Below, one piece after another: positions 1 through 57,398 of a DNA stretch of 57,398 bases. How positions within the stretch are numbered: position 1 is the first letter of the stretch; every line of letters starts with the position of its first letter. The stretch is from Bacteroidales bacterium (GTDB taxonomy: Bacteria; Bacteroidota; Bacteroidia; Bacteroidales; F082), in the NCBI GenBank assembly GCA_015489465.1, contig WFZS01000171.1, positions 1 through 57,398 of the forward strand, in the 5' to 3' direction. The position numbers were made by a program, and so were the translations under genes. Below the pieces are notes generated by a model that saw nothing but the letters and a program-made list of their open reading frames with translations, did not search any database and was not told the origin of the DNA.

Positions 1-151
1 GGGAAAGAAAAATCTTTTAACCATTAACGATTAACTTTTTAAACCACCTTTCAACAAATCTGAACTCCAAACACTAAGCTAAATATAGAATATCGAACGA
101 AGAACACCGATTAACGATTTAAGATTGAATGAAAAATATAGATATTAAAAC

Positions 152-190
152 TTTCGGACCTTTGACCTTTCGACCTTCAGACCTTTGACC
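152..190. repeat. Short degenerate tandem repeat (GACCTTT units)
   Basis: Five consecutive 7-9 base units ending in GACC (TTTCGGACC, TTTGACC, TTTCGACC, TTCAGACC, TTTGACC) lie just past the 3' end of the FtsB-like gene. The 1-200 stretch holds no gene that I can support; it also contains ATTAACGATT twice (about 24-35 and 108-118). The repeat is too short and too regular to be a CRISPR. It could be a slippage-derived low-complexity tract. Confidence 0.6.
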
Positions 191-200
191 TATAATTTCT

Positions 201-503
201 TTATTCCTCTTCCCCCTTATCATGAGTAATTACATAAACGTCTTCGTTACTTTTTTTCATGTAATAACGTTCGCGGGCAAATTTTTCCAAAAGGGTAGTG
301 TCCGTTTCAAAACCTTTTATCTCCTCGGATGTTTTTTTAATTTCTTTTTGGTAAAATTCTTTTTGCGATTCAAGGTCATCGAGTTTTTTACTCAATTTAA
401 TCTGCTCTATAAGATTGTTTTGATCAAAAAACAGTATCCACACTACAAAAAGTAGTCCCGAATAAAAGTACTTGTTATTGAGATATTTTTTGAAAAATTC
501 CAT
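201..503 (-). CDS. FtsB/DivIC-family septum formation initiator
   Basis: A 100-residue bitopic protein: short basic N-terminus, one membrane segment (about 13-27), a charged coiled coil (about 30-68), then the family-type segment EKFARERYYMKK (73-84) and an acidic tail. This layout and length match the FtsB/DivIC family, which joins FtsL and FtsQ/DivIB in the divisome and relays the signal for septal wall synthesis. It is the last gene of the minus-strand series here and has its own -7 promoter element at 520-527. The family call is fairly safe; FtsB and DivIC cannot be told apart at this length. Confidence 0.8.
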   Translation of the reverse strand: MEFFKKYLNNKYFYSGLLFVVWILFFDQNNLIEQIKLSKKLDDLESQKEFYQKEIKKTSEEIKGFETDTTLLEKFARERYYMKKSNEDVYVITHDKGEEE

Positions 504-519
504 CTTACTAATTAAAGTA

Positions 520-527
520 CAAAATTA
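520..527 (-). promoter_or_regulatory. -7 promoter element (TAATTTTG) of the FtsB-like gene
   Basis: An exact match to the Bacteroidota -7 consensus TAnnTTTG on the minus strand, 16 bases before the ATG at 503. No convincing -33 TTTG is seen at the usual 19-21 base spacing. Confidence 0.4.
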
Positions 528-550
528 ATTAAATTTATGTTTCAATCTTC

Positions 551-1792
551 TTAAAAAGAAATATCCAATTGCAATCTTCCTCTCCAACCTTCATGAATTT
601 GGTTGGGATAACCCGGGTTTAAAACACCTTCTTCATTAACGCCCAAATAAGATGTTTCGGCCGTAACTTTAAACCTGTGTCCCGAAACAAAATAATTAAA
701 CCCGAAAGTTATCTCGCTTTGAACTATTGAATTGCGTGTTATATCCGGAAAGAAAAAAGCATGCCTGGCATACATTTCCAGATTTTCGGGAATGGCAGTC
801 CATAAATAATGGAAAAAATATCCTGCCTGGGCAAGATTTCCTAACATGCGGGTATCGGTATTATTTATTTTATCCAATATTTGCTTATAATGAAACTCTT
901 GTTGCCAGCTTAACCCTCTATATTTAAAAGCAGTTTCTTCCATACATTGATTAACCCTGTATTGGCCCGGACTTCCTGCCGGAAAACCGTCCAATTCACC
1001 TCCCCCGCTTTGTGAAAAACGTGTATAAGGACTACGGTTCGTTACTCCTGCTATTACCAAGAGCGATGTAAACTTTTTGTGATATTCAATATCCGAAGAG
1101 GAGAACTTTAATACCCTCCCGTTGGGATTCCATTGAATACGTGCCATATACATCAAATGATGATCGTCATTCATTTTTCCGCCTCTACCGGTTCCCATAA
1201 AAACCGACAACCAATAATTAAAATTCAGCATACCACCGGCATCAATATTACCGTAAAATGAAATGCCTTGCTGCCTGTCAACGGTAAAAACACGTGTAAG
1301 AATAGACCTTTCGGCGGTTTGCTGTTTACCCGAAGAAATTATCCTTTCGCGGTTATATTGGACCTTCCACTGACCGATCTTTATTTTAAACCAGGAATAT
1401 TTTTCAAACATTAATCTGAAATCCAATAAATTGGAAGAAAACAGTTCATATTCAAGGTAATATTTTAACCAAGGTTTAAAGCTATGGCCTCCTATTTTGA
1501 TTCTGGCTCTGCGTATTGCCAAATAAATATCGTTTTTATCATAATCATCATACGTTACCGGGTCGCTGTCGGCAGGATAAGAAATTCGGAATTGGCCTCT
1601 GAACTCTACGTGCATTAAGTAGTTGCCGGTTTTATCTCGGAATATAAAACCTTTTTTCCCGTATTCAAGCAACATTTTACCTGAAAATGCACGTGTTGAA
1701 TCTACAGAAACACTGTCTTTTAAGTTGCCGGCATATACCGTTGACAAAAAAATTAAAAAAATAAAAGTAACTGTAAAGATTCTCAAAGTCAA
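551..1792 (-). CDS. Phosphate-selective porin O/P-type outer-membrane beta-barrel
   Basis: A 413-residue protein with a signal peptide (about 1-21, cleavage after VYA). It continues into a barrel with the porin O/P-type elements: an FRGQFRISY strand early on, RRARIKIGG, the 'KYYLEYEL' strand, and KIGQWKVQYNRER followed by RSILTRVFTVDRQQG. The chain ends in alternating aromatic residues and a terminal Phe (LQLDISF), as expected for BAM-inserted barrels. The first codon of the open frame is TTG at 1792. An in-frame stop lies five codons before it and no ATG sits between, so TTG is the probable start. The family is often linked to phosphate or anion uptake, but the substrate is not shown here. 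Confidence 0.82.
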   Translation of the reverse strand: MTLRIFTVTFIFLIFLSTVYAGNLKDSVSVDSTRAFSGKMLLEYGKKGFIFRDKTGNYLMHVEFRGQFRISYPADSDPVTYDDYDKNDIYLAIRRARIKIGGHSFKPWLKYYLEYELFSSNLLDFRLMFEKYSWFKIKIGQWKVQYNRERIISSGKQQTAERSILTRVFTVDRQQGISFYGNIDAGGMLNFNYWLSVFMGTGRGGKMNDDHHLMYMARIQWNPNGRVLKFSSSDIEYHKKFTSLLVIAGVTNRSPYTRFSQSGGGELDGFPAGSPGQYRVNQCMEETAFKYRGLSWQQEFHYKQILDKINNTDTRMLGNLAQAGYFFHYLWTAIPENLEMYARHAFFFPDITRNSIVQSEITFGFNYFVSGHRFKVTAETSYLGVNEEGVLNPGYPNQIHEGWRGRLQLDISF

Positions 1793-1811
1793 ATATTCTT
1801 TAATTCATTAA

Positions 1812-1819
1812 CAAAAGTA
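1812..1819 (-). promoter_or_regulatory. -7 promoter element (TACTTTTG) of the porin gene
   Basis: An exact TAnnTTTG match on the minus strand, 19 bases before the TTG start at 1792. No clear -33 element is present. Confidence 0.4.
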
Positions 1820-1851
1820 TTAAATATACTTGCGCGCATCGGTTACGGCAA

Positions 1852-2526
1852 TTATAATTTGTAAGTTGATGACGAGTTGGGCTGTTTCCAGTATGGATTT
1901 TCATCATCTTCATCATCCTCTTCTTCTTCATAATCCCACGAATACATTTTGCGTTGAGGTCCTTCCTTTTTAAAATAAAAAGCAAAGATTACTCCCGCTA
2001 CAAGTCCTCCCAAATGACCTTCCCATGAAATGTTTTCTTTAGGGAAAAGTTCCGGGAAAAGTCCCCATATCAAGCTGCCGTAAAGAAAAACCACTATCAA
2101 AGATAATGCTGCCAAACCGTTGTGCTTTCTAATCAAACCGCTTACAAAAAGAAACGAAGCCAGACCGTAAACAAGTCCGCTGGCACCGATGTGATAACTG
2201 TCGCGTGCCCCGAACCATATCCATATACCACTTAAAATCCAAATTGCTATCAGAACTTTTAAAGCTATCTCACGGTAAAAATAGAAAAGAGCCGTTGCAA
2301 GGACCATAAACGGCACACTGTTAGCCATAAGGTGCTTAAAACTTGCGTGAATAAACGGGTAGAGAAATATTCCGGGGATACCGTCGGCATGCAACGGATG
2401 GACTCCCAGAAAAACCAAACGTATTCCGAAAATCCATTCCGCTATTTTAACGGCCCACATGAATGCCAGTAAAATTGCGGGAATAATTACCGCAGTATAA
2501 AATCTTTTTCTTTCGATATCACCCAC
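1852..2526 (-). CDS. Rhomboid-family intramembrane serine protease
   Basis: A 224-residue polytopic protein. It has the rhomboid catalytic elements: H65..N69 (HLMAN) in the second core helix, the GASG motif with Ser116, and His171 in the last helix (EGHLGG). These make the Ser/His dyad that cuts membrane-embedded substrates. The C-terminus (about 188-224) is a strikingly acidic tail with a run of Glu/Asp, unlike the compact bacterial enzymes. The start is GTG at 2526; no ATG lies in frame upstream. It sits 38 bases after the EamA transporter gene, in the same direction. The substrate is unknown. Confidence 0.87.
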   Translation of the reverse strand: MGDIERKRFYTAVIIPAILLAFMWAVKIAEWIFGIRLVFLGVHPLHADGIPGIFLYPFIHASFKHLMANSVPFMVLATALFYFYREIALKVLIAIWILSGIWIWFGARDSYHIGASGLVYGLASFLFVSGLIRKHNGLAALSLIVVFLYGSLIWGLFPELFPKENISWEGHLGGLVAGVIFAFYFKKEGPQRKMYSWDYEEEEDDEDDENPYWKQPNSSSTYKL

Positions 2527-2564
2527 CGCTTTAAGTTTTATGATGTAAAGATGGGAAAATAGTT

Positions 2565-3446
2565 TTATTCAGCCTTTGCTTTTAATAATTTTTTTGTATC
2601 CGTTTGTGATATTATAAGGCCTGCAAGCATAAGAATACCACCCGCAATTTTCCTTAACGTAAATGTTTCATCAAGAATAAGCCAGCCTCCCAAAGCCGCA
2701 AAAACCGATTCCGAACTTAATACGATTGCAGCTTTTGAAGGCGATACATTCAGTTGAGCTATAACTTGTAAAGTGTATGCAGCACCTATTGAAAGAACTC
2801 CTCCGTATAAAACAGGTATTGAAGCTTTTTCTACGGAAACAACAGTTATTTTTTCCAATAAAAAAGCTGTAAAAAGACTTAACAAAGCCGTTACCGTAAA
2901 TTGAATAATAGAGAGTAAAAGAACATTTGTTTTCGGTGCATAATGTCCGATGAAAAGAATATGGAAAGTAAAGAATACGGCACTTATCAATACAAGTCCG
3001 TCACCGGGGGAAAGCCTTAAATTTCCCGTTACCGAAAGCAGATAAAGTCCCGTAACGGCCAATACAGCTCCAATCCATACATTTTTTGTTATTTTATGAT
3101 TAACAAATACTCCGAAAAAAGGAACAAGAATAATATACAGACTTGTGATAAAACCCGAATTACTTACTTCCGCTCTTATAATGCCTATCTGTTGCAATGA
3201 TGCCGCAATAAATAATATTATTCCAAGTACTACTCCTCCTTTTACGGTATTTTTAAGATTATGTTTGTTAGAGCTATAACCGAAAAGAGCCTTTGTAAAA
3301 GGAAGCAAAGGTATTAACGACAATGCACCCAAAACAAAACGCAATCCGTTAAAAGTAAACGGACCTATATATTCCATTCCCACCTTTTGGGCTACAAAAG
3401 CAAATCCCCAAATTACTGCCGCAAGAAGTAATAAAAAAATGTTCAT
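2565..3446 (-). CDS. EamA/DMT-superfamily inner-membrane transporter
   Basis: A 293-residue protein with about ten hydrophobic helices in two similar halves, as in the EamA (drug/metabolite) superfamily. The N-terminal half starts with WGFAFVAQKVGM. The second half has the characteristic SSESVFAALGGWLILDETFTLRKIAGGILMLAG pattern, quoted here in part only as its key residues: S-E-x-V-x-A, then L-D-E and a Gly-rich last helix. Members export or import amino acids, nucleosides or other metabolites; the substrate cannot be read from sequence. The ATG at 3446 directly abuts the stop of the upstream ECF-like gene, so the two are almost surely co-transcribed. Confidence 0.88.
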   Translation of the reverse strand: MNIFLLLLAAVIWGFAFVAQKVGMEYIGPFTFNGLRFVLGALSLIPLLPFTKALFGYSSNKHNLKNTVKGGVVLGIILFIAASLQQIGIIRAEVSNSGFITSLYIILVPFFGVFVNHKITKNVWIGAVLAVTGLYLLSVTGNLRLSPGDGLVLISAVFFTFHILFIGHYAPKTNVLLLSIIQFTVTALLSLFTAFLLEKITVVSVEKASIPVLYGGVLSIGAAYTLQVIAQLNVSPSKAAIVLSSESVFAALGGWLILDETFTLRKIAGGILMLAGLIISQTDTKKLLKAKAE

Positions 3447-4628
3447 CTATTTGTTTTTAAACATTTCCAACCAACTGTCGGCATAAACAAGAGGTTTTAA
3501 AAAAGAATCAACGGGTTTTTTGATGATTTCCGACATTGAAGGTAAAAGAGCAATCATCTGCGGTAATGCTCCGAAAGCAAGACGCATGGATTCGTAAAAA
3601 CGTCCCATACCTATTTTCGTTAAAAAAGATTTTACCTTTTCGCTTTTCAGCTCTACACTGAGGCCGGTAAAGGCAATAACAATAAAAATTGCCCGTATCA
3701 TCATTTCGACACCTGCTTTAAATCCCTGCATATTAATATTTAAAACGCTTCCTCCATCCGTCTTCCAAAAGAGAGTTGTAATAACAACTATTATTACCAG
3801 TTGCGACCAAAAAACCGGTTTTTTCAATCTCCGCAGGTTTTTAGCATAATAATATCCAGCAACAATGCTGTAAACCGACGCAAACAAGGTTCCCGGAATC
3901 ATTCCGTAAACGTTAAAAAGATAAAGTCCGAAGGGAATTGCCAGAATATTAACCCAAAGTAAATATATGTTTGTTTTATTTTTATCGTCAATTACGAAAA
4001 ACTCCTTTTTTTTGACACCCTCTTTTAATATTTCATCCGATATTTCCTGTTTTAAATGTTTTGATTTTTTACCTAACACAAAACCCGTAATACCTGCAGC
4101 TATTCCGAATACAACATAAACCGATAATAAAGCAAAAAGTATTTCCGACGGTGACGCTTCTTTCAAACCCACCTGTTTCAAAGCAAAATTGATAATGTTT
4201 ATATAAACTTTTAAAATATCGAAACCGTACAGAATCGAGACACTTATTATTTTATGTAACAAGGCACTTGAAAGGCTGAAAATTCCCGCTACTGAAACGG
4301 AAACAATATTATTGCCCAAAATCAACAAAACAAATTCTATCAAAACAGCTTCAAGCAAAATTCCCGTCATGGGTCCGAGTATTATGGCACTCGGCGAAAC
4401 CGATTTCATAATTGCCGTGATAAATCCCGCTCTTATAATCAGTCCCCTTTGAGGCCATATTTGATAAAATCCTATGAGAAGAACGGTACCCGCAAATGCA
4501 AGTATGGAACCGGCAAAAGGCAACCGTGTATTATGTAAAAAACTGCCAACTATTATCTCCATCGATGCCCATAGTCCGCCCACAACCGAAGCTTTAAGCC
4601 AAATATCATTTTTTGCTTTAACACTCAT
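3447..4628 (-). CDS. Polytopic membrane protein, possible fusion of ECF-transporter S-like and T-like parts
   Basis: A 393-residue protein with no family that I can name with certainty. The N-terminal part (about 10-185) has six hydrophobic segments and short Gly/Pro-rich turns (SVSPSAIILGPMTG), like substrate-binding S components of energy-coupling-factor (ECF) vitamin/metal transporters. A charged linker (about 187-220) follows. The C-terminal part (about 220-393) has four more helices, then a long amphipathic region (about 325-375) resembling the coupling helices of EcfT. No ATPase gene is nearby. The stop of mobA lies one base upstream of this start, which suggests a joint role, perhaps in molybdenum or pterin handling. 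The fold call is inference. Confidence 0.45.
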   Translation of the reverse strand: MSVKAKNDIWLKASVVGGLWASMEIIVGSFLHNTRLPFAGSILAFAGTVLLIGFYQIWPQRGLIIRAGFITAIMKSVSPSAIILGPMTGILLEAVLIEFVLLILGNNIVSVSVAGIFSLSSALLHKIISVSILYGFDILKVYINIINFALKQVGLKEASPSEILFALLSVYVVFGIAAGITGFVLGKKSKHLKQEISDEILKEGVKKKEFFVIDDKNKTNIYLLWVNILAIPFGLYLFNVYGMIPGTLFASVYSIVAGYYYAKNLRRLKKPVFWSQLVIIVVITTLFWKTDGGSVLNINMQGFKAGVEMMIRAIFIVIAFTGLSVELKSEKVKSFLTKIGMGRFYESMRLAFGALPQMIALLPSMSEIIKKPVDSFLKPLVYADSWLEMFKNK

Positions 4629-4629
4629 C

Positions 4630-5244
4630 TCAAGATTTTTTTACAATTTTTTCGGCTTCTTTAAGATCTTCGGGGCAGTTTATATTCATAAACGAGTTGT
4701 CGTTATAAAAAAGCAAAATACCATCAACAGGAACGGATTTAAATCTTACTTTTTTGAAAAGGTTAATGAGCTTATAATCCTTTTTGTCAATTGATTCTTT
4801 AATTTCCGAAAGCACATTGGTAGAGTAATATGCACTCAAAGGTTCCACAAGAAAGGTGTGATGCGACGGTGCCACTATTTGCTCTTTTTCCACGTTTTCA
4901 AGAATGTGTTTCAATAAAAGCGTTCCCACAAAAGGCGTGTCGCACGATAGTACAATGTTATGCTCGGTTTCCGATTTTTTCAGACAGGTATATATACCTC
5001 CCATAGGCCCGATATTTTTTATCTCGTCGGCAACCACCGGTAAATTATATGACGAATACTTCTCAGGATGATAATTGGCACTGATAATAATATTTCCACA
5101 AATCGGTTTAAGGGTTTCAATGGCATATTCCACCAAAGCCTTACCGTTAAATTTGCAAAGACCTTTATCTTTTCCCATGCGGCTGCTTTTACCGCCGGCA
5201 AGGATAATACCGGTTACCTCCTCTTTTTTTATCATAGAAGGCAA
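4630..5244 (-). CDS. mobA: MobA-type molybdenum cofactor guanylyltransferase
   Basis: A 204-residue nucleotidyltransferase. The N-terminus carries the signature LAGGKSSRMGKDKG (15-28), which binds GTP, followed by GPMGG (79-83) and the metal-binding SCDTPF segment (Asp102). MobA joins GMP to molybdopterin to make the bis-MGD cofactor of molybdoenzymes of the DMSO reductase type. The length matches the family. Asp102 is kept, so it looks active. No other cofactor genes are in the window. It is followed one base later by the ECF-like membrane protein. The start could be Met1 or Met4; both are just ahead of the first strand. Confidence 0.88.
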   Translation of the reverse strand: MPSMIKKEEVTGIILAGGKSSRMGKDKGLCKFNGKALVEYAIETLKPICGNIIISANYHPEKYSSYNLPVVADEIKNIGPMGGIYTCLKKSETEHNIVLSCDTPFVGTLLLKHILENVEKEQIVAPSHHTFLVEPLSAYYSTNVLSEIKESIDKKDYKLINLFKKVRFKSVPVDGILLFYNDNSFMNINCPEDLKEAEKIVKKS

Positions 5245-5296
5245 ATTTATTCAATAAATACACCCGATTTGATAACAGTGAAAAAATAATTCCCGC

Positions 5297-6265
5297 TTAT
5301 TCCATTAATTTTTTTATTATGTCATCAATGGAAATACCTTCGGCTTCGGCTTTGTAATTTCTAACAATACGGTGACGCAATACGGGAAGTGCAATCGCTT
5401 TAACATCTTCAATATCGGGTGAAAATTTGCCGTTCATGGCGGCATGAGTTTTTGCACCTATAACAAGATATTGCGAAGCACGGGGACCAGCACCCCAGTT
5501 CAAGTATTTATCAGCCCATTCGTGAGCATTTTCAGTACCTCTACGTGTTTTGGAAACAAGGTTTACGGCATACTGCATAACATTGTCTGCAACAGGAATT
5601 CTCCTGAGCAATTGCTGGAAAAACAAAATCTCTTCCGCATTAAGAATTTCTTTAACTTCCGTTGACTTTCCCGCCGTTGTTCTTTTAACAACGTCTATTT
5701 CTTCTTGTGTGGAAGGGTAGTCGAGTATCAAATTAAACATAAACCTGTCGAGTTGAGCTTCGGGCAAAGGATATGTTCCTTCCTGCTCGATAGGGTTTTG
5801 CGTTGCCAAAACGAAAAACGGTTCATCAAGTTTGTAGCTTACTCCGGCAACTGTAACCGCTTTTTCCTGCATCGCTTCAAGCAGAGCCGATTGTGTTTTG
5901 GGAGGTGTTCTGTTTATCTCGTCGGCAAGTATTACATTGGCAAAAACAGGACCTTTTATAAATTTAAACTTTCTGTTTTCGTCGAGTATTTCGGTACCTA
6001 TAATATCGGACGGCATAAGATCGGGAGTAAACTGAATTCGGCTGAAAGAAAGTCCCAGCACTTTGCCAATGGTGTTCACCAACAATGTTTTGGCAAGTCC
6101 CGGCACGCCTACCAACAATACATGACCTTTGGAAAAAATTGAAATCAAAGTATTTTTAACAATATCGTCCTGGCCGACGATAACTTTTCCAATTTCTTTT
6201 CCAAGCTCTTTATATTTTTCAACAAATGCCTCAACGGCTTCCACATCCGAATTATATTTTACCAT
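5297..6265 (-). CDS. MoxR-family AAA+ ATPase
   Basis: A 322-residue ATPase. Walker A is GVPGLAKT (53-60), Walker B is VILADEINR (111-119), and the sequence PPKTQSALLEAMQE after it is diagnostic of MoxR. The C-terminus has the sensor-2 type lid. MoxR proteins act as chaperone-like remodelers, usually with VWA-domain (Bat) and DUF58 partners. Here the gene follows surA by 19 bases and is followed by mobA. The usual DUF58/bat genes are not downstream, so its partner must be encoded elsewhere. The family is near certain; the client is unknown. Confidence 0.93.
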   Translation of the reverse strand: MVKYNSDVEAVEAFVEKYKELGKEIGKVIVGQDDIVKNTLISIFSKGHVLLVGVPGLAKTLLVNTIGKVLGLSFSRIQFTPDLMPSDIIGTEILDENRKFKFIKGPVFANVILADEINRTPPKTQSALLEAMQEKAVTVAGVSYKLDEPFFVLATQNPIEQEGTYPLPEAQLDRFMFNLILDYPSTQEEIDVVKRTTAGKSTEVKEILNAEEILFFQQLLRRIPVADNVMQYAVNLVSKTRRGTENAHEWADKYLNWGAGPRASQYLVIGAKTHAAMNGKFSPDIEDVKAIALPVLRHRIVRNYKAEAEGISIDDIIKKLME

Positions 6266-6284
6266 AGCTAATTTTGTTTAACGG

Positions 6285-7640
6285 CTATTTTTTCAACCAG
6301 TCGTAATGAAATTTACATTTTTTAAAATCGTCGGATATTTTTATATAGGTATTTTTACTTTTTTCGTTAACCCATTTATCAATAATATCCTTTTGTTTTT
6401 TCTGTAATGCCCACTGCTGTATTTGCGGATAATCATCTTTTAAATTGGCAATGTGAGGTTCCGTTTTACGTTTCAAATATAAAATACGGTATGCATCTTT
6501 TTGTTTATCCGTTTTATAAGGAACCGGATTTGATATTTCGCCGGGTTTCAATTTGTCAATTACAAAAGCCACTTGCGGATCTAATTGTTCCGCCTCAAAC
6601 GTAGTGCCTCCGGTGTATGGATTGATAAGATAACCACCGCTTTTTTTGTTGGGGTCGTCAGAGAATTTCTCAACGGCTTTATCAAAAGTTATGGAGTCGT
6701 TACGTATCAACGTTGCTATGCTGTCCAGTTCTTTACGGGCTTTTTCAAGATCTTCGGGAGAAACCTTCGGAACCAGCAATATATGTCTTACATTGATATA
6801 ATCACCTTTTCTTTCGATAAGTTGAATAATATGGTATCCGGCTTCTGTTTCAACAACATCGGAAACCTCTCCTTTTTTAAGTTTGTAAGCAACAGCTTCA
6901 AATTCAGGATAAAGTTGACCTCTGCCGTAAAATCCCAGCTCACCTCCTTTTGCCGCCGACCCCGGATCTTCGGAATATAATATTGCCAGCGTCGAAAAGT
7001 TTTCACCGTTCAAAATTCTTTTACGTAAATCAAGAAGCCGTTCCTTAACCCTTAATTTTTCCTCTATACTTATGGGTGGATTTTTTACTATTTGTTGAAT
7101 TTCGTATTGTGTTTTTATAACAGGCAAACTGTCCTTAGGTATCGATTTATAATAGTCTTTTATTTCCGAAGGTGTTACGGTAACATCTTGGATTATTTTT
7201 TGTTGGACTTGCTGCGCCATAAGTTGCTTTTTGATAACATCAAAAAGTTCCGCTTTTATTTCGGAAAGTTTTTTGTTGTAATACCGTTCTAATTTTTCCT
7301 GCGAACCGAACTGGTTTATGAACATTGCAATACGTCTGTCAAGTTCGGCATCAACCTGCGAATCTTCTATCTGAATACTGTCAACTTCAGCTTGTGCCAC
7401 AAGCAAATTTTGAAATAAAAGATCTTCCAATATTCTGCATTTCATCTGTTCCGGACTACCGAAAGCCTGGTTTTGCAACTTGTAATTCAGATACTGGTTC
7501 TCCACATCCGAAAGCAAGATTATATTTTTACCTACTACGGCTACCACCTTATCGATAACCTTCTTTTCCTGTGCTTTAACGCTAAAGACAAAGGCAAAAA
7601 GAAGTACCGGTAACATTATAAATTTCAATCTGTTAATCAT
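6285..7640 (-). CDS. SurA-like periplasmic peptidyl-prolyl isomerase/chaperone
   Basis: A 451-residue exported protein with a signal peptide (1-23, VKA-Q). The SurA N-terminal helical chaperone domain follows (about 27-165; VVAVVGKNIILLSDVE). Two parvulin domains come next: about 179-277 with SEDPGSAAKGGELGF and GYHIIQL, and about 283-391, which is more divergent but keeps HILL and SDDPNKKSGG. SurA escorts unfolded beta-barrel proteins to the BAM complex. Its start overlaps the end of the upstream SurA-N-like lipoprotein gene by 8 bases, so they are translated together. Length and order fit SurA. Confidence 0.88.
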   Translation of the reverse strand: MINRLKFIMLPVLLFAFVFSVKAQEKKVIDKVVAVVGKNIILLSDVENQYLNYKLQNQAFGSPEQMKCRILEDLLFQNLLVAQAEVDSIQIEDSQVDAELDRRIAMFINQFGSQEKLERYYNKKLSEIKAELFDVIKKQLMAQQVQQKIIQDVTVTPSEIKDYYKSIPKDSLPVIKTQYEIQQIVKNPPISIEEKLRVKERLLDLRKRILNGENFSTLAILYSEDPGSAAKGGELGFYGRGQLYPEFEAVAYKLKKGEVSDVVETEAGYHIIQLIERKGDYINVRHILLVPKVSPEDLEKARKELDSIATLIRNDSITFDKAVEKFSDDPNKKSGGYLINPYTGGTTFEAEQLDPQVAFVIDKLKPGEISNPVPYKTDKQKDAYRILYLKRKTEPHIANLKDDYPQIQQWALQKKQKDIIDKWVNEKSKNTYIKISDDFKKCKFHYDWLKK

Positions 7641-8484
7641 AAGTATAAATTTCTATTTCATTCTTTTTAAGAGCATTCTCGAAAAGTTTTTTCCGGAGCT
7701 CTTTAACAAGGTCAACCTTTCTTTTGTTTATAATAATACTTTTAATGTTATCCTCTTCCAATTCCAACGGTGAATGATCGTTTTTTATTTTGAAATCGAT
7801 AAACTTTACAAAATAAAGCTCTTTTTTGTTTTTAATCTTCACAAATTTATTATTCTTCAAATAAAGTTCCTTGTTGTAAACTTTTATGGGTATATGGTTC
7901 AGCAACTCGTCAAAAGGTATCCATACCGTAGTGTCCAGAAAATAATCTCTAGCATAAATTTCACAATTGGCTTCCAGGGAATCCATCATTACCGAGTCGG
8001 GCAGAGTAAACAATTCAGAAAATTTTTTATCGATTTCCTTGCTGTTTTCCGTAACGATGTACATCACTCTGACAATATTTTTTAACAGGACAAAATCGTT
8101 CAGATGTTCGTTATAATATTTTTCAACTTCTTCAATGCTTACCGTGGTATCGAGGTTTTGTTTTATTATTTCATTTTGGTAAGTATATATTATCAACGAG
8201 TTTTTATATTTTTCCAACTGGTTCTTAAAGTCAAGTTTACGATCATCCAGATTTTCTTCGGCTTTATTAATCAACAGTTTATTTCTTACCCAGTTGTTTA
8301 CATAATTGTTAACCCAGATTATTGAATCCCGGTGTGAAATATTTTCAGGCAACAATCCTTTTATATCCGAATCGTACAATATTTCATCATCAACCCTGGC
8401 TAAAGGAATTCCTTTATCGGGGTCAACCGTTGACCTGCACGAAACTATTAAAAAAAGAACAGTTATGTAAAAAAAATATTTCAT
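7633..8484 (-). CDS. Lipoprotein with SurA-N/PpiC-like chaperone region, no complete parvulin domain
   Basis: A 283-residue protein if started at the ATG at 8484 (the ninth codon of a longer frame). That start gives a clean lipoprotein signal: basic-hydrophobic stretch, then LIVSC with the lipid-bearing Cys. The region after it (PLARVDDEILYDSDIKG) matches the start of SurA/PpiC N-domains. The rest is helical and charged and lacks the isomerase motifs seen in its neighbours. It lies between two parvulin genes and overlaps surA by 8 bases. I infer a membrane-anchored foldase cofactor; this is not shown. Confidence 0.72.
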   Translation of the reverse strand: MKYFFYITVLFLIVSCRSTVDPDKGIPLARVDDEILYDSDIKGLLPENISHRDSIIWVNNYVNNWVRNKLLINKAEENLDDRKLDFKNQLEKYKNSLIIYTYQNEIIKQNLDTTVSIEEVEKYYNEHLNDFVLLKNIVRVMYIVTENSKEIDKKFSELFTLPDSVMMDSLEANCEIYARDYFLDTTVWIPFDELLNHIPIKVYNKELYLKNNKFVKIKNKKELYFVKFIDFKIKNDHSPLELEEDNIKSIIINKRKVDLVKELRKKLFENALKKNEIEIYTYD

Positions 8485-8550
8485 ATGTAAATGCAAAAGC
8501 CGGCCCACTGTTATGTGTTAACTAAACAATAAGCCGGCATTAACGGTAAG

Positions 8551-10581
8551 TTACTTGTTTCCGTACTCTTTTATAAGTTTTTTCAGAACTTTCTCATTAA
8601 CCTTAACGGGATATTTTTTCTTTAATTCTTTTATCCACTCTTTTTCAAGATAATCTTGATAATCCGCCGTTATTAAACCGCGGGCTTCATCAAGAGTTTT
8701 AGGTTGGGGCGGAACAATACCTTTAACTCTCACAAAAACGGTAAGGTCTTCCACATCGGATGTTTCAGCTTTGTATAAGCCTTTTTGTTTTTTCACTTTG
8801 TCAACATACTTATTATCACCGTTTTCAAAAAGTCCGGGAATTATTTTTACCGAATTAATACTGTCTTTTATCAAACTGTCGGCAATAGCTCCGTCATCCG
8901 AAGTTTCTTTAAGGAGTCTATATACTTTATCAACATCATCTTTTTTAGTTACTTCATAAACTGTTGCATCCACCCTTTCGCCCCACATGTATTTATCCTT
9001 GTTTGCATTATAAAACTTTTCCAATCCTGCAGTATCCTTAACGGCTTTCGACCAAACTTTTTCATCCGACAAGTTGAACAGCAAAATGCCGTCGTGATAT
9101 TCTTTCATAAGATTGGCAAACTCCGGATACTCTTCTTCAAGGTGAGCGTCTTTATATGAAATACAAAAATCGTCTGTAAATTCGTTAAACAGTTGGTTAA
9201 AATAAACATCCAATTTTATTTTTGCTTGGCGTCTTTGATGTTTATTGATGAAATCGAGAAAGTCTTTTTGAGTTTTAACTTGATCTCCTATTTTTACCAG
9301 AGGTTTGTTAACGTCCAGCTTTACGCTGTCAGCCATAAATTCACCTTCGAGCAATGTGGAATCGACTTTGGAAAGAAGTTCGTTTTTTGCATCGTTATAA
9401 ACGGTAAAGCCGTATTTCTTTTTAACCCTGTCAATAACGATTCTTTTACTTAGTTTGCTACGCATATCCTTATTAACCTGTTCCCTTAACTTCTTTTTTT
9501 CTTCTTCAAAGGTTCCGGGTCTTTTACGTTCTATAAGTTTTACGATATGCCAACCGTACATGGTACGGAACGGTTTTGAATACTCGCCGGGTTTTAAACT
9601 GTCGATAACCTCAACAAATTCGGGAACGATACGACTGCTGGTAAACTCGGGAAGGACACCGCCTTTGCGGGCAGAACCTTTATCTTCCGAATATTTCATA
9701 GCCGCCGAATCCCAATCCATACCTTCCTGTAACTTTTTATAAATATTGAATATTTTCTCCGTTTTTCGCGCCGAATCTTCGGGAGTTGCGTTTTCGCGCA
9801 ATCTTACAAAGATATGAGCCACTTTAGCTTTACCCATAGCGGGACGTTTATCCGTAACCTTTATAATATGGTATCCGTAATCCGTTCTTACGGGTTTTGA
9901 AATTTCACCGACAGGTGTGTTGTAAGCTGCCGACTCAAAGGGATAAACCATCCTGAAAACATTGAAATAGCCCAAATCTCCATGATTACCTTTTCTGAAC
10001 CTTTGTTTTCCGGGTATCTCTTCCCTGTCTTTTGCCGAAGGGTCGTCGGAATATTCTACGGCAGCGGTTTCAAAACTCTTTTTACCGCTGATAATCATAT
10101 CACGTATATCCATTATTTTTTTATAAGCGGCTAAAGTGTCTTTGGGACTTGCATTTTTATCAACGCGCAAAAGAATATGACTTGCTCTTAAATCGTATTG
10201 CATCCTGTCATACGCCTCTTTTACCAGTGAATCAATTACAGATTCGTCTCTAAAATAAGGTTTTGCCAATGATTTTCTATACCCCGCAAGTTCCTTTTTA
10301 AAAGAGGCCACGGTATCCATTTTCAAATCTTCAGCCTCTTTTACCTTTAACTTATAGTTGATGAAAAGCTCTAAATAATTTTTTAAGGCATCTGGTTTTT
10401 TTCTTTCCTGTGGAGTGTTGTTTTTTTCGTAAACCCTTAAAAACTCTTTAACGGGAACTTTTTCGTCCCCTATTGTAAGCAATGTTTTGTCTTCAAATTT
10501 TTTTAACAATTGTGCCGAAAGCGTTTGAGATATGAATAACAGCACAATAACAATGCTTAACGGTTTTAATATTCTGTTCAT
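8551..10581 (-). CDS. Periplasmic peptidyl-prolyl isomerase with two parvulin domains
   Basis: A 676-residue protein with signal peptide (1-23, LSA-Q). A SurA/PpiC-like N-terminal helical region (about 30-125) is followed by parvulin domain 1 (about 132-243: SHILLRV, YSDDPSA, GYHIIKV), parvulin domain 2 (about 253-352: AHIFVRL, YSEDKGSA, GWHIVKL) and a long C-terminal region (about 360-676) with no motif that I recognise. It should catalyse proline isomerisation and chaperone envelope proteins. It follows guaB by 19 bases and leads the foldase series. It is longer than surA through its C-terminal extension. Confidence 0.88.
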   Translation of the reverse strand: MNRILKPLSIVIVLLFISQTLSAQLLKKFEDKTLLTIGDEKVPVKEFLRVYEKNNTPQERKKPDALKNYLELFINYKLKVKEAEDLKMDTVASFKKELAGYRKSLAKPYFRDESVIDSLVKEAYDRMQYDLRASHILLRVDKNASPKDTLAAYKKIMDIRDMIISGKKSFETAAVEYSDDPSAKDREEIPGKQRFRKGNHGDLGYFNVFRMVYPFESAAYNTPVGEISKPVRTDYGYHIIKVTDKRPAMGKAKVAHIFVRLRENATPEDSARKTEKIFNIYKKLQEGMDWDSAAMKYSEDKGSARKGGVLPEFTSSRIVPEFVEVIDSLKPGEYSKPFRTMYGWHIVKLIERKRPGTFEEEKKKLREQVNKDMRSKLSKRIVIDRVKKKYGFTVYNDAKNELLSKVDSTLLEGEFMADSVKLDVNKPLVKIGDQVKTQKDFLDFINKHQRRQAKIKLDVYFNQLFNEFTDDFCISYKDAHLEEEYPEFANLMKEYHDGILLFNLSDEKVWSKAVKDTAGLEKFYNANKDKYMWGERVDATVYEVTKKDDVDKVYRLLKETSDDGAIADSLIKDSINSVKIIPGLFENGDNKYVDKVKKQKGLYKAETSDVEDLTVFVRVKGIVPPQPKTLDEARGLITADYQDYLEKEWIKELKKKYPVKVNEKVLKKLIKEYGNK

Positions 10582-10600
10582 AATTCCTAATTTTTATTTT

Positions 10601-12085
<1,485 letters not shown>

Positions 12086-12097
12086 TTATAAGTTTGG

Positions 12098-12105
12098 CAA
12101 AAGTA
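12098..12105 (-). promoter_or_regulatory. -7 promoter element (TACTTTTG) of guaB
   Basis: An exact TAnnTTTG match on the minus strand, 24 bases before the guaB ATG. A weak TTAG lies 19 bases further upstream in place of the -33 TTTG. Confidence 0.45.
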
Positions 12106-12120
12106 TCAAAAAATATTCCT

Positions 12121-12771
12121 TTAACTAATGCCTAAATATTCTATTAACGTTTTTATTAAAAGTACCAAACCGAAAATCATCAACATTAATCCGGCAGCTT
12201 TGTTTATTCCCCTTAAAAACCTGTCGTTGATAAGAGGTTTTATTTTGTTTGCAATAATAACCTTAATTATATCAAAAGAAAAAATTGTTAACAAAGTAGC
12301 CGAAAAAAATACTATTAATTCCAATCCTGCCATATTCGAAGAAAATCCCATTACCGTTCCGGCCCAAAAAATCCAAATGAAAGGATTGGCAATATTCAGT
12401 AAAAAACCTTTTACTACATAAAAGGGGTACCGTGGAGAAGTAAGTTCCATTTCAAGTTCTTTTATTTCTTCTCTTTCCGTAGTAATGGTTTTCTTTTTGT
12501 AAATATATAACCCGAAAGCAATCAGTATCAAGCCTCCTATCAAACCAAGTATTTCATACCTTTTACTGTTTTCCAATACGCTTTGTGCTCCCCACATTGA
12601 AATTCCCACCATCAAAGCATCACTCAAAAACACTCCGAAAGCCATAAGGAATCCTTTGACATACCCTTTGTGTAATGCTGTTTGAAACACAGCAAAAAAG
12701 GCAGGCCCAAACCCGAAAAACAACGCTATTGAAACGCCCAAAAGTATTCCTTTGAATATTACGGCTATCAT
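12121..12771 (-). CDS. LysE/RhtB-family amino-acid exporter
   Basis: A 216-residue protein with six hydrophobic helices. The N-terminal part has the family pattern GPAFFAVFQTALHKGYVKGFLMAFGV, here given by its key features: G-P-x-F, then a short amphipathic KGYxxG turn and a Gly-rich helix with LSDALM. LANPxx-like NIANPFIWIFW follows in mid-protein. LysE-type proteins export basic or neutral amino acids and related metabolites. The substrate is not predictable. It lies between the pgk terminator and the guaB promoter, so it may be transcribed alone or read from an upstream start that I could not place. Confidence 0.82.
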   Translation of the reverse strand: MIAVIFKGILLGVSIALFFGFGPAFFAVFQTALHKGYVKGFLMAFGVFLSDALMVGISMWGAQSVLENSKRYEILGLIGGLILIAFGLYIYKKKTITTEREEIKELEMELTSPRYPFYVVKGFLLNIANPFIWIFWAGTVMGFSSNMAGLELIVFFSATLLTIFSFDIIKVIIANKIKPLINDRFLRGINKAAGLMLMIFGLVLLIKTLIEYLGIS

Positions 12772-12800
12772 TTATTATCTAATTGCTGTTTATTTTAATA

Positions 12801-12855
12801 AAAAAACAAAAAAGTCGAAACGAAATTTAAACTATAAAAATTCCATTCCGACTTT
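12801..12855 (-). terminator. Intrinsic terminator of pgk
   Basis: On the minus strand an 18-bp stem (arms 12838-12855 and 12811-12828, loop of 9) is followed by a U-rich tract (12801-12810). All 18 pairs form on the minus-strand RNA, three of them G-U. The same three positions would be A-C mismatches in plus-strand RNA, so the terminator is directional and serves pgk, whose stop is at 12875. Confidence 0.85.
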
Positions 12856-12874
12856 AATTTATTATCATACCTTT

Positions 12875-14071
12875 TTATTCTTCTTCAATGGCTGCAATTC
12901 CAGGAAGTTTTTTTCCTTCGATAAACTCCAACATTGCACCGCCTCCTGTTGAAACATAACTGACTTTATCCTGTAAATTGAATTTGTTAACGGCAGCAAC
13001 GGAGTCGCCGCCGCCTACCAAAGAGAAAGCACCTTTTTCGGTAGCCCGGGCTATTGCTTTTGCTATTTCAATTGTTCCTTTGGCGAAGGTGTCCATTTCA
13101 AAAACTCCCATAGGTCCGTTCCAAAGAAGTGTTGACGAGTTTTCAATAACATCCGAGAATTTTTTAATGGTTTCGGGTCCAATATCGAGTCCCATCCAGC
13201 CGTCCGGAATTTCATCGGCTTTTACAATCATAGTATTTGCATCTTCGGCAAATTTGTCGGCGGCTACCGTATCAACGGGTAAATATATTTTAACCCCAAG
13301 CTTCTCAGCTTTTGACAATGCTTCTTTAGCAGTTTCAATAAGGTCTTCTTCAACCAATGAATTTCCCACTTTTCCACCGAGTGCCTTGATGAAAGTAAAC
13401 ATCATTCCTCCTCCTATTATAAGATTGTCAACTTTTTCGAGAAGCCTGTTAATAATTTCAATTTTACCCGAAACTTTTGCACCTCCTAAAATTGCCGTAA
13501 ACGGCGATTCGCTTTCTTCCAACACCTTTTTGATATTTTTTATTTCGTTTGCCATAACATAACCGAACATTTTACGCTCTTTCGGGAAAAATTTGGCTAT
13601 AACCGCCGTGGAAGCATGAGCCCTGTGGGCAGTTCCGAAAGCATCGTTAACATATACATCGGCAAGTTCCGCAAGTTTTTTGGCAAATTCTTCGTCACCT
13701 TTTGTTTCTTCTTTGTGAAAACGTAAATTTTCCAGCAAAAGAACCTCTCCGGGTTTTAATTCGGAAGCGAGTTTTTTAGCTTGCTCTCCGATACAATCAC
13801 CGGCAAACAAAACTTTGGTTCCGAGTTTTTCTTCAAGATCTTTTATAAGGTGTTTTAAAGAAAACCTTTCTTCGGGACCGTTTTTGGGACGCCCCAAGTG
13901 TGACATTAAAATAACACTTCCCCCGTCATTAAGAATTTTTTTAATGGTGGGTATGGCAGCCTTTATCCTGGTATCGTCGGTAATTTCATATTTATCATTC
14001 AAAGGAACGTTAAAATCAACACGGATTATAGCTTTTTTTCCTTTGAAGTTAAAATCATCAATTGTTCTCAT
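12875..14071 (-). CDS. pgk: Phosphoglycerate kinase
   Basis: A 398-residue glycolytic enzyme converting 1,3-bisphosphoglycerate and ADP to 3-phosphoglycerate and ATP. It has the N-domain signature VDFNVPL (about 19-25), the substrate-binding MSHLGRPK, the hinge GGAKVSGKI, the nucleotide-binding GGGMMFTF and [11 protein letters not shown], and the C-terminal GGGDSVAAV and [10 protein letters not shown] loops. Full length, no gaps. It ends at a strong terminator and starts 28 bases after a -7 element, so it looks like a single-gene unit. Confidence 0.98.
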
Positions 14072-14098
14072 AATTAAATTTGTTTCTTATTCGGAAAG

Positions 14099-14106
14099 CA
14101 AAAATA
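14099..14106 (-). promoter_or_regulatory. -7 promoter element (TATTTTTG) of pgk
   Basis: An exact TAnnTTTG match on the minus strand, 27 bases before the pgk ATG at 14071. No strong -33 box is visible. Confidence 0.45.
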
Positions 14107-14223
14107 CTAAAATGACTTTTATTTACAGGGTTAATGACCGTATTATAAAGTTAAAAATTAATAAAAGAGTAATCCGGTAAAATTTTGACAAACACGTATC
14201 AAGTTACTTTGTAAACAAAATAA

Positions 14224-14231
14224 TATCTTTG
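14224..14231 (+). promoter_or_regulatory. -7 promoter element (TATCTTTG) of tsaE
   Basis: An exact TAnnTTTG match, 25 bases before the tsaE ATG. It forms a divergent promoter region with the pgk element at 14099-14106. No TTTG stands at the 19-21 base spacing. Confidence 0.45.
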
Positions 14232-14256
14232 TATTTAATATACTTCATGTTTATTA

Positions 14257-14685
14257 ATGAAAAAAAAGATAACCGTTAAAGATATTTCGGAATTACCTGC
14301 AGCGGCAGAGCGGATTTTAAAGGATACACCGGGTCATAAAGTGATGGCTTTATTCGGAGCCATGGGAGCCGGTAAAACTACATTGATAAAACAGTTTTGC
14401 AAGGTTTTGGGTGTTGAGGATGTGGTAAACAGCCCTACATTTGCCTTGGTTAACGAGTATCTTGCAGCTGACGGGAATCCGGTTTACCATTTTGATTTTT
14501 ACAGAATAGAAACTTTGGAGGAGGTTTATGATATCGGGTTTGAAGAGTATATTTACAGCGGTAATTATTGCTTTATAGAATGGCCCGAAATGATTGAGGA
14601 ACTTTTACCGGAAAGTTACGTTCATTTAACAATTACTGAAAATCCTGACGGCACGCGTGATATAGTTTATGCTACCGTTAATTAA
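14257..14685 (+). CDS. tsaE: tRNA threonylcarbamoyladenosine biosynthesis ATPase
   Basis: A 142-residue P-loop ATPase. Walker A is GAMGAGKT (34-41), the switch-like SPTFALVNEY follows (59-68), and HFDFYRIE and CFIEWPE complete the family pattern. TsaE works with TsaB and TsaD to transfer threonylcarbamoyl to A37 of ANN-reading tRNAs. The length is normal. The alanine-dehydrogenase-like gene begins 12 bases after its stop, a pairing that I recall from other Bacteroidota. Confidence 0.95.
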   Translation: MKKKITVKDISELPAAAERILKDTPGHKVMALFGAMGAGKTTLIKQFCKVLGVEDVVNSPTFALVNEYLAADGNPVYHFDFYRIETLEEVYDIGFEEYIYSGNYCFIEWPEMIEELLPESYVHLTITENPDGTRDIVYATVN

Positions 14686-14697
14686 AATCATCAATTT

Positions 14698-15924
14698 ATG
14701 AACCAGGAACAAGGAAAAAGCTTTTTGAAATTTTCGGAAGTGGCACAACTGTTACCCCAGGAGGAGATGTTGGAAACAATACCTGTTAACAAAAGGTTTT
14801 CGATAGGTATTCCAAAGGAAACCATTCTAAACGAGGCGCGTGTTCCTCTTGTTCCGGATGGTGTTAACCTCTTGGTGGAAAACGGACACAGGGTTTTTGT
14901 TCAGGAAGGAGCAGGCTCAAAAGCCGGATTTAGCGACAGTGATTTTGCGGAAGCGGGAGCCGTATTGGTTAGCGGGGTTTCCGAAATATACAATTGCGAC
15001 ATCATCGTTAAGGTGGCGCCACCGACACCGGATGAACTCGATTTGCTGAAAAAAAATCAAACATTGTTGTCAGCCGTTTATTTACCTCAACAAAAAAGAG
15101 AATATTTCGAAAAATTATTACAAAAAAGAACCTTGGCTTTAGCTTACGAGTTTATCCAAGACCGCTCGGGTACATTTCCCCTTGTTCATTCAATGAGTGA
15201 GATTGTAGGAAATACCTCTATACTTATTGCTGCCGAATATCTGGCACATCCCGTTTTGGGGAGAGGTATCTCTTTGGGTGGATTTCCGGGAATAAAACCG
15301 GCAGAAGTAGTAATAATAGGAGCCGGAACCGTTGCCGAATATGCCACGCGTACAGCACTGGGAATGGGCGCATCGGTAAAAATTTTCGATAACTCCATTT
15401 ACAAATTAAGAGCAATACAAAATAAACTCGGTGTACGCCTTTATACTACGGTATTACAACCCCACGAATTGGAAGATGCACTGCTTAATGCCAATGTTGT
15501 GATAGCCGCCAAGCATTCGTCAACAGGCAGAACATCATGTTTTATAAGCGAAGATATGGTAAGAAAGATGAAACCCGGGACCGTTATCGTTGATGTAAGC
15601 ATTGATCAAGGCGGTTGTTTTGAAACTTCAAGACCTACCACACACGAAAATCCCATTTACGTAGAACATGACGTTATCCATTATTGTGTCCCGAATATTG
15701 CTTCACGTGTTCCTCATACGGCATCGTGGTCGTTGAGTAATTTTTTAACACCTCTGCTTTTGAATTTCGGAGATGTGGGTGGTGTTACCAATTATCTTAA
15801 ACGTGACGAGGCTTTGGGTAAAGGGGTATATACCTTTAACGGAACCCTAACAAACAAACTTATCGGTGAAAGATTTAACATGCGGTATCACGATTTCCGA
15901 CTTCTGTTAGCTGCACTTCGCTAG
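14698..15924 (+). CDS. Alanine dehydrogenase/transhydrogenase-family protein, substrate His replaced by Tyr
   Basis: A 408-residue protein of the Ald/PNT family. It has a ~30-residue N-terminal extension, then IGIPKE..NEARVPLVP (37-53), substrate-site Lys105 in IIVKVAPP, the NAD-binding GAGTVAEYA (208-216) and VDVSIDQGGCFE. Ald reversibly deaminates L-alanine to pyruvate with NAD+. In characterised enzymes a His (His96 in the M. tuberculosis protein) in the LHLA segment binds pyruvate; here that segment reads AVYLPQ, with Tyr128 at the His position. Either the activity is altered or this Bacteroidota branch uses another residue. It is translated right after tsaE. Confidence 0.82.
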   Translation: MNQEQGKSFLKFSEVAQLLPQEEMLETIPVNKRFSIGIPKETILNEARVPLVPDGVNLLVENGHRVFVQEGAGSKAGFSDSDFAEAGAVLVSGVSEIYNCDIIVKVAPPTPDELDLLKKNQTLLSAVYLPQQKREYFEKLLQKRTLALAYEFIQDRSGTFPLVHSMSEIVGNTSILIAAEYLAHPVLGRGISLGGFPGIKPAEVVIIGAGTVAEYATRTALGMGASVKIFDNSIYKLRAIQNKLGVRLYTTVLQPHELEDALLNANVVIAAKHSSTGRTSCFISEDMVRKMKPGTVIVDVSIDQGGCFETSRPTTHENPIYVEHDVIHYCVPNIASRVPHTASWSLSNFLTPLLLNFGDVGGVTNYLKRDEALGKGVYTFNGTLTNKLIGERFNMRYHDFRLLLAALR

Positions 15925-15966
15925 TTTTTTCTTTCTGATTATTAATATAATATCGTACAACGACAA

Positions 15967-16000
15967 TTTGTCATACCTTTTGCCGTGGCATATGTTTTGC
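15967..16000 (+). promoter_or_regulatory. Putative Bacteroidota-type promoter of htpG
   Basis: TTTG (15967-15970) is followed after 20 bases by TATGTTTTGC (15991-16000), close to the TTTG-N19-21-TAnnTTTG pattern but with one extra base between TA and TTTG. A start about 16006 would leave a leader of nearly 40 bases. No heat-shock operator is evident. Confidence 0.4.
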
Positions 16001-16027
16001 CTTTTTCATGCCTGAAAAAAAACGTAA

Positions 16028-16035
16028 AAAGGAGA
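16028..16035 (+). promoter_or_regulatory. Shine-Dalgarno-like site deciding the htpG start
   Basis: AAGGAGAG ends 8 bases before the ATG at 16044. It supports that ATG over the ATG at 16008 of a longer frame, which would add 12 lysine-rich residues absent from known HtpG. Purine-rich ribosome sites are rare among the genes of this window. Confidence 0.6.
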
Positions 16036-16043
16036 GTAGTACT

Positions 16044-17951
16044 ATGGAAAAAAAACAAGGAAAAATAGGTGTTACAACCGAGAACATATTTCCGATTATA
16101 AAGAAGTTTCTTTATTCGGATCATGAAATATTTTTAAGAGAACTGGTTTCCAATGCCGTTGATGCAACGCAAAAGCTGAAAGCATTGGCATCGATGGGAC
16201 AGTTTAAAGGAGAACTGGGTGATTTAACCATCAAAGTTGAAGTTGACAAAAAGAAAAAGACCCTTAAAGTAATTGACCGTGGTATCGGTATGACTGCCGA
16301 AGAGGTGGAGAAATATATTACTCAAATAGCTTTCTCTTCCGCCGAAGAGTTTATTGAAAAATTCAAAAACGTTTCGGAAGAGGACCGTAAATCCATTATA
16401 GGAAGATTCGGTCTTGGATTTTATTCGGCATTTATGGTTTCCGAAAAAGTGGAAATAAACACAAAATCATACAAACCGGATGCAGAACCCGTGCATTGGG
16501 AATGCGACGGAAGTCCGGAATACACTATTGAAAAAGGAAAGAAAAAAGATCGCGGAACGGAAGTAATTCTTCACATTGACGAAGAAAACAAGGAGTTTTT
16601 GGAAGATTACAAAATCGAAGAACTGTTAAATAAATATTGTAAATTCCTTCCCGTTCCCATTCAATTCGGCGAAGAAGAGGTTGAAGTGGAAGTTGAAGGT
16701 AAAAAGGATAAAGACGGAAAACCTAAAACCAAAAAGGTTAAACGTCCGAGGATTATAAACAATACCGATCCTTTGTGGAAAAAGAACCCTTCGGAACTTA
16801 CAGATGAAGATTACAAGAAATTTTACAGGGAGCTTTATCCTCACACTTTGGAGGAACCTTTGTTCCATATCCATTTGAACGTGGATTATCCTTTCAATTT
16901 AACTGGAATCTTGTATTTCCCGAAAGTTAAAAAGGATTACGAACTCCAAAGGAATAAGATACAACTTTACAGCAACCAGGTATTCATTACCGACTCGGTA
17001 GAAGGTATAGTTCCGGATTTCTTAACGTTGCTTCACGGTGTTATCGACTCGCCGGATATTCCGCTGAACGTAAGCCGTTCTTACTTACAGAGCGATAGCA
17101 ATGTTAAAAAGATATCGAACTATATTACACGAAAAGTTGCCGATAAATTGCTCGAAATCTTTAACAAAGACAGGAAGAAATTCGAAGAGAAATGGGATGA
17201 TATCAAAATATTCATTGAATACGGAATGATATCGGAACCCAAGTTTTGGGATAAAGCCGTAAAATTTGCTTTGTTGAAAAATGTTGACGGTAAATATTTT
17301 ACGTTTGACGAATACAAAAAACACATAGAAAAAACCCAAACCGACAAAGACGGAATATTGGTTTACCTCTACGCTACAGATAAGGATGAACAGTTTTCGT
17401 ACATAGAAGCCGCCAAAGAAAGGGGTTATGATGTTCTGTTGATGGACGGGGTGTTGGACAGTCATTTTATAAATACCCTTGAACAGAAATTTGAGAAGTC
17501 GAGGTTTGCAAGGGTTGACTCCGACACTATTGACAACTTGATTAAAAAAGAGGACAAACAACCTTCGAAACTTGATGAAAAACAGAAAGAAGCTTTAAAA
17601 AAAGACTTTGAAAGGAATATTGATACCAAACAGTTCGAGGTTGTTTTTGAAGATTTGAGTGAAACCGACGCTCCGGTGATGATAACTCAAAACGAGTTTA
17701 TGCGAAGGATGAAAGATATGGAAGCCATCGGAGGTACCGGAATGATGGGATTGGGTGGATTGCCCGACACATATAACCTTGTGGTTAATGCCAACCATCC
17801 GGTAATTGTAAAACTTGCCGAGACAAAAGATGAAAAAGAAAAAGATGAAGTTATAAAACAACTTTACGACTTGGCAAGATTATCCAAAGGTTTGCTCAAA
17901 GGCAAAGAGCTTAACGAGTTTGTTAAAAGGAGTATAGAAATTATAAAATAA
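16044..17951 (+). CDS. htpG: Hsp90-family molecular chaperone HtpG
   Basis: A 635-residue chaperone from the ATG at 16044. The N-terminal GHKL ATPase has ELVSNAVDA, DRGIGMT and GRFGLGFYSAFM. A charged, Lys/Glu-rich loop (about 205-250) is followed by the middle domain (WKKNPSEL; catalytic-loop region SRSYLQSD) and the C-terminal dimerisation domain, which ends at IEIIK. It is a cytosolic ATP-driven chaperone for stress and client maturation. The charged insertion is typical of Bacteroidota HtpG. A strong intrinsic terminator follows the stop. Confidence 0.97.
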   Translation: MEKKQGKIGVTTENIFPIIKKFLYSDHEIFLRELVSNAVDATQKLKALASMGQFKGELGDLTIKVEVDKKKKTLKVIDRGIGMTAEEVEKYITQIAFSSAEEFIEKFKNVSEEDRKSIIGRFGLGFYSAFMVSEKVEINTKSYKPDAEPVHWECDGSPEYTIEKGKKKDRGTEVILHIDEENKEFLEDYKIEELLNKYCKFLPVPIQFGEEEVEVEVEGKKDKDGKPKTKKVKRPRIINNTDPLWKKNPSELTDEDYKKFYRELYPHTLEEPLFHIHLNVDYPFNLTGILYFPKVKKDYELQRNKIQLYSNQVFITDSVEGIVPDFLTLLHGVIDSPDIPLNVSRSYLQSDSNVKKISNYITRKVADKLLEIFNKDRKKFEEKWDDIKIFIEYGMISEPKFWDKAVKFALLKNVDGKYFTFDEYKKHIEKTQTDKDGILVYLYATDKDEQFSYIEAAKERGYDVLLMDGVLDSHFINTLEQKFEKSRFARVDSDTIDNLIKKEDKQPSKLDEKQKEALKKDFERNIDTKQFEVVFEDLSETDAPVMITQNEFMRRMKDMEAIGGTGMMGLGGLPDTYNLVVNANHPVIVKLAETKDEKEKDEVIKQLYDLARLSKGLLKGKELNEFVKRSIEIIK

Positions 17952-17976
17952 GCATATTTTTCTCCTGAATAGTATT

Positions 17977-18019
17977 AAAGCGATGACTCCCGAAAAGGAG
18001 TTGTCGCTTTTTTTGTTTT
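17977..18019 (+). terminator. Intrinsic terminator of htpG
   Basis: A 14-bp stem (17977-17990 with 17997-18010, two G-U pairs, loop CGAAAA) is followed by a T-rich tract. It lies 26 bases after the htpG stop. Confidence 0.9.
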
Positions 18020-18123
18020 ATCTCCGCTCCGGCTCGAATAAAATCAATATTTTAGCAAGTTAATACTTTGAATAAAGTATGTTCTTGAATAACATTTTAA
18101 TGTATTAAAACGAAATCTGAAAA

Positions 18124-20616
18124 ATGAAGGATAATTATTTAAAAAAATTGCTACCGGTAATTGTTGCCGTTTTGGTGTTTTTATCGTTAACATTAGCATA
18201 TTTTTCACCCTTACTTCAAGGTAAAAAACTGAACCAGCACGATATTATTCAGTGGAAAGGAATGTCAAAAGAGATAGTCGATTACAGGGAAAAAACCGGT
18301 GAAGAACCGTTGTGGACAAATTCAATGTTCGGAGGAATGCCCGCATGGCAAATCTCGGTAGTTTACTCCTCGAATCTAATTAAAAAGGTCGATGAAATTT
18401 TAAAACTGGGATTACCAACACCGGCAAACCTTTTCTTCCTTTATTTTTTGGGATTTTTTGTTTTGTTGTTGGTTTTGAGAATAAATCCGTGGGTAAGTCT
18501 TATAGGAGCCATTGCTTACGCTTTCTCAACATACTTTATCATAATTCTGGGAGCCGGGCACAATTCCAAAGCTCATGCCATTGCTTACATGGCACCTGTT
18601 CTGGCCGGAATAATATGGACATACAGGGGAGAACTATGGAAAGGTTCTTTACTTTTTGCCCTGGCTTTGGCACTGGAAATTAATGCCAATCACGTCCAGA
18701 TAACATATTATCTTTTGTTTTTATTGTTGGGCTATATTATTTACCGTTTCATCGAAGATTACAAACAAAAAAGACTCTCGTATTTTTGGAAAGCGTCAGC
18801 CGTACTGTTGTTGGCGGCAATGCTTGCAGCGGCTACCAATATTACCAATCTTTTGGCTACATACCAATATGCCGAACATACCATGCGCGGTAAACCCGAA
18901 TTGAAAAAAGAAAATTCACAAAACCAGTCGGGCGGACTTGATAAAGATTATATAACGGCTTGGAGTTACGGTATAGGCGAAACGTGGTCGTTTCTAATTC
19001 CCAACGCCAAAGGAGGCGGTTCGGGTTATATAGGTAACATTCCCGAGCTTAAAAAAGTAAAACCGGAGTACCGGAAAATAATCTCGCAACAAAATGCATA
19101 CTGGGGCGACCAGCCGTTTACGGCAGGGCCGGTTTACTTAGGAGCCGTAATAATGTTCCTTTTTGTGCTGGGGATGTTTATCGTGAAAGATAAGTTGAAA
19201 TGGGTTCTTTTTGCGGTAACGGTGCTTGTTGTGTTGCTGGCATGGGGCAGGAATTTTATGACGTTTACGGATCTTTTCATAGACTATTTTCCGCTTTACA
19301 ACAAGTTCCGGACAGTGTCGATGATACTTGTGGTTGCGGAGCTAACGATACCGTTGATAGCTTTCATGGCGGTTAACGAAATATTAAAGGATCCCGATAT
19401 AATTAACAGAAACACTAAAGCGTTTTATATTTCCTTCGGTTTAACCGGAGGTATCGCTTTCCTCTTCTGGCTTATGCCCGCAACATTTTTCGACTTTTTA
19501 AGCCGGAATGAGTTACAACAATTTAATATGTTGAAACAATCGGGAAATGCAGCACAAATAGATGATTTTATGAATAATCTTGTGGCGGTAAGGGTTGAAA
19601 TTTTCCGGGCTGATGCTCTTAGAAGCTTTTTATTTGTTGCGGTTACATCAGGGCTTATTTGGTTTTTTGCCAACAGGAAAGTAAACCGGACGCTGTTTTT
19701 GGTAACATTGGCATTTCTTGTTGTTGCCGACCTTTTCCCCGTAAACAAAAGATATGTTAACAACAACGATTTTGTAAGAAAATCAAAAGTTGACAATCCT
19801 TTCCCTAAAACAAAAGCGGACAATTATATTTTAAAAGATAAAAATCCCGATTACAGGGTCCTTGATTTAACAAAAAATATTTTCAACGATGCCAGCGTTT
19901 CGTATTACCACAAAAGTATAGGCGGTTATCACGCTGCGAAACTTCAAAGATACCAGGATCTTATTGATTATCACCTGATGCCTGAAATAGAAAAACTGAA
20001 AAAGACATTGCAAAAGAACCCGGAAGACCTCAATAAAATATTGAAAGGGTTACAGGTTATCGACATGCTTAATACCAAGTACATAATTTACAACCCTAAT
20101 GCTATACCTATACTAAACCCGTATGCTTTCGGTAATGCCTGGTTCGTAAAAGATTACAAGGAAGTGGCAAATGCAAACGAAGAGATTGATAAAATAGGAA
20201 AGGTTGATTTACAACAAACGGCAGTTATCGATAAAAGATTTGATGATGTTATTAAGAATAAAAATATTGAGTTTGATTCTACGGCTTCTATAAAACTGAT
20301 ATCGTATGCACCCAACAAGCTGGATTACGAATACTCGTCAACCGAACCCGGAATGGTTATTTTCTCGGAAATATATTATCCGGAAGGGTGGAATGCATTT
20401 ATTGACGGTAAACCCGCACGATACTTCAGAGCGGATTATGTTTTGCGCGGTTTGATTGTTCCGGCAGGAAAACATAAAATAGAATTCCGTTTTGAACCGA
20501 AAGTTTGGAAATACGGCAACATAATATCGTTTATTTCATCCTTATTAATTTTATTGCTGGTGTTAGGTTTTATAATATTTGAAATAAAAAAATCAAGAGC
20601 AGCCGGTAAAAAATGA
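18124..20616 (+). CDS. YfhO-family polytopic membrane protein (putative GT-C-like glycosyltransferase)
   Basis: An 830-residue protein with about 13 hydrophobic helices in the first two-thirds and a soluble C-terminal region closed by one last helix (about 800-820). Family hallmarks include the LNQHDIIQWKGM segment, the ELWTNSMFGGMPAWQ-like region (LWTNSMFGGMPAWQ), the GHNSKAHA loop and the late YPEGWNAFIDGKPA motif. YfhO proteins in Firmicutes add sugars to lipoteichoic acid or undecaprenyl-linked carriers; the role in Bacteroidota is not settled. It overlaps the next glycosyltransferase gene by 4 bases (ATGA), pointing to a shared surface-glycan task. Confidence 0.85.
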   Translation: MKDNYLKKLLPVIVAVLVFLSLTLAYFSPLLQGKKLNQHDIIQWKGMSKEIVDYREKTGEEPLWTNSMFGGMPAWQISVVYSSNLIKKVDEILKLGLPTPANLFFLYFLGFFVLLLVLRINPWVSLIGAIAYAFSTYFIIILGAGHNSKAHAIAYMAPVLAGIIWTYRGELWKGSLLFALALALEINANHVQITYYLLFLLLGYIIYRFIEDYKQKRLSYFWKASAVLLLAAMLAAATNITNLLATYQYAEHTMRGKPELKKENSQNQSGGLDKDYITAWSYGIGETWSFLIPNAKGGGSGYIGNIPELKKVKPEYRKIISQQNAYWGDQPFTAGPVYLGAVIMFLFVLGMFIVKDKLKWVLFAVTVLVVLLAWGRNFMTFTDLFIDYFPLYNKFRTVSMILVVAELTIPLIAFMAVNEILKDPDIINRNTKAFYISFGLTGGIAFLFWLMPATFFDFLSRNELQQFNMLKQSGNAAQIDDFMNNLVAVRVEIFRADALRSFLFVAVTSGLIWFFANRKVNRTLFLVTLAFLVVADLFPVNKRYVNNNDFVRKSKVDNPFPKTKADNYILKDKNPDYRVLDLTKNIFNDASVSYYHKSIGGYHAAKLQRYQDLIDYHLMPEIEKLKKTLQKNPEDLNKILKGLQVIDMLNTKYIIYNPNAIPILNPYAFGNAWFVKDYKEVANANEEIDKIGKVDLQQTAVIDKRFDDVIKNKNIEFDSTASIKLISYAPNKLDYEYSSTEPGMVIFSEIYYPEGWNAFIDGKPARYFRADYVLRGLIVPAGKHKIEFRFEPKVWKYGNIISFISSLLILLLVLGFIIFEIKKSRAAGKK

Positions 20617-21938
20617 AAAAGGTTTTAATAATAACCTATTATTGGCCTCCCAATGGAGGTTCCGGTGTACAACGATGGCTTAAATTCAGTAAATATTTAA
20701 GGGATTTCGGTTGGGAACCCGTCATTTACACACCGGAAAACCCTGAGATTGTGCACTTTGACGATTCTCTCGAAAAGGACATTAAGGAGAAAACAACGGT
20801 TGTTAAAACCAAAATATGGGAACCTTTTAGCATTTACAAGGCAATTACCGGGAAAAAGAAAAATGATACTTTAGGAGCGGGGTTTATGTCTGAAAAAAAA
20901 GGTATCTCCTTTACCGAAAAACTTTCCGTTTGGATTCGCAGTAATTTTTTTATTCCTGACGCACGTGTTTTTTGGATAAAGCCATCAGTAAAGTACTTAA
21001 CAAATTATTTAACGGAAAACCCTGTTGATATTATTGTTTCAACGGGTCCTCCGCATAGTATGCATTTAATAGCACTCGGATTAAAAAAGAAACTGCAAAT
21101 TCCTTGGGTTGCCGATTTTAGAGACCCTTGGACAAATATTGACTTTTACGATAAACTGAAATTAACAAAACGGGCCGATAAAAAGCACCGTACACTTGAA
21201 AAAAATGTTTTAAGAAGTGCGGATAAAGTTGTTTCGGTAAGCTGGAACTGGGCTAAAGACTATATAAAAAAAGGAGCGAAAGATGTAGAGGTAATAACCA
21301 ACGGTTACGACCCTGATGACTTTCCCGAAATTAAAAATAACCGGGAAAAAGACGGCTTTATTATCTGTCAGTTCGGATCTGTAAATAAGGATAGAAATCA
21401 TGATGTTTTTTGGAAGGCAATAAGTGATTTGATTAATAAAAATAACGAGGTTAAGGAAAAATTAAAAATATTGTTTATCGGAAGTATTGATTTTTCAGTT
21501 ACCGAATCTATTTCAAAATATAATTTGGAATCACTTGTGGAAAAGATCGGTTATTTACCACATAAAGAGGCACTTGAAACGGCTGCCAAAGCCGATGTTT
21601 TATATTTACCTTTAAACAACACTCCTAATGTCTCGGGAATTATACCCGGAAAAGTATTTGAATATTTGGCTTTGAAAAAACCGATATTGAGCATTGGAGA
21701 TGTTAATGGTGATACGGCCAAGATTCTTAAAGAAACACAAAGCGGTGTTATGTTTGATTTTAACAATAAAAACGGAATAGAGAAGTGGTTATTGGATGCG
21801 TTTCACAATAAAAAAAACCTTGTAACCCATCCTTCAAGCAATATTGAAAAATATTCACGTATAGCATTGACAAAACAAATGGCTTCATTGTTTAACAAAA
21901 TTATAAATGAAAAACCGAATTCAGGTACATTGTTTTAA
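20613..21938 (+). CDS. GT4-type glycosyltransferase
   Basis: A 441-residue cytosolic or membrane-associated GT-B enzyme. The N-terminus has the typical TYYWPPNGGSGVQRW segment (acceptor side), an ADFRDPWT motif at mid-protein, and a C-terminal Rossmann domain with VITNGYD, a Gly-rich linker and SGIIPGKVFEYLALKKPIL, the nucleotide-sugar-binding stretch with the Glu of the EX7E pattern. The sugar donor is unknown. It begins 4 bases inside the end of the YfhO gene, so translation is coupled. Confidence 0.85.
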   Translation: MKKVLIITYYWPPNGGSGVQRWLKFSKYLRDFGWEPVIYTPENPEIVHFDDSLEKDIKEKTTVVKTKIWEPFSIYKAITGKKKNDTLGAGFMSEKKGISFTEKLSVWIRSNFFIPDARVFWIKPSVKYLTNYLTENPVDIIVSTGPPHSMHLIALGLKKKLQIPWVADFRDPWTNIDFYDKLKLTKRADKKHRTLEKNVLRSADKVVSVSWNWAKDYIKKGAKDVEVITNGYDPDDFPEIKNNREKDGFIICQFGSVNKDRNHDVFWKAISDLINKNNEVKEKLKILFIGSIDFSVTESISKYNLESLVEKIGYLPHKEALETAAKADVLYLPLNNTPNVSGIIPGKVFEYLALKKPILSIGDVNGDTAKILKETQSGVMFDFNNKNGIEKWLLDAFHNKKNLVTHPSSNIEKYSRIALTKQMASLFNKIINEKPNSGTLF

Positions 21939-21961
21939 TTACGGGAATTAATTACAAATGA

Positions 21962-21969
21962 TAAATTTG
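21962..21969 (+). promoter_or_regulatory. -7 promoter element (TAAATTTG) before the acyltransferase gene
   Basis: An exact TAnnTTTG match, 25 bases before the ATG at 21995, lying in the 56-base gap after the GT4 gene. It would allow separate transcription of the acyltransferase. Confidence 0.35.
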
Positions 21970-21994
21970 TTAGAATTTTAGAAAATAAGACAAT

Positions 21995-22624
21995 ATGGGA
22001 ATTATTCAATATATATGGAAAATGTATTTAAGGGTTTTAAACCCGACATGTAAAATAAGAGCGTCGTCGTTATCCAGAAATGTACATCTTGAAAAAGGAG
22101 TAACCATTGAACAAGGTAGTCATATACAATGTTCATACATTGGTAAATATACATACATTAATAAATACTGTTTAATAGATAAAAGTACCGAATCAATAGG
22201 ACGTTTCTGTTCAATAGCTTATAATGTTAGAATCGGTCTCGGTTCGCATCCTACAAATTGGGTAAGCACTCACCCTTTTGCTTATGACAAAAAATACGGG
22301 TTTACAAGTAATACGGGTTTTGCTTCCGGTAAAAAAACAGTTGTAGGTAACGATGTTTGGATTGGAGCAAACGCCACAATACTTGCAGGTATTAAAATAG
22401 GTGACGGAGCAATTATAGGTGCCCATTCATTAGTAACAAAAGATGTTGAACCGTATTCGATAGTTGTCGGCGTACCGGCAAAAGTAATTCGCTACCGGTT
22501 TGACAGGGATACAATTCAAAAACTATTGGAAATAAAATGGTGGAACTGGGAAGATGATCTTTTAAGGAAAAAAATCGGTTCATTTGCAAACATTAATAAT
22601 TTTTTAGAAAACGCAAAAGATTAA
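21995..22624 (+). CDS. Hexapeptide-repeat acyltransferase (CatB/LbH type)
   Basis: A 209-residue left-handed beta-helix enzyme. Repeats of the [LIV]-G-x4 type run from about residue 25 to 165. They include IGRFCSIAYNVRIG, a catalytic-type His in the SHPTNWVSTHPF loop, VGNDVWIGANATIL, and the closing IVVGVPAKVIR. This is the xenobiotic/sugar O-acetyltransferase type, often found in O-antigen and capsule loci, where it acetylates a sugar hydroxyl or amine with acetyl-CoA. Its place next to glycosyltransferases fits that. The acceptor is unknown. Confidence 0.88.
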   Translation: MGIIQYIWKMYLRVLNPTCKIRASSLSRNVHLEKGVTIEQGSHIQCSYIGKYTYINKYCLIDKSTESIGRFCSIAYNVRIGLGSHPTNWVSTHPFAYDKKYGFTSNTGFASGKKTVVGNDVWIGANATILAGIKIGDGAIIGAHSLVTKDVEPYSIVVGVPAKVIRYRFDRDTIQKLLEIKWWNWEDDLLRKKIGSFANINNFLENAKD

Positions 22625-22701
22625 CGGTAAGTATAAATCGCTAATTTACCGGACATTTACATTGCAAGTATTAATAAACACCGGGAAAACAATTTTAACC
22701 G

Positions 22702-24183
22702 TTATTCCCCTTTTAACCGTTTAACCGACTTTTTAATGGAATCATTTACATCTTCCGAAATCTTTAGAAAATAAACCGCCGGAACAAATATTACCGTGAT
22801 AACGGAACTTCTTACTATAATATCAACGATAAAATTATCGAATTGCGGAATTAATGTGGAAATATACCAGGTAACAAACCCCGTAATTATTAACAATACA
22901 TGTTTGATATTATAAGGTTGGAATCCGTATTTACGGTAAAGAAATACAAACTTGGAACCACTGTAAAGTAATTTTGATATAAAAGTTGCAAGTGCTGCAC
23001 CTATTATTCCGTAAACCGGAATGAACATCAGATTAGTGACAACTACTATTAATGCAAAAATCAGGAGCAAATATGAGAGCCATTTATATTTGGGCGAGTT
23101 GACAATTATATGCGAACTCGTTCCTGAAAAAACATCGGCTAAATTCGCAAGTCCTATAAATAAAATAACGTATTTACCACTTTCAAACTTATCTCCTATA
23201 ACATAAAATACGTTATTGATATTACCCCAAATACCCGCTAAAATATAAACCCCCGCAATACCGAGCGTAAGAGTACTCTTTTTGTAAATATCGAAAATAT
23301 TTTTCTTGTCATTGTTTTTCCAGGAGTCAGAGATAACTACCGAACTTATTTTCCCCATAGTTCGTAAAGGAATTAAAATCAATGTTCCGAAAAAGAAAGT
23401 AATGGCATATATACCCGCATTGCTTAAACCCAAGTAATGGTCAACCATTATCAAGTCGATATTTTGCACTAACACTCCCGAATAACTAGCCACAATACCG
23501 AAAAACGCAACACTTCCCATTTCTTTAACAAGCTCTTTATTAAGATAGCTGAAATCGGGTTTCAAAAAAAGGACTTTATCCATTAAAAGATCAATAAACA
23601 TTAACACGGCCGGAGCAGCTAAAGAAAATAAATATAGAATTACGAAAACTTTGAAATCTATTAATTTGAAATAGAATAAAGCTATGGCAATTATAGCCAA
23701 TATTCGTTGCACCACCTCTTTGTAAACGGTACCTTTAACGGCATTATATAAAACCCTGTAGTAAGTATCGAAAATACCGTACAAAAGCGTGAAAAACATT
23801 AAAGGTATCACATAATAGTAATATGACACGAAAAGCGGCGATTTGTGTTTGGCATTTTCAATTATATAATCGTGAAATCCCAAATATAAAGCCGTTGAAA
23901 ACAAAAAGCCGGTGAAAGCTACAATAAGTGCTATTCCCAAAAAACCGTGATGTTTTGCAGCGTGATCCCTGAAATGCGGAAATAATTTAACGGTAACATT
24001 ATTAAAACCCAAAACTGCAAATTGTGCCAACAACACCGAATATGAGACAAGAACACGGGTTAACCCTATCTCCTCCGTTGAAAAAATTCGCGGAAATAAT
24101 ATCCCCGAAATCAAAAAACCCAAGAATACTCCCGCATAAGAGTATATAGCTCCGGATATCGATTGTTTTTTTATTATTCCCAA
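22702..24183 (-). CDS. Polysaccharide flippase (Wzx/MATE-like, oligosaccharide repeat-unit exporter)
   Basis: A 493-residue protein with about 14 hydrophobic helices. The N-terminus has the family start KKQSISGAIYSYAGVFLGF and the EEIGLTRVL turn, given here in part; the C-terminal half has the repeated helix pair typical of the polysaccharide transport family. It should flip lipid-linked glycan units across the inner membrane. The start is TTG at 24183; an in-frame stop lies upstream and no ATG fits. It faces the cytidylyltransferase gene across a 103-base divergent promoter region. Confidence 0.85.
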   Translation of the reverse strand: MGIIKKQSISGAIYSYAGVFLGFLISGILFPRIFSTEEIGLTRVLVSYSVLLAQFAVLGFNNVTVKLFPHFRDHAAKHHGFLGIALIVAFTGFLFSTALYLGFHDYIIENAKHKSPLFVSYYYYVIPLMFFTLLYGIFDTYYRVLYNAVKGTVYKEVVQRILAIIAIALFYFKLIDFKVFVILYLFSLAAPAVLMFIDLLMDKVLFLKPDFSYLNKELVKEMGSVAFFGIVASYSGVLVQNIDLIMVDHYLGLSNAGIYAITFFFGTLILIPLRTMGKISSVVISDSWKNNDKKNIFDIYKKSTLTLGIAGVYILAGIWGNINNVFYVIGDKFESGKYVILFIGLANLADVFSGTSSHIIVNSPKYKWLSYLLLIFALIVVVTNLMFIPVYGIIGAALATFISKLLYSGSKFVFLYRKYGFQPYNIKHVLLIITGFVTWYISTLIPQFDNFIVDIIVRSSVITVIFVPAVYFLKISEDVNDSIKKSVKRLKGE

Positions 24184-24218
24184 AGATTCTGATCTTAAAA
24201 TTTCCGAAATTTACTACA

Positions 24219-24226
24219 CAAAAGTA
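24219..24226 (-). promoter_or_regulatory. -7 promoter element (TACTTTTG) of the flippase gene
   Basis: An exact TAnnTTTG match on the minus strand, 35 bases before the TTG start. No -33 TTTG at the right spacing. Confidence 0.4.
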
Positions 24227-24257
24227 ATAATATAACTTTTGCTATTTTAGAATTACA

Positions 24258-24265
24258 TAGTTTTG
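24258..24265 (+). promoter_or_regulatory. -7 promoter element (TAGTTTTG) of the nonulosonate cassette
   Basis: An exact TAnnTTTG match, 21 bases before the ATG at 24287. A TTTG lies upstream but with only 16 bases of spacing. Confidence 0.4.
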
Positions 24266-24286
24266 TAATTCATATAAAAAAACGGT

Positions 24287-25054
24287 ATGGATACAAAAAC
24301 GGGAATAATAATACAGGCACGATATTCTTCAACAAGATTACCCGGAAAACTTTTTATGCCTTTTTACAAAGAAAAAAGAATGATAGACCTGTTTTTGGAA
24401 AATATTGCGGATGATGTAAACAACCGTTATGATATTATCCTTGCTACGTCGGTTAACAAAAATGATGATGTTTTTACCGGTGTTGCAAAAAAGCACGGAA
24501 TAAAACTTTTCAGGGGTAGTGAAAACGATGTTCTCGACAGGATGATTTCGGCAGCAAAAACTAATGGAATAAGCACAATTATAAGAGTTTGTGCCGATAA
24601 CCCTGTTTATGATATTAATGGTACTTTGTCACTTTTGGAAAGTCATAAAAAAGGTGGTAACGACTACACATCTTTCAGCATGGATGAGGGATTGCCTTCA
24701 ATAAAATCACATATAGGTTTGTGGGGCGAAATTGTGGAGTTAAGCGCATTGGAAAAAGCTTTTTCGTTAACGGACGAAAAATTTTATCATGAGCACGTTA
24801 CTAATTACATTTACGGAAATCCGGATAAGTTTAAAATCGAATTGCACAAAGCACCTTATAACTTGTACAAAAGAAAAGAGTTAAGATTGACCGTTGACGA
24901 TATTGTCGATTTTGAGTTGATGAAAAATATCTACAAAACATACGTTGAAAACCGGGGTGAAAAAGTGGATATTTTAAAAATGATCGAATTAATCGATAAA
25001 AACGATAATTTCAAACCGGTTATGAAAGAGCAGATAACAAAATATAAGAAATAA
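24287..25054 (+). CDS. SpsF/CMP-sugar-type cytidylyltransferase
   Basis: A 255-residue nucleotidyltransferase of the CMP-sugar synthetase/SpsF family. It opens with IIIQARYSSTRLPGKL (8-23), where the Arg/Ser/Lys residues bind CTP. It continues with FRGSENDVLDR, VCADNPVYD (metal-binding Asp) and RLTVDD. It should activate a sugar acid, probably a nonulosonate, with CTP. It is 4 bases ahead of the NeuB-type gene, and the two are surely co-transcribed. Family assignment is firm; the sugar is inferred from its neighbours. Confidence 0.87.
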   Translation: MDTKTGIIIQARYSSTRLPGKLFMPFYKEKRMIDLFLENIADDVNNRYDIILATSVNKNDDVFTGVAKKHGIKLFRGSENDVLDRMISAAKTNGISTIIRVCADNPVYDINGTLSLLESHKKGGNDYTSFSMDEGLPSIKSHIGLWGEIVELSALEKAFSLTDEKFYHEHVTNYIYGNPDKFKIELHKAPYNLYKRKELRLTVDDIVDFELMKNIYKTYVENRGEKVDILKMIELIDKNDNFKPVMKEQITKYKK

Positions 25055-25058
25055 GAAG

Positions 25059-26099
25059 ATGGACGAGACTTACATAATTGGAGAAATAGGTCAAAATCAT
25101 AACGGTGACGTAAACATTGCCAAAAAGCTGGTAGATATTGTTGCCGAACCTGTTGTCGATGAGCTTTTCGGGAATGAGTTAAAACCTATGAATGCAGTTA
25201 AGCTTACAAAAAGGGACTTAAACGAAGAACTTTCTTTATCGGCAATGAAAAAGCCGTATATAAACAAACATTCTTTCGGAAAGACTTACGGAGAGCATCG
25301 TGCTTTTCTTGAATTGAGTGATGAAGAGCATTTTGAAGTCTATAAATACGCAAAAAGCAAAGGGCTTGAATTTGTGGATACATTATGTGCCGTAGGGTGT
25401 CTTTCCATTTTTAAATATTTTGAACCCGATAAATTAAAAGTTGCTTCACGCGACCTTACCAACCTCCCTTTGCTGGCTGCACTTGCCGAAACAAAAGTTC
25501 CTATTATTTTATCGACCGGTATGGGCGGGAAAGAGGAACTGGACAAAGCTTTGGATGTAATCACGAAATACCACTCCGACATTACGATTTTGCATTGTTT
25601 ATCCCAATACCCGTCAGAATATAAAAATATAAATCTAAATACGATTCCATATCTTATTGAAAATTACCCCGATTATACCATAGGTTATTCCGACCATTCC
25701 ATAGGCATTATGATTCCCGTTGCAGCTGTGGCGCTGGGCGCCAAGGTTATAGAAAAGCATATTACTTTGGACAGAAATATGAAAGGTACCGACCATGCCG
25801 GGTCATTAGCACCCGACGGAATAAGAAGAATGGTAAGGGATATAAGAAATTTGGAAGCGGCAATGGGGGTTAAGGATATGTTTATCAGCGACTCGATAAA
25901 GGATACAAGAACAAAACTCGAAAGATCTATTGCCACCAAACGGGTTATTAAGAAGGGTGAAACTATTACTTTAAAAGATATACATTTACTAAGTCCGGGT
26001 GACGGATTTAAATGGTTTGAAAAAGATAAGGTTGTAGGCAAAATTGCGACAACCGATATTCCCAAAGATGAAATTATTTATAAAAACATGATTGGATAA
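25059..26099 (+). CDS. NeuB-family sialic-acid/nonulosonate synthase, divergent
   Basis: A 346-residue aldol-condensing enzyme: a NeuB barrel (about 1-275) and a C-terminal SAF/antifreeze-like domain (about 284-346). Seen motifs are EIGQNHNGD (8-16), STGMGG, YSDHSIG, IEKHITLDR and GTDHAGSLAP. NeuB enzymes join phosphoenolpyruvate to a 6-carbon sugar or its phosphate. Two usual motifs differ: the VKFQT stretch reads AVKLTKRDL, preceded by an insertion, and KIASGE reads KVASRDL. This suggests a subfamily with another substrate. Its stop overlaps the start of the phosphatase by one base (TAATG). Confidence 0.87.
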   Translation: MDETYIIGEIGQNHNGDVNIAKKLVDIVAEPVVDELFGNELKPMNAVKLTKRDLNEELSLSAMKKPYINKHSFGKTYGEHRAFLELSDEEHFEVYKYAKSKGLEFVDTLCAVGCLSIFKYFEPDKLKVASRDLTNLPLLAALAETKVPIILSTGMGGKEELDKALDVITKYHSDITILHCLSQYPSEYKNINLNTIPYLIENYPDYTIGYSDHSIGIMIPVAAVALGAKVIEKHITLDRNMKGTDHAGSLAPDGIRRMVRDIRNLEAAMGVKDMFISDSIKDTRTKLERSIATKRVIKKGETITLKDIHLLSPGDGFKWFEKDKVVGKIATTDIPKDEIIYKNMIG

Positions 26100-26602
26100 T
26101 GAACATCAAACTTGTAATAACGGATATTGACGGTGTTTGGACTGACGGCGGAATGTATTATGATGAAACCGGTAACGAATTGAAAAAGTTTAACACATCG
26201 GATAGTGCCGGTGTTATCTTTTTAAGGGATGCCGGTAAAGAAATAGCCGTAATAACGGGAGAAAACACCGTAATAGTTGAAAACAGAACAAAAAAGTTGA
26301 AAATCGAAAATGTTTTTTCAGGTGTTAAAGACAAATTGCAAAAGGCAAAAGAGTTGTGTGAAAAATTGAATATTTCCTTACAGGAGGAGGTTGCTTACAT
26401 CGGTGACGATATTAATGATATAAATCTTTTAAAGGCGGTTAAATTCAGCGGCGCTCCCGCAAATGCCCCCGAATACATAAAAGATCTGGTAACGGTAAAA
26501 TTGAAAAAAAAGGGTGGTGACGGAGCATTTAGAGAGTTTGCAGAAGAATTGTTAAAAGCGGAAAATAAATTTAACGGGATTCTTTCCCGTTACGGTTTAT
26601 AA
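26099..26602 (+). CDS. KdsC-type HAD phosphatase
   Basis: A 167-residue cap-less HAD enzyme of the KdsC (C0) class. The nucleophile motif is DIDGVWTDG (Asp9, Asp11), followed by ITGENT (motif II), a Lys in GVKDK (motif III) and GDDINDINLL (motif IV, Asp103/104/107). KdsC removes phosphate from KDO-8-phosphate; relatives in Bacteroides act on KDN-9-phosphate and lie next to a NeuB-type synthase, as here. I infer a nonulosonate-phosphate substrate. Its 3' end overlaps the end of the opposing gene by 32 bases. Confidence 0.88.
   Translation: MNIKLVITDIDGVWTDGGMYYDETGNELKKFNTSDSAGVIFLRDAGKEIAVITGENTVIVENRTKKLKIENVFSGVKDKLQKAKELCEKLNISLQEEVAYIGDDINDINLLKAVKFSGAPANAPEYIKDLVTVKLKKKGGDGAFREFAEELLKAENKFNGILSRYGL
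26571..26602. other. Convergent gene overlap containing a hairpin
   Basis: The last 32 bases of the phosphatase gene and of the opposing glycosyltransferase-like gene are shared. An inverted repeat AACGGGA/TCCCGTT (26573-26579 and 26585-26591, loop of 5) lies inside the overlap. It has only weak T-rich tails, so it may be a modest bidirectional terminator that is also coding on both strands. Confidence 0.55.
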
Positions 26603-28385
26603 CATTTAAAACCCTTTGTGATGTTTTGCCGTCTATTTTATAAGCAAAATCATTTATAAATTTCTTATATGCCTTTTCGTTTATACCTGTTTTTTGCAGT
26701 AGCAGATCTTCTACAATTTCAGAAAGTTCTTCATCATTTGTTACTTGAAAAGCTACTCCCGATTTTTTATAATTTTGAATATCTTGCTTCAAAGGGTCAA
26801 CAATAATCAAAGGTTTTTTAAAATAAACCGCTTCGGTACCAACGGTTGAAAAACTTGTTATAACCATCGAACATTTTGAAAGTAACAAATAGAGATCTTC
26901 CGAATAGACGATAATGTAATTTTTTAATCCCGAATTTTCAACTATCGACTCGTAATACGGTATGTCATTTTTTTCGGCGGGGTGTAATTTAATCACCAAT
27001 AACAAATCATTTCTTTTGGCAAAAGCTGAAAATACCGTCCCGGTAACCGACTTTCTAAGTACGGCATCACGTTGTGGTTGTGTAGCAAATAAAGCATAAG
27101 GCCGATTGAACAATGAAATGTCCGATTTTATCAATTTCGGTATGATGTCTGTCCTTATTTGTCCCGTAATTATAATCGAACCTTCATCATAATTACCTTT
27201 TTCCGTTAATATTTTCTTCCAATAATTTCCCCAAGCCAAAGTAAAATCCGTAGTAATATTTCTTTTGATATCGTTTTTAGTAAACATATATGCCGGGTGC
27301 AATTCGTTGATGCTTCCGTGCTGGATGCCAAAAGTTTTTATTCCGTAAAACTTTGCGGCATCCAAAACACTTTTAATTCGCGGACTGTTTTCGTCAATTG
27401 TTGTTACCGTTTCTATTTTATGTGATTCGAAAAACTTTTTAAATGCAAAATATTTGAAAAAATAAATAAAAGAATTCTTTGAATAATTATCGAAATAGTG
27501 AAATATTAATTTTTCATAATCGGTCATTTCAGTCTTTGAAACCTCTTTCTTTCTGCTATTTAACAGTTTTACCAAATATCCGGTTCTCTTGCGCACACCT
27601 GAATTTAAAAGACCCGCTAACAAAATATTTTCTATATAAATTCTGTTTTTAGTTTTAAAAAGGTAACTTTTAAAATTAAACTTATAATCCGATTTTTTTT
27701 GAGGAAAATCCACGTCGTCCAAAATAAAAAAATTATTATCCAACCTTTTGAATAAGTAAGCCAGATTGTAATTGTCATAAACGGGTTTAAGAGTGTCTAT
27801 GTCCAATATCTTTTGTTTAACAACGTGGTCTATTACAATATTCTTTTTGTTTTTTATTTTCAATAAAAGAAAAGTGCCTAAAAGCACCCTGATTTTGAAA
27901 AACACAAAATATTTAAATAATTGAAAATAATTATAACCCGTTTTTTCTTTTTGCGGCAATACAAAAACTATCTTTTTACCGTTGACAAAATTTTTTAAAA
28001 GTTCATCCTGACCGTAAAAGATAACTTTATCATATTGTTTTAATATGTTTTCAACGGCTTTTATCTCGTAAAGTTTATTTCTTGCTGCAAAATAAACTCT
28101 GAATTTATTATAATGCCATATACTTACTTTTTCAAAGGTAAACAACTCCGTAAGCGACTTTCCCTCAACTTCTTTTTCACCGAAATCCAAAATTGCCGTC
28201 ATCATGCTCTTATTAATACGGCTTTTTTCACTATCGGAAATTGAAAAAGGTAAAACGGTTTTGTTTTTTATACCGGATAGCCGGATATGGGGAGCGACAA
28301 ACACCTTAACGTTTTCATCCGTTATATTGTTTAAACCGGCAAGTTCTTTTTTTGTAAGCTTTCTGTTTATTACAATGGCTTTCAC
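26571..28385 (-). CDS. Capsule-type GT-B glycosyltransferase-like protein
   Basis: A 604-residue protein. The N-terminal half (about 1-330) is Lys/Phe/Tyr-rich and not recognisable. The C-terminal half (about 340-600) has features of capsule polysaccharide/CDP-glycerol transferase-like GT-B domains: GIQHGSINELHP, a TDFTLAWGNYW segment, ITGQIRTD, VIKLHP and a late SSFSTVGTEA-like stretch (ITSFSTVGTEAVYFKKPLI) that would bind nucleotide-sugar. Given the nonulosonate genes opposite, it may transfer that sugar. The start is GTG at 28385; an ATG just upstream is out of frame. It follows the gpsA gene by 50 bases. Confidence 0.6.
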   Translation of the reverse strand: MKAIVINRKLTKKELAGLNNITDENVKVFVAPHIRLSGIKNKTVLPFSISDSEKSRINKSMMTAILDFGEKEVEGKSLTELFTFEKVSIWHYNKFRVYFAARNKLYEIKAVENILKQYDKVIFYGQDELLKNFVNGKKIVFVLPQKEKTGYNYFQLFKYFVFFKIRVLLGTFLLLKIKNKKNIVIDHVVKQKILDIDTLKPVYDNYNLAYLFKRLDNNFFILDDVDFPQKKSDYKFNFKSYLFKTKNRIYIENILLAGLLNSGVRKRTGYLVKLLNSRKKEVSKTEMTDYEKLIFHYFDNYSKNSFIYFFKYFAFKKFFESHKIETVTTIDENSPRIKSVLDAAKFYGIKTFGIQHGSINELHPAYMFTKNDIKRNITTDFTLAWGNYWKKILTEKGNYDEGSIIITGQIRTDIIPKLIKSDISLFNRPYALFATQPQRDAVLRKSVTGTVFSAFAKRNDLLLVIKLHPAEKNDIPYYESIVENSGLKNYIIVYSEDLYLLLSKCSMVITSFSTVGTEAVYFKKPLIIVDPLKQDIQNYKKSGVAFQVTNDEELSEIVEDLLLQKTGINEKAYKKFINDFAYKIDGKTSQRVLNVINRNGKESR

Positions 28386-28435
28386 ACTTTCATCGGTTAG
28401 TATCCGTTAAAGAACGGTGAATTTATTATCCGGTT

Positions 28436-29422
28436 TTACCCCTTCTTCAAAATATTATTCACAAAGTTAGCCATGTCGTAGTTTTCTTCGTTGAAAACAC
28501 GGTAAAGCTCGTACATCATCAGGTTTTTGGCCTTTATAAAATATTTTTTGAGGATTTCGTTTATGAAAACGTTAACGGCTATTTTTCCTTCAAGGGTTAC
28601 CTTTTCGGAGATGGTATCGGTGAAAAATCCTTTTCCGATAAGAAGCCCCAAGGTTCTGTTACGGCTCATGTCGTTAAGCGCCGTAAGACTGAAATCACCG
28701 AAACCGCAATAACGGAACATAGTGTCTTCCTTTCCGCCAAACCTGTAAATTATATATTTCATTTCGTTGATGGCATTGGTAAGAATCAACGAACGGAGGT
28801 TGGGTGAGTTGAAATGCGCATCCACTATACCTACAATTATTGCATAAATATTTTTAAGGATACTTGCCAACTCGGTGCCTATAAGATCGTTTGTAAAATC
28901 GAGGTAAATATTTGTATAACCGAAAATCTCCTTAAAAAGGTCGAAATATTTATCTTTTTTTGAAGCTATGGTAAATGCCGTGGGCATTCCGTCAATAATT
29001 TCGCGGGCAAAAGAAGGTCCTTTCATGCTAACCACAGGATTATCCATCAGTTTATTGATATTCTGAGGAATCGTTTGGTGGTTTTTACCGAAACCTTTTG
29101 CCAGGTTAACGATGACTGCATTTTTGTTTATATATTTTTTATTATCGGTAAGATAATCAATGGTAACACTGGAGGGTATCCCTAAAAATATTATATCCGA
29201 ATTTGATAATATGTTTAAATCGGCAGTAGCTCTTAAAGCGGGATGTAATCTTATATTCGGAAAATATTTCACGTTTACGTGAGCTTTGTTAACGGAATCG
29301 ATAACCTCCTTTTCTATCGACAACAAGTAAATATTATATTTTTCTTTTTGGGCAAGCACGTTCCCCATTGCCGTTGAAATGGCTCCGCTCCCTATAAATG
29401 TTATGTTTTTAGCCCCTTGCAT
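28436..29422 (-). CDS. gpsA: NAD(P)H-dependent glycerol-3-phosphate dehydrogenase family protein
   Basis: A 328-residue dehydrogenase. It has the Rossmann motif GSGAISTAMG (11-20), LGIPSSV (80-86), VNLAKGF (Lys109), MKGPSFARE (133-141), the catalytic Lys190 in ELASILKNIYAI, and a late RNRTLG substrate-binding turn. GpsA makes sn-glycerol-3-phosphate from dihydroxyacetone phosphate for phospholipids. The sequence is somewhat divergent from housekeeping GpsA (GAGAMGTA-type motif altered), and it is co-directional with a capsule-type gene. A second copy elsewhere in the genome is possible. It has a -7 element at 29452-29459. Confidence 0.85.
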   Translation of the reverse strand: MQGAKNITFIGSGAISTAMGNVLAQKEKYNIYLLSIEKEVIDSVNKAHVNVKYFPNIRLHPALRATADLNILSNSDIIFLGIPSSVTIDYLTDNKKYINKNAVIVNLAKGFGKNHQTIPQNINKLMDNPVVSMKGPSFAREIIDGMPTAFTIASKKDKYFDLFKEIFGYTNIYLDFTNDLIGTELASILKNIYAIIVGIVDAHFNSPNLRSLILTNAINEMKYIIYRFGGKEDTMFRYCGFGDFSLTALNDMSRNRTLGLLIGKGFFTDTISEKVTLEGKIAVNVFINEILKKYFIKAKNLMMYELYRVFNEENYDMANFVNNILKKG

Positions 29423-29451
29423 TTTGCTGTTTTTTTATAAAATATAATCAA

Positions 29452-29459
29452 CAAATATA
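29452..29459 (-). promoter_or_regulatory. -7 promoter element (TATATTTG) of gpsA
   Basis: An exact TAnnTTTG match on the minus strand, 29 bases before the ATG at 29422. No -33 TTTG at the usual spacing. Confidence 0.4.
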
Positions 29460-29516
29460 AATATTTGACTTTAATATTGTGAATTTTATGTAATATCAAC
29501 GGTTTAATTCACCTTT

Positions 29517-30476
29517 TCACAATTCATTATTCATCTTCTTTTCCCGTAATATTTTCAGTCTTCTAATTGCAGAATTCAGCTCATACCCGACAAGAATTAT
29601 CAAGGAGTTGTAATAAATCCATATCATAAAAACTATTAACGAACTCAACGACCCGTAAAAAATATTGTACCTGCTGATGTTTTGAAAATATAATTTAAGC
29701 AGCAAACCGCCTATTATGAATAAAACGGTAGAAAATATAGCACCCGGCGAAAAAAAGTTAAACTTGCTTTTTTTATTGGATTTATCCTTTCTCTGTCCGA
29801 AATAATAAAGTAAAGAGAGGCTTAAAAGTATGTTGCCCACGGTAATAATCCATTGCAGCAACTTCAACAGAAGATAAACAAAACCCTCCTGTATATTTTC
29901 TATCTGCCCTATTTTGTTTATTATATTTTTCCCGAACATAAGCAAAGCAACCGAAATAAGTCCCAGCACCATTATAGTTACCAGTAAAAACAAAGCTATC
30001 GCCCGTTGATGTAACCACGATCTTCTTTTTATCTTATAATAGCTCTGGTTAAAGCTTTCCATTATCGCATCAATGCCGTTTGTGGAAAAGTATAAAGCCG
30101 TAAAAAACGTTAATGAAAGCATACCGTTTTGCGGCCGGCTGAGCACCTCTTTTATGGTTCCTTCAATTAAAGAAAAAATTGTAGGAGGTATCATATCGTC
30201 CAGATAATCAAATAAATTTTCTTGAAAATTCACCGTTGTTACAAACGGAATAAGTGTTACTATAAAAAGTAAAGTGGGTATAATGGCAAGAATAAAGTTA
30301 AAAGATATTGCCGATGCCCTGTATGTCAATATACCTCTTCTTAAACCGCGCCAATAAAATACCAGAATATCCCATAGCGGGATGTCGTAACCCGGAAGAT
30401 ATATAAAACTTAATTTAAGTTTTGTTTTGGTTCCGAGCTTTTTACCTGCCTTTTTTATTTTCTTTCTCGGTTTTAT
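29517..30476 (-). CDS. YihY/virulence-factor BrkB-family membrane protein, probable AUA start
   Basis: A membrane protein with about six helices. From the first standard start codon (TTG at 30329) it is 270 residues, but the frame stays open upstream and encodes the conserved family N-terminus (LPGYDIPLWDILVFYWRGL, ending in RRG before TYRASAIS). No ATG, GTG or TTG lies in that extension. The first usable codon is ATA at 30476-30474, 4 bases after the nadC stop; starting there gives 319 residues, the usual family size, with a basic N-terminus. An AUA start or an ATG-to-ATA change is implied. Once called RNase BN, this family has no settled function. Confidence 0.75.
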   Translation of the reverse strand: MKPRKKIKKAGKKLGTKTKLKLSFIYLPGYDIPLWDILVFYWRGLRRGILTYRASAISFNFILAIIPTLLFIVTLIPFVTTVNFQENLFDYLDDMIPPTIFSLIEGTIKEVLSRPQNGMLSLTFFTALYFSTNGIDAIMESFNQSYYKIKRRSWLHQRAIALFLLVTIMVLGLISVALLMFGKNIINKIGQIENIQEGFVYLLLKLLQWIITVGNILLSLSLLYYFGQRKDKSNKKSKFNFFSPGAIFSTVLFIIGGLLLKLYFQNISRYNIFYGSLSSLIVFMIWIYYNSLIILVGYELNSAIRRLKILREKKMNNEL

Positions 30477-30480
30477 GGCT

Positions 30481-31314
30481 TTATGCTGTTATTATACTTA
30501 TATCCAAACTGTTAATATGATGTGTTAAAGCGCCCACCGAAATAAAATCAACACCTGTTTCGGCGTAATCCCGGATAGTTTCTTCCGTTATACCTCCGGA
30601 GGCTTCCGTTTCATACTTCCCGTTTATAATTTTCAGAGCTTTGCGAATATCTCCGGGTGTAAAATTATCGAGCATTATCCTGTCTATGCCCCCTGTTTCA
30701 ACAGCCTCTTCAAGTTCCTTGAAATTCCGTACTTCAATTTCGATTTTCAGGTCTTTATTTTTTTCTTTAAGATAATTTTTAACCGAAACTATGGCGTTTT
30801 TTATTCCTCCTGCAAAATCAACATGGTTATCTTTTATCATAATCATATCAAACAAACCGAACCTGTGATTTCGGGCTCCACCGTGTTTTACGGCAGTCTT
30901 TTCAACAATCCTGTTGCAAGGAGTGGTCTTACGCGTGTCAAGAAGAATGGTTCCGGTTCCTTTTATCTTTTTTACAAGAGAACGAGTATAAGTGGCTATT
31001 CCGCTCATTCGTTGTATAAAGTTAAGGGCAAGCCGTTCACCAGTTAATAGTGTCCTCGACTTACCTTCGATATACATTATAACATCTTTGTTTTTTATTT
31101 CACTTCCGTCGGTTATTTTTACGTCGGTTTTAACCCCGGGATCCAAAATTTCAAAAACCCTTTTGGCAACATCAACTCCAGAAACAACTCCGTCTTGCTT
31201 TGCCACCATCATCACCTTGCCCGTTGCATCTTCCGGAACGGTTGCAAGAGTAGTATGGTCTCCGTCACCGACATCTTCTTTCAGAGCGTTTAATATAAGT
31301 TCGTCCAAAGTCAT
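30481..31314 (-). CDS. nadC: Quinolinate phosphoribosyltransferase (nicotinate-nucleotide pyrophosphorylase)
   Basis: A 277-residue enzyme from the ATG at 31314. A TTG upstream would add seven Phe/Lys residues and is less likely. It converts quinolinate and PRPP to nicotinate mononucleotide in NAD synthesis. Motifs: KEDVGDGDHTT (N-terminal), LLDTRKTTP, KHGGARNHRFGLFD with substrate-binding Lys/Arg/His, MIKDNH, and EASGGIT near the end. The yihY-family gene follows 4 bases after its stop. nadA and nadB are not in the window. Confidence 0.96.
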   Translation of the reverse strand: MTLDELILNALKEDVGDGDHTTLATVPEDATGKVMMVAKQDGVVSGVDVAKRVFEILDPGVKTDVKITDGSEIKNKDVIMYIEGKSRTLLTGERLALNFIQRMSGIATYTRSLVKKIKGTGTILLDTRKTTPCNRIVEKTAVKHGGARNHRFGLFDMIMIKDNHVDFAGGIKNAIVSVKNYLKEKNKDLKIEIEVRNFKELEEAVETGGIDRIMLDNFTPGDIRKALKIINGKYETEASGGITEETIRDYAETGVDFISVGALTHHINSLDISIITA

Positions 31315-31332
31315 TTTTTTAAAAAATTTTTG

Positions 31333-31340
31333 CAAAAATA
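31333..31340 (-). promoter_or_regulatory. -7 promoter element (TATTTTTG) of nadC
   Basis: An exact TAnnTTTG match on the minus strand, 18 bases before the ATG at 31314. With 31585-31592 it makes the 302-base nadC/tpiA gap (31315-31616) a divergent promoter region. I see nothing else in that gap. Confidence 0.45.
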
Positions 31341-31584
31341 AGCTATTTGGATGCTTTGAAAACTTTTTTCAAAAAATTAATACGGGCAACCGGTTCATTT
31401 TGGACCCCTTCAACCTATTAAATCGCACTTTTTTAATTCCATACCGGCACAAACGGCTCAAAAGATTTACAATACGGATGAAATGTGTAAAACCGTAAAT
31501 TACTGAACATTAACAGGTAATAATTCGATTTTTTCGTTTTGATATTTATATTTTGAAAGGCGGGATTTAAACGGTTTAAAATGT

Positions 31585-31592
31585 TAAATTTG
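31585..31592 (+). promoter_or_regulatory. -7 promoter element (TAAATTTG) of tpiA
   Basis: An exact TAnnTTTG match, 24 bases before the tpiA ATG at 31617. A second match at 31606-31613 is too near the ATG to be useful unless the message is leaderless. Confidence 0.4.
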
Positions 31593-31616
31593 TAAACAAA
31601 TTAAATACATTTGGTT

Positions 31617-32375
31617 ATGAGAAAGAATATTGTTGCAGGCAATTGGAAAATGAATAAAACATTCCAGGAAGCCGAAGAACTTATTTCGGAATTGGTTACC
31701 GGATTGGAAAAAAGTCGGCATACTTGCGAAGTTGTTGTATGTCCGCCGGCTCTTTACATAGAAATGGCGTCGGATTACGGTCATGAAGAGGGCGTTATTA
31801 AAATAGGTGCTCAAAATGTTAGCGAGTACGAAAAAGGAGCCTACACAGGCGAAATATCAGCTGCAATGCTGAAATCAATGGATGTTGATTATTGTATAGT
31901 CGGACACAGCGAACGCAGAAAATATTTCGGCGAAACCAATAAACAACTTGCTTTGAAAATCGAGCGTTTGTTGGAAAATGCCATCCATCCCATTTACTGT
32001 TGCGGCGAACTTTTGGAGGAGAGGGAAGCAGGTAAATATTTTGAAGTTGTTGAAAAACAGATTGAAGAAGCTCTTTTCCACTTCAGCAAAGAAGAGTTCG
32101 GTAATATTGTTATAGCTTACGAACCGGTATGGGCTATCGGAACCGGTAAAACGGCAACGGCAGAACAAGCCCAGGAAATGCATGCTTTTATCAGAAGGAT
32201 AATAAGAAACAAATATGATGAAGAAACCGCCGAAAACACAACAATCCTTTACGGTGGAAGTTGTAATGCAAAAAATGCCGAAGAGCTTTTTGCAAATCCC
32301 GATGTTGACGGCGGTCTTATCGGAGGAGCTTCGCTCATAGCCGAAGATTTCATTAAGATTGTCAATAGTTTTTAA
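31617..32375 (+). CDS. tpiA: Triosephosphate isomerase
   Basis: A 252-residue TIM barrel from the ATG at 31617 (a TTG two codons earlier is not needed). It interconverts dihydroxyacetone phosphate and glyceraldehyde-3-phosphate. The catalytic residues are Lys11 (GNWKMN), His97 (VGHSERR) and Glu169 (AYEPVWAIGTG). The flexible loop is intact, and YGGSCN and GLIGGASL bind phosphate. It heads the plus-strand run tpiA - prmA - large exported protein - aminotransferase - aldo/keto reductase. Confidence 0.98.
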   Translation: MRKNIVAGNWKMNKTFQEAEELISELVTGLEKSRHTCEVVVCPPALYIEMASDYGHEEGVIKIGAQNVSEYEKGAYTGEISAAMLKSMDVDYCIVGHSERRKYFGETNKQLALKIERLLENAIHPIYCCGELLEEREAGKYFEVVEKQIEEALFHFSKEEFGNIVIAYEPVWAIGTGKTATAEQAQEMHAFIRRIIRNKYDEETAENTTILYGGSCNAKNAEELFANPDVDGGLIGGASLIAEDFIKIVNSF

Positions 32376-32387
32376 CAAAGTTTTGTA

Positions 32388-33206
32388 ATGGATTATATTA
32401 AAGTTGCTTTTCCGAAACCCGCTGACGACGTAAAGGAAGAAATTCTTATTGCGTTGTTGGCGGATGCCGGCTTCGAGAGTTTTGAATCGGAAGGGGATAA
32501 AGTTTCGGCTTATATACCCGCAAAAGATTTTAAAAAAGATCTCTTGCCTCCGGGTTTCGGTAATCCCGAAATAGAACTAATAAAAGACAGAAACTGGAAT
32601 GAGGTTTGGGAAAGTAACTATAATCCTGTTTTGATAGCCGGGAAAGTGTTTATCAGAGCACCTTTTCACGAAAAAAACGATGATGCGGAATTCGACATTG
32701 TCATAAACCCCAAAATGGCTTTCGGAACAGCCCACCACGAGACCACCGCTTTGATGATTGAATATTTGTTGGATAAAGGAAATGATATAAAAGGTAAAAC
32801 GGTATTGGACATGGGTGCCGGTACCGGAGTTTTGGCAATTTTAAGCTCAATGCTGGGAGCGGAAAAAGTTGATGCCGTTGACAACGACAGCCGGGCCGTG
32901 GATAGTTCCATTGAAAACGCCGCTGTAAATAAATGTTCGAATATAGATGTTAAACAAGGCGACGCATCAATTCTTCCCGCTAAAAAAATATACGACTTGA
33001 TATTAGCCAACATAAATAAAAACATACTGCTTTCGGATATGGAAGCTTATGCAAAGTCGTTGAAAAAAGGCGGTGAGATAATATTCAGCGGGTTTTATGA
33101 AAACGACCTTGAAGATATTAAGAAAAAAGCCGCAACTTTGGGATTGAAATTTGTTGACAATAAAACTAAAAACAGTTGGGTTGCGGCAAAGTTTAAAAGT
33201 TATTGA
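32388..33206 (+). CDS. prmA: Ribosomal protein L11 methyltransferase
   Basis: A 272-residue SAM-dependent enzyme that trimethylates lysines and the N-terminus of L11. The N-terminal L11-binding domain (about 1-70) is followed by the PrmA-specific MAFGTAHHETT (110-120), the SAM motif LDMGAGTGVLA (140-150), acidic DND (165-167) and ILANINKNIL, the N-P/N-N type active-site loop. It starts 12 bases after tpiA, a pairing common in Bacteroidota as I recall it. Confidence 0.94.
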   Translation: MDYIKVAFPKPADDVKEEILIALLADAGFESFESEGDKVSAYIPAKDFKKDLLPPGFGNPEIELIKDRNWNEVWESNYNPVLIAGKVFIRAPFHEKNDDAEFDIVINPKMAFGTAHHETTALMIEYLLDKGNDIKGKTVLDMGAGTGVLAILSSMLGAEKVDAVDNDSRAVDSSIENAAVNKCSNIDVKQGDASILPAKKIYDLILANINKNILLSDMEAYAKSLKKGGEIIFSGFYENDLEDIKKKAATLGLKFVDNKTKNSWVAAKFKSY

Positions 33207-33220
33207 TATAAACACTAAAT

Positions 33221-36200
33221 ATGAGATTTATTACACGTCATTTTTTTTTATTTGTTTTTTTAATTTTACCGGGCGTTTCTTCCCTGTTTTCGCAATCCTT
33301 GTCAAAACAGGATGCAGCCAAGATGCCTCCCGAAGTCTTCTTTAATAAAATTACGGAACAACTTACAGCGGGTGTATCCAAGTCAACAAAAAAAGAAATT
33401 GAAAAAACCATCGGTCTGCTTTATGCCGAATGGTTTGATGCAGGCGTGTCAAAATATCAAAAAGATGCTATAATAAACCTTTCGCTAAAGATAAACGATA
33501 AATTTTCAAGTCCCGACAGAAGACTTTTGGAATATTTCCATTTACTTGATCTGATGTGGGACGACGGAATCAATCCTTTTAACTTTCTGAAATGGCATGA
33601 GTATGCAAACTCATTGCTCGATAACAACTCTACGGTTATCAAGTATAACGACTTTATAAAATATTCAAAAGGTTTTTTTAAAAAAGGTGCTATAAGTGAG
33701 GTAAATAAAACTTACTCCTGGTATTACAGAGGTACCGATTATTCCTTTTATTACGATACCTCATTCAAAATAAAGTTCAAAAAAATCAATCTTGTTTGCC
33801 GCTCTAAAAAAGACAGCTCGGTAATTAACAACACCCGAGGAACTTTTGATTATAATACCAAAACATGGAGTGGTGACTGGGGAACTTTAAGATGGGACAG
33901 GTTCGGGAAGAATACCGGCGACAGTTCATATGCGGTTTTTGATAAATACAACCTGAATTTAAAACAAAACGTCATAACCATTGATTCCGCAAGACTATAT
34001 TACAAACGTTTTTTCGATTATCCTTTGTTGGGGCTTTTAAAAGACAGGGTTTCGGCAAGTCCGCCACACGCAAATACACCGTATCCGTTTTTTAAGATAT
34101 ATCAAAAATCCTTTGACCTGAGTAAAGTATATTCGGTTTTCAAACTCGACAGTAAACTAGAGTTAAGGGGTCTTAACTTGTACGCCATAGGAGAAAACGG
34201 TAAAAAACCTGTTGCCAGAATTTATAAAAACGACTCCATTTATGCGGTGATAAAATCGGATATTTTCGTGCTTTACAGAAATAAAGTGGAATCGCCCAAT
34301 GTGGAGTTCAGTTTTCATTTTGCCAAAGATTCCATTTACCATCCTAATTTAAGATTCATGTATTTATCCCGTAAAAACGTGGTTATTTTGTTCGGGTTAA
34401 ACACTAAAACCAACGAGATAATACCTTTTTCCGATTCTTATCATAAAATGGATTTATATGTTCCCGTTTTTTATTGGGACCTCGATAAAGATTACGTCGA
34501 TTTTCAAAAGTTCAAACAACTCAGCGAAGGGTATAAAGCTTCATTCGAATCGTTTAACTATTTTTCATTGGCCGAATATTACAGTCTGCAGGTTACCGAC
34601 CAAAGAAATCCTCTGTATTTAATACGTGATTATCTGAAAAAATATGACGTATATGACAGTATTATCGATTTAGAAACATTTTCGAGATTTTTAAGAAAAC
34701 CCCGGTGGGAAGTGGCGGCATTTTTGACCGATTTGTCAACAAAAGGATTTGTATTATATAACCCTACAACAAAAACGGCTAAAATAGGAAACAAACTTTT
34801 TCATTATATCAGGGCAAAACAAAAGCTTGCCGATTACGATGCAATGAATGTTACTTCAAAAGTTAAAAAGGGCCCCAATGCAAAATTCAATTTCAAAGAT
34901 TACAGCATCAACATTTACGGAATACCCCAATTAACATTAAGTGATTCACAAGCCGTTTATCTTTATCCCAAAAAACACACCATTGCTGTAACAAAAAACC
35001 GCGACTTCAATTTTGACGGCTCCATACAGGTAGGGTTGCTTAACTTTTATGTTAAAAACACAAACTTTGTTTACGACAGTTTTATGCTGCACATGAATTA
35101 CATAGATTCAATGGCATTTTACACGTTGGAACGCGACACCACAAAAGCCAACGGCTATCGTTTAAACAAAGTTAAAAATACCATTACGGGGATGGTTGGC
35201 GACCTTTACATCGATGAACCCGGAAACAAATCCGGAACATTCAGAATACCTAAATATCCGATTTTCGCGAATAAGGGTATAGGCTATGTTAATTTTGACA
35301 GCTCATACGGCGAAGACAGCACTTTACAGAAAAAAATATATTATCAGGTTGACCCTTTTGTTTTCGATAGCGTATCACACTTTATTACCAACGGGATTTC
35401 ATTTAACGGCACCCTTGCAGCCGAAGGGGTAATAGATAATGAAATTAAAGAACCTCTTACAATTATGCCCGACAATACTTTGGGGTTCGTTCATAATATC
35501 CCCGATACGGGTTATTCGGTTTACGGACATAAAGGGAGAATTTTCGGGAAAATAAGTGTCGATAATAATAACTTGATAGGTTACGGTAAGTTGGATTTGC
35601 CAACTTTGACATTGACATCCGACAGCTTGCTTTTTAAACCCGATTCCCTGTCGGGAATAGCATACAATTTCGCCGTAAAAACAGATAACGGATTTGATTT
35701 CCCCGTTGCCAACGGTGATTCGTTAAAAGCCGTATGGCTGACAAAAGACACTAACCTGGTGAAAATTTCCACTTTGGATTCCCTTAAACTTATTAATGTT
35801 TTCGGCAATTCGAAATTATACGGAACACTTCTTATATCGCCCGGAATAATGAAAGGATTCGGGACATTTAAAAATGATAAAGCGGATGTCAGTTCGAAAA
35901 ACATGAGATTTACTTCCACCAGTGTATCAGCCGATTCCGCAGATTTTACGTTTTATGACGAAGAACATAAAAATAAAATTTTCGTTTCCAGAGGTTATAA
36001 TGTCTTTGTTGATTTTGAAAAACAACGGGGTATATTCAAAAATCTTAACAAAAACGAAAACACTTTTATCGAATTTCCTTACAACAGATATGTCTCAACA
36101 TTAAACAAGCTGGAATGGATAATGGATGAGAAAAAACTAATCTTAACTTCCGAAATAGACAGCTCCGTTTACAATAAATATATGTTTCTGCCCGAAAAAG

Positions 36201-37771
36201 ATATCATCAACAAAAAATTTGACATAGGTGAATTCATAAGCGTTGATTCCGCACAGGATTCGTTAAGATTTTATGCAAAAAAAGGAATTTACGATTACGA
36301 TAATTACACAATATCCGCAAAAGGAGTACGCTTTATAAATGTTGCCAACGGCGTGGTGTTTACTAATGACGGAAACGTAACGGTAAGGGGTAAAGCCGAT
36401 ATGGATTCGTTATTCAAAACCCGTATTATAGCCGACACCTCGACAAAATATCACACGTTTTACGATGCCGACATTAAAATTTTATCGAGAAATTATTTCT
36501 CGGGAAGCGGCTACATCGATTACATAGATATTAATAAACGTGCACAGCAAATTTATCTTTCCGAACTGGATGTAGATAGTTTAGGTAGAATTGAAGGTGA
36601 AGGTAAAGTTAACGAAGACGATTATTTCTTTTTAAATCCTTTGTATTTTTTCAAAGGTAATGTCAAGGTGTTTTCAAATAAAAAGAATTATAAATTCAAA
36701 GGTGCATTCAGAATTAACGAAGAATGTGTAAACACCGAGGACAATTGGGTAGCTTTTGAAAAATTTATCGACCCGGATAGTATTGTTTTTAAGATTGACG
36801 AAAACACAATAACACCCGACAGCCTCCCTGTCAGATTCGGGCTTGCTTATTCATATGTTAATCATAAGTTTTACCCCTTAATACTGCAACCGTTACAATA
36901 TGAAAAAGACAATCTGTGCATAAACAGTTACGGAAGAATATTTTTCGATACGATTAACAATTCCATCCGTGTAGGACCCGAAAAAAGGTTAAAAGGTGAT
37001 GTCGATGCAAAAGGCAACTATATAAAACTTGACGAGAAAAAATGTATAATGACGGGTGAAGGTCTTTTCGATTTCGGAACAAAATTCAATAAAATCAAGT
37101 TTTTGCCAGGTGGTAAGTTTAAACACCTATCCGTAATTGATTCCACATATTTTAACACGGCGTTTTTATTGGATTTTTATTTTGACGAAGATCTTTTGAA
37201 ATCTTTTAGAGATACGCTGTTAACCGCAAAAGGTAAACCCGTTGATTTGGAAAAAGGTCCGATAAAAATATTGTTTAAAGAATTATCCGACAACGAAACC
37301 GCTACGCGATTATTGGTTGAATCGAGCTTGTACGGTAAAATGGAAAATGTTCCGAATTCAATAAAAAGTAAAATTATTTTCAGTGATGTAAACTTCAGGT
37401 GGGATGTTTACAGTAAATCGTACATTTCGGAAGGACCCATAGGGATTGGATATATAAACGATGTGTCCATAAATAAATATTTTGACGGAAATATTCAAAT
37501 TCGCATAAGCAGAACGGGTGTCGAAATGAATATTTATTTAAAGCCTGCCGACGACAAATGGTATTTCTTTAGTTACAGCTACGGTATTATGCAAATATTA
37601 TCATCAAACGAAGAGTTTAATACCATCTTAACGGAAATAAAAGAAAGTAAAAGGGTTCTTAATCCCGACGACGAGAATAAAAGGTATGAATATATAATCT
37701 CGACGGAAGAGAAAAAAGATGATTTCTTAAGAAGAATTGAAAGAATTAACAGAGTTAAAAATGGATTATAA
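33221..37771 (+). CDS. Giant exported protein of unknown function with OstA-like repeats
   Basis: A 1516-residue protein with a signal peptide (about 1-24, SLFS-Q) and no membrane helix or sorting tail that I can see. Most is predicted beta-rich, in short units such as AKKGIYDYDNYTISAKGV (about 1019-1036) and KGDVDAKGNYIKLDEKK, which resemble OstA/LptA-type stacked strands. An all-helical, winged-helix-like insert sits at about 480-530 (TFSRFLRKPRWEVAAFL..). The family is unknown to me. It is flanked by prmA (14 bases) and the aminotransferase gene (11-base overlap), so it is in an operon. A periplasmic scaffold or lipid/LPS-carrying role is only a guess. Confidence 0.7.
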   Translation: MRFITRHFFLFVFLILPGVSSLFSQSLSKQDAAKMPPEVFFNKITEQLTAGVSKSTKKEIEKTIGLLYAEWFDAGVSKYQKDAIINLSLKINDKFSSPDRRLLEYFHLLDLMWDDGINPFNFLKWHEYANSLLDNNSTVIKYNDFIKYSKGFFKKGAISEVNKTYSWYYRGTDYSFYYDTSFKIKFKKINLVCRSKKDSSVINNTRGTFDYNTKTWSGDWGTLRWDRFGKNTGDSSYAVFDKYNLNLKQNVITIDSARLYYKRFFDYPLLGLLKDRVSASPPHANTPYPFFKIYQKSFDLSKVYSVFKLDSKLELRGLNLYAIGENGKKPVARIYKNDSIYAVIKSDIFVLYRNKVESPNVEFSFHFAKDSIYHPNLRFMYLSRKNVVILFGLNTKTNEIIPFSDSYHKMDLYVPVFYWDLDKDYVDFQKFKQLSEGYKASFESFNYFSLAEYYSLQVTDQRNPLYLIRDYLKKYDVYDSIIDLETFSRFLRKPRWEVAAFLTDLSTKGFVLYNPTTKTAKIGNKLFHYIRAKQKLADYDAMNVTSKVKKGPNAKFNFKDYSINIYGIPQLTLSDSQAVYLYPKKHTIAVTKNRDFNFDGSIQVGLLNFYVKNTNFVYDSFMLHMNYIDSMAFYTLERDTTKANGYRLNKVKNTITGMVGDLYIDEPGNKSGTFRIPKYPIFANKGIGYVNFDSSYGEDSTLQKKIYYQVDPFVFDSVSHFITNGISFNGTLAAEGVIDNEIKEPLTIMPDNTLGFVHNIPDTGYSVYGHKGRIFGKISVDNNNLIGYGKLDLPTLTLTSDSLLFKPDSLSGIAYNFAVKTDNGFDFPVANGDSLKAVWLTKDTNLVKISTLDSLKLINVFGNSKLYGTLLISPGIMKGFGTFKNDKADVSSKNMRFTSTSVSADSADFTFYDEEHKNKIFVSRGYNVFVDFEKQRGIFKNLNKNENTFIEFPYNRYVSTLNKLEWIMDEKKLILTSEIDSSVYNKYMFLPEKDIINKKFDIGEFISVDSAQDSLRFYAKKGIYDYDNYTISAKGVRFINVANGVVFTNDGNVTVRGKADMDSLFKTRIIADTSTKYHTFYDADIKILSRNYFSGSGYIDYIDINKRAQQIYLSELDVDSLGRIEGEGKVNEDDYFFLNPLYFFKGNVKVFSNKKNYKFKGAFRINEECVNTEDNWVAFEKFIDPDSIVFKIDENTITPDSLPVRFGLAYSYVNHKFYPLILQPLQYEKDNLCINSYGRIFFDTINNSIRVGPEKRLKGDVDAKGNYIKLDEKKCIMTGEGLFDFGTKFNKIKFLPGGKFKHLSVIDSTYFNTAFLLDFYFDEDLLKSFRDTLLTAKGKPVDLEKGPIKILFKELSDNETATRLLVESSLYGKMENVPNSIKSKIIFSDVNFRWDVYSKSYISEGPIGIGYINDVSINKYFDGNIQIRISRTGVEMNIYLKPADDKWYFFSYSYGIMQILSSNEEFNTILTEIKESKRVLNPDDENKRYEYIISTEEKKDDFLRRIERINRVKNGL

Positions 37772-38942
37772 AGGCGAAGGAACTTTTGATTTTGACAAAC
37801 CGGTAAACAGGATAAATACCGCAAGCATCAAATGGGACAGAAGAAAACTTATTTTCGGCACCGGTGATGTGCTGCCGATGTGGGTTGCAGATATGGATTT
37901 CGAATCACCGGAATGTATCGTAGATGCCATAAAAAAGCGTGCCGCTCATCCTGTTTACGGATATTCGTTTATGACCGACGGATACTTCGACGCTTTTACA
38001 GGATGGGTAAAAAGAAGACACGGATGGGAAATAAATAAAGACTCGGTGTTGTTTTCGCCCGGAATAGTTACAGCAATTAATGCTGCAATATCGGCATTTT
38101 CACAACCCGGAGACGGGGTTATAGTTCAATCACCGGTCTATTTTCCTTTTTTCAATGCCATTAAAAACAACAACAGAAAACAGCTTAACAATCAACTTGT
38201 TTACTATGGTAATACTTACAAAATAGATTTTGACGATTTGGAACGCAAAGCCAGAGATGCCAAAGTTCTTTTATTGTCGAGTCCTCACAATCCCGTTAGC
38301 CGTTGTTGGACAAAAAAAGAGTTGGAAAAGATAGGAGATATTTGCTTACGAAATAATGTAATAATAGTTTCCGATGAAATTCACGGAGACCTTATTTTGC
38401 CGGGATATAAACATACTCCTACAGCTATGGTGTCGGAAGATATTGCAAATACAACCGTTACTTGCATGGCTCCCAGCAAGACTTTTAACGTAGCCGGATT
38501 TTTTACTTCGCAGATAGTCATTCAAAACGAAAAACTCCGTAAAAAATTTGAAAAGGCAATGGAGTCGTTCCACCTCGTCCATGGAAATATTTTCGGCACG
38601 GTTGCTTCCGAAGCGGGATACAAATGCGGAGACAAATGGCTCGACGAATTAATGATTTACATCGATAATAATTTCAAACTTGTTGATGAATTTTTAAAAA
38701 GCGAATTACCTCAAATTAAACTTACAAAACCCGAAGCAACATTTTTGGCTTGGCTTGATTTTTCGGGAACCGGATTAAAAGGTAAAGCCCTTAACGAGAA
38801 AATAATTAAAGAAGCCGGGTTAGGACTAAGTCCGGGTATCATTTTCGGTAAAGGAGGTGAGAATTTTATGAGGATGAATTTGGGAACGCAACGTTATAGA
38901 GTTGAAAAGGCTTTGGCGGGATTAAAAAAAGCATTCGGTTGA
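37761..38942 (+). CDS. PatB/MalY-type PLP-dependent C-S lyase/aminotransferase
   Basis: A 393-residue fold-type I enzyme from the ATG at 37761, overlapping the upstream gene by 11 bases. A TTG-started frame 24 bases earlier lies fully inside that gene and is rejected. It has MWVADMDFESP (40-50, family mark), SPHNPVSR (174-181), SDEIHGDL (204-211; Asp binding the PLP nitrogen) and the PLP Lys240 in APSKTFN. The MalY/PatB class cleaves cystathionine or cysteine to pyruvate, ammonia and a thiol. The exact substrate is open. Confidence 0.9.
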   Translation: MDYKGEGTFDFDKPVNRINTASIKWDRRKLIFGTGDVLPMWVADMDFESPECIVDAIKKRAAHPVYGYSFMTDGYFDAFTGWVKRRHGWEINKDSVLFSPGIVTAINAAISAFSQPGDGVIVQSPVYFPFFNAIKNNNRKQLNNQLVYYGNTYKIDFDDLERKARDAKVLLLSSPHNPVSRCWTKKELEKIGDICLRNNVIIVSDEIHGDLILPGYKHTPTAMVSEDIANTTVTCMAPSKTFNVAGFFTSQIVIQNEKLRKKFEKAMESFHLVHGNIFGTVASEAGYKCGDKWLDELMIYIDNNFKLVDEFLKSELPQIKLTKPEATFLAWLDFSGTGLKGKALNEKIIKEAGLGLSPGIIFGKGGENFMRMNLGTQRYRVEKALAGLKKAFG

Positions 38943-38965
38943 AACAAGTTTAAGGTTTATTTAAC

Positions 38966-39868
38966 ATGGAAAATACTTTTTTAGGTAACAACCTTGAGAT
39001 TTCCCGTATAGTCCATGGTCATTGGCGGTTAGCGGAGTGGAACTTATCATCAAAACAACTTATTAACTTTATAAAAGAAATTTACGGGTTGGGGATAAAT
39101 GCTTTCGACCATGCCGATATTTACGGTGGACATACGTGCGAAAAACTTTTCGGGAATGCCTTATCATTAGAGCCTTCATTCCGTCATAATATTAAAATAA
39201 TAACAAAATGCGGAATTGTACGCGTTGATGATAAAAATACCGGTAAAGCCTGTAACAACTACGATTACAGCTTTGAACATATAGTATCGTCGGTGGAAAA
39301 TTCTTTAAAAAATTTCGGTACCGATTATATAGATTTGTTATTGTTACACAGACCTTCACCTTTTACGGACCCTACGGAAATAGCCGAGGCTTTCGATCAC
39401 CTTAAAACAAGCGGAAAAGTTTTGAATTTCGGTGTTTCCAACTTCAATCCGGGCCAGTTTGAAATGCTTGAATCCTATCTTAATTTTGACCTTGTTACGA
39501 ATCAGGTTGAAATTTCACCCTTAAACATTGAACATTTCACAAACGGTAATATCGACTTTTTTCTGAAAAAAAGGATAAAACCCATGGCCTGGTCGCCGTT
39601 GGGAGGGGGAAAAATATTTAGACCTTCAAATTACAGAGAACACAATATATTAAGCGTTTTAAAAGACATTGCAAATGAACTTGACATTGAAAAAATTGAA
39701 ACGGTTGCATATGCATGGCTTTTAAAACATCCAGTAAAAATTATACCCGTAACGGGCTCCGGTAATATCGAACGTATCAAAACCGCCGTAAAATCATTGG
39801 ATATTAAAATGTCACTTGAGCAATGGTTTAGAATATACGTAGCAGCCAACGGTGAATTTTTACCTTAA
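38966..39868 (+). CDS. Aldo/keto reductase (YdhF-like)
   Basis: A 300-residue TIM-barrel NADPH oxidoreductase. The catalytic tetrad is visible: Asp48 and Tyr53 (FDHADIYGG), Lys81 (IITKCGI) and His128 (LLLLHRP). NADPH-binding residues are at WSPLGGG and in the C-terminal PVTGSGNIERIKTA segment. It resembles E. coli YdhF. The substrate is unknown. It is 23 bases after the PatB-type gene and ends the run that starts with tpiA. Confidence 0.92.
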   Translation: MENTFLGNNLEISRIVHGHWRLAEWNLSSKQLINFIKEIYGLGINAFDHADIYGGHTCEKLFGNALSLEPSFRHNIKIITKCGIVRVDDKNTGKACNNYDYSFEHIVSSVENSLKNFGTDYIDLLLLHRPSPFTDPTEIAEAFDHLKTSGKVLNFGVSNFNPGQFEMLESYLNFDLVTNQVEISPLNIEHFTNGNIDFFLKKRIKPMAWSPLGGGKIFRPSNYREHNILSVLKDIANELDIEKIETVAYAWLLKHPVKIIPVTGSGNIERIKTAVKSLDIKMSLEQWFRIYVAANGEFLP

Positions 39869-39911
39869 TTCACATTAAAGTTTAAATATATTTTTACTTA
39901 TCCCGTGAAAG

Positions 39912-40727
39912 TTAATTGAGTTTGGTTCCGCACTTTTTACAGTAAACCGCATCATCATCGTGCTTGTCCCATAAACAATTAGGACAAACCTGTGTATTTT
40001 TTTGATACGACTTGGAACTTTTAAACGCCTCTGCGGAGATTATACCCGTGGGAACCGCAATAATGGAATAACCCACAATCATCAATATAGAAGCTAATGT
40101 CTGCCCCAATACCGTTTGCGGTGCAATATCCCCGTAACCAACCGTTGTAAGAGTTACTATTGCCCAATAAATGGATTTGGGAATGTTGGCGAATCCGTGT
40201 TCCGGTCCTTCTATCAAATACATTACCGAACCCATTAAAATCACTATCGCCACAAGAAATTCCAGGAAAACAATAATTTTACCCGCACTGTTTTTCAAAG
40301 CGGTTTTTAACACCTCACCGGCTTTAACATATCTTGCAAGTTTAAGAACCCTGAAAACACGCATCAAACGAAAAACCCTGATAATCGTCATAAAACCGGT
40401 TCCGGCAAAAAACAAAGCCAAATAAGTAGGCAAAACGGCTAAAAGGTCTATTACGCCGTAAAAACTTAAAATATATTTAAACGGTTTATCGATAATGTAA
40501 ATTCTAGTAACATATTCTATTGTAAACAGTACGGTAAAAAACCATTCGGAATAATAGAAAAAAGCGGCATACCGGTTATGTAAACTTTCAACACTGTTAA
40601 GCATCACCATAGCGATACTTAATAATATGGCAAAAAGAAGAATGATATCGAAAGCTTTACCTGCCGGAGTATCAGCTTCAAATACAATCTCATATAACCT
40701 TTTCCTGAATCCTTTTTCTTTTGGCAT
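39912..40727 (-). CDS. Voltage-gated potassium channel with C-terminal zinc ribbon
   Basis: A 271-residue channel subunit with S1-S4 (about 24-135), a basic S4 (IIRVFRLMRVFRVLKLARY, 115-133, Arg/Lys at every third position), S5 (about 150-172), the selectivity filter TVGYGD (195-200), and S6 (about 207-233). A cytoplasmic CPNC...CKKC module (Cys248, 251, 263, 266) ends the chain and would bind zinc. It should form a tetrameric K+ channel. Ribbon ends are unusual for Kch/KvAP-like proteins and may regulate or assemble it. It sits 5 bases after the TIGR02757 gene. Confidence 0.93.
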   Translation of the reverse strand: MPKEKGFRKRLYEIVFEADTPAGKAFDIILLFAILLSIAMVMLNSVESLHNRYAAFFYYSEWFFTVLFTIEYVTRIYIIDKPFKYILSFYGVIDLLAVLPTYLALFFAGTGFMTIIRVFRLMRVFRVLKLARYVKAGEVLKTALKNSAGKIIVFLEFLVAIVILMGSVMYLIEGPEHGFANIPKSIYWAIVTLTTVGYGDIAPQTVLGQTLASILMIVGYSIIAVPTGIISAEAFKSSKSYQKNTQVCPNCLWDKHDDDAVYCKKCGTKLN

Positions 40728-40732
40728 AACGT

Positions 40733-41503
40733 TTATAATTTGGCAAACCCTTCAAAGACTCCCAAACCGAACAGGGCAAAATCGTATTTAACGGGGTCAT
40801 TTTCATCAAATTTACGCAAATTACCCGTTAACTCTTCAACGGCTTTCCAATCGCTTTGTTTTCTTTGCAACAATCCCAGTTTGCGTGCCACATTTCCGGA
40901 ATGCACATCCAAAGGACACATAAGTGCTGAAACGGGTATTTTTTTCCAAATACCGAAATCCACCCCGTTATTATCATTTCTTACCATCCACCTCAAAAAC
41001 ATGTTAATACGCTTTGCCGCCGAACCTTTTGCAGGGTTTGCAATATGCTTTTCCGACCTTTTCAGGTGAGGGGTTTCAAGCAAACGGTTCCGTAAATAAA
41101 TTATAGATTCTTTTATTGTGCCGTATTTTGAAAAACCTTCATTAAAAACCTCTTCCAACCCACCGCTGTTCAAATATAAATCCCTTAATGCATATATAAA
41201 AAACAGCATGTCATCACCATTGCAAGTGCGGTAAACAAACTTCGAAAAGCCGCCCAACTCTTTTTCGGAAGCTCCGGTTATGAAACCGAAAGGTTCATAT
41301 TCCATAAGCTCCAACATAAAATCCGCGCTTTTCAAAATTGCCTTTCTGTTACCCCACGATATTATGGAAACCAGAAATCCTGCAATCTCTATATCTTCTT
41401 TTTCGGTAAACTTGTGAGGAATACTCACGGGATCGGTTTTGATAAAAGAGATGTCGTTATATTGATTATACTTATTATCAAGAAAATTCTTTAAGTCGTT
41501 CAT
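40733..41503 (-). CDS. TIGR02757/DUF2400-family protein
   Basis: A 256-residue protein of the TIGR02757 family. It has the mid-protein stretches NRKAILKSADFMLELM, KRINMFLRWMVRNDNNGVDFGIWKKI (given as parts) and CPLDVHSGNVARKLGLL, which I recall from this family. The molecular function is not known; the H-S-G-x-x-R segment and the length are reminiscent of helix-hairpin-helix glycosylase folds, but no catalytic residue is proven. It lies divergent to the haem-binding gene and leads the channel gene by 5 bases. Confidence 0.8.
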   Translation of the reverse strand: MNDLKNFLDNKYNQYNDISFIKTDPVSIPHKFTEKEDIEIAGFLVSIISWGNRKAILKSADFMLELMEYEPFGFITGASEKELGGFSKFVYRTCNGDDMLFFIYALRDLYLNSGGLEEVFNEGFSKYGTIKESIIYLRNRLLETPHLKRSEKHIANPAKGSAAKRINMFLRWMVRNDNNGVDFGIWKKIPVSALMCPLDVHSGNVARKLGLLQRKQSDWKAVEELTGNLRKFDENDPVKYDFALFGLGVFEGFAKL

Positions 41504-41535
41504 TTAAACATATTTAAGTTCTATGCAATTCTTTA

Positions 41536-41568
41536 TTTGTAATTATTCTAAATAAAGCATTATATTTG
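41536..41568 (+). promoter_or_regulatory. Full Bacteroidota sigma-ABfr-type promoter of the haem-binding gene
   Basis: TTTG (41536-41539), a 21-base spacer and TATATTTG (41561-41568) match the Bacteroidota consensus TTTG-N19-21-TAnnTTTG at every fixed base. The start would be near 41573, leaving a leader of about 18 bases before the ATG at 41591. This is the best promoter in the window. Confidence 0.75.
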
Positions 41569-41590
41569 TAACAAATTAAAACCATTAATT

Positions 41591-41995
41591 ATGAAAAAAC
41601 AAGGTGTTATTTTTATTGCAATTTTATTCATGTCCGTAACATTATTGAGTTTTAAATATACGCGTAAATTTGTTAATGATGCAACACCTCAACATAAAGG
41701 CCTTAACATTCCGGAAAACGTAAAAGTTATTATCGATAACAAATGTTACGACTGCCACAACAACAAATCAAAAAGTAAAAAGGCCAAAACAAAGTTGAAT
41801 TTTGACAAATTACCTTCGTTGAAAACTCATAAATTGATTGGAAAACTCGATAACATTTCGGAAGTGGTAACCGAAGGTGATATGCCTCCGGAAAAAGCCG
41901 TTAAAAAGTATCCACAACTAAAATTGACAAAAAAAGAGGTAACCACATTGAAAAATTGGGCTGACAATTATATAAAAGAGCTTTCGGGAGAATAA
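41591..41995 (+). CDS. Haem-binding domain protein (Haem_bd type)
   Basis: A 134-residue protein with an N-terminal membrane/signal segment (about 5-21, no lipobox). A single c-type haem site CYDCH (Cys52, Cys55, His56) follows in a Haem_bd domain, which ends with the GDMPPEKAVKKYPQL stretch and a final helix with NW. It should be a periplasm-facing mono-haem protein, perhaps in electron transfer or haem sensing. It is monocistronic, with a complete promoter. A partner is not evident in the window. Confidence 0.87.
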   Translation: MKKQGVIFIAILFMSVTLLSFKYTRKFVNDATPQHKGLNIPENVKVIIDNKCYDCHNNKSKSKKAKTKLNFDKLPSLKTHKLIGKLDNISEVVTEGDMPPEKAVKKYPQLKLTKKEVTTLKNWADNYIKELSGE

Positions 41996-42004
41996 TTGTT
42001 TCGA

Positions 42005-42925
42005 TCAATAAAATATCCAGTGCCAAACGGCTCCGTCTTCTTTGTTAATTTCAAGAGCGGGAAACGGCAGTTTTATAAAACTCATCAGTTTAAAAACGGT
42101 TCCCAACACTTTTGAATCGGTTTTTATCTTAGTCCAGTCAACATCCATCGACAGGTAATATTGCCGTACACGTTCGTAATGAGGTAATGGTTCACCGTTA
42201 CATTCGGAAGGATTAGCTTTAGCACCGAGCATTCCTTTTGCTCCGTAACCGACGGCAACATTTATCCATTTGGGAAATTTGGAATCTTTTCTTAAAAACG
42301 AACCTATATTGGCACTTAACCAGTAAGTTTGACTGTTATAATCCTTAATTAATCTTTCAAGGTGGTTTTCCCCCAGTTTTGAAGGGCAATACGGAGCATA
42401 CATATCGGAAGGAAAATAGGAAAATTTAAGTCTGAAACGTTGTTCTTTCCAGGTGAGTTGTTGTGAAAGAAAAAGTGCCGCACCGCCGGTATTTGCCAGC
42501 AAGTCTCCCCAAGATGCCCCCCACCCTTCCGAAAAACCGTCGAAAACCTCAATTGTCGCCAAAAAACCCCATCCGGCAAGCGTTCCGTATATTGCGGATT
42601 TGTTATTGTTTAATCCCGACCATCTTAAAATATGATACATATATTCACTGGCTACACTAACCGTTCCGGCATGTCCTATCTTATCCATTTGTAACCAGTT
42701 TTCGTTGTCGTTTATCCAGTGGAAAGAGGTTTGCGGATAATCGCTGTACCAAATAAAATACAACCCTGTCATAGCTCCTACATAAGCAGTACTTATAATT
42801 CCGATAGTAACGGGTAACCGTTTTTTATTTACCGCAGTGCTATTGGAAATCGTATCTTGCCCTTTGGATGTACTGAAAACAAACAGGAATACGAGTATAA
42901 ATAAAAATTGTAAAATTCTTTTCAT
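42005..42925 (-). CDS. DUF2279 (YfiM-like) lipid-associated membrane protein
   Basis: A 306-residue exported protein with signal peptide (about 1-22, STSKG-Q). It has DUF2279 hallmarks: DKIGHAGTVSVASEYMY, the EVFDGFSEGWGASWGDLLANTGGA stretch (given here in part) and a hydrophobic helix between. YfiM-type proteins are outer-membrane or periplasmic and poorly characterised. It begins one base inside the stop of manB (TAATG). Its end is 9 bases from the opposing haem-binding gene. No function is claimed. Confidence 0.85.
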   Translation of the reverse strand: MKRILQFLFILVFLFVFSTSKGQDTISNSTAVNKKRLPVTIGIISTAYVGAMTGLYFIWYSDYPQTSFHWINDNENWLQMDKIGHAGTVSVASEYMYHILRWSGLNNNKSAIYGTLAGWGFLATIEVFDGFSEGWGASWGDLLANTGGAALFLSQQLTWKEQRFRLKFSYFPSDMYAPYCPSKLGENHLERLIKDYNSQTYWLSANIGSFLRKDSKFPKWINVAVGYGAKGMLGAKANPSECNGEPLPHYERVRQYYLSMDVDWTKIKTDSKVLGTVFKLMSFIKLPFPALEINKEDGAVWHWIFY

Positions 42926-44271
42926 TACCTGAAGTTTTTAAGAATACCGTAAATTATTTCGGTTTTTTCCTTTAAAATTTCTTCGTTTTCGGCTTCCGCA
43001 AGAAATCGCAAATAGGGTTCGGTATTTGAAGGTCTTATGTTGAACCACCATTTTTCAAATTCCAAACGGTAACCGTCAAAATCGTAAAACTTAACGGGAG
43101 GTTCGTGTTTAAAAAAATAATCCTTTACGGCATCCATCGCCTCCTGCTTTTGTTCAATTTTAAAATTGACTTCTCCGGTGTTGGCATAAGTTGAAACTTC
43201 GGAAATCAATTCTGAAAATGTCAATCCTTCTTTTTTGAATTTATCGATAATATTCAAAAATAAAACGGAGGCAAGTATGCCGCTATCAGAATAGTAAAAA
43301 TCCCTGAAATAATAATGACCTGCCAGTTCCCCCCCGAAAACGCCGTCTATTTCGCGTAATTTGGTTGCTCCGTAAGCACGTCCCACACGCCATATTACAA
43401 CTTCGGTATCCCAATGTTTTTTTATGTATTCTCCTACCGCTTTGGATGTCCTGATATCATGAACAACGGCACCTTTTTCCTTTTTTTCATCATAAAAATA
43501 ATGACCCAACAATGCTATCATAAGATCGGGGGAAACAAAATTTCCTTTTTCGTCGATAAACATTACCCTGTCGGCATCGCCGTCATAAATAATTCCCATA
43601 TCCGATCCGTTTTTAACAACGGCTTCTTGTATTTGTTTAATATTTTCGGGCTCCAAAGGATTGGGTTCGTGAGCGGGGAAAGTTCCGTCTGCAATACAGT
43701 TAATATAATCAAACTTTTCACCGAAAAGCTCTTTTACGAACAATGTTGACATCCCGTTCGAACAGTCTATCGTAACTTTAAAGTCATTATAATTTTTTAC
43801 ATAACCCGACAAAAATTCTAAATATTCCTTGTGAAAATCAAACTTTCTTATTGCACCTTTCCTTTCAACGGGAACCACTTTTTCATTTTCGACAAGTCTT
43901 TCAACTTCATTAAGTCCTTTATCGTAACCTACAGGCAAAACGTCTTTAGCCGAAACTTTCAATCCGTTGTATTCTTTGGGGTTATGCGATGCCGTTATCA
44001 TCACCGAAGCTTCGAACCCGTATTTTCCGGTTCCCCAATAAATCATAGGTGTTGTGGTAAGACCGGCATCGGCGACATTAACGCCTGCATCCGTCAATCC
44101 TTTGGCCAATGCATCAAACATACTGTCCGATGACAGCCTCACATCCCTGCCTATAAGGTACTCTTTTGCAGGCAAAACCGCCGGCAGGAAAAAACCTATT
44201 TTATAAACAATTTCTTCCGTCAAATCTTTTCCGAAAACTCCTCTTATATCGTATGCTTTAAATGCTTTCAT
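42925..44271 (-). CDS. manB: Phosphomannomutase/phosphoglucomutase
   Basis: A 448-residue alpha-D-phosphohexomutase. Motifs in order: the phospho-serine loop TASHNPKEYNG (Ser95), the metal loop DGDADR (230-235), the sugar-binding GGELAGHYY (313-321) and the phosphate-binding RPSNTEP (413-419). These four define the family. It interconverts hexose-6- and hexose-1-phosphates for GDP-mannose or UDP-glucose synthesis; the GGELAGH loop fits a mannose/glucose enzyme. It is part of the galM - mltG - manB - DUF2279 run, and could supply the glycan locus. Confidence 0.93.
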   Translation of the reverse strand: MKAFKAYDIRGVFGKDLTEEIVYKIGFFLPAVLPAKEYLIGRDVRLSSDSMFDALAKGLTDAGVNVADAGLTTTPMIYWGTGKYGFEASVMITASHNPKEYNGLKVSAKDVLPVGYDKGLNEVERLVENEKVVPVERKGAIRKFDFHKEYLEFLSGYVKNYNDFKVTIDCSNGMSTLFVKELFGEKFDYINCIADGTFPAHEPNPLEPENIKQIQEAVVKNGSDMGIIYDGDADRVMFIDEKGNFVSPDLMIALLGHYFYDEKKEKGAVVHDIRTSKAVGEYIKKHWDTEVVIWRVGRAYGATKLREIDGVFGGELAGHYYFRDFYYSDSGILASVLFLNIIDKFKKEGLTFSELISEVSTYANTGEVNFKIEQKQEAMDAVKDYFFKHEPPVKFYDFDGYRLEFEKWWFNIRPSNTEPYLRFLAEAENEEILKEKTEIIYGILKNFR

Positions 44272-44302
44272 AATAAATGTTCTATTTAAAATTTATCCGC
44301 TT

Positions 44303-45388
44303 TTACTTTTTTATGTTCCTTTCGTCAAGTGCTTTTTGGTATTTACGTGCGTTTATTTGGTGCTGCTTGTTTGTTTTGGCAAAAACATGATAACCCGAAA
44401 AATCGTCTTTGGCACAGAAATAAAAATAACCCGATTTATCATAATTCAATACCGCATCAATGGAAGCAATGGAAGGGATACAGATAGGACCCGGAGGCAA
44501 CCCCAGATACTTGTAGGTATTGTATGGCGAATCAATGGTTTTGTATTTATTAAGAACCCTTTTAACGGAAAAATCTCCCAATGCATAAACTAATGTAGGG
44601 TCGGCCTGAAGTCTCCAACTATGTTTTAATCTGTTGATGTAAACTCCGGCAATTTTCGGCTTTTCATCGTCTTTATTGGTTTCCTTTTCAACAATGGATG
44701 CCAAAGTAACAACCTCTTCCCGTGACATTCCAAGGTTTTTAGCTTTTTTATCCCTTTCCGTATTCCAGAACTTTTGATATTCTTTATACATCCTTTTTAT
44801 AAAAGAATCGGCATCGGTATTCCACCAAAACTCGTAGGTGTTAGGTATGAAAATAGTACTTGCATATTCAGGTTTGACACCCATCTTAGCCAAATACGCC
44901 GAATCGGTCAAAAGTTTGACTATTGAAGCCGAATCGGCCTCTATTTGTTTTCCGACCCTTCCCGCAAGTTGGTAAATATCGCGTACATTATTAAAAATCA
45001 CTTTAACGGGCACCTGTTCACCGGCTCTCAGCATATTCACCAACTCCAGGTTTGTCATGCCGTTTTTAATAATATACCTTCCGGGTTTTACGTTTTCATC
45101 AAGATGTTTTTTACGGGCAAGCCATTCAAAATTTTTACGGTGGATTATCAGACCGTTTTTATAAAGAATCTTCTTTAATCCTTCATAACCGGTTCCGGTA
45201 GGAACGTAAACCGAAACAGGCTTGCCGTCGGCGGTCCAGGTGTTAATACCGTTAATAATATTATAAAGGTAATACCCTGCCGCAGAAGCAATAATTAAAA
45301 ATATTAAAAGAAAAATAAAAATGAATTTTCTCCATTTTGATTTTTTCTTTACTCTTCCCGTTCCGTATTTTGAATGATAATAAGCCAT
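44303..45388 (-). CDS. mltG: Endolytic murein transglycosylase MltG
   Basis: A 361-residue bitopic protein. A basic cytosolic stretch is followed by one membrane helix (about 21-43) and a periplasmic YceG-like domain. The catalytic Glu234 lies in LASIVEKET, and DPTLVYAL, the YNTYKYLGLPPGPI segment and a late YFCAKDDFSGYHVFA stretch are all family-typical. MltG cuts nascent glycan strands and so sets their length. It sits between galM and manB with gaps of 33 and 31 bases. Confidence 0.94.
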   Translation of the reverse strand: MAYYHSKYGTGRVKKKSKWRKFIFIFLLIFLIIASAAGYYLYNIINGINTWTADGKPVSVYVPTGTGYEGLKKILYKNGLIIHRKNFEWLARKKHLDENVKPGRYIIKNGMTNLELVNMLRAGEQVPVKVIFNNVRDIYQLAGRVGKQIEADSASIVKLLTDSAYLAKMGVKPEYASTIFIPNTYEFWWNTDADSFIKRMYKEYQKFWNTERDKKAKNLGMSREEVVTLASIVEKETNKDDEKPKIAGVYINRLKHSWRLQADPTLVYALGDFSVKRVLNKYKTIDSPYNTYKYLGLPPGPICIPSIASIDAVLNYDKSGYFYFCAKDDFSGYHVFAKTNKQHQINARKYQKALDERNIKK

Positions 45389-45421
45389 ATTATTTTATTT
45401 AAAATATAATCCGTAAGCTAT

Positions 45422-46444
45422 TTATTCAATTCCAAATCGAAAAACCGTTGTATGAGAATAGATATCTCCCGGAGTTAAGAGAGTTGACGGGAATTCGGGT
45501 CTGTTGGCAGCATCGGGCAAAAGCTGTGTTTCCAAACAAAAAGCGCCGTGGTTAGGATACTCTTTTCCTCCTTTCCCTTTTATGTTTTCCAGATAATTCC
45601 CCGTATAAAGTTGAACGGACGGATATGTTGTATAAACTTCCATCATTCTTCCGCTGCCGGGTTCAACAACCTTTGCTGCGAAAGACATTTCATTATCGGG
45701 TTTGTCAAAAACATAACAATGATCGTAACCTACCCCTGTTTCCTTTATTCTGTCGCCGATAGCGTGCATTGTTGTAAAATCGAACGGAGTGCCTTTAATG
45801 TCAAGATATTTACCTGTCGGCAAAATATTTTCATCCGTTTCTATGATTTTTCCGGCATTTATAAGCAGTTGATGGTCGTAAATCTTTTCTTTTTCCGAAA
45901 AGTTAAAATAAGAATGATTGGTGAGGTTTACATGTGTGGGTTTATCCGTTTCGGCAAAATACTCTATTATAAGCTCGTTATAATCTGTAAGACGGTAAAT
46001 AACCCTGGTTTTAAGATTTCCCGGAAAACCTTCTTCGCCGTCCGGCGAAAGATAATTAAGTTCGACACCCTGCTCTCCATCTATAGCATAAGGTTCCGCA
46101 TCCCAAACTTTTTTATCAAATCCTTCAATACCTCCGTGTAATGCAAATTTATCAAATTTGGTGTTAATTTTATATGTTTTTCCGTCGATGGTGAATTTTG
46201 CCCCCGAAATACGGTTTGCCACCCTGCCGATTACAGCCCCGAAATAAGGTGGATTTTCAAGATAGGATTCAAAATCATCAAAACCTGAAACCATATCTTT
46301 TTTAACTCCGTTTTTGTCGGGAACAATCAAATTCTTAATTATTCCGCCATAATTTAAAACGGTAACTTCAATGCCGTTCTTATTCTTTAAAGTGAATTCC
46401 TTAACTTTTTTACCGTCAGGCATCACATATATTTCTTTCTCCAT
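45422..46444 (-). CDS. galM: Aldose 1-epimerase (mutarotase)
   Basis: A 340-residue GalM enzyme from the ATG at 46444 (a TTG two codons earlier is discounted). It interconverts alpha and beta anomers of glucose, galactose and similar sugars. The catalytic His177 is in NLTNHSYFNF, the base Glu305 in CLETQLLPDA, and substrate contacts include His103 (ALHGG) and Asp241 (GYDHCYV). It starts the minus-strand run with mltG and manB and has a -7 element at 46479-46486. Confidence 0.95.
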   Translation of the reverse strand: MEKEIYVMPDGKKVKEFTLKNKNGIEVTVLNYGGIIKNLIVPDKNGVKKDMVSGFDDFESYLENPPYFGAVIGRVANRISGAKFTIDGKTYKINTKFDKFALHGGIEGFDKKVWDAEPYAIDGEQGVELNYLSPDGEEGFPGNLKTRVIYRLTDYNELIIEYFAETDKPTHVNLTNHSYFNFSEKEKIYDHQLLINAGKIIETDENILPTGKYLDIKGTPFDFTTMHAIGDRIKETGVGYDHCYVFDKPDNEMSFAAKVVEPGSGRMMEVYTTYPSVQLYTGNYLENIKGKGGKEYPNHGAFCLETQLLPDAANRPEFPSTLLTPGDIYSHTTVFRFGIE

Positions 46445-46478
46445 TAACAACTTTGTTTAGATTCTAATTAACAACACA

Positions 46479-46486
46479 CAAAAGTA
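46479..46486 (-). promoter_or_regulatory. -7 promoter element (TACTTTTG) of galM
   Basis: An exact TAnnTTTG match on the minus strand, 34 bases before the ATG at 46444. No -33 TTTG at the usual distance. Confidence 0.4.
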
Positions 46487-46606
46487 CACTAAAAATTATG
46501 CAAAAAATTGATGAATATCAAAAGCTTTAAGTAAAACAAAGGTTTTTATCTTAATTTGCTTTTTATAGTTGATTTGAAAATTTCATCTTTTAAATTTTTC
46601 CGGTTA

Positions 46607-49387
46607 TTATTCTTTTATTATTCTTTTTACAAAACGGTTGCCGTTTACATCCGATTTTATAAAGTAAACACCTTTTTGCAATGCCGAGATATTAATTTTA
46701 TTTTTTGAAATTCTTTTCCATCCGGCGATTTCCTTTCCGTAAATATCATAGATTTTAACGTTATCAATATTATCCGTGATATTTATAATGTTTTTTGCAG
46801 GATTGGGAAATATCTTTGTTGACAACGAATGTTCGGTAACAGAGGTAAAAACAAAATATATTTCATTTGACGGTTCCGAGGAACATCCGTTTTCGTCAGT
46901 CTCTATTGCATAATAATAATCGGTATGGTCGGGGTAATAAACTTGACCGGTGGCACCGTCAATAGCACCCTGTGAATCATACCACTGATTACCTGTATTA
47001 TAATTCGAAACAAGTTTATCACCTTCCTGCGTTATTACCGGAGCATCAGGGGCTTCATTTACCGTTACTGTTACGGTTGCTATAGCCGTGCTATTACCGT
47101 CAGAAACCGTAACGGTATAGGTTGTTGTAACATCCGGAGTGGCAACAGGGTTAGGAATATCACTTTGGTCAAGACTTTCGGAAGGTGTCCATTGATATGT
47201 ATAGTTTCCCGTACCTCCGGTTACCAGCGCATACAGTTGAGAGCTGCCGCCTTGACAAATTTCACCGGGGTCGGCCGTTGCATTAACGGACAAAGGCTGG
47301 GCATTAGCCACGGGCGGAAATTTTATATAATCAACCCATGCACAGTCGTCACCTCCCGTTACATACGTGTCCTTAACATAAATCCATTTAAAAGTATGAC
47401 TACCGGGTTCCACGGGAAATGTCTCCAACGTCCAATCCTGTTCCCCCGACCATTCATCAATCATATTACCGTCAATGTAAAATTCGAGGAAGTCGTAGTT
47501 GGCTTCACTGGAAACTTTCTTGTAAAAAGAAATTTCGCCGTTGGATAACACGTCCACAGATATTTCCAAACCTGTTTCCGACGAATTGGGAATATTTCCC
47601 GATTTTGCACAATAGTTTCCTTCGTAAGGATTTTCGTTAACCACATTCCAGTCGGCATCCCCCGAAAACTCCCAATTGAACTGTGAAAAGTCTCCCGATT
47701 CAAAATTTTCTATCAATAATCCAACGGGGAAATCCATATCAAAATCATAAGAATATGTTCCGCCGTTGGAATTACAGTTAACATTAAAAGTTCCGTCAAT
47801 AACATGACTTACAGGGGTATCGTAGGCAACCGAAAGAGTTATTGTGCCCGTTGCTTCCTCGCCACTGTCTATGGAACTTATCTGGAAGCTACCGTTATCA
47901 ATAGTTACGTAAGGGTCATCCGTAGAATAAATACCTTCAACATCCGTAACCTCGAAAGCTCCTTTGTTCTTCAAGGTTATATTAATATCAACCGTTTCGC
48001 CTACATCTATGGAGCCGTTGTTGTTTCCCGACGAGTCGTCAATTTCAATTGTTCCCAACTTGATATCTTGTGCCACAACTGCAAGTCCTTTTATACAGAA
48101 ATTACCGGTGTGTTGATACCCCGAAGGGTCGTTATAATCATATAAATCTTTCCAATTACCGTTTTCCTTGTAATAACTTTCACCCGGAGAAGCTGTGGAT
48201 TTTACCACCGTTCTGTAATGGGCACCAAGAAGAACCGGGACATCCGAAGTCCTGTCATAGGGCATACCACCGTCCGACAAGTAAAGATAAATATAAAAAT
48301 CATCATCCTTTTCAACCTGAACGGGCGTATTCAAAGTTATTGTTTGAAAACTTTTGTAATCGACATGACCTGTAACGGAAGCAAGTTCGTTTTGCAATTC
48401 ACCGTTTGTAAAGTCATCATAAATTTTTACGGTATAATCAACGTCATTTTGAGGTACAAAAAAACTTACCGCACTTATAATATCGTTTGAAGTTGCAGTA
48501 AAAGCATTAAAAGCTTCGGTTGTATTGGGTTTAGTATCTCTCCATCCGTGATAATCGTGATAATAAACCTTACTGTAATTAAATCTTTTAACATTTGAAA
48601 ACGATACCGCACCCATATCGGGTTCGCGGCATGCCCATTTATCATAATATGAAATCCAAAAATAACCGCTGAAACCCCAGCCCGTTCCCCAGCTGTTTTT
48701 AACAAGCCATGCTCCAGGTAAAGGAGCTTGGGTAACTTTATTGTCGTCCCACCCTATAATGGCAACCGAATGGTTGGGAAGCTCATTGCTTGAGGGTGGT
48801 TGATAATGAATATATCCGCTTATAAACGAGGCGTCATAACACATACATGTTGCCATAACACCGTTTTGCATTATCTTTTGTTTTATAAGATTTATACCGT
48901 TAAGATTATTATCCATGGTAAACCATTCCACGGTTTCGGGGTAATAAATGTGATATGAGTCTCTATATCTGTCGGGAGGTGTATTGTAGGACTGCCCGTC
49001 AATATCTCTTACGGCACCTTCGCCTCTTGACAAATAAGCCGTTGCCACTCTGTAATCGCCCCCCATATGTACTTCCAAACCGTTTCCGGTGGGAGGAACT
49101 AGGTCTTGATTATATTCTTGATTAAAGCCGTTCCACCAGTCTAAATGGTATTCCGCAAGATTGGGTTCGCCCGTTTCGTCATTTGCAGCCCATTCGCCTG
49201 TCATTAACAGGTTTCCTTCTATTGCCGCCATTGTTCCGTGTGTCCAGCATGTTCCGCCTTGCTGACTTTTTACCGATGTTACGTAATTGTGTCCGTTGTA
49301 ATTTCTCAAATCGAATGTTTCGGGAAGTTGGGCAAATGCCGTATATGATACGAAAAGAGACAAGATAATAAGTAAAATGTTTTTCAT
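46607..49387 (-). CDS. Secreted papain-like cysteine protease with T9SS sorting domain
   Basis: A 926-residue protein from the ATG at 49387; a longer frame adds 20 residues before a clean signal peptide (1-19, AFA-Q). The catalytic C1 domain follows at once (about 20-265): Cys47 in GGTCWTHG, His206 in [10 protein letters not shown] and Asn231 in KNSWGTGWG. There is no inhibitory propeptide. Then come a lectin-like domain (about 265-430), a CARDB-like domain (about 435-540), a jelly-roll/anchor-type region (about 550-690), a PKD/SprB-like repeat (about 700-780) and a T9SS tail (about 850-926; IFPNPAKN...VKRIIKE). It should be exported and anchored or released at the surface. Confidence 0.92.
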
Positions 49388-49537
49388 GATTGCCGGGGTT
49401 TGTTTTTTAAAGATTATACTGATGTAAATATATAAATTGAATTGCATTAATAAAACATTTTTAGCCGGTATGTTTATAATTTATAAAGGGTAAAAAAACC
49501 GGATAAGGCAAAATTCAGAATCAGGAAATTTGAAACA

Positions 49538-49572
49538 ACAAAAAAGGCTGCCCTTTTTCCAAGAACAGCCTT
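49538..49572 (-). terminator. Intrinsic terminator of the TPR-protein gene
   Basis: On the minus strand a 12-bp stem (49561-49572 with 49544-49555, two G-U pairs, loop of 5) is followed by a T-run. It lies 20 bases after the stop at 49593. Confidence 0.87.
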
Positions 49573-49592
49573 AAATTATATTATCGTTGTTG

Positions 49593-50291
49593 TTATTTGT
49601 CGAGTTTTGTTTGTGCTCTTGCAATATATCTGTCAATATCTCTTGCTTCCCTGCTTTTGGGATATTTTTCTTTAATAATCGTGTAATTATCAAGTGCTTT
49701 ATTGTAATCACCCATAAGTTCAAGTGTTTCGGCAGCTTTAAAATAAAATAGCGGTGACGAGAATTCATTATCCCTGATTTTTGCAGCTTCCAAATAATAA
49801 TCCACAGCTTTTGCTTTATCGCCTTTTTCAAGATAAGCATCACCTAAAGCGCCTTTTGCCATTGCTATGATAATTTTATCGTCGGCATTAAACTTTTTAA
49901 GATAATCTATGGCTTTATCAAAATCACCTTTTTTAAGGAAACAAACACCGGCGTAGTAGTTTGCCAGGTTACCCGGTTTTGTATTGCTGTACTCATCCGC
50001 AATATCGACAAAACCCAGATGATTGCCGTCACCAAACAAAGCTTTGTCGCATGAATCGGCTTGAAAAAACTGCTGGGCATAGAATATTTGATTTTCCGCT
50101 TCTTGTGTTTTAGGTTCAACTATATATTTTTTATATCCGAAAATTCCTAAAACAATTAAAATTACCACTAAAACAACTATGGAGATAGTTTTTTGGTTTT
50201 CAAGAAGAAACGTCTCTGTTCTAGTTAAAGTTTCTTCAATATTTTCCAACTTTTTTTCTGTCTTTTTTTCTTGTTCTCTTTTATTAGCCAT
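49593..50291 (-). CDS. Membrane-anchored TPR protein (YfgM-like)
   Basis: A 232-residue protein: a charged cytosolic N-terminus (about 1-35), one membrane helix (about 36-53), then at least four TPR-like helical pairs (AYLEKGDKAKAVDYYLEAA, ALDNYTIIKEKYPKS). YfgM-type ancillary SecYEG proteins have this layout; other TPR-lipoprotein-like scaffolds fit too. It is a single-gene unit with a -7 element at 50311-50318 and its own terminator. The function is not fixed. Confidence 0.8.
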   Translation of the reverse strand: MANKREQEKKTEKKLENIEETLTRTETFLLENQKTISIVVLVVILIVLGIFGYKKYIVEPKTQEAENQIFYAQQFFQADSCDKALFGDGNHLGFVDIADEYSNTKPGNLANYYAGVCFLKKGDFDKAIDYLKKFNADDKIIIAMAKGALGDAYLEKGDKAKAVDYYLEAAKIRDNEFSSPLFYFKAAETLELMGDYNKALDNYTIIKEKYPKSREARDIDRYIARAQTKLDK

Positions 50292-50310
50292 ACCTTAACA
50301 TTTTGAGCTG

Positions 50311-50318
50311 CAAAAGTA
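50311..50318 (-). promoter_or_regulatory. -7 promoter element (TACTTTTG) of the TPR-protein gene
   Basis: An exact TAnnTTTG match on the minus strand, 19 bases before the ATG at 50291. The 201-base gap to the next start (50292-50492) also carries the -7 element of the TolB-like gene. Confidence 0.45.
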
Positions 50319-50466
50319 ATTTATTATTCTTAATATCAAATAATTTATATTGAATTTTTTGTTTTTGACATACCGTGCCTTGATTATCGCTTTTTTAATT
50401 ATGTTTTTGAATTATAACCCGTTAAACGGATTTTTATTTTTTTAATTCAAAGGTAACTTTTCATTG

Positions 50467-50474
50467 TATTTTTG
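50467..50474 (+). promoter_or_regulatory. -7 promoter element (TATTTTTG) of the TolB-like gene
   Basis: An exact TAnnTTTG match, 18 bases before the ATG at 50493. TTTA, 22 bases upstream, is a weak -33 candidate. Confidence 0.4.
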
Positions 50475-50492
50475 ATTTCTTTTGCACGATTT

Positions 50493-51398
50493 ATGAAACA
50501 AACAATTTTGATGAGGTATTTGGTTGTCATATTATTAATAATATTTTTTATTCCAATTTCCTGTTCACAAGTCTCAAAAACAAAAAAAATTTTGACCATA
50601 CAAATACCGGACAGTGATGAGTTTTATCCAAGTTGGTCCGACGACGGTACAGAAATAGTTTTTCAAAGCGATAAATACGGCAATTGGGATTTGTTTATGT
50701 ATGATGTTGAAAAAGATTCGGTTTTAAGACTTACCAGTGATGCTACTGATGAACAACATCCTGTTTTTATACCCGGTAAAAATCATCTGATAGCTTTTGA
50801 CCAAAGAACAGGTGATACATACAAATTAAAGGTTCTCAACCTCAAAGAAAATTCGACGCACGACCTCATTACTACGAGGTATGTTAACGGTATGGAACCT
50901 TCATTTCCACCATCGGCGAAACTGGTAACATTCAAAGGTTTCGACAAAACAACAAATCAATATCAGGTTTGCAGCTATGATTTTATTTACGACAACTTGA
51001 ATGTTTTAACACACTCAAAAAACGAACGTATATTTTCTCCTGAATTTTCACCCGATGGGAAGACAATTGTTTACGGTGCAAAAGAAAAAAAGTATCCCTA
51101 CCTTGAAAAATTAAAACTAATTACCTGGTACGGTGACACCTTAAACACCATTGACAGCTTGGATGCCGGTAATTTTTGCTGGTCGTCGTCCTGCTACAGG
51201 ATTATAGGTTTTAAATATTCCCCGGCAGGTTCTAAAACCTTGGTTTCCATAAGAAAAGACGGTAGTGTTCCCGTTGTTTTAAACGACAACGGGATATTAA
51301 AATCGACACCCTCCGTTTCACCGGTAAACAATAAAATAGTGTTATCCGAAAAAATAAACAACGATTACGACTTGGTAATATTCAAAATAACGGAATAA
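50493..51398 (+). CDS. TolB/PD40-type beta-propeller lipoprotein
   Basis: A 301-residue protein from the ATG at 50493; a TTG-started frame 21 bases upstream is discounted because it spans the -7 element. The signal peptide ends in a lipobox-like IPISC, so it is probably lipidated. PD40-type repeats follow: YPSWSDDGTEIVFQSDKYGNWDL, HPVFIPGKNHLIAFD, SPEFSPDGKTIVYG, each with the D-G-x-x-I pattern. It resembles TolB-like propellers. The final repeats are less regular. Its end is 4 bases from the opposing large propeller gene. Confidence 0.78.
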   Translation: MKQTILMRYLVVILLIIFFIPISCSQVSKTKKILTIQIPDSDEFYPSWSDDGTEIVFQSDKYGNWDLFMYDVEKDSVLRLTSDATDEQHPVFIPGKNHLIAFDQRTGDTYKLKVLNLKENSTHDLITTRYVNGMEPSFPPSAKLVTFKGFDKTTNQYQVCSYDFIYDNLNVLTHSKNERIFSPEFSPDGKTIVYGAKEKKYPYLEKLKLITWYGDTLNTIDSLDAGNFCWSSSCYRIIGFKYSPAGSKTLVSIRKDGSVPVVLNDNGILKSTPSVSPVNNKIVLSEKINNDYDLVIFKITE

Positions 51399-51402
51399 AC
51401 CG

Positions 51403-54243
51403 TCAGTTCTTAATAAGTTTAAAAACTTTGCTGTTATTTTTACCGCTTACCTTTAAAAGATATCCGCCCTTTTTCAAAAACCGCAAATCAATACGAGTGT
51501 TGTTTTTATTAATTTTTCTTGACATCAACAGTTTTCCGGAAAAATCAAAAACAGACACTGACACTTTATCGGTTTTTCCGTTACTTTCATTTAAACCGAT
51601 ATTCAAAAAGTCTTTAACGGGATTGGGGTAAGCTTTTAAAACAAACGAATCTCCGGCAATATCGTTAACGGACAAGATGGTATCCACCACTATATAATTC
51701 TCCACTGTTTTGGTGTCGGAGCCAAATTGATTTGAAGCCGTTAAAGTTACGTCAAAACTACCGGTCGAATCGTATTTAACAACCGGATTTTGTTCGTTGG
51801 ATGTTGCGGGTATCCCTCCTTCAAAGATCCATTCCCACGCGGTTGGTTCATTTTCTGAAATATCCGTAAAGTGAACCATATCACCAATATGTATGTTAGT
51901 AACGTCAGCAGTAAAATCGGCAATAGGCGGTTGTGTGTTTACGTCGAACTCGACAACGGTAATGTGGTCGGGACCGGGCATGGAAACAACGGCGGTGTTA
52001 GTAGCATTACAAAAATCGAAAAATGTCGGCGATGCGGGCATTTCAACAACTTCGTCCAAATCTTTTATCAAATAATTATTATCGTTATTTAATACCAATA
52101 CCACGGGTTTACCCAGATCGTCATAACGTATCTGAACAGGATAACCGTATGAGGCATAATTATCTACCGAAGTTATATTACCGTTTTGAGAGTCGATATT
52201 TATAACTTTCTTCGAGTCAGCCAACGTTATTCCGAATTTACGTGTTACAGGATTGTAAGCAACCCTTAAAGGAGTTTCGCCGTAACAAGGATATGTTCCC
52301 AAAACTTCGGATGAATATCCTGCAACATGAATTACCGAAAAATTATCGGAATTAAGGTTTGTTACCACAGCCGTGTCACCCGTTGTGTTAAAAGCTATTT
52401 GCAACGGGAAAGTGCCTACAGGTAAGTTTGCCACCACTTCTTTAAGCTGAGTGTCTATAACTTGTACTTTATCGTTAAAACTTGCGGCCACAAGCAGATA
52501 TTGACCCGTAGGCGATATTTTGACGCCGCTTTTGACTCCTTTTGCATAAAAACTTATTCCGATAACGCCCACCTGAATTGTTTTAACAAGGAAACTGTTC
52601 TCGCCGTCAAGTTTTACGATTGAAACCGAATTACTTTTTAGATTTCCGATATATGCATATTGATTATCGGGGCTTATTTGTACCATCATAGGACGTTGAG
52701 CCGTAGTTACTTCTTTTACTAAAGTATTTGTTGTTAAATCGATAATTTTAATGGTATTGCTATCATAACCTCCTACAACAGCCCAATGCGAGTCGGGCGA
52801 AATAGCCACATCCCAACTATCTTCACCCATATCCAAAATTGTATCCACACTATATGATTGCATATCAATAATAGAGATGTTATTGGAAATATTATTAACC
52901 GACACGGCTTTTGTTCCGTCAGGAGAAATAGCTATTCTGTAGGGTGTATCACCTTCGGGAGGATAACCCGTTAAATTTTTCCCCTTATAATTTATATCGG
53001 AAGGGTCGGTACAATCGTAAAAATATATTCCTTCATATCTCACGGGGCTACATCCTGCAACTTTAAAGCCTACGGGAGAAACCGCACCTAATGATTGACT
53101 GTGACCCCACGAATTACCTACAAAACTCTCACTTTGAAAATCAAATATCGAAAATCTGTATTGACCGTGTACGGCATAATGGTGATCGGGGGAAGTTCCC
53201 AGCCAGAACGGTGTGTAATTTGTTCCGTAAACCGAAAAATCGGAAGTCTCGAACCTCACCAAAGCCGACCTGTTATTATCTATCCCTATGTATGCTTTTG
53301 TTCCGTCCTCATTTACAGCCACCCCTTGCGTCATAAGTTGATAACCTGGCATATCCACCTCACCGTCTATCTGAAAAGTATTATTATCAATACGGTAAAT
53401 TTTCAACTCTTGGGTGTTGTAATTATAACTTAAAGCAACGGTTTTCGCCCCGTCACCGGATAAGCCTACGGTTAAACAACTTGTAATGTCAAACGAATGA
53501 TCAATGTTTCCGGTAACCGTGTTCATATAAAAAACAGAGTCATCATAGTTACCATACACTAAATAATTTCCGTCATGGGTAATTGAAAAACTTGAAAATT
53601 CAAATGATATTCTCCCACCGGTAACCGTATATGTATATGACATCAATTGCACCGGAAAATCCGGAAAAGTATTTACTAGCTCCAATGTTTGCAAATCGAT
53701 TTTAAAAAGTTTGTCCGTTACATCGGCTGCCACATAAGCATAATTTCCATCGGGAGATATTTTAACAACTACCGGTTGACTTCCGTCGTCAAACGAAAAC
53801 TCTTTAACCACGGAATAATTTGACAAATCTATTATATATATGTTTCCGCTTAAACTCCCCACAACAATATAATTATCGGTAACACCTATCCCGGCAAGGT
53901 AACCTTCCATACCATCTATCAAATGTTCAACCTGCATTGTTTCAAAATTGAAAACCGAAATGTTATTGGTTTGACCGTTTACAACAAAAAGCTTATTTCC
54001 GTCGGTTGAAAATGCCTCCCCGGTAATATAATCTCCTTCGGGATCAATACCCGGATTAACATCGGTAACGGTATTCCTTAAAAAAGTACCGGGATTAACT
54101 ACATCAAAAAGTGTTTTTCCTTTTTCCACCCTGACCTTAACGGGGTTAATATCACCGTTAAAATCCGACTTGATGTTTTTTTGCGGAAAAACCAAAGTAG
54201 ATGAAATAAACAAAATAGCTGCAATAAAATAAAAACGTTTCAT
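51403..54243 (-). CDS. Secreted YncE-like beta-propeller/PKD protein with T9SS sorting domain
   Basis: A 946-residue protein with signal peptide (about 1-20, VFP-Q). A long array of YncE/lactonase-like propeller repeats follows (about 60-760; for example VAISPDSHWAVVGGYDSNTIKIID and VQISPDNQYAYIGN, spaced about 42 residues). A PKD domain (about 776-851; PIADFTADVT...VKYDSTGSFDVTLTASN) leads to a T9SS sorting tail (about 866-946; AYPNPVKDFLN...KVFKLIKN). It has no recognisable catalytic site and is likely a surface binding or adhesion protein. It is separated from its neighbour by 253 bases with no further gene that I can support. Confidence 0.88.
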   Translation of the reverse strand: MKRFYFIAAILFISSTLVFPQKNIKSDFNGDINPVKVRVEKGKTLFDVVNPGTFLRNTVTDVNPGIDPEGDYITGEAFSTDGNKLFVVNGQTNNISVFNFETMQVEHLIDGMEGYLAGIGVTDNYIVVGSLSGNIYIIDLSNYSVVKEFSFDDGSQPVVVKISPDGNYAYVAADVTDKLFKIDLQTLELVNTFPDFPVQLMSYTYTVTGGRISFEFSSFSITHDGNYLVYGNYDDSVFYMNTVTGNIDHSFDITSCLTVGLSGDGAKTVALSYNYNTQELKIYRIDNNTFQIDGEVDMPGYQLMTQGVAVNEDGTKAYIGIDNNRSALVRFETSDFSVYGTNYTPFWLGTSPDHHYAVHGQYRFSIFDFQSESFVGNSWGHSQSLGAVSPVGFKVAGCSPVRYEGIYFYDCTDPSDINYKGKNLTGYPPEGDTPYRIAISPDGTKAVSVNNISNNISIIDMQSYSVDTILDMGEDSWDVAISPDSHWAVVGGYDSNTIKIIDLTTNTLVKEVTTAQRPMMVQISPDNQYAYIGNLKSNSVSIVKLDGENSFLVKTIQVGVIGISFYAKGVKSGVKISPTGQYLLVAASFNDKVQVIDTQLKEVVANLPVGTFPLQIAFNTTGDTAVVTNLNSDNFSVIHVAGYSSEVLGTYPCYGETPLRVAYNPVTRKFGITLADSKKVINIDSQNGNITSVDNYASYGYPVQIRYDDLGKPVVLVLNNDNNYLIKDLDEVVEMPASPTFFDFCNATNTAVVSMPGPDHITVVEFDVNTQPPIADFTADVTNIHIGDMVHFTDISENEPTAWEWIFEGGIPATSNEQNPVVKYDSTGSFDVTLTASNQFGSDTKTVENYIVVDTILSVNDIAGDSFVLKAYPNPVKDFLNIGLNESNGKTDKVSVSVFDFSGKLLMSRKINKNNTRIDLRFLKKGGYLLKVSGKNNSKVFKLIKN

Positions 54244-54496
54244 AATGTTATTTAAGTTGGTTTAAGATAAAAAATCACATTAACTCCTTAATTTCAAATA
54301 AGGTAAAGATAGGTAATTTGTTGCAAAATCAAACACCGGATTAAGCCGTATGAAACATAATCTATTCAATAACTGACATGGTTATTCGACATCCATTTTG
54401 TCTAACACTCTTATTATCTGCTTATTTGACTTTTCCCCGCTTTGTAATTATTAGTGATTTTATAAAAATTCATGAAATTGTAAAGATCGGAAAAAC

Positions 54497-55927
54497 TTAT
54501 CTTGATATTAATATTTTTCGTGTTTCAAAATATTTACCTCCAACTCTTACATTTATAAAATAAGAACCGTCAGGAATATTTGACGTGTTAAAATTTAATT
54601 TATAATCCCCTCGCCGTTTTTCTTCATTAACCAAAGTGATTATATTTTTTCCGTTAACATCATAAATATTTACAGTTACCAAATCGTTAACCGGCACATG
54701 ATAATTAACAGTTGCATTTGTTTTTACCGGATTCGGATAAATGCTTTTTAACAACCGAGCATTATTATCGTGATACAACTTTACAGAACTTAAAGACCCG
54801 TTATTATCCGTTTTTAACAAATACAAAAAATCGGCACCAAGCATTTCAACTTGACCGCAAACAATAAATCCTCCATCTGTTGATTGCCTTACGGAATATC
54901 CGTTTGTTTTAATATCTCCATCGTATCCGAAAGTTTTTGTCCAAAGCGTATCACCGTTAACATCCGTTTTAATTAAATAAACATTTACCAAACCTTCACC
55001 GAAGCTCCATGTATTACCTGCAATAACAAATTCACCGTTACCGGTTTGACATATAGAGTTTCCTTCATCTATTTTTTCCCCTCCAAAGGTTTTTGTCCAA
55101 AGTTTATTACCTTGGCTATCGGTTTTTATTAAAAATACATCGGTATTACTGACAGTATCGGTTGTTCCTGTAATAATGTACCCCTGATCTTGTGTTTGTT
55201 GTATTGAATTTGCCATGCCCGTACCACTAAATGTTTTTGCCCATAACGAATCTCCCGTAGAATTTAATTTCATTAACAAAGCATCCCATCTGTTATCCGT
55301 ATAATTAAAATGCCCTCCGCAAATAACAAGACCTCCGTCATATGTTTTTTTAATGTCATGTGCCACCCCGTAATATTCTTTTGTCCATAAAGAGTCACCG
55401 TTAGCACCTACTTTAACTATAAATATATTTTTCCCATAAACACTATATTCTCTACCCAGAATAACATAATCACCGTTACCGGTTTCAACAACACTTTTTG
55501 CGGCAACTTCACTATTAGTATAATCCGGCAGGAATGTTTTTGTCCATAACGTGTCGCCGTCAGCGTCAGTTTTAACCAACCAAAATTCCTTCATTCCGGC
55601 CTGGTAGCGATTTTTTGTAGCTGCAATGATAAATCCACCGTCACCGGTTTGCTGAATATAATGTCCACTTTCGGCATTAACGGAACCATATCTTTTTGTC
55701 CAAACAGTATCTCCATAAGGAGTTGTTTTTACCAAATACAAATCCGTCAACTCATTATACGGATAAATTGTTCCGACCGCTATGTAACCCGTATCTTCAG
55801 TTTGTTGAGCGCAGGCACCCCAGCATTGATATATACCGGGCTTTCCATACTTTTTCTCAAAAGTTATTTGAGCTGATAAAAACTGAAACATCAAAACCGC
55901 TTGTAATAAAAAAATTATCCGTTTCAT
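54497..55927 (-). CDS. Secreted seven-bladed propeller-like repeat protein with T9SS sorting domain
   Basis: A 476-residue protein from the ATG at 55927; a longer frame adds 15 residues ahead of the signal peptide (about 1-20, LSA-Q). The body (about 21-385) has seven repeats, each with a G-D-x-L-W-T-K-x-F/Y-type strand (TVWTKRYG, TLWTKTF, SLWTKEY, SLWAKTF, KLWTKTFGG, TLWTKTFG, plus the N-terminal ITFEKKYG), each followed by a QTxDGGFIIAG-like strand. This looks like a seven-bladed propeller closed by its N-terminal strand. The T9SS tail follows (IYPNPVKTNATVN...ETRKILISR). The ligand is unknown. Confidence 0.82.
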   Translation of the reverse strand: MKRIIFLLQAVLMFQFLSAQITFEKKYGKPGIYQCWGACAQQTEDTGYIAVGTIYPYNELTDLYLVKTTPYGDTVWTKRYGSVNAESGHYIQQTGDGGFIIAATKNRYQAGMKEFWLVKTDADGDTLWTKTFLPDYTNSEVAAKSVVETGNGDYVILGREYSVYGKNIFIVKVGANGDSLWTKEYYGVAHDIKKTYDGGLVICGGHFNYTDNRWDALLMKLNSTGDSLWAKTFSGTGMANSIQQTQDQGYIITGTTDTVSNTDVFLIKTDSQGNKLWTKTFGGEKIDEGNSICQTGNGEFVIAGNTWSFGEGLVNVYLIKTDVNGDTLWTKTFGYDGDIKTNGYSVRQSTDGGFIVCGQVEMLGADFLYLLKTDNNGSLSSVKLYHDNNARLLKSIYPNPVKTNATVNYHVPVNDLVTVNIYDVNGKNIITLVNEEKRRGDYKLNFNTSNIPDGSYFINVRVGGKYFETRKILISR

Positions 55928-56028
55928 GACAAATGCTTTTTTATATTTAAAAGATTTAGTAACATCTAACAACTAATTTTCAGATAAAGGACCCTAAACA
56001 AAATTATTTAATTTATTTAAAAAAATGC

Positions 56029-56057
56029 CGGTTCGGATTTTATTTTGAACCGTTTTT
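56029..56057. other. Orphan terminator-like hairpin
   Basis: CGGTTC (56029-56034) and GAACCG (56047-56052) form a 6-bp stem with a 12-base loop and a T-run directly after it on the plus strand. No plus-strand gene ends nearby. The gap 55928-56258 (331 bases) otherwise holds only the smpB -7 element and a weak minus-strand TAATTTTG at 55999-56006. Confidence 0.4.
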
Positions 56058-56226
56058 AAATACGGTTTATTCAGCTGTAATAATTGATAAAATTTACTTT
56101 CACGGTATCAACTCCATAACCTGCCGTTCATCCAAATTATCACTAATTATTCTCAATTCATTTTACATAAAAGATAATAATACAAGAATAAGTATTACCT
56201 GTTAATCAGCCTTTCATTCTATTTAG

Positions 56227-56234
56227 TACTTTTG
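56227..56234 (+). promoter_or_regulatory. -7 promoter element (TACTTTTG) of smpB
   Basis: An exact TAnnTTTG match, 24 bases before the smpB ATG at 56259. No clear -33 element. Confidence 0.45.
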
Positions 56235-56258
56235 CCATTTGAAAACAAGTAATTGGCA

Positions 56259-56711
56259 ATGGCTAAAAACAACATAAGGATTAAAAACAAAAGAGCTTCG
56301 TTCGAGTATTTTCTTTTGGAAAAATATGTGGCCGGGATAGTTTTAACCGGAACGGAAATTAAATCGATACGTGCCGGAAAAGCAAGCCTTGCCGATGCTT
56401 ATTGCACTTTTAAAGGTGACGAATTGTATGTTGTGGGCATGCACATTGCCGAATATTCTTACGGCACTTACAACAACCACGACCCAAAAAGGGACAGAAA
56501 ACTGCTTTTGACAAAACGTGAACTGAAAAAGTTAAAAAATAAAGTGAAAGACAAAGGTTTTACCATTATCCCTACTGTACTGTTTATTAACGAAAAAGGA
56601 TTGGCAAAACTGGAAATAGCATTGGCACGAGGTAAACATTTTTACGATAAACGCGAGGACATTAAAAAACGCGACTCTCAAAGGGAGATTGAAAGGCATC
56701 TGAAAAGATAA
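56259..56711 (+). CDS. smpB: SsrA-binding protein SmpB
   Basis: A 150-residue trans-translation factor from the ATG at 56259 (an upstream TTG adds two residues and is unneeded). It has [31 protein letters not shown] (given in parts as GTEIKSIR and ASLADAYC), a central beta-barrel with HIAEYSYG, and the basic C-terminal tail [25 protein letters not shown] that enters the ribosomal A site. With tmRNA it rescues stalled ribosomes. tmRNA itself was not seen in the window. Confidence 0.97.
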
Positions 56712-56719
56712 CCGTGTCT

Positions 56720-57398
56720 TTACCGTATGTCAAACTGCAATGATATCTCAAAATTTATCCCCGGCATGGCCCTCCACAAGACAGCCTGATATTGTACATT
56801 AAAAATATTGTTCACCTTTATGTCAACGGTTATATCCGTTTTTTTAAACTCTAATTTTTTCCCGAAATTGACATTATTCAACGAATAATAGGGTAATACA
56901 TTTGAAAAACTGTTTTGCTCGTCAAGAGAGGTGTTTCTTTTTCCTGTAAAAACAGTCAGCCACCCGGCAGACCACCCCTTAAAGTTCAGATAAACAAATA
57001 AATTACCGTGATGAACGGGTATGTAAATAAGTTGTCTCCCACTGTAATTTCCCTCTACGGCTTTGTCACTTTCATCTGTGGTTTTTGTAAAAGCGTATTT
57101 ACCGGTAATTTTATAATTTATATTGTTTATTACGCCCGTAACTTGGGTAGATACTTCCACACCTTTGGCTTTGACATAAGAAATATTTAATGGAGTCCAA
57201 TATCTGTAATCCGACGGAACCCATTGTATCCAATCGTTAATAAACGAGTAATATCCCGTTACGTCAACCGAAACAACAAGTTTACCGGAAAAACTTTTAT
57301 AGTAATTTAACCCGGCATCGTACTCCGTCGCCGATTCGGGTTTAAGATTCGGGTTTCCACCCGGATACCAATACAAATCGTTTAAAGTAGGCAGATGA
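56720..57398 (-). CDS. TonB-dependent receptor (BtuB-like), 3' part only
   Basis: The C-terminal 225 or so residues of an outer-membrane receptor; the gene runs off the window end. The frame is open to 57398, so the TTG at 57376 is not a start. LPTLNDLYWYPGGNPNLKPE is a common motif of BtuB-type receptors in this phylum, followed by alternating barrel strands and a terminal aromatic-rich strand (ISLQFDIR). The receptor takes up a TonB-dependent ligand such as a cobalamin-like compound or siderophore; which one cannot be told from this part. Confidence 0.88.
   Translation of the reverse strand, partial: HLPTLNDLYWYPGGNPNLKPESATEYDAGLNYYKSFSGKLVVSVDVTGYYSFINDWIQWVPSDYRYWTPLNISYVKAKGVEVSTQVTGVINNINYKITGKYAFTKTTDESDKAVEGNYSGRQLIYIPVHHGNLFVYLNFKGWSAGWLTVFTGKRNTSLDEQNSFSNVLPYYSLNNVNFGKKLEFKKTDITVDIKVNNIFNVQYQAVLWRAMPGINFEISLQFDIR

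Follow-up and report, generated by a model that had tools for sequence, protein, structure and literature searches.

We predict that the three-gene cassette of the window (the whole stretch of DNA analysed, 57,398 nucleotides) makes CMP-KDN by way of KDN-9-phosphate and supplies it to a Wzx-exported surface glycan, and we put the probability of this reading at about 0.85. KDN is a nine-carbon sialic-acid-like sugar. The NeuB-family synthase would make KDN-9-phosphate from mannose-6-phosphate and PEP, the C0 HAD phosphatase would turn it into KDN, and the cytidylyltransferase would convert the latter to CMP-KDN. The KDN residue would then be passed onto the glycan, probably by the 604-aa GT-B enzyme encoded by the convergent neighbouring gene. 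We infer substrate, product, acceptor and transferase from the observed gene content and gene order, family, clade, catalytic positions and genome content. The initial annotation had proposed, by analogy with Bacteroides thetaiotaomicron, a KDN-like product formed through a 9-phosphate; this is well supported by the phosphatase equivalog, a Bacteroides locus, the clade of the synthase and the paired loci described below. The B. thetaiotaomicron KDN pathway, formed by the BT1714 synthase and the BT1713 phosphatase, was reportedly described by Wang et al. in 2008, a study cited in PMC6200933.

Organization of the cassette and its phosphatase

The cytidylyltransferase, synthase and phosphatase genes stand in tight plus-strand order (Table 1), with a 4-base gap between the first two and a 1-base overlap (TAATG) between the last two. 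The open reading frames and Pfam matches agree in this with the initial annotation. Its description of the flanks as minus-strand glycan genes holds for wzx and the 604-aa glycosyltransferase gene, but not for yfhO, the GT4 gene and a hexapeptide transferase gene (18124–22624, upstream), which are on the plus strand.

Table 1. Features of the cassette and its flanks (positions in the window)
Feature	Position	Strand	Basis
YfhO family membrane protein	18124..20616	+	PF09586
GT4-type glycosyltransferase adjoining YfhO	20613..21938	+	homology
Wzx-like polysaccharide flippase	22702..24183	-	PF01943
CTP_transf_3 (SpsF-like) cytidylyltransferase, predicted CMP-KDN synthetase, 255 aa	24287..25054	+	PF02348 77 bits
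NeuB-family synthase, predicted KDN-9-phosphate synthase, 346 aa	25059..26099	+	PF03102 226 bits, SAF PF08666 40 bits
11-residue insert and its surroundings (about residues 31–45), predicted beta-hairpin	25149..25193	+	alignments, AlphaFold2
KLTKRD, end of strand 2; Lys48 = Lys53 of meningococcal NeuB, Thr50 for Gln55	25200..25217	+	alignment
KPYINKHSFGKTYGEHR, loop of presumed 9-phosphate-synthase type that follows strand 2	25251..25301	+	loop pattern counts
VASRDL; Ser130 and Asp132 at the positions of Ser132 and Glu134 in meningococcal NeuB	25440..25457	+	alignment
C0-type HAD phosphatase, predicted KDN-9-phosphate phosphatase, 167 aa	26099..26602	+	NF058599, Pfam HAD models
604-aa GT-B-like protein, candidate CMP-KDN transferase	26571..28385	-	C-terminal domain match, neighbourhood

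By its family, CTP_transf_3, and its linkage to NeuB, the first protein is a putative CMP-nonulosonate cytidylyltransferase; the only solved structure it matched is 6oew.

With 236 bits, the phosphatase scores above the cut-off (180) of NF058599, the equivalog for KDN-9-phosphate phosphatases, which is passed in 11 of the 395 genomes of the phylum sample, that of the window included. It shares 58% identity with the PDB 3e81 chain, which we take to be BT1713. Glu55 in the TGE motif of the window phosphatase aligns with the Glu changed in PDB 4hgq, presumably Glu56 of BT1713. This Glu is kept in all eight rows of the phosphatase alignment and is missing from the second KdsC-family phosphatase of the genome. 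The PDB record of 3e81 bears the title acylneuraminate cytidylyltransferase.

The surrounding locus and the candidate transferase

The cassette is the occupant of a variable slot in a wzx/yfhO locus. In a genome of the same family (L178), nadC, brkB, wzx, gpdh, GT4 and yfhO form a single stretch, and no match to the cassette is found there. A search of 36 further genomes from the genus and the family did not find the window NeuB. Homologues of YfhO and GT4 occur in 19 and 15, respectively, of 91 other loci, and a Wzx homologue is situated directly upstream of the cassette in two loci (L122 and L123). Contamination of the contig was considered and rejected in view of the L178 stretch and the nadC gene of the window, which is closest to those of same-genus genomes (70 and 69% in two of four congeners, with no match in the other two).

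The 604-aa protein has an HP motif, and a 602-aa protein 38% identical to it adjoins the cassette in L122 and L123. Its C-terminus scores 74 bits with NF046086, the BFO_1060-type glycosyltransferase domain (cut-off 200), a likeness of the C-terminal domain only. The one curated cut-off reached is that of a weak Pfam capsule-synthesis match, and none is reached in NCBIfam. A literature search that combined BFO_1060 with further terms gave no paper, and the name does not occur in the main text of PMC7014623. It is a tentative and rather doubtful suggestion that this protein is the first member of a CMP-KDN transferase family and that KDN caps a Wzx/YfhO-associated surface glycan, in a slot taken by other glycan genes in genomes of the same bacterial family.

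The synthase and its relatives

The window synthase has the NeuB TIM barrel and the SAF domain (PF03102, PF08666, AlphaFold2 and Foldseek). The AlphaFold2 model has pLDDT of 94, and its best Foldseek matches are meningococcal NeuB with TM of 0.76. The common PSGE-type NeuBs of the phylum and Neisseria meningitidis NeuB/SiaC (1xuu) share its fold and most PEP and metal residues, but they have neither the insert nor the GKTYGEHR loop, and they do have Arg314. The insertion, AVKLTKRDL and VASRDL, to which attention had been drawn earlier, are all present, as is the SFGKTYGEHR loop. The comparison set comprised 19 other NeuBs: one came from the search for relatives, and 18 were those of the phylum sample that scored best among NeuBs with a locus. 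All 19 feature the short spacing and 17 carry PSGE or ASGE, while VASRDL and the SFGxTYGxHR-type loop are found in none. By these counts the contrast with the common NeuBs is real, yet other genes show the features too.

A locus scan baited with the phosphatase yielded 80 loci. NeuB is located just upstream of the phosphatase in 79 of them, and a cytidylyltransferase homologue directly upstream of NeuB in 68. Among the 76 full-length paired NeuBs, the insert is present in 75, the SFGxTYGxHR-type loop in 75 and both in 74; the VASRDL motif is seen in 68 and VASRDV/M/I in seven more. An alignment also shows the insert in eight close relatives. One baited locus, L049 from a Bacteroides MAG, has a phosphatase 99% identical to BT1713 (via the 3e81 chain). 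Its gene order is that of the window, and its NeuB carries the insert, SFGRTYGEHR and VASRDL. Since the insert and the loop co-occur in 74 of the 76 paired NeuBs, L049 included, the insert and loops are family hallmarks of NeuBs paired with the KDN-9-phosphate phosphatase. In one locus (L093) a phosphatase of this type is paired with a NeuB lacking the insert. In four of the nine insert-clade genomes of the phylum sample no phosphatase over the cut-off adjoins NeuB; in one of these four, another HAD phosphatase does.

In the tree, the window and L049 NeuBs belong to one insert clade of 32 rows (100/99). The joins of L093 with NANS and of SiaC with SpsE were flagged as long-branch and set aside. 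L049 stands in for BT1714 in this argument, that is, the comparison is made with a near-identical Bacteroides locus; a search for BT1714 among 119 genomes of the L049 genus gave a best match of 69% outside the L049 genome itself. The synthase had been described as divergent, but it falls in a clade whose characterised member is represented by this locus. Differences from the B. thetaiotaomicron pathway are seen in the flanking genes and in the sequence, the window NeuB being 61% identical to that of L049, a value that alone leaves the hexose unfixed; no mechanistic difference was seen. The window synthase passes no NCBIfam equivalog, scoring 272 bits with TIGR03569 (NeuB_NnaB, cut-off 400) and 206 bits with TIGR03586 (PseI, cut-off 340). 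Hence the substrate assignment rests on the partner and the clade.

Hexose substrate and product

According to PMC6200933, the KDN-9-phosphate synthases of B. thetaiotaomicron and Prymnesium parvum use mannose-6-phosphate, and the Km of BT1714 for it is tabulated as 1.4 mM. The P. parvum Kdn-9-P synthetase likewise proceeds from mannose-6-phosphate and PEP via KDN-9-phosphate, and the B. thetaiotaomicron phosphatase acts on what it makes; this enzyme is eukaryotic and is likened to the window synthase by reaction, not sequence. The genome of the window has a single NeuB and two type-I phosphomannose isomerase loci.

The altered loops had been taken as a hint of a different hexose. Indeed, several sugar-side positions of meningococcal NeuB are changed in the window NeuB (Gln55 to Thr50, Asn74 to Ser72, Asn184 to Ser182, Phe288 to Lys286, Arg314 to Ser312), and Glu134 and the Gly preceding it are replaced by Asp132 and Arg131. 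However, it is improbable that the substrate is some hexose-6-phosphate different from mannose-6-phosphate and that the product of the cassette is a nonulosonate not yet described. The L049 NeuB shows identical replacements, next to a phosphatase nearly identical to BT1713. The four replacements counted are each common to 30–32 of the 32 clade rows: Thr occupies the Gln55 position in 30 (Gln in two), and Ser the Arg314 position in all 32. Outside the clade, Ser is found at the latter position in three of 20 rows and Lys286 in six of 20, so neither is clade-unique. In the AlphaFold2 model, the strands of the insert (residues 32–34 and 39–41) lie between the helix 18–29 and the strand 46–51. Given this position between helix 1 and strand 2 and the TIM-barrel topology, the insert is predicted to face away from the active site, at the non-catalytic end of the barrel. 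Moreover, the partner phosphatase belongs to the KDN-9-phosphate equivalog. A divergent active site with a new hexose was rejected, as the features are common to the whole family.

Even less probable is synthesis of Neu5Ac through ManNAc-6-phosphate in the fashion of human NANS. NANS shares the SFGKTYGEHR loop (PY..H[SA][FW]GKTYGEH), and like the window NeuB it has Lys in place of Phe288 and no Arg where Arg314 would stand; it makes Neu5Ac-9-phosphate as well as KDN-9-phosphate. It differs in lacking the insert and does not join the insert clade in the tree, where its branch is long and its exact place unsure. Against Neu5Ac are the NeuB_NnaB score and Ser312 at the Arg314 position. The reading was rejected because the genome, 98% complete, has no NanE and no NeuC over the cut-off; for these two, the genome-level result agrees with the earlier statement that no sialic-acid epimerase is present. 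PMC6795526 assigns Arg314 of meningococcal NeuB a role in positioning the N-acetyl group of ManNAc, and PMC6200933 lists Km values of NANS for both sugars.

A spare Kdo pathway, with the KdsC-like phosphatase serving Kdo-8-phosphate, is hardly credible and was rejected: the window phosphatase scores over the cut-off with the broad KdsC/YrbI subfamily model (148 versus 107 bits) but not with the KdsC equivalog (138 versus 208), its cassette partner is NeuB rather than KdsA, and the genome holds a separate KdsB equivalog on C130 (235 bits, cut-off 155) and, on C50, another phosphatase of the KdsC family (131 bits with the subfamily model; 126 versus 208 with the KdsC equivalog and 106 versus 180 with the KDN model, both below). 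The 262-aa gene adjoining the latter was considered as KdsA and rejected.

A different NeuB, with an extra domain, is described for KDN in Serratia marcescens, whose strains have KDN and Neu5Ac at about 20:1 (PMC9000132). In granular sludge, according to PMC10483923, KDN was measured, and database annotation was unable to separate Neu5Ac and KDN synthases. As a rule, NeuBs travelling with the KDN-9-phosphate phosphatase can be recognised by VASRD, the SFGxTYGEHR loop and the hairpin of 11 residues that separates helix 1 from strand 2, and NeuBs so marked score below the cut-off on the NCBIfam NeuB and PseI models. The record titles suggest that KDN capacity is scattered across gut as well as environmental lineages of the Bacteroidota and their near relatives.

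Cassette layout, phosphatase and substrate supply

The genes for a cytidylyltransferase (CTPT), a NeuB-family synthase and a KdsC-like phosphatase form a three-frame plus-strand cassette at 24287–26602, exactly where the initial annotation had placed it, with a 4-base gap between the first two frames and a 1-base overlap between the last two. Minus-strand genes flank the cassette; farther upstream, yfhO, GT4 and a hexapeptide transferase gene are plus-strand genes.

Coordinates of features in the window and in loci of other genomes (L-numbers)
Feature	Source	Position	Strand	Remarks
CTPT	window	24287-25054	+	Pfam CTP_transf_3
NeuB-family synthase	window	25059-26099	+	Pfam NeuB and SAF
KdsC-like phosphatase	window	26099-26602	+	Pfam HAD models
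Wzx	window	22702-24183	-	flanks the cassette
Glycosyltransferase-like, 604 aa	window	26571-28385	-	32-base overlap with the phosphatase end
1516-aa protein	window	33221-37771		zero Pfam matches
946-aa proteins (two)	window	46607-49447, 51403-54243		C-terminal type IX secretion sorting domains
HAD_2-type phosphatase	L043	7514-8179		between NeuB and CTPT
NeuB-like-CTPT fusion	L037	6841-8514		Pfam
NeuB-like-CTPT fusion	L038	9307-10983		
NeuB and phosphatase	L093	5861-7380		insert-less, NANS-like NeuB
DUF4910/DUF2172/HTH_47 protein	L040	292-1581		Pfam

The window phosphatase scores above the NCBIfam equivalog cut-off for KDN-9-P phosphatase (236 bits vs 180), a cut-off passed in 11 of 395 phylum-sample genomes, the window's included, and below that for KdsC (138 vs 208 bits). 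Its top solved-structure match is 3e81 with its relatives (58% identity to 3e81), which we take to be the KDN-9-P phosphatase BT1713 of Bacteroides thetaiotaomicron, the PDB record being titled acylneuraminate cytidylyltransferase. The Glu altered in entry 4hgq is present here and missing from the genome's other KdsC-family phosphatase. Judged by the phosphatase sequence, the pathway is most likely of the predicted KDN-9-P type.

The genome (2.74 Mb, 98% complete) has one NeuB. The available text of PMC6200933 gives Man-6-P as the substrate of the B. thetaiotaomicron and P. parvum KDN-9-P synthases; since the genome has two loci for type-I phosphomannose isomerase over the cut-off, Man-6-P should be available. 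NanE was not found in this 98% complete genome, and the best NeuC matches remain below the cut-off (84 and 53 bits vs 236), hence a source of ManNAc-6-P is not evident among the routes tested. Contigs other than the window encode the second KdsC-family phosphatase and a protein that scores as KdsB equivalog with 235 bits (cut-off 155); KdsA is not beside the gene of this phosphatase.

The synthase and its family

Genome contigs were scanned with an alignment of eight phosphatases, led by the BT1713 stretch, and the best 80 of 519 stretches with genes for related proteins were retained; these are the nearest to BT1713, and the counts describe the companions of the phosphatase, not the frequency of the cassette. 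The first, L049 from a Bacteroides MAG, encodes a phosphatase 99% identical to BT1713 and has the gene order of the window. Its NeuB, 61% identical to the window's, carries the 11-residue insert between helix 1 and strand 2, SFGRTYGEHR and VASRDL. Among these best 80 of 519 loci, a NeuB lies at most 3 kb upstream of the phosphatase in 79, L081 being the sole case where none was seen, and CTPT is directly upstream of NeuB in 68. With L084, L111 and L126 excluded (less than 300 aa, at or near contig ends), 76 paired NeuBs remained for motif counting. The long spacing marking the insert was found in 75 (all but L093), the loop [SA][FW]GxTYGxH[RK] also in 75 (all but L099), and VASRDL in 68, with VASRDV, M or I in seven more; each of the three features occurs in 0 of 19 other NeuBs (L018–L035 and L129). 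Within its own family, the window NeuB is not divergent. The initial annotation had seen in its altered loops a hint of a different hexose; this is not supported, since the insert, loop and VASRDL are common to NeuBs paired with the BT1713-type phosphatase, and the new-hexose reading was set aside given the joint presence of insert and loop in 74/76.

Several loci depart from the common arrangement. L093 combines a NANS-like NeuB (KIASPFV vs KVASRDL) with a BT1713-type phosphatase, and the pair could serve a Neu5Ac-9-P or another 9-P route. A hexapeptide-repeat acyltransferase, possibly a KDN O-acetyltransferase, occupies the NeuB-phosphatase gap in eight loci (L058, looked up in Pfam, L065, L095, L100, L119, L120, L121, L128). 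The DUF4910/DUF2172/HTH_47 protein is found near the cassette in 19/91 loci.

For the tree, 62 rows were picked from 111 NeuB sequences and references, of which 52 were used and ten dropped; the insert columns were removed by a 65% fill rule. One clade, at 100/99, unites the window and L049 with 30 further rows that carry the insert, the nearest rows to the window being L122, L036 and L124, and the common PSGE-type NeuBs stand apart. Three CTPT-NeuB fusions (L044–L046) attach to this insert clade at 100/96 and, despite having no insert, keep VASRDL and the GxTYGEHR loop. A NeuB at least 60% identical to the window's is present in 9/395 phylum-sample genomes, the window's included, with an over-cut-off KDN-9-P phosphatase nearby in five of the nine. 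L039, L041 and L042 have none in the fetched stretch, and matches slightly short of the cut-off (172–175 bits) elsewhere in their genomes; in L043 the HAD_2-type phosphatase is likely a functional replacement for the BT1713 type. In L037 and L038 the place of a separate cytidylyltransferase is taken by a fusion of CTPT with a second, very divergent NeuB-like domain; the fusion gene immediately precedes that of the insert-clade NeuB.

Of the 13 contact residues listed for meningococcal NeuB in the available text of PMC6795526, 12 were mapped onto the window NeuB, Phe112 being left out. Seven are retained (Glu25, Thr110, Lys129, Tyr186, Ser213, His215, Glu234; meningococcal numbering) and five changed (Gln55 to Thr50, Asn74 to Ser72, Asn184 to Ser182, Phe288 to Lys286, Arg314 to Ser312). 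Of the residues that we presume to belong to the site as well, the alignment shows Lys53, Ser132, Ser154, His236 and Asp247 retained and Glu134 replaced by Asp132. Arg314 helps to place the N-acetyl group of ManNAc (PMC6795526, available text), thus its absence fits a sugar without N-acetyl. Ser at this position is found in 32/32 insert-clade rows and 3/20 others, Lys286 in 32/32 and 6/20. Human NANS, a 9-phosphate synthase, presumably also has an SFGKTYGEHR loop and Lys at the Phe288 position, which we take as a lead only.

Foldseek ranks NeuB structures first for the AlphaFold2 model (pLDDT 94, 22 rows), with TM 0.76 to meningococcal NeuB. In the model, the insert is a hairpin (strands 32–34 and 39–41) between helix 18–29 and strand 46–51. 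In a TIM barrel, the loops that lead from an alpha helix to the next beta strand face away from the active site, so the modelled insert probably does not determine which hexose is used.

Glycan locus and candidate transferase

L122 and L123 (Prolixibacteraceae) have the order wzx-CTPT-NeuB-phosphatase followed by a convergent gene for a 602-aa protein, which shares 38% identity with the 604-aa protein of the window. The C-terminal parts of both proteins match the BFO_1060 glycosyltransferase domain below the cut-off and contain an HP motif of a type described for bacterial sialyltransferases and T. forsythia nonulosonate transferases (PMC6388019, available text). We infer that the 604-aa protein is the best candidate KDN transferase.

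The window's NeuB was found in none of four same-genus and 32 same-family genomes (E ≤ 1e-60; several are incomplete), and 24 same-order genomes yield one NeuB match, L129 (42%, PSGE type). Judging from nadC, the contig belongs to this genome. The type IX sorting domains of both 946-aa proteins point to Bacteroidota; one has papain-like and lectin-like domains, the other beta-propeller and PKD matches. Outside the family, yfhO is seen in 19/91 and GT4 in 15/91 other loci, many being related Bacteroidales MAGs.

L178, from one of the 32 same-family genomes, has nadC, brkB, wzx, gpdh, GT4 and yfhO, and its wzx-gpdh interval holds a different glycosyltransferase together with a polysaccharide pyruvyl transferase where the window has the cassette. 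In L181, GT2 and an FkbM-type methyltransferase adjoin wzx. Of the nine relatives' stretches around nadC, these two show this much, the rest mainly nadC and brkB. As L178 and L181 carry other glycan genes there, the cassette looks like accessory content of a glycan locus, in a slot whose occupants vary. It is real, and most likely an ordinary KDN cassette with the predicted enzyme activities.
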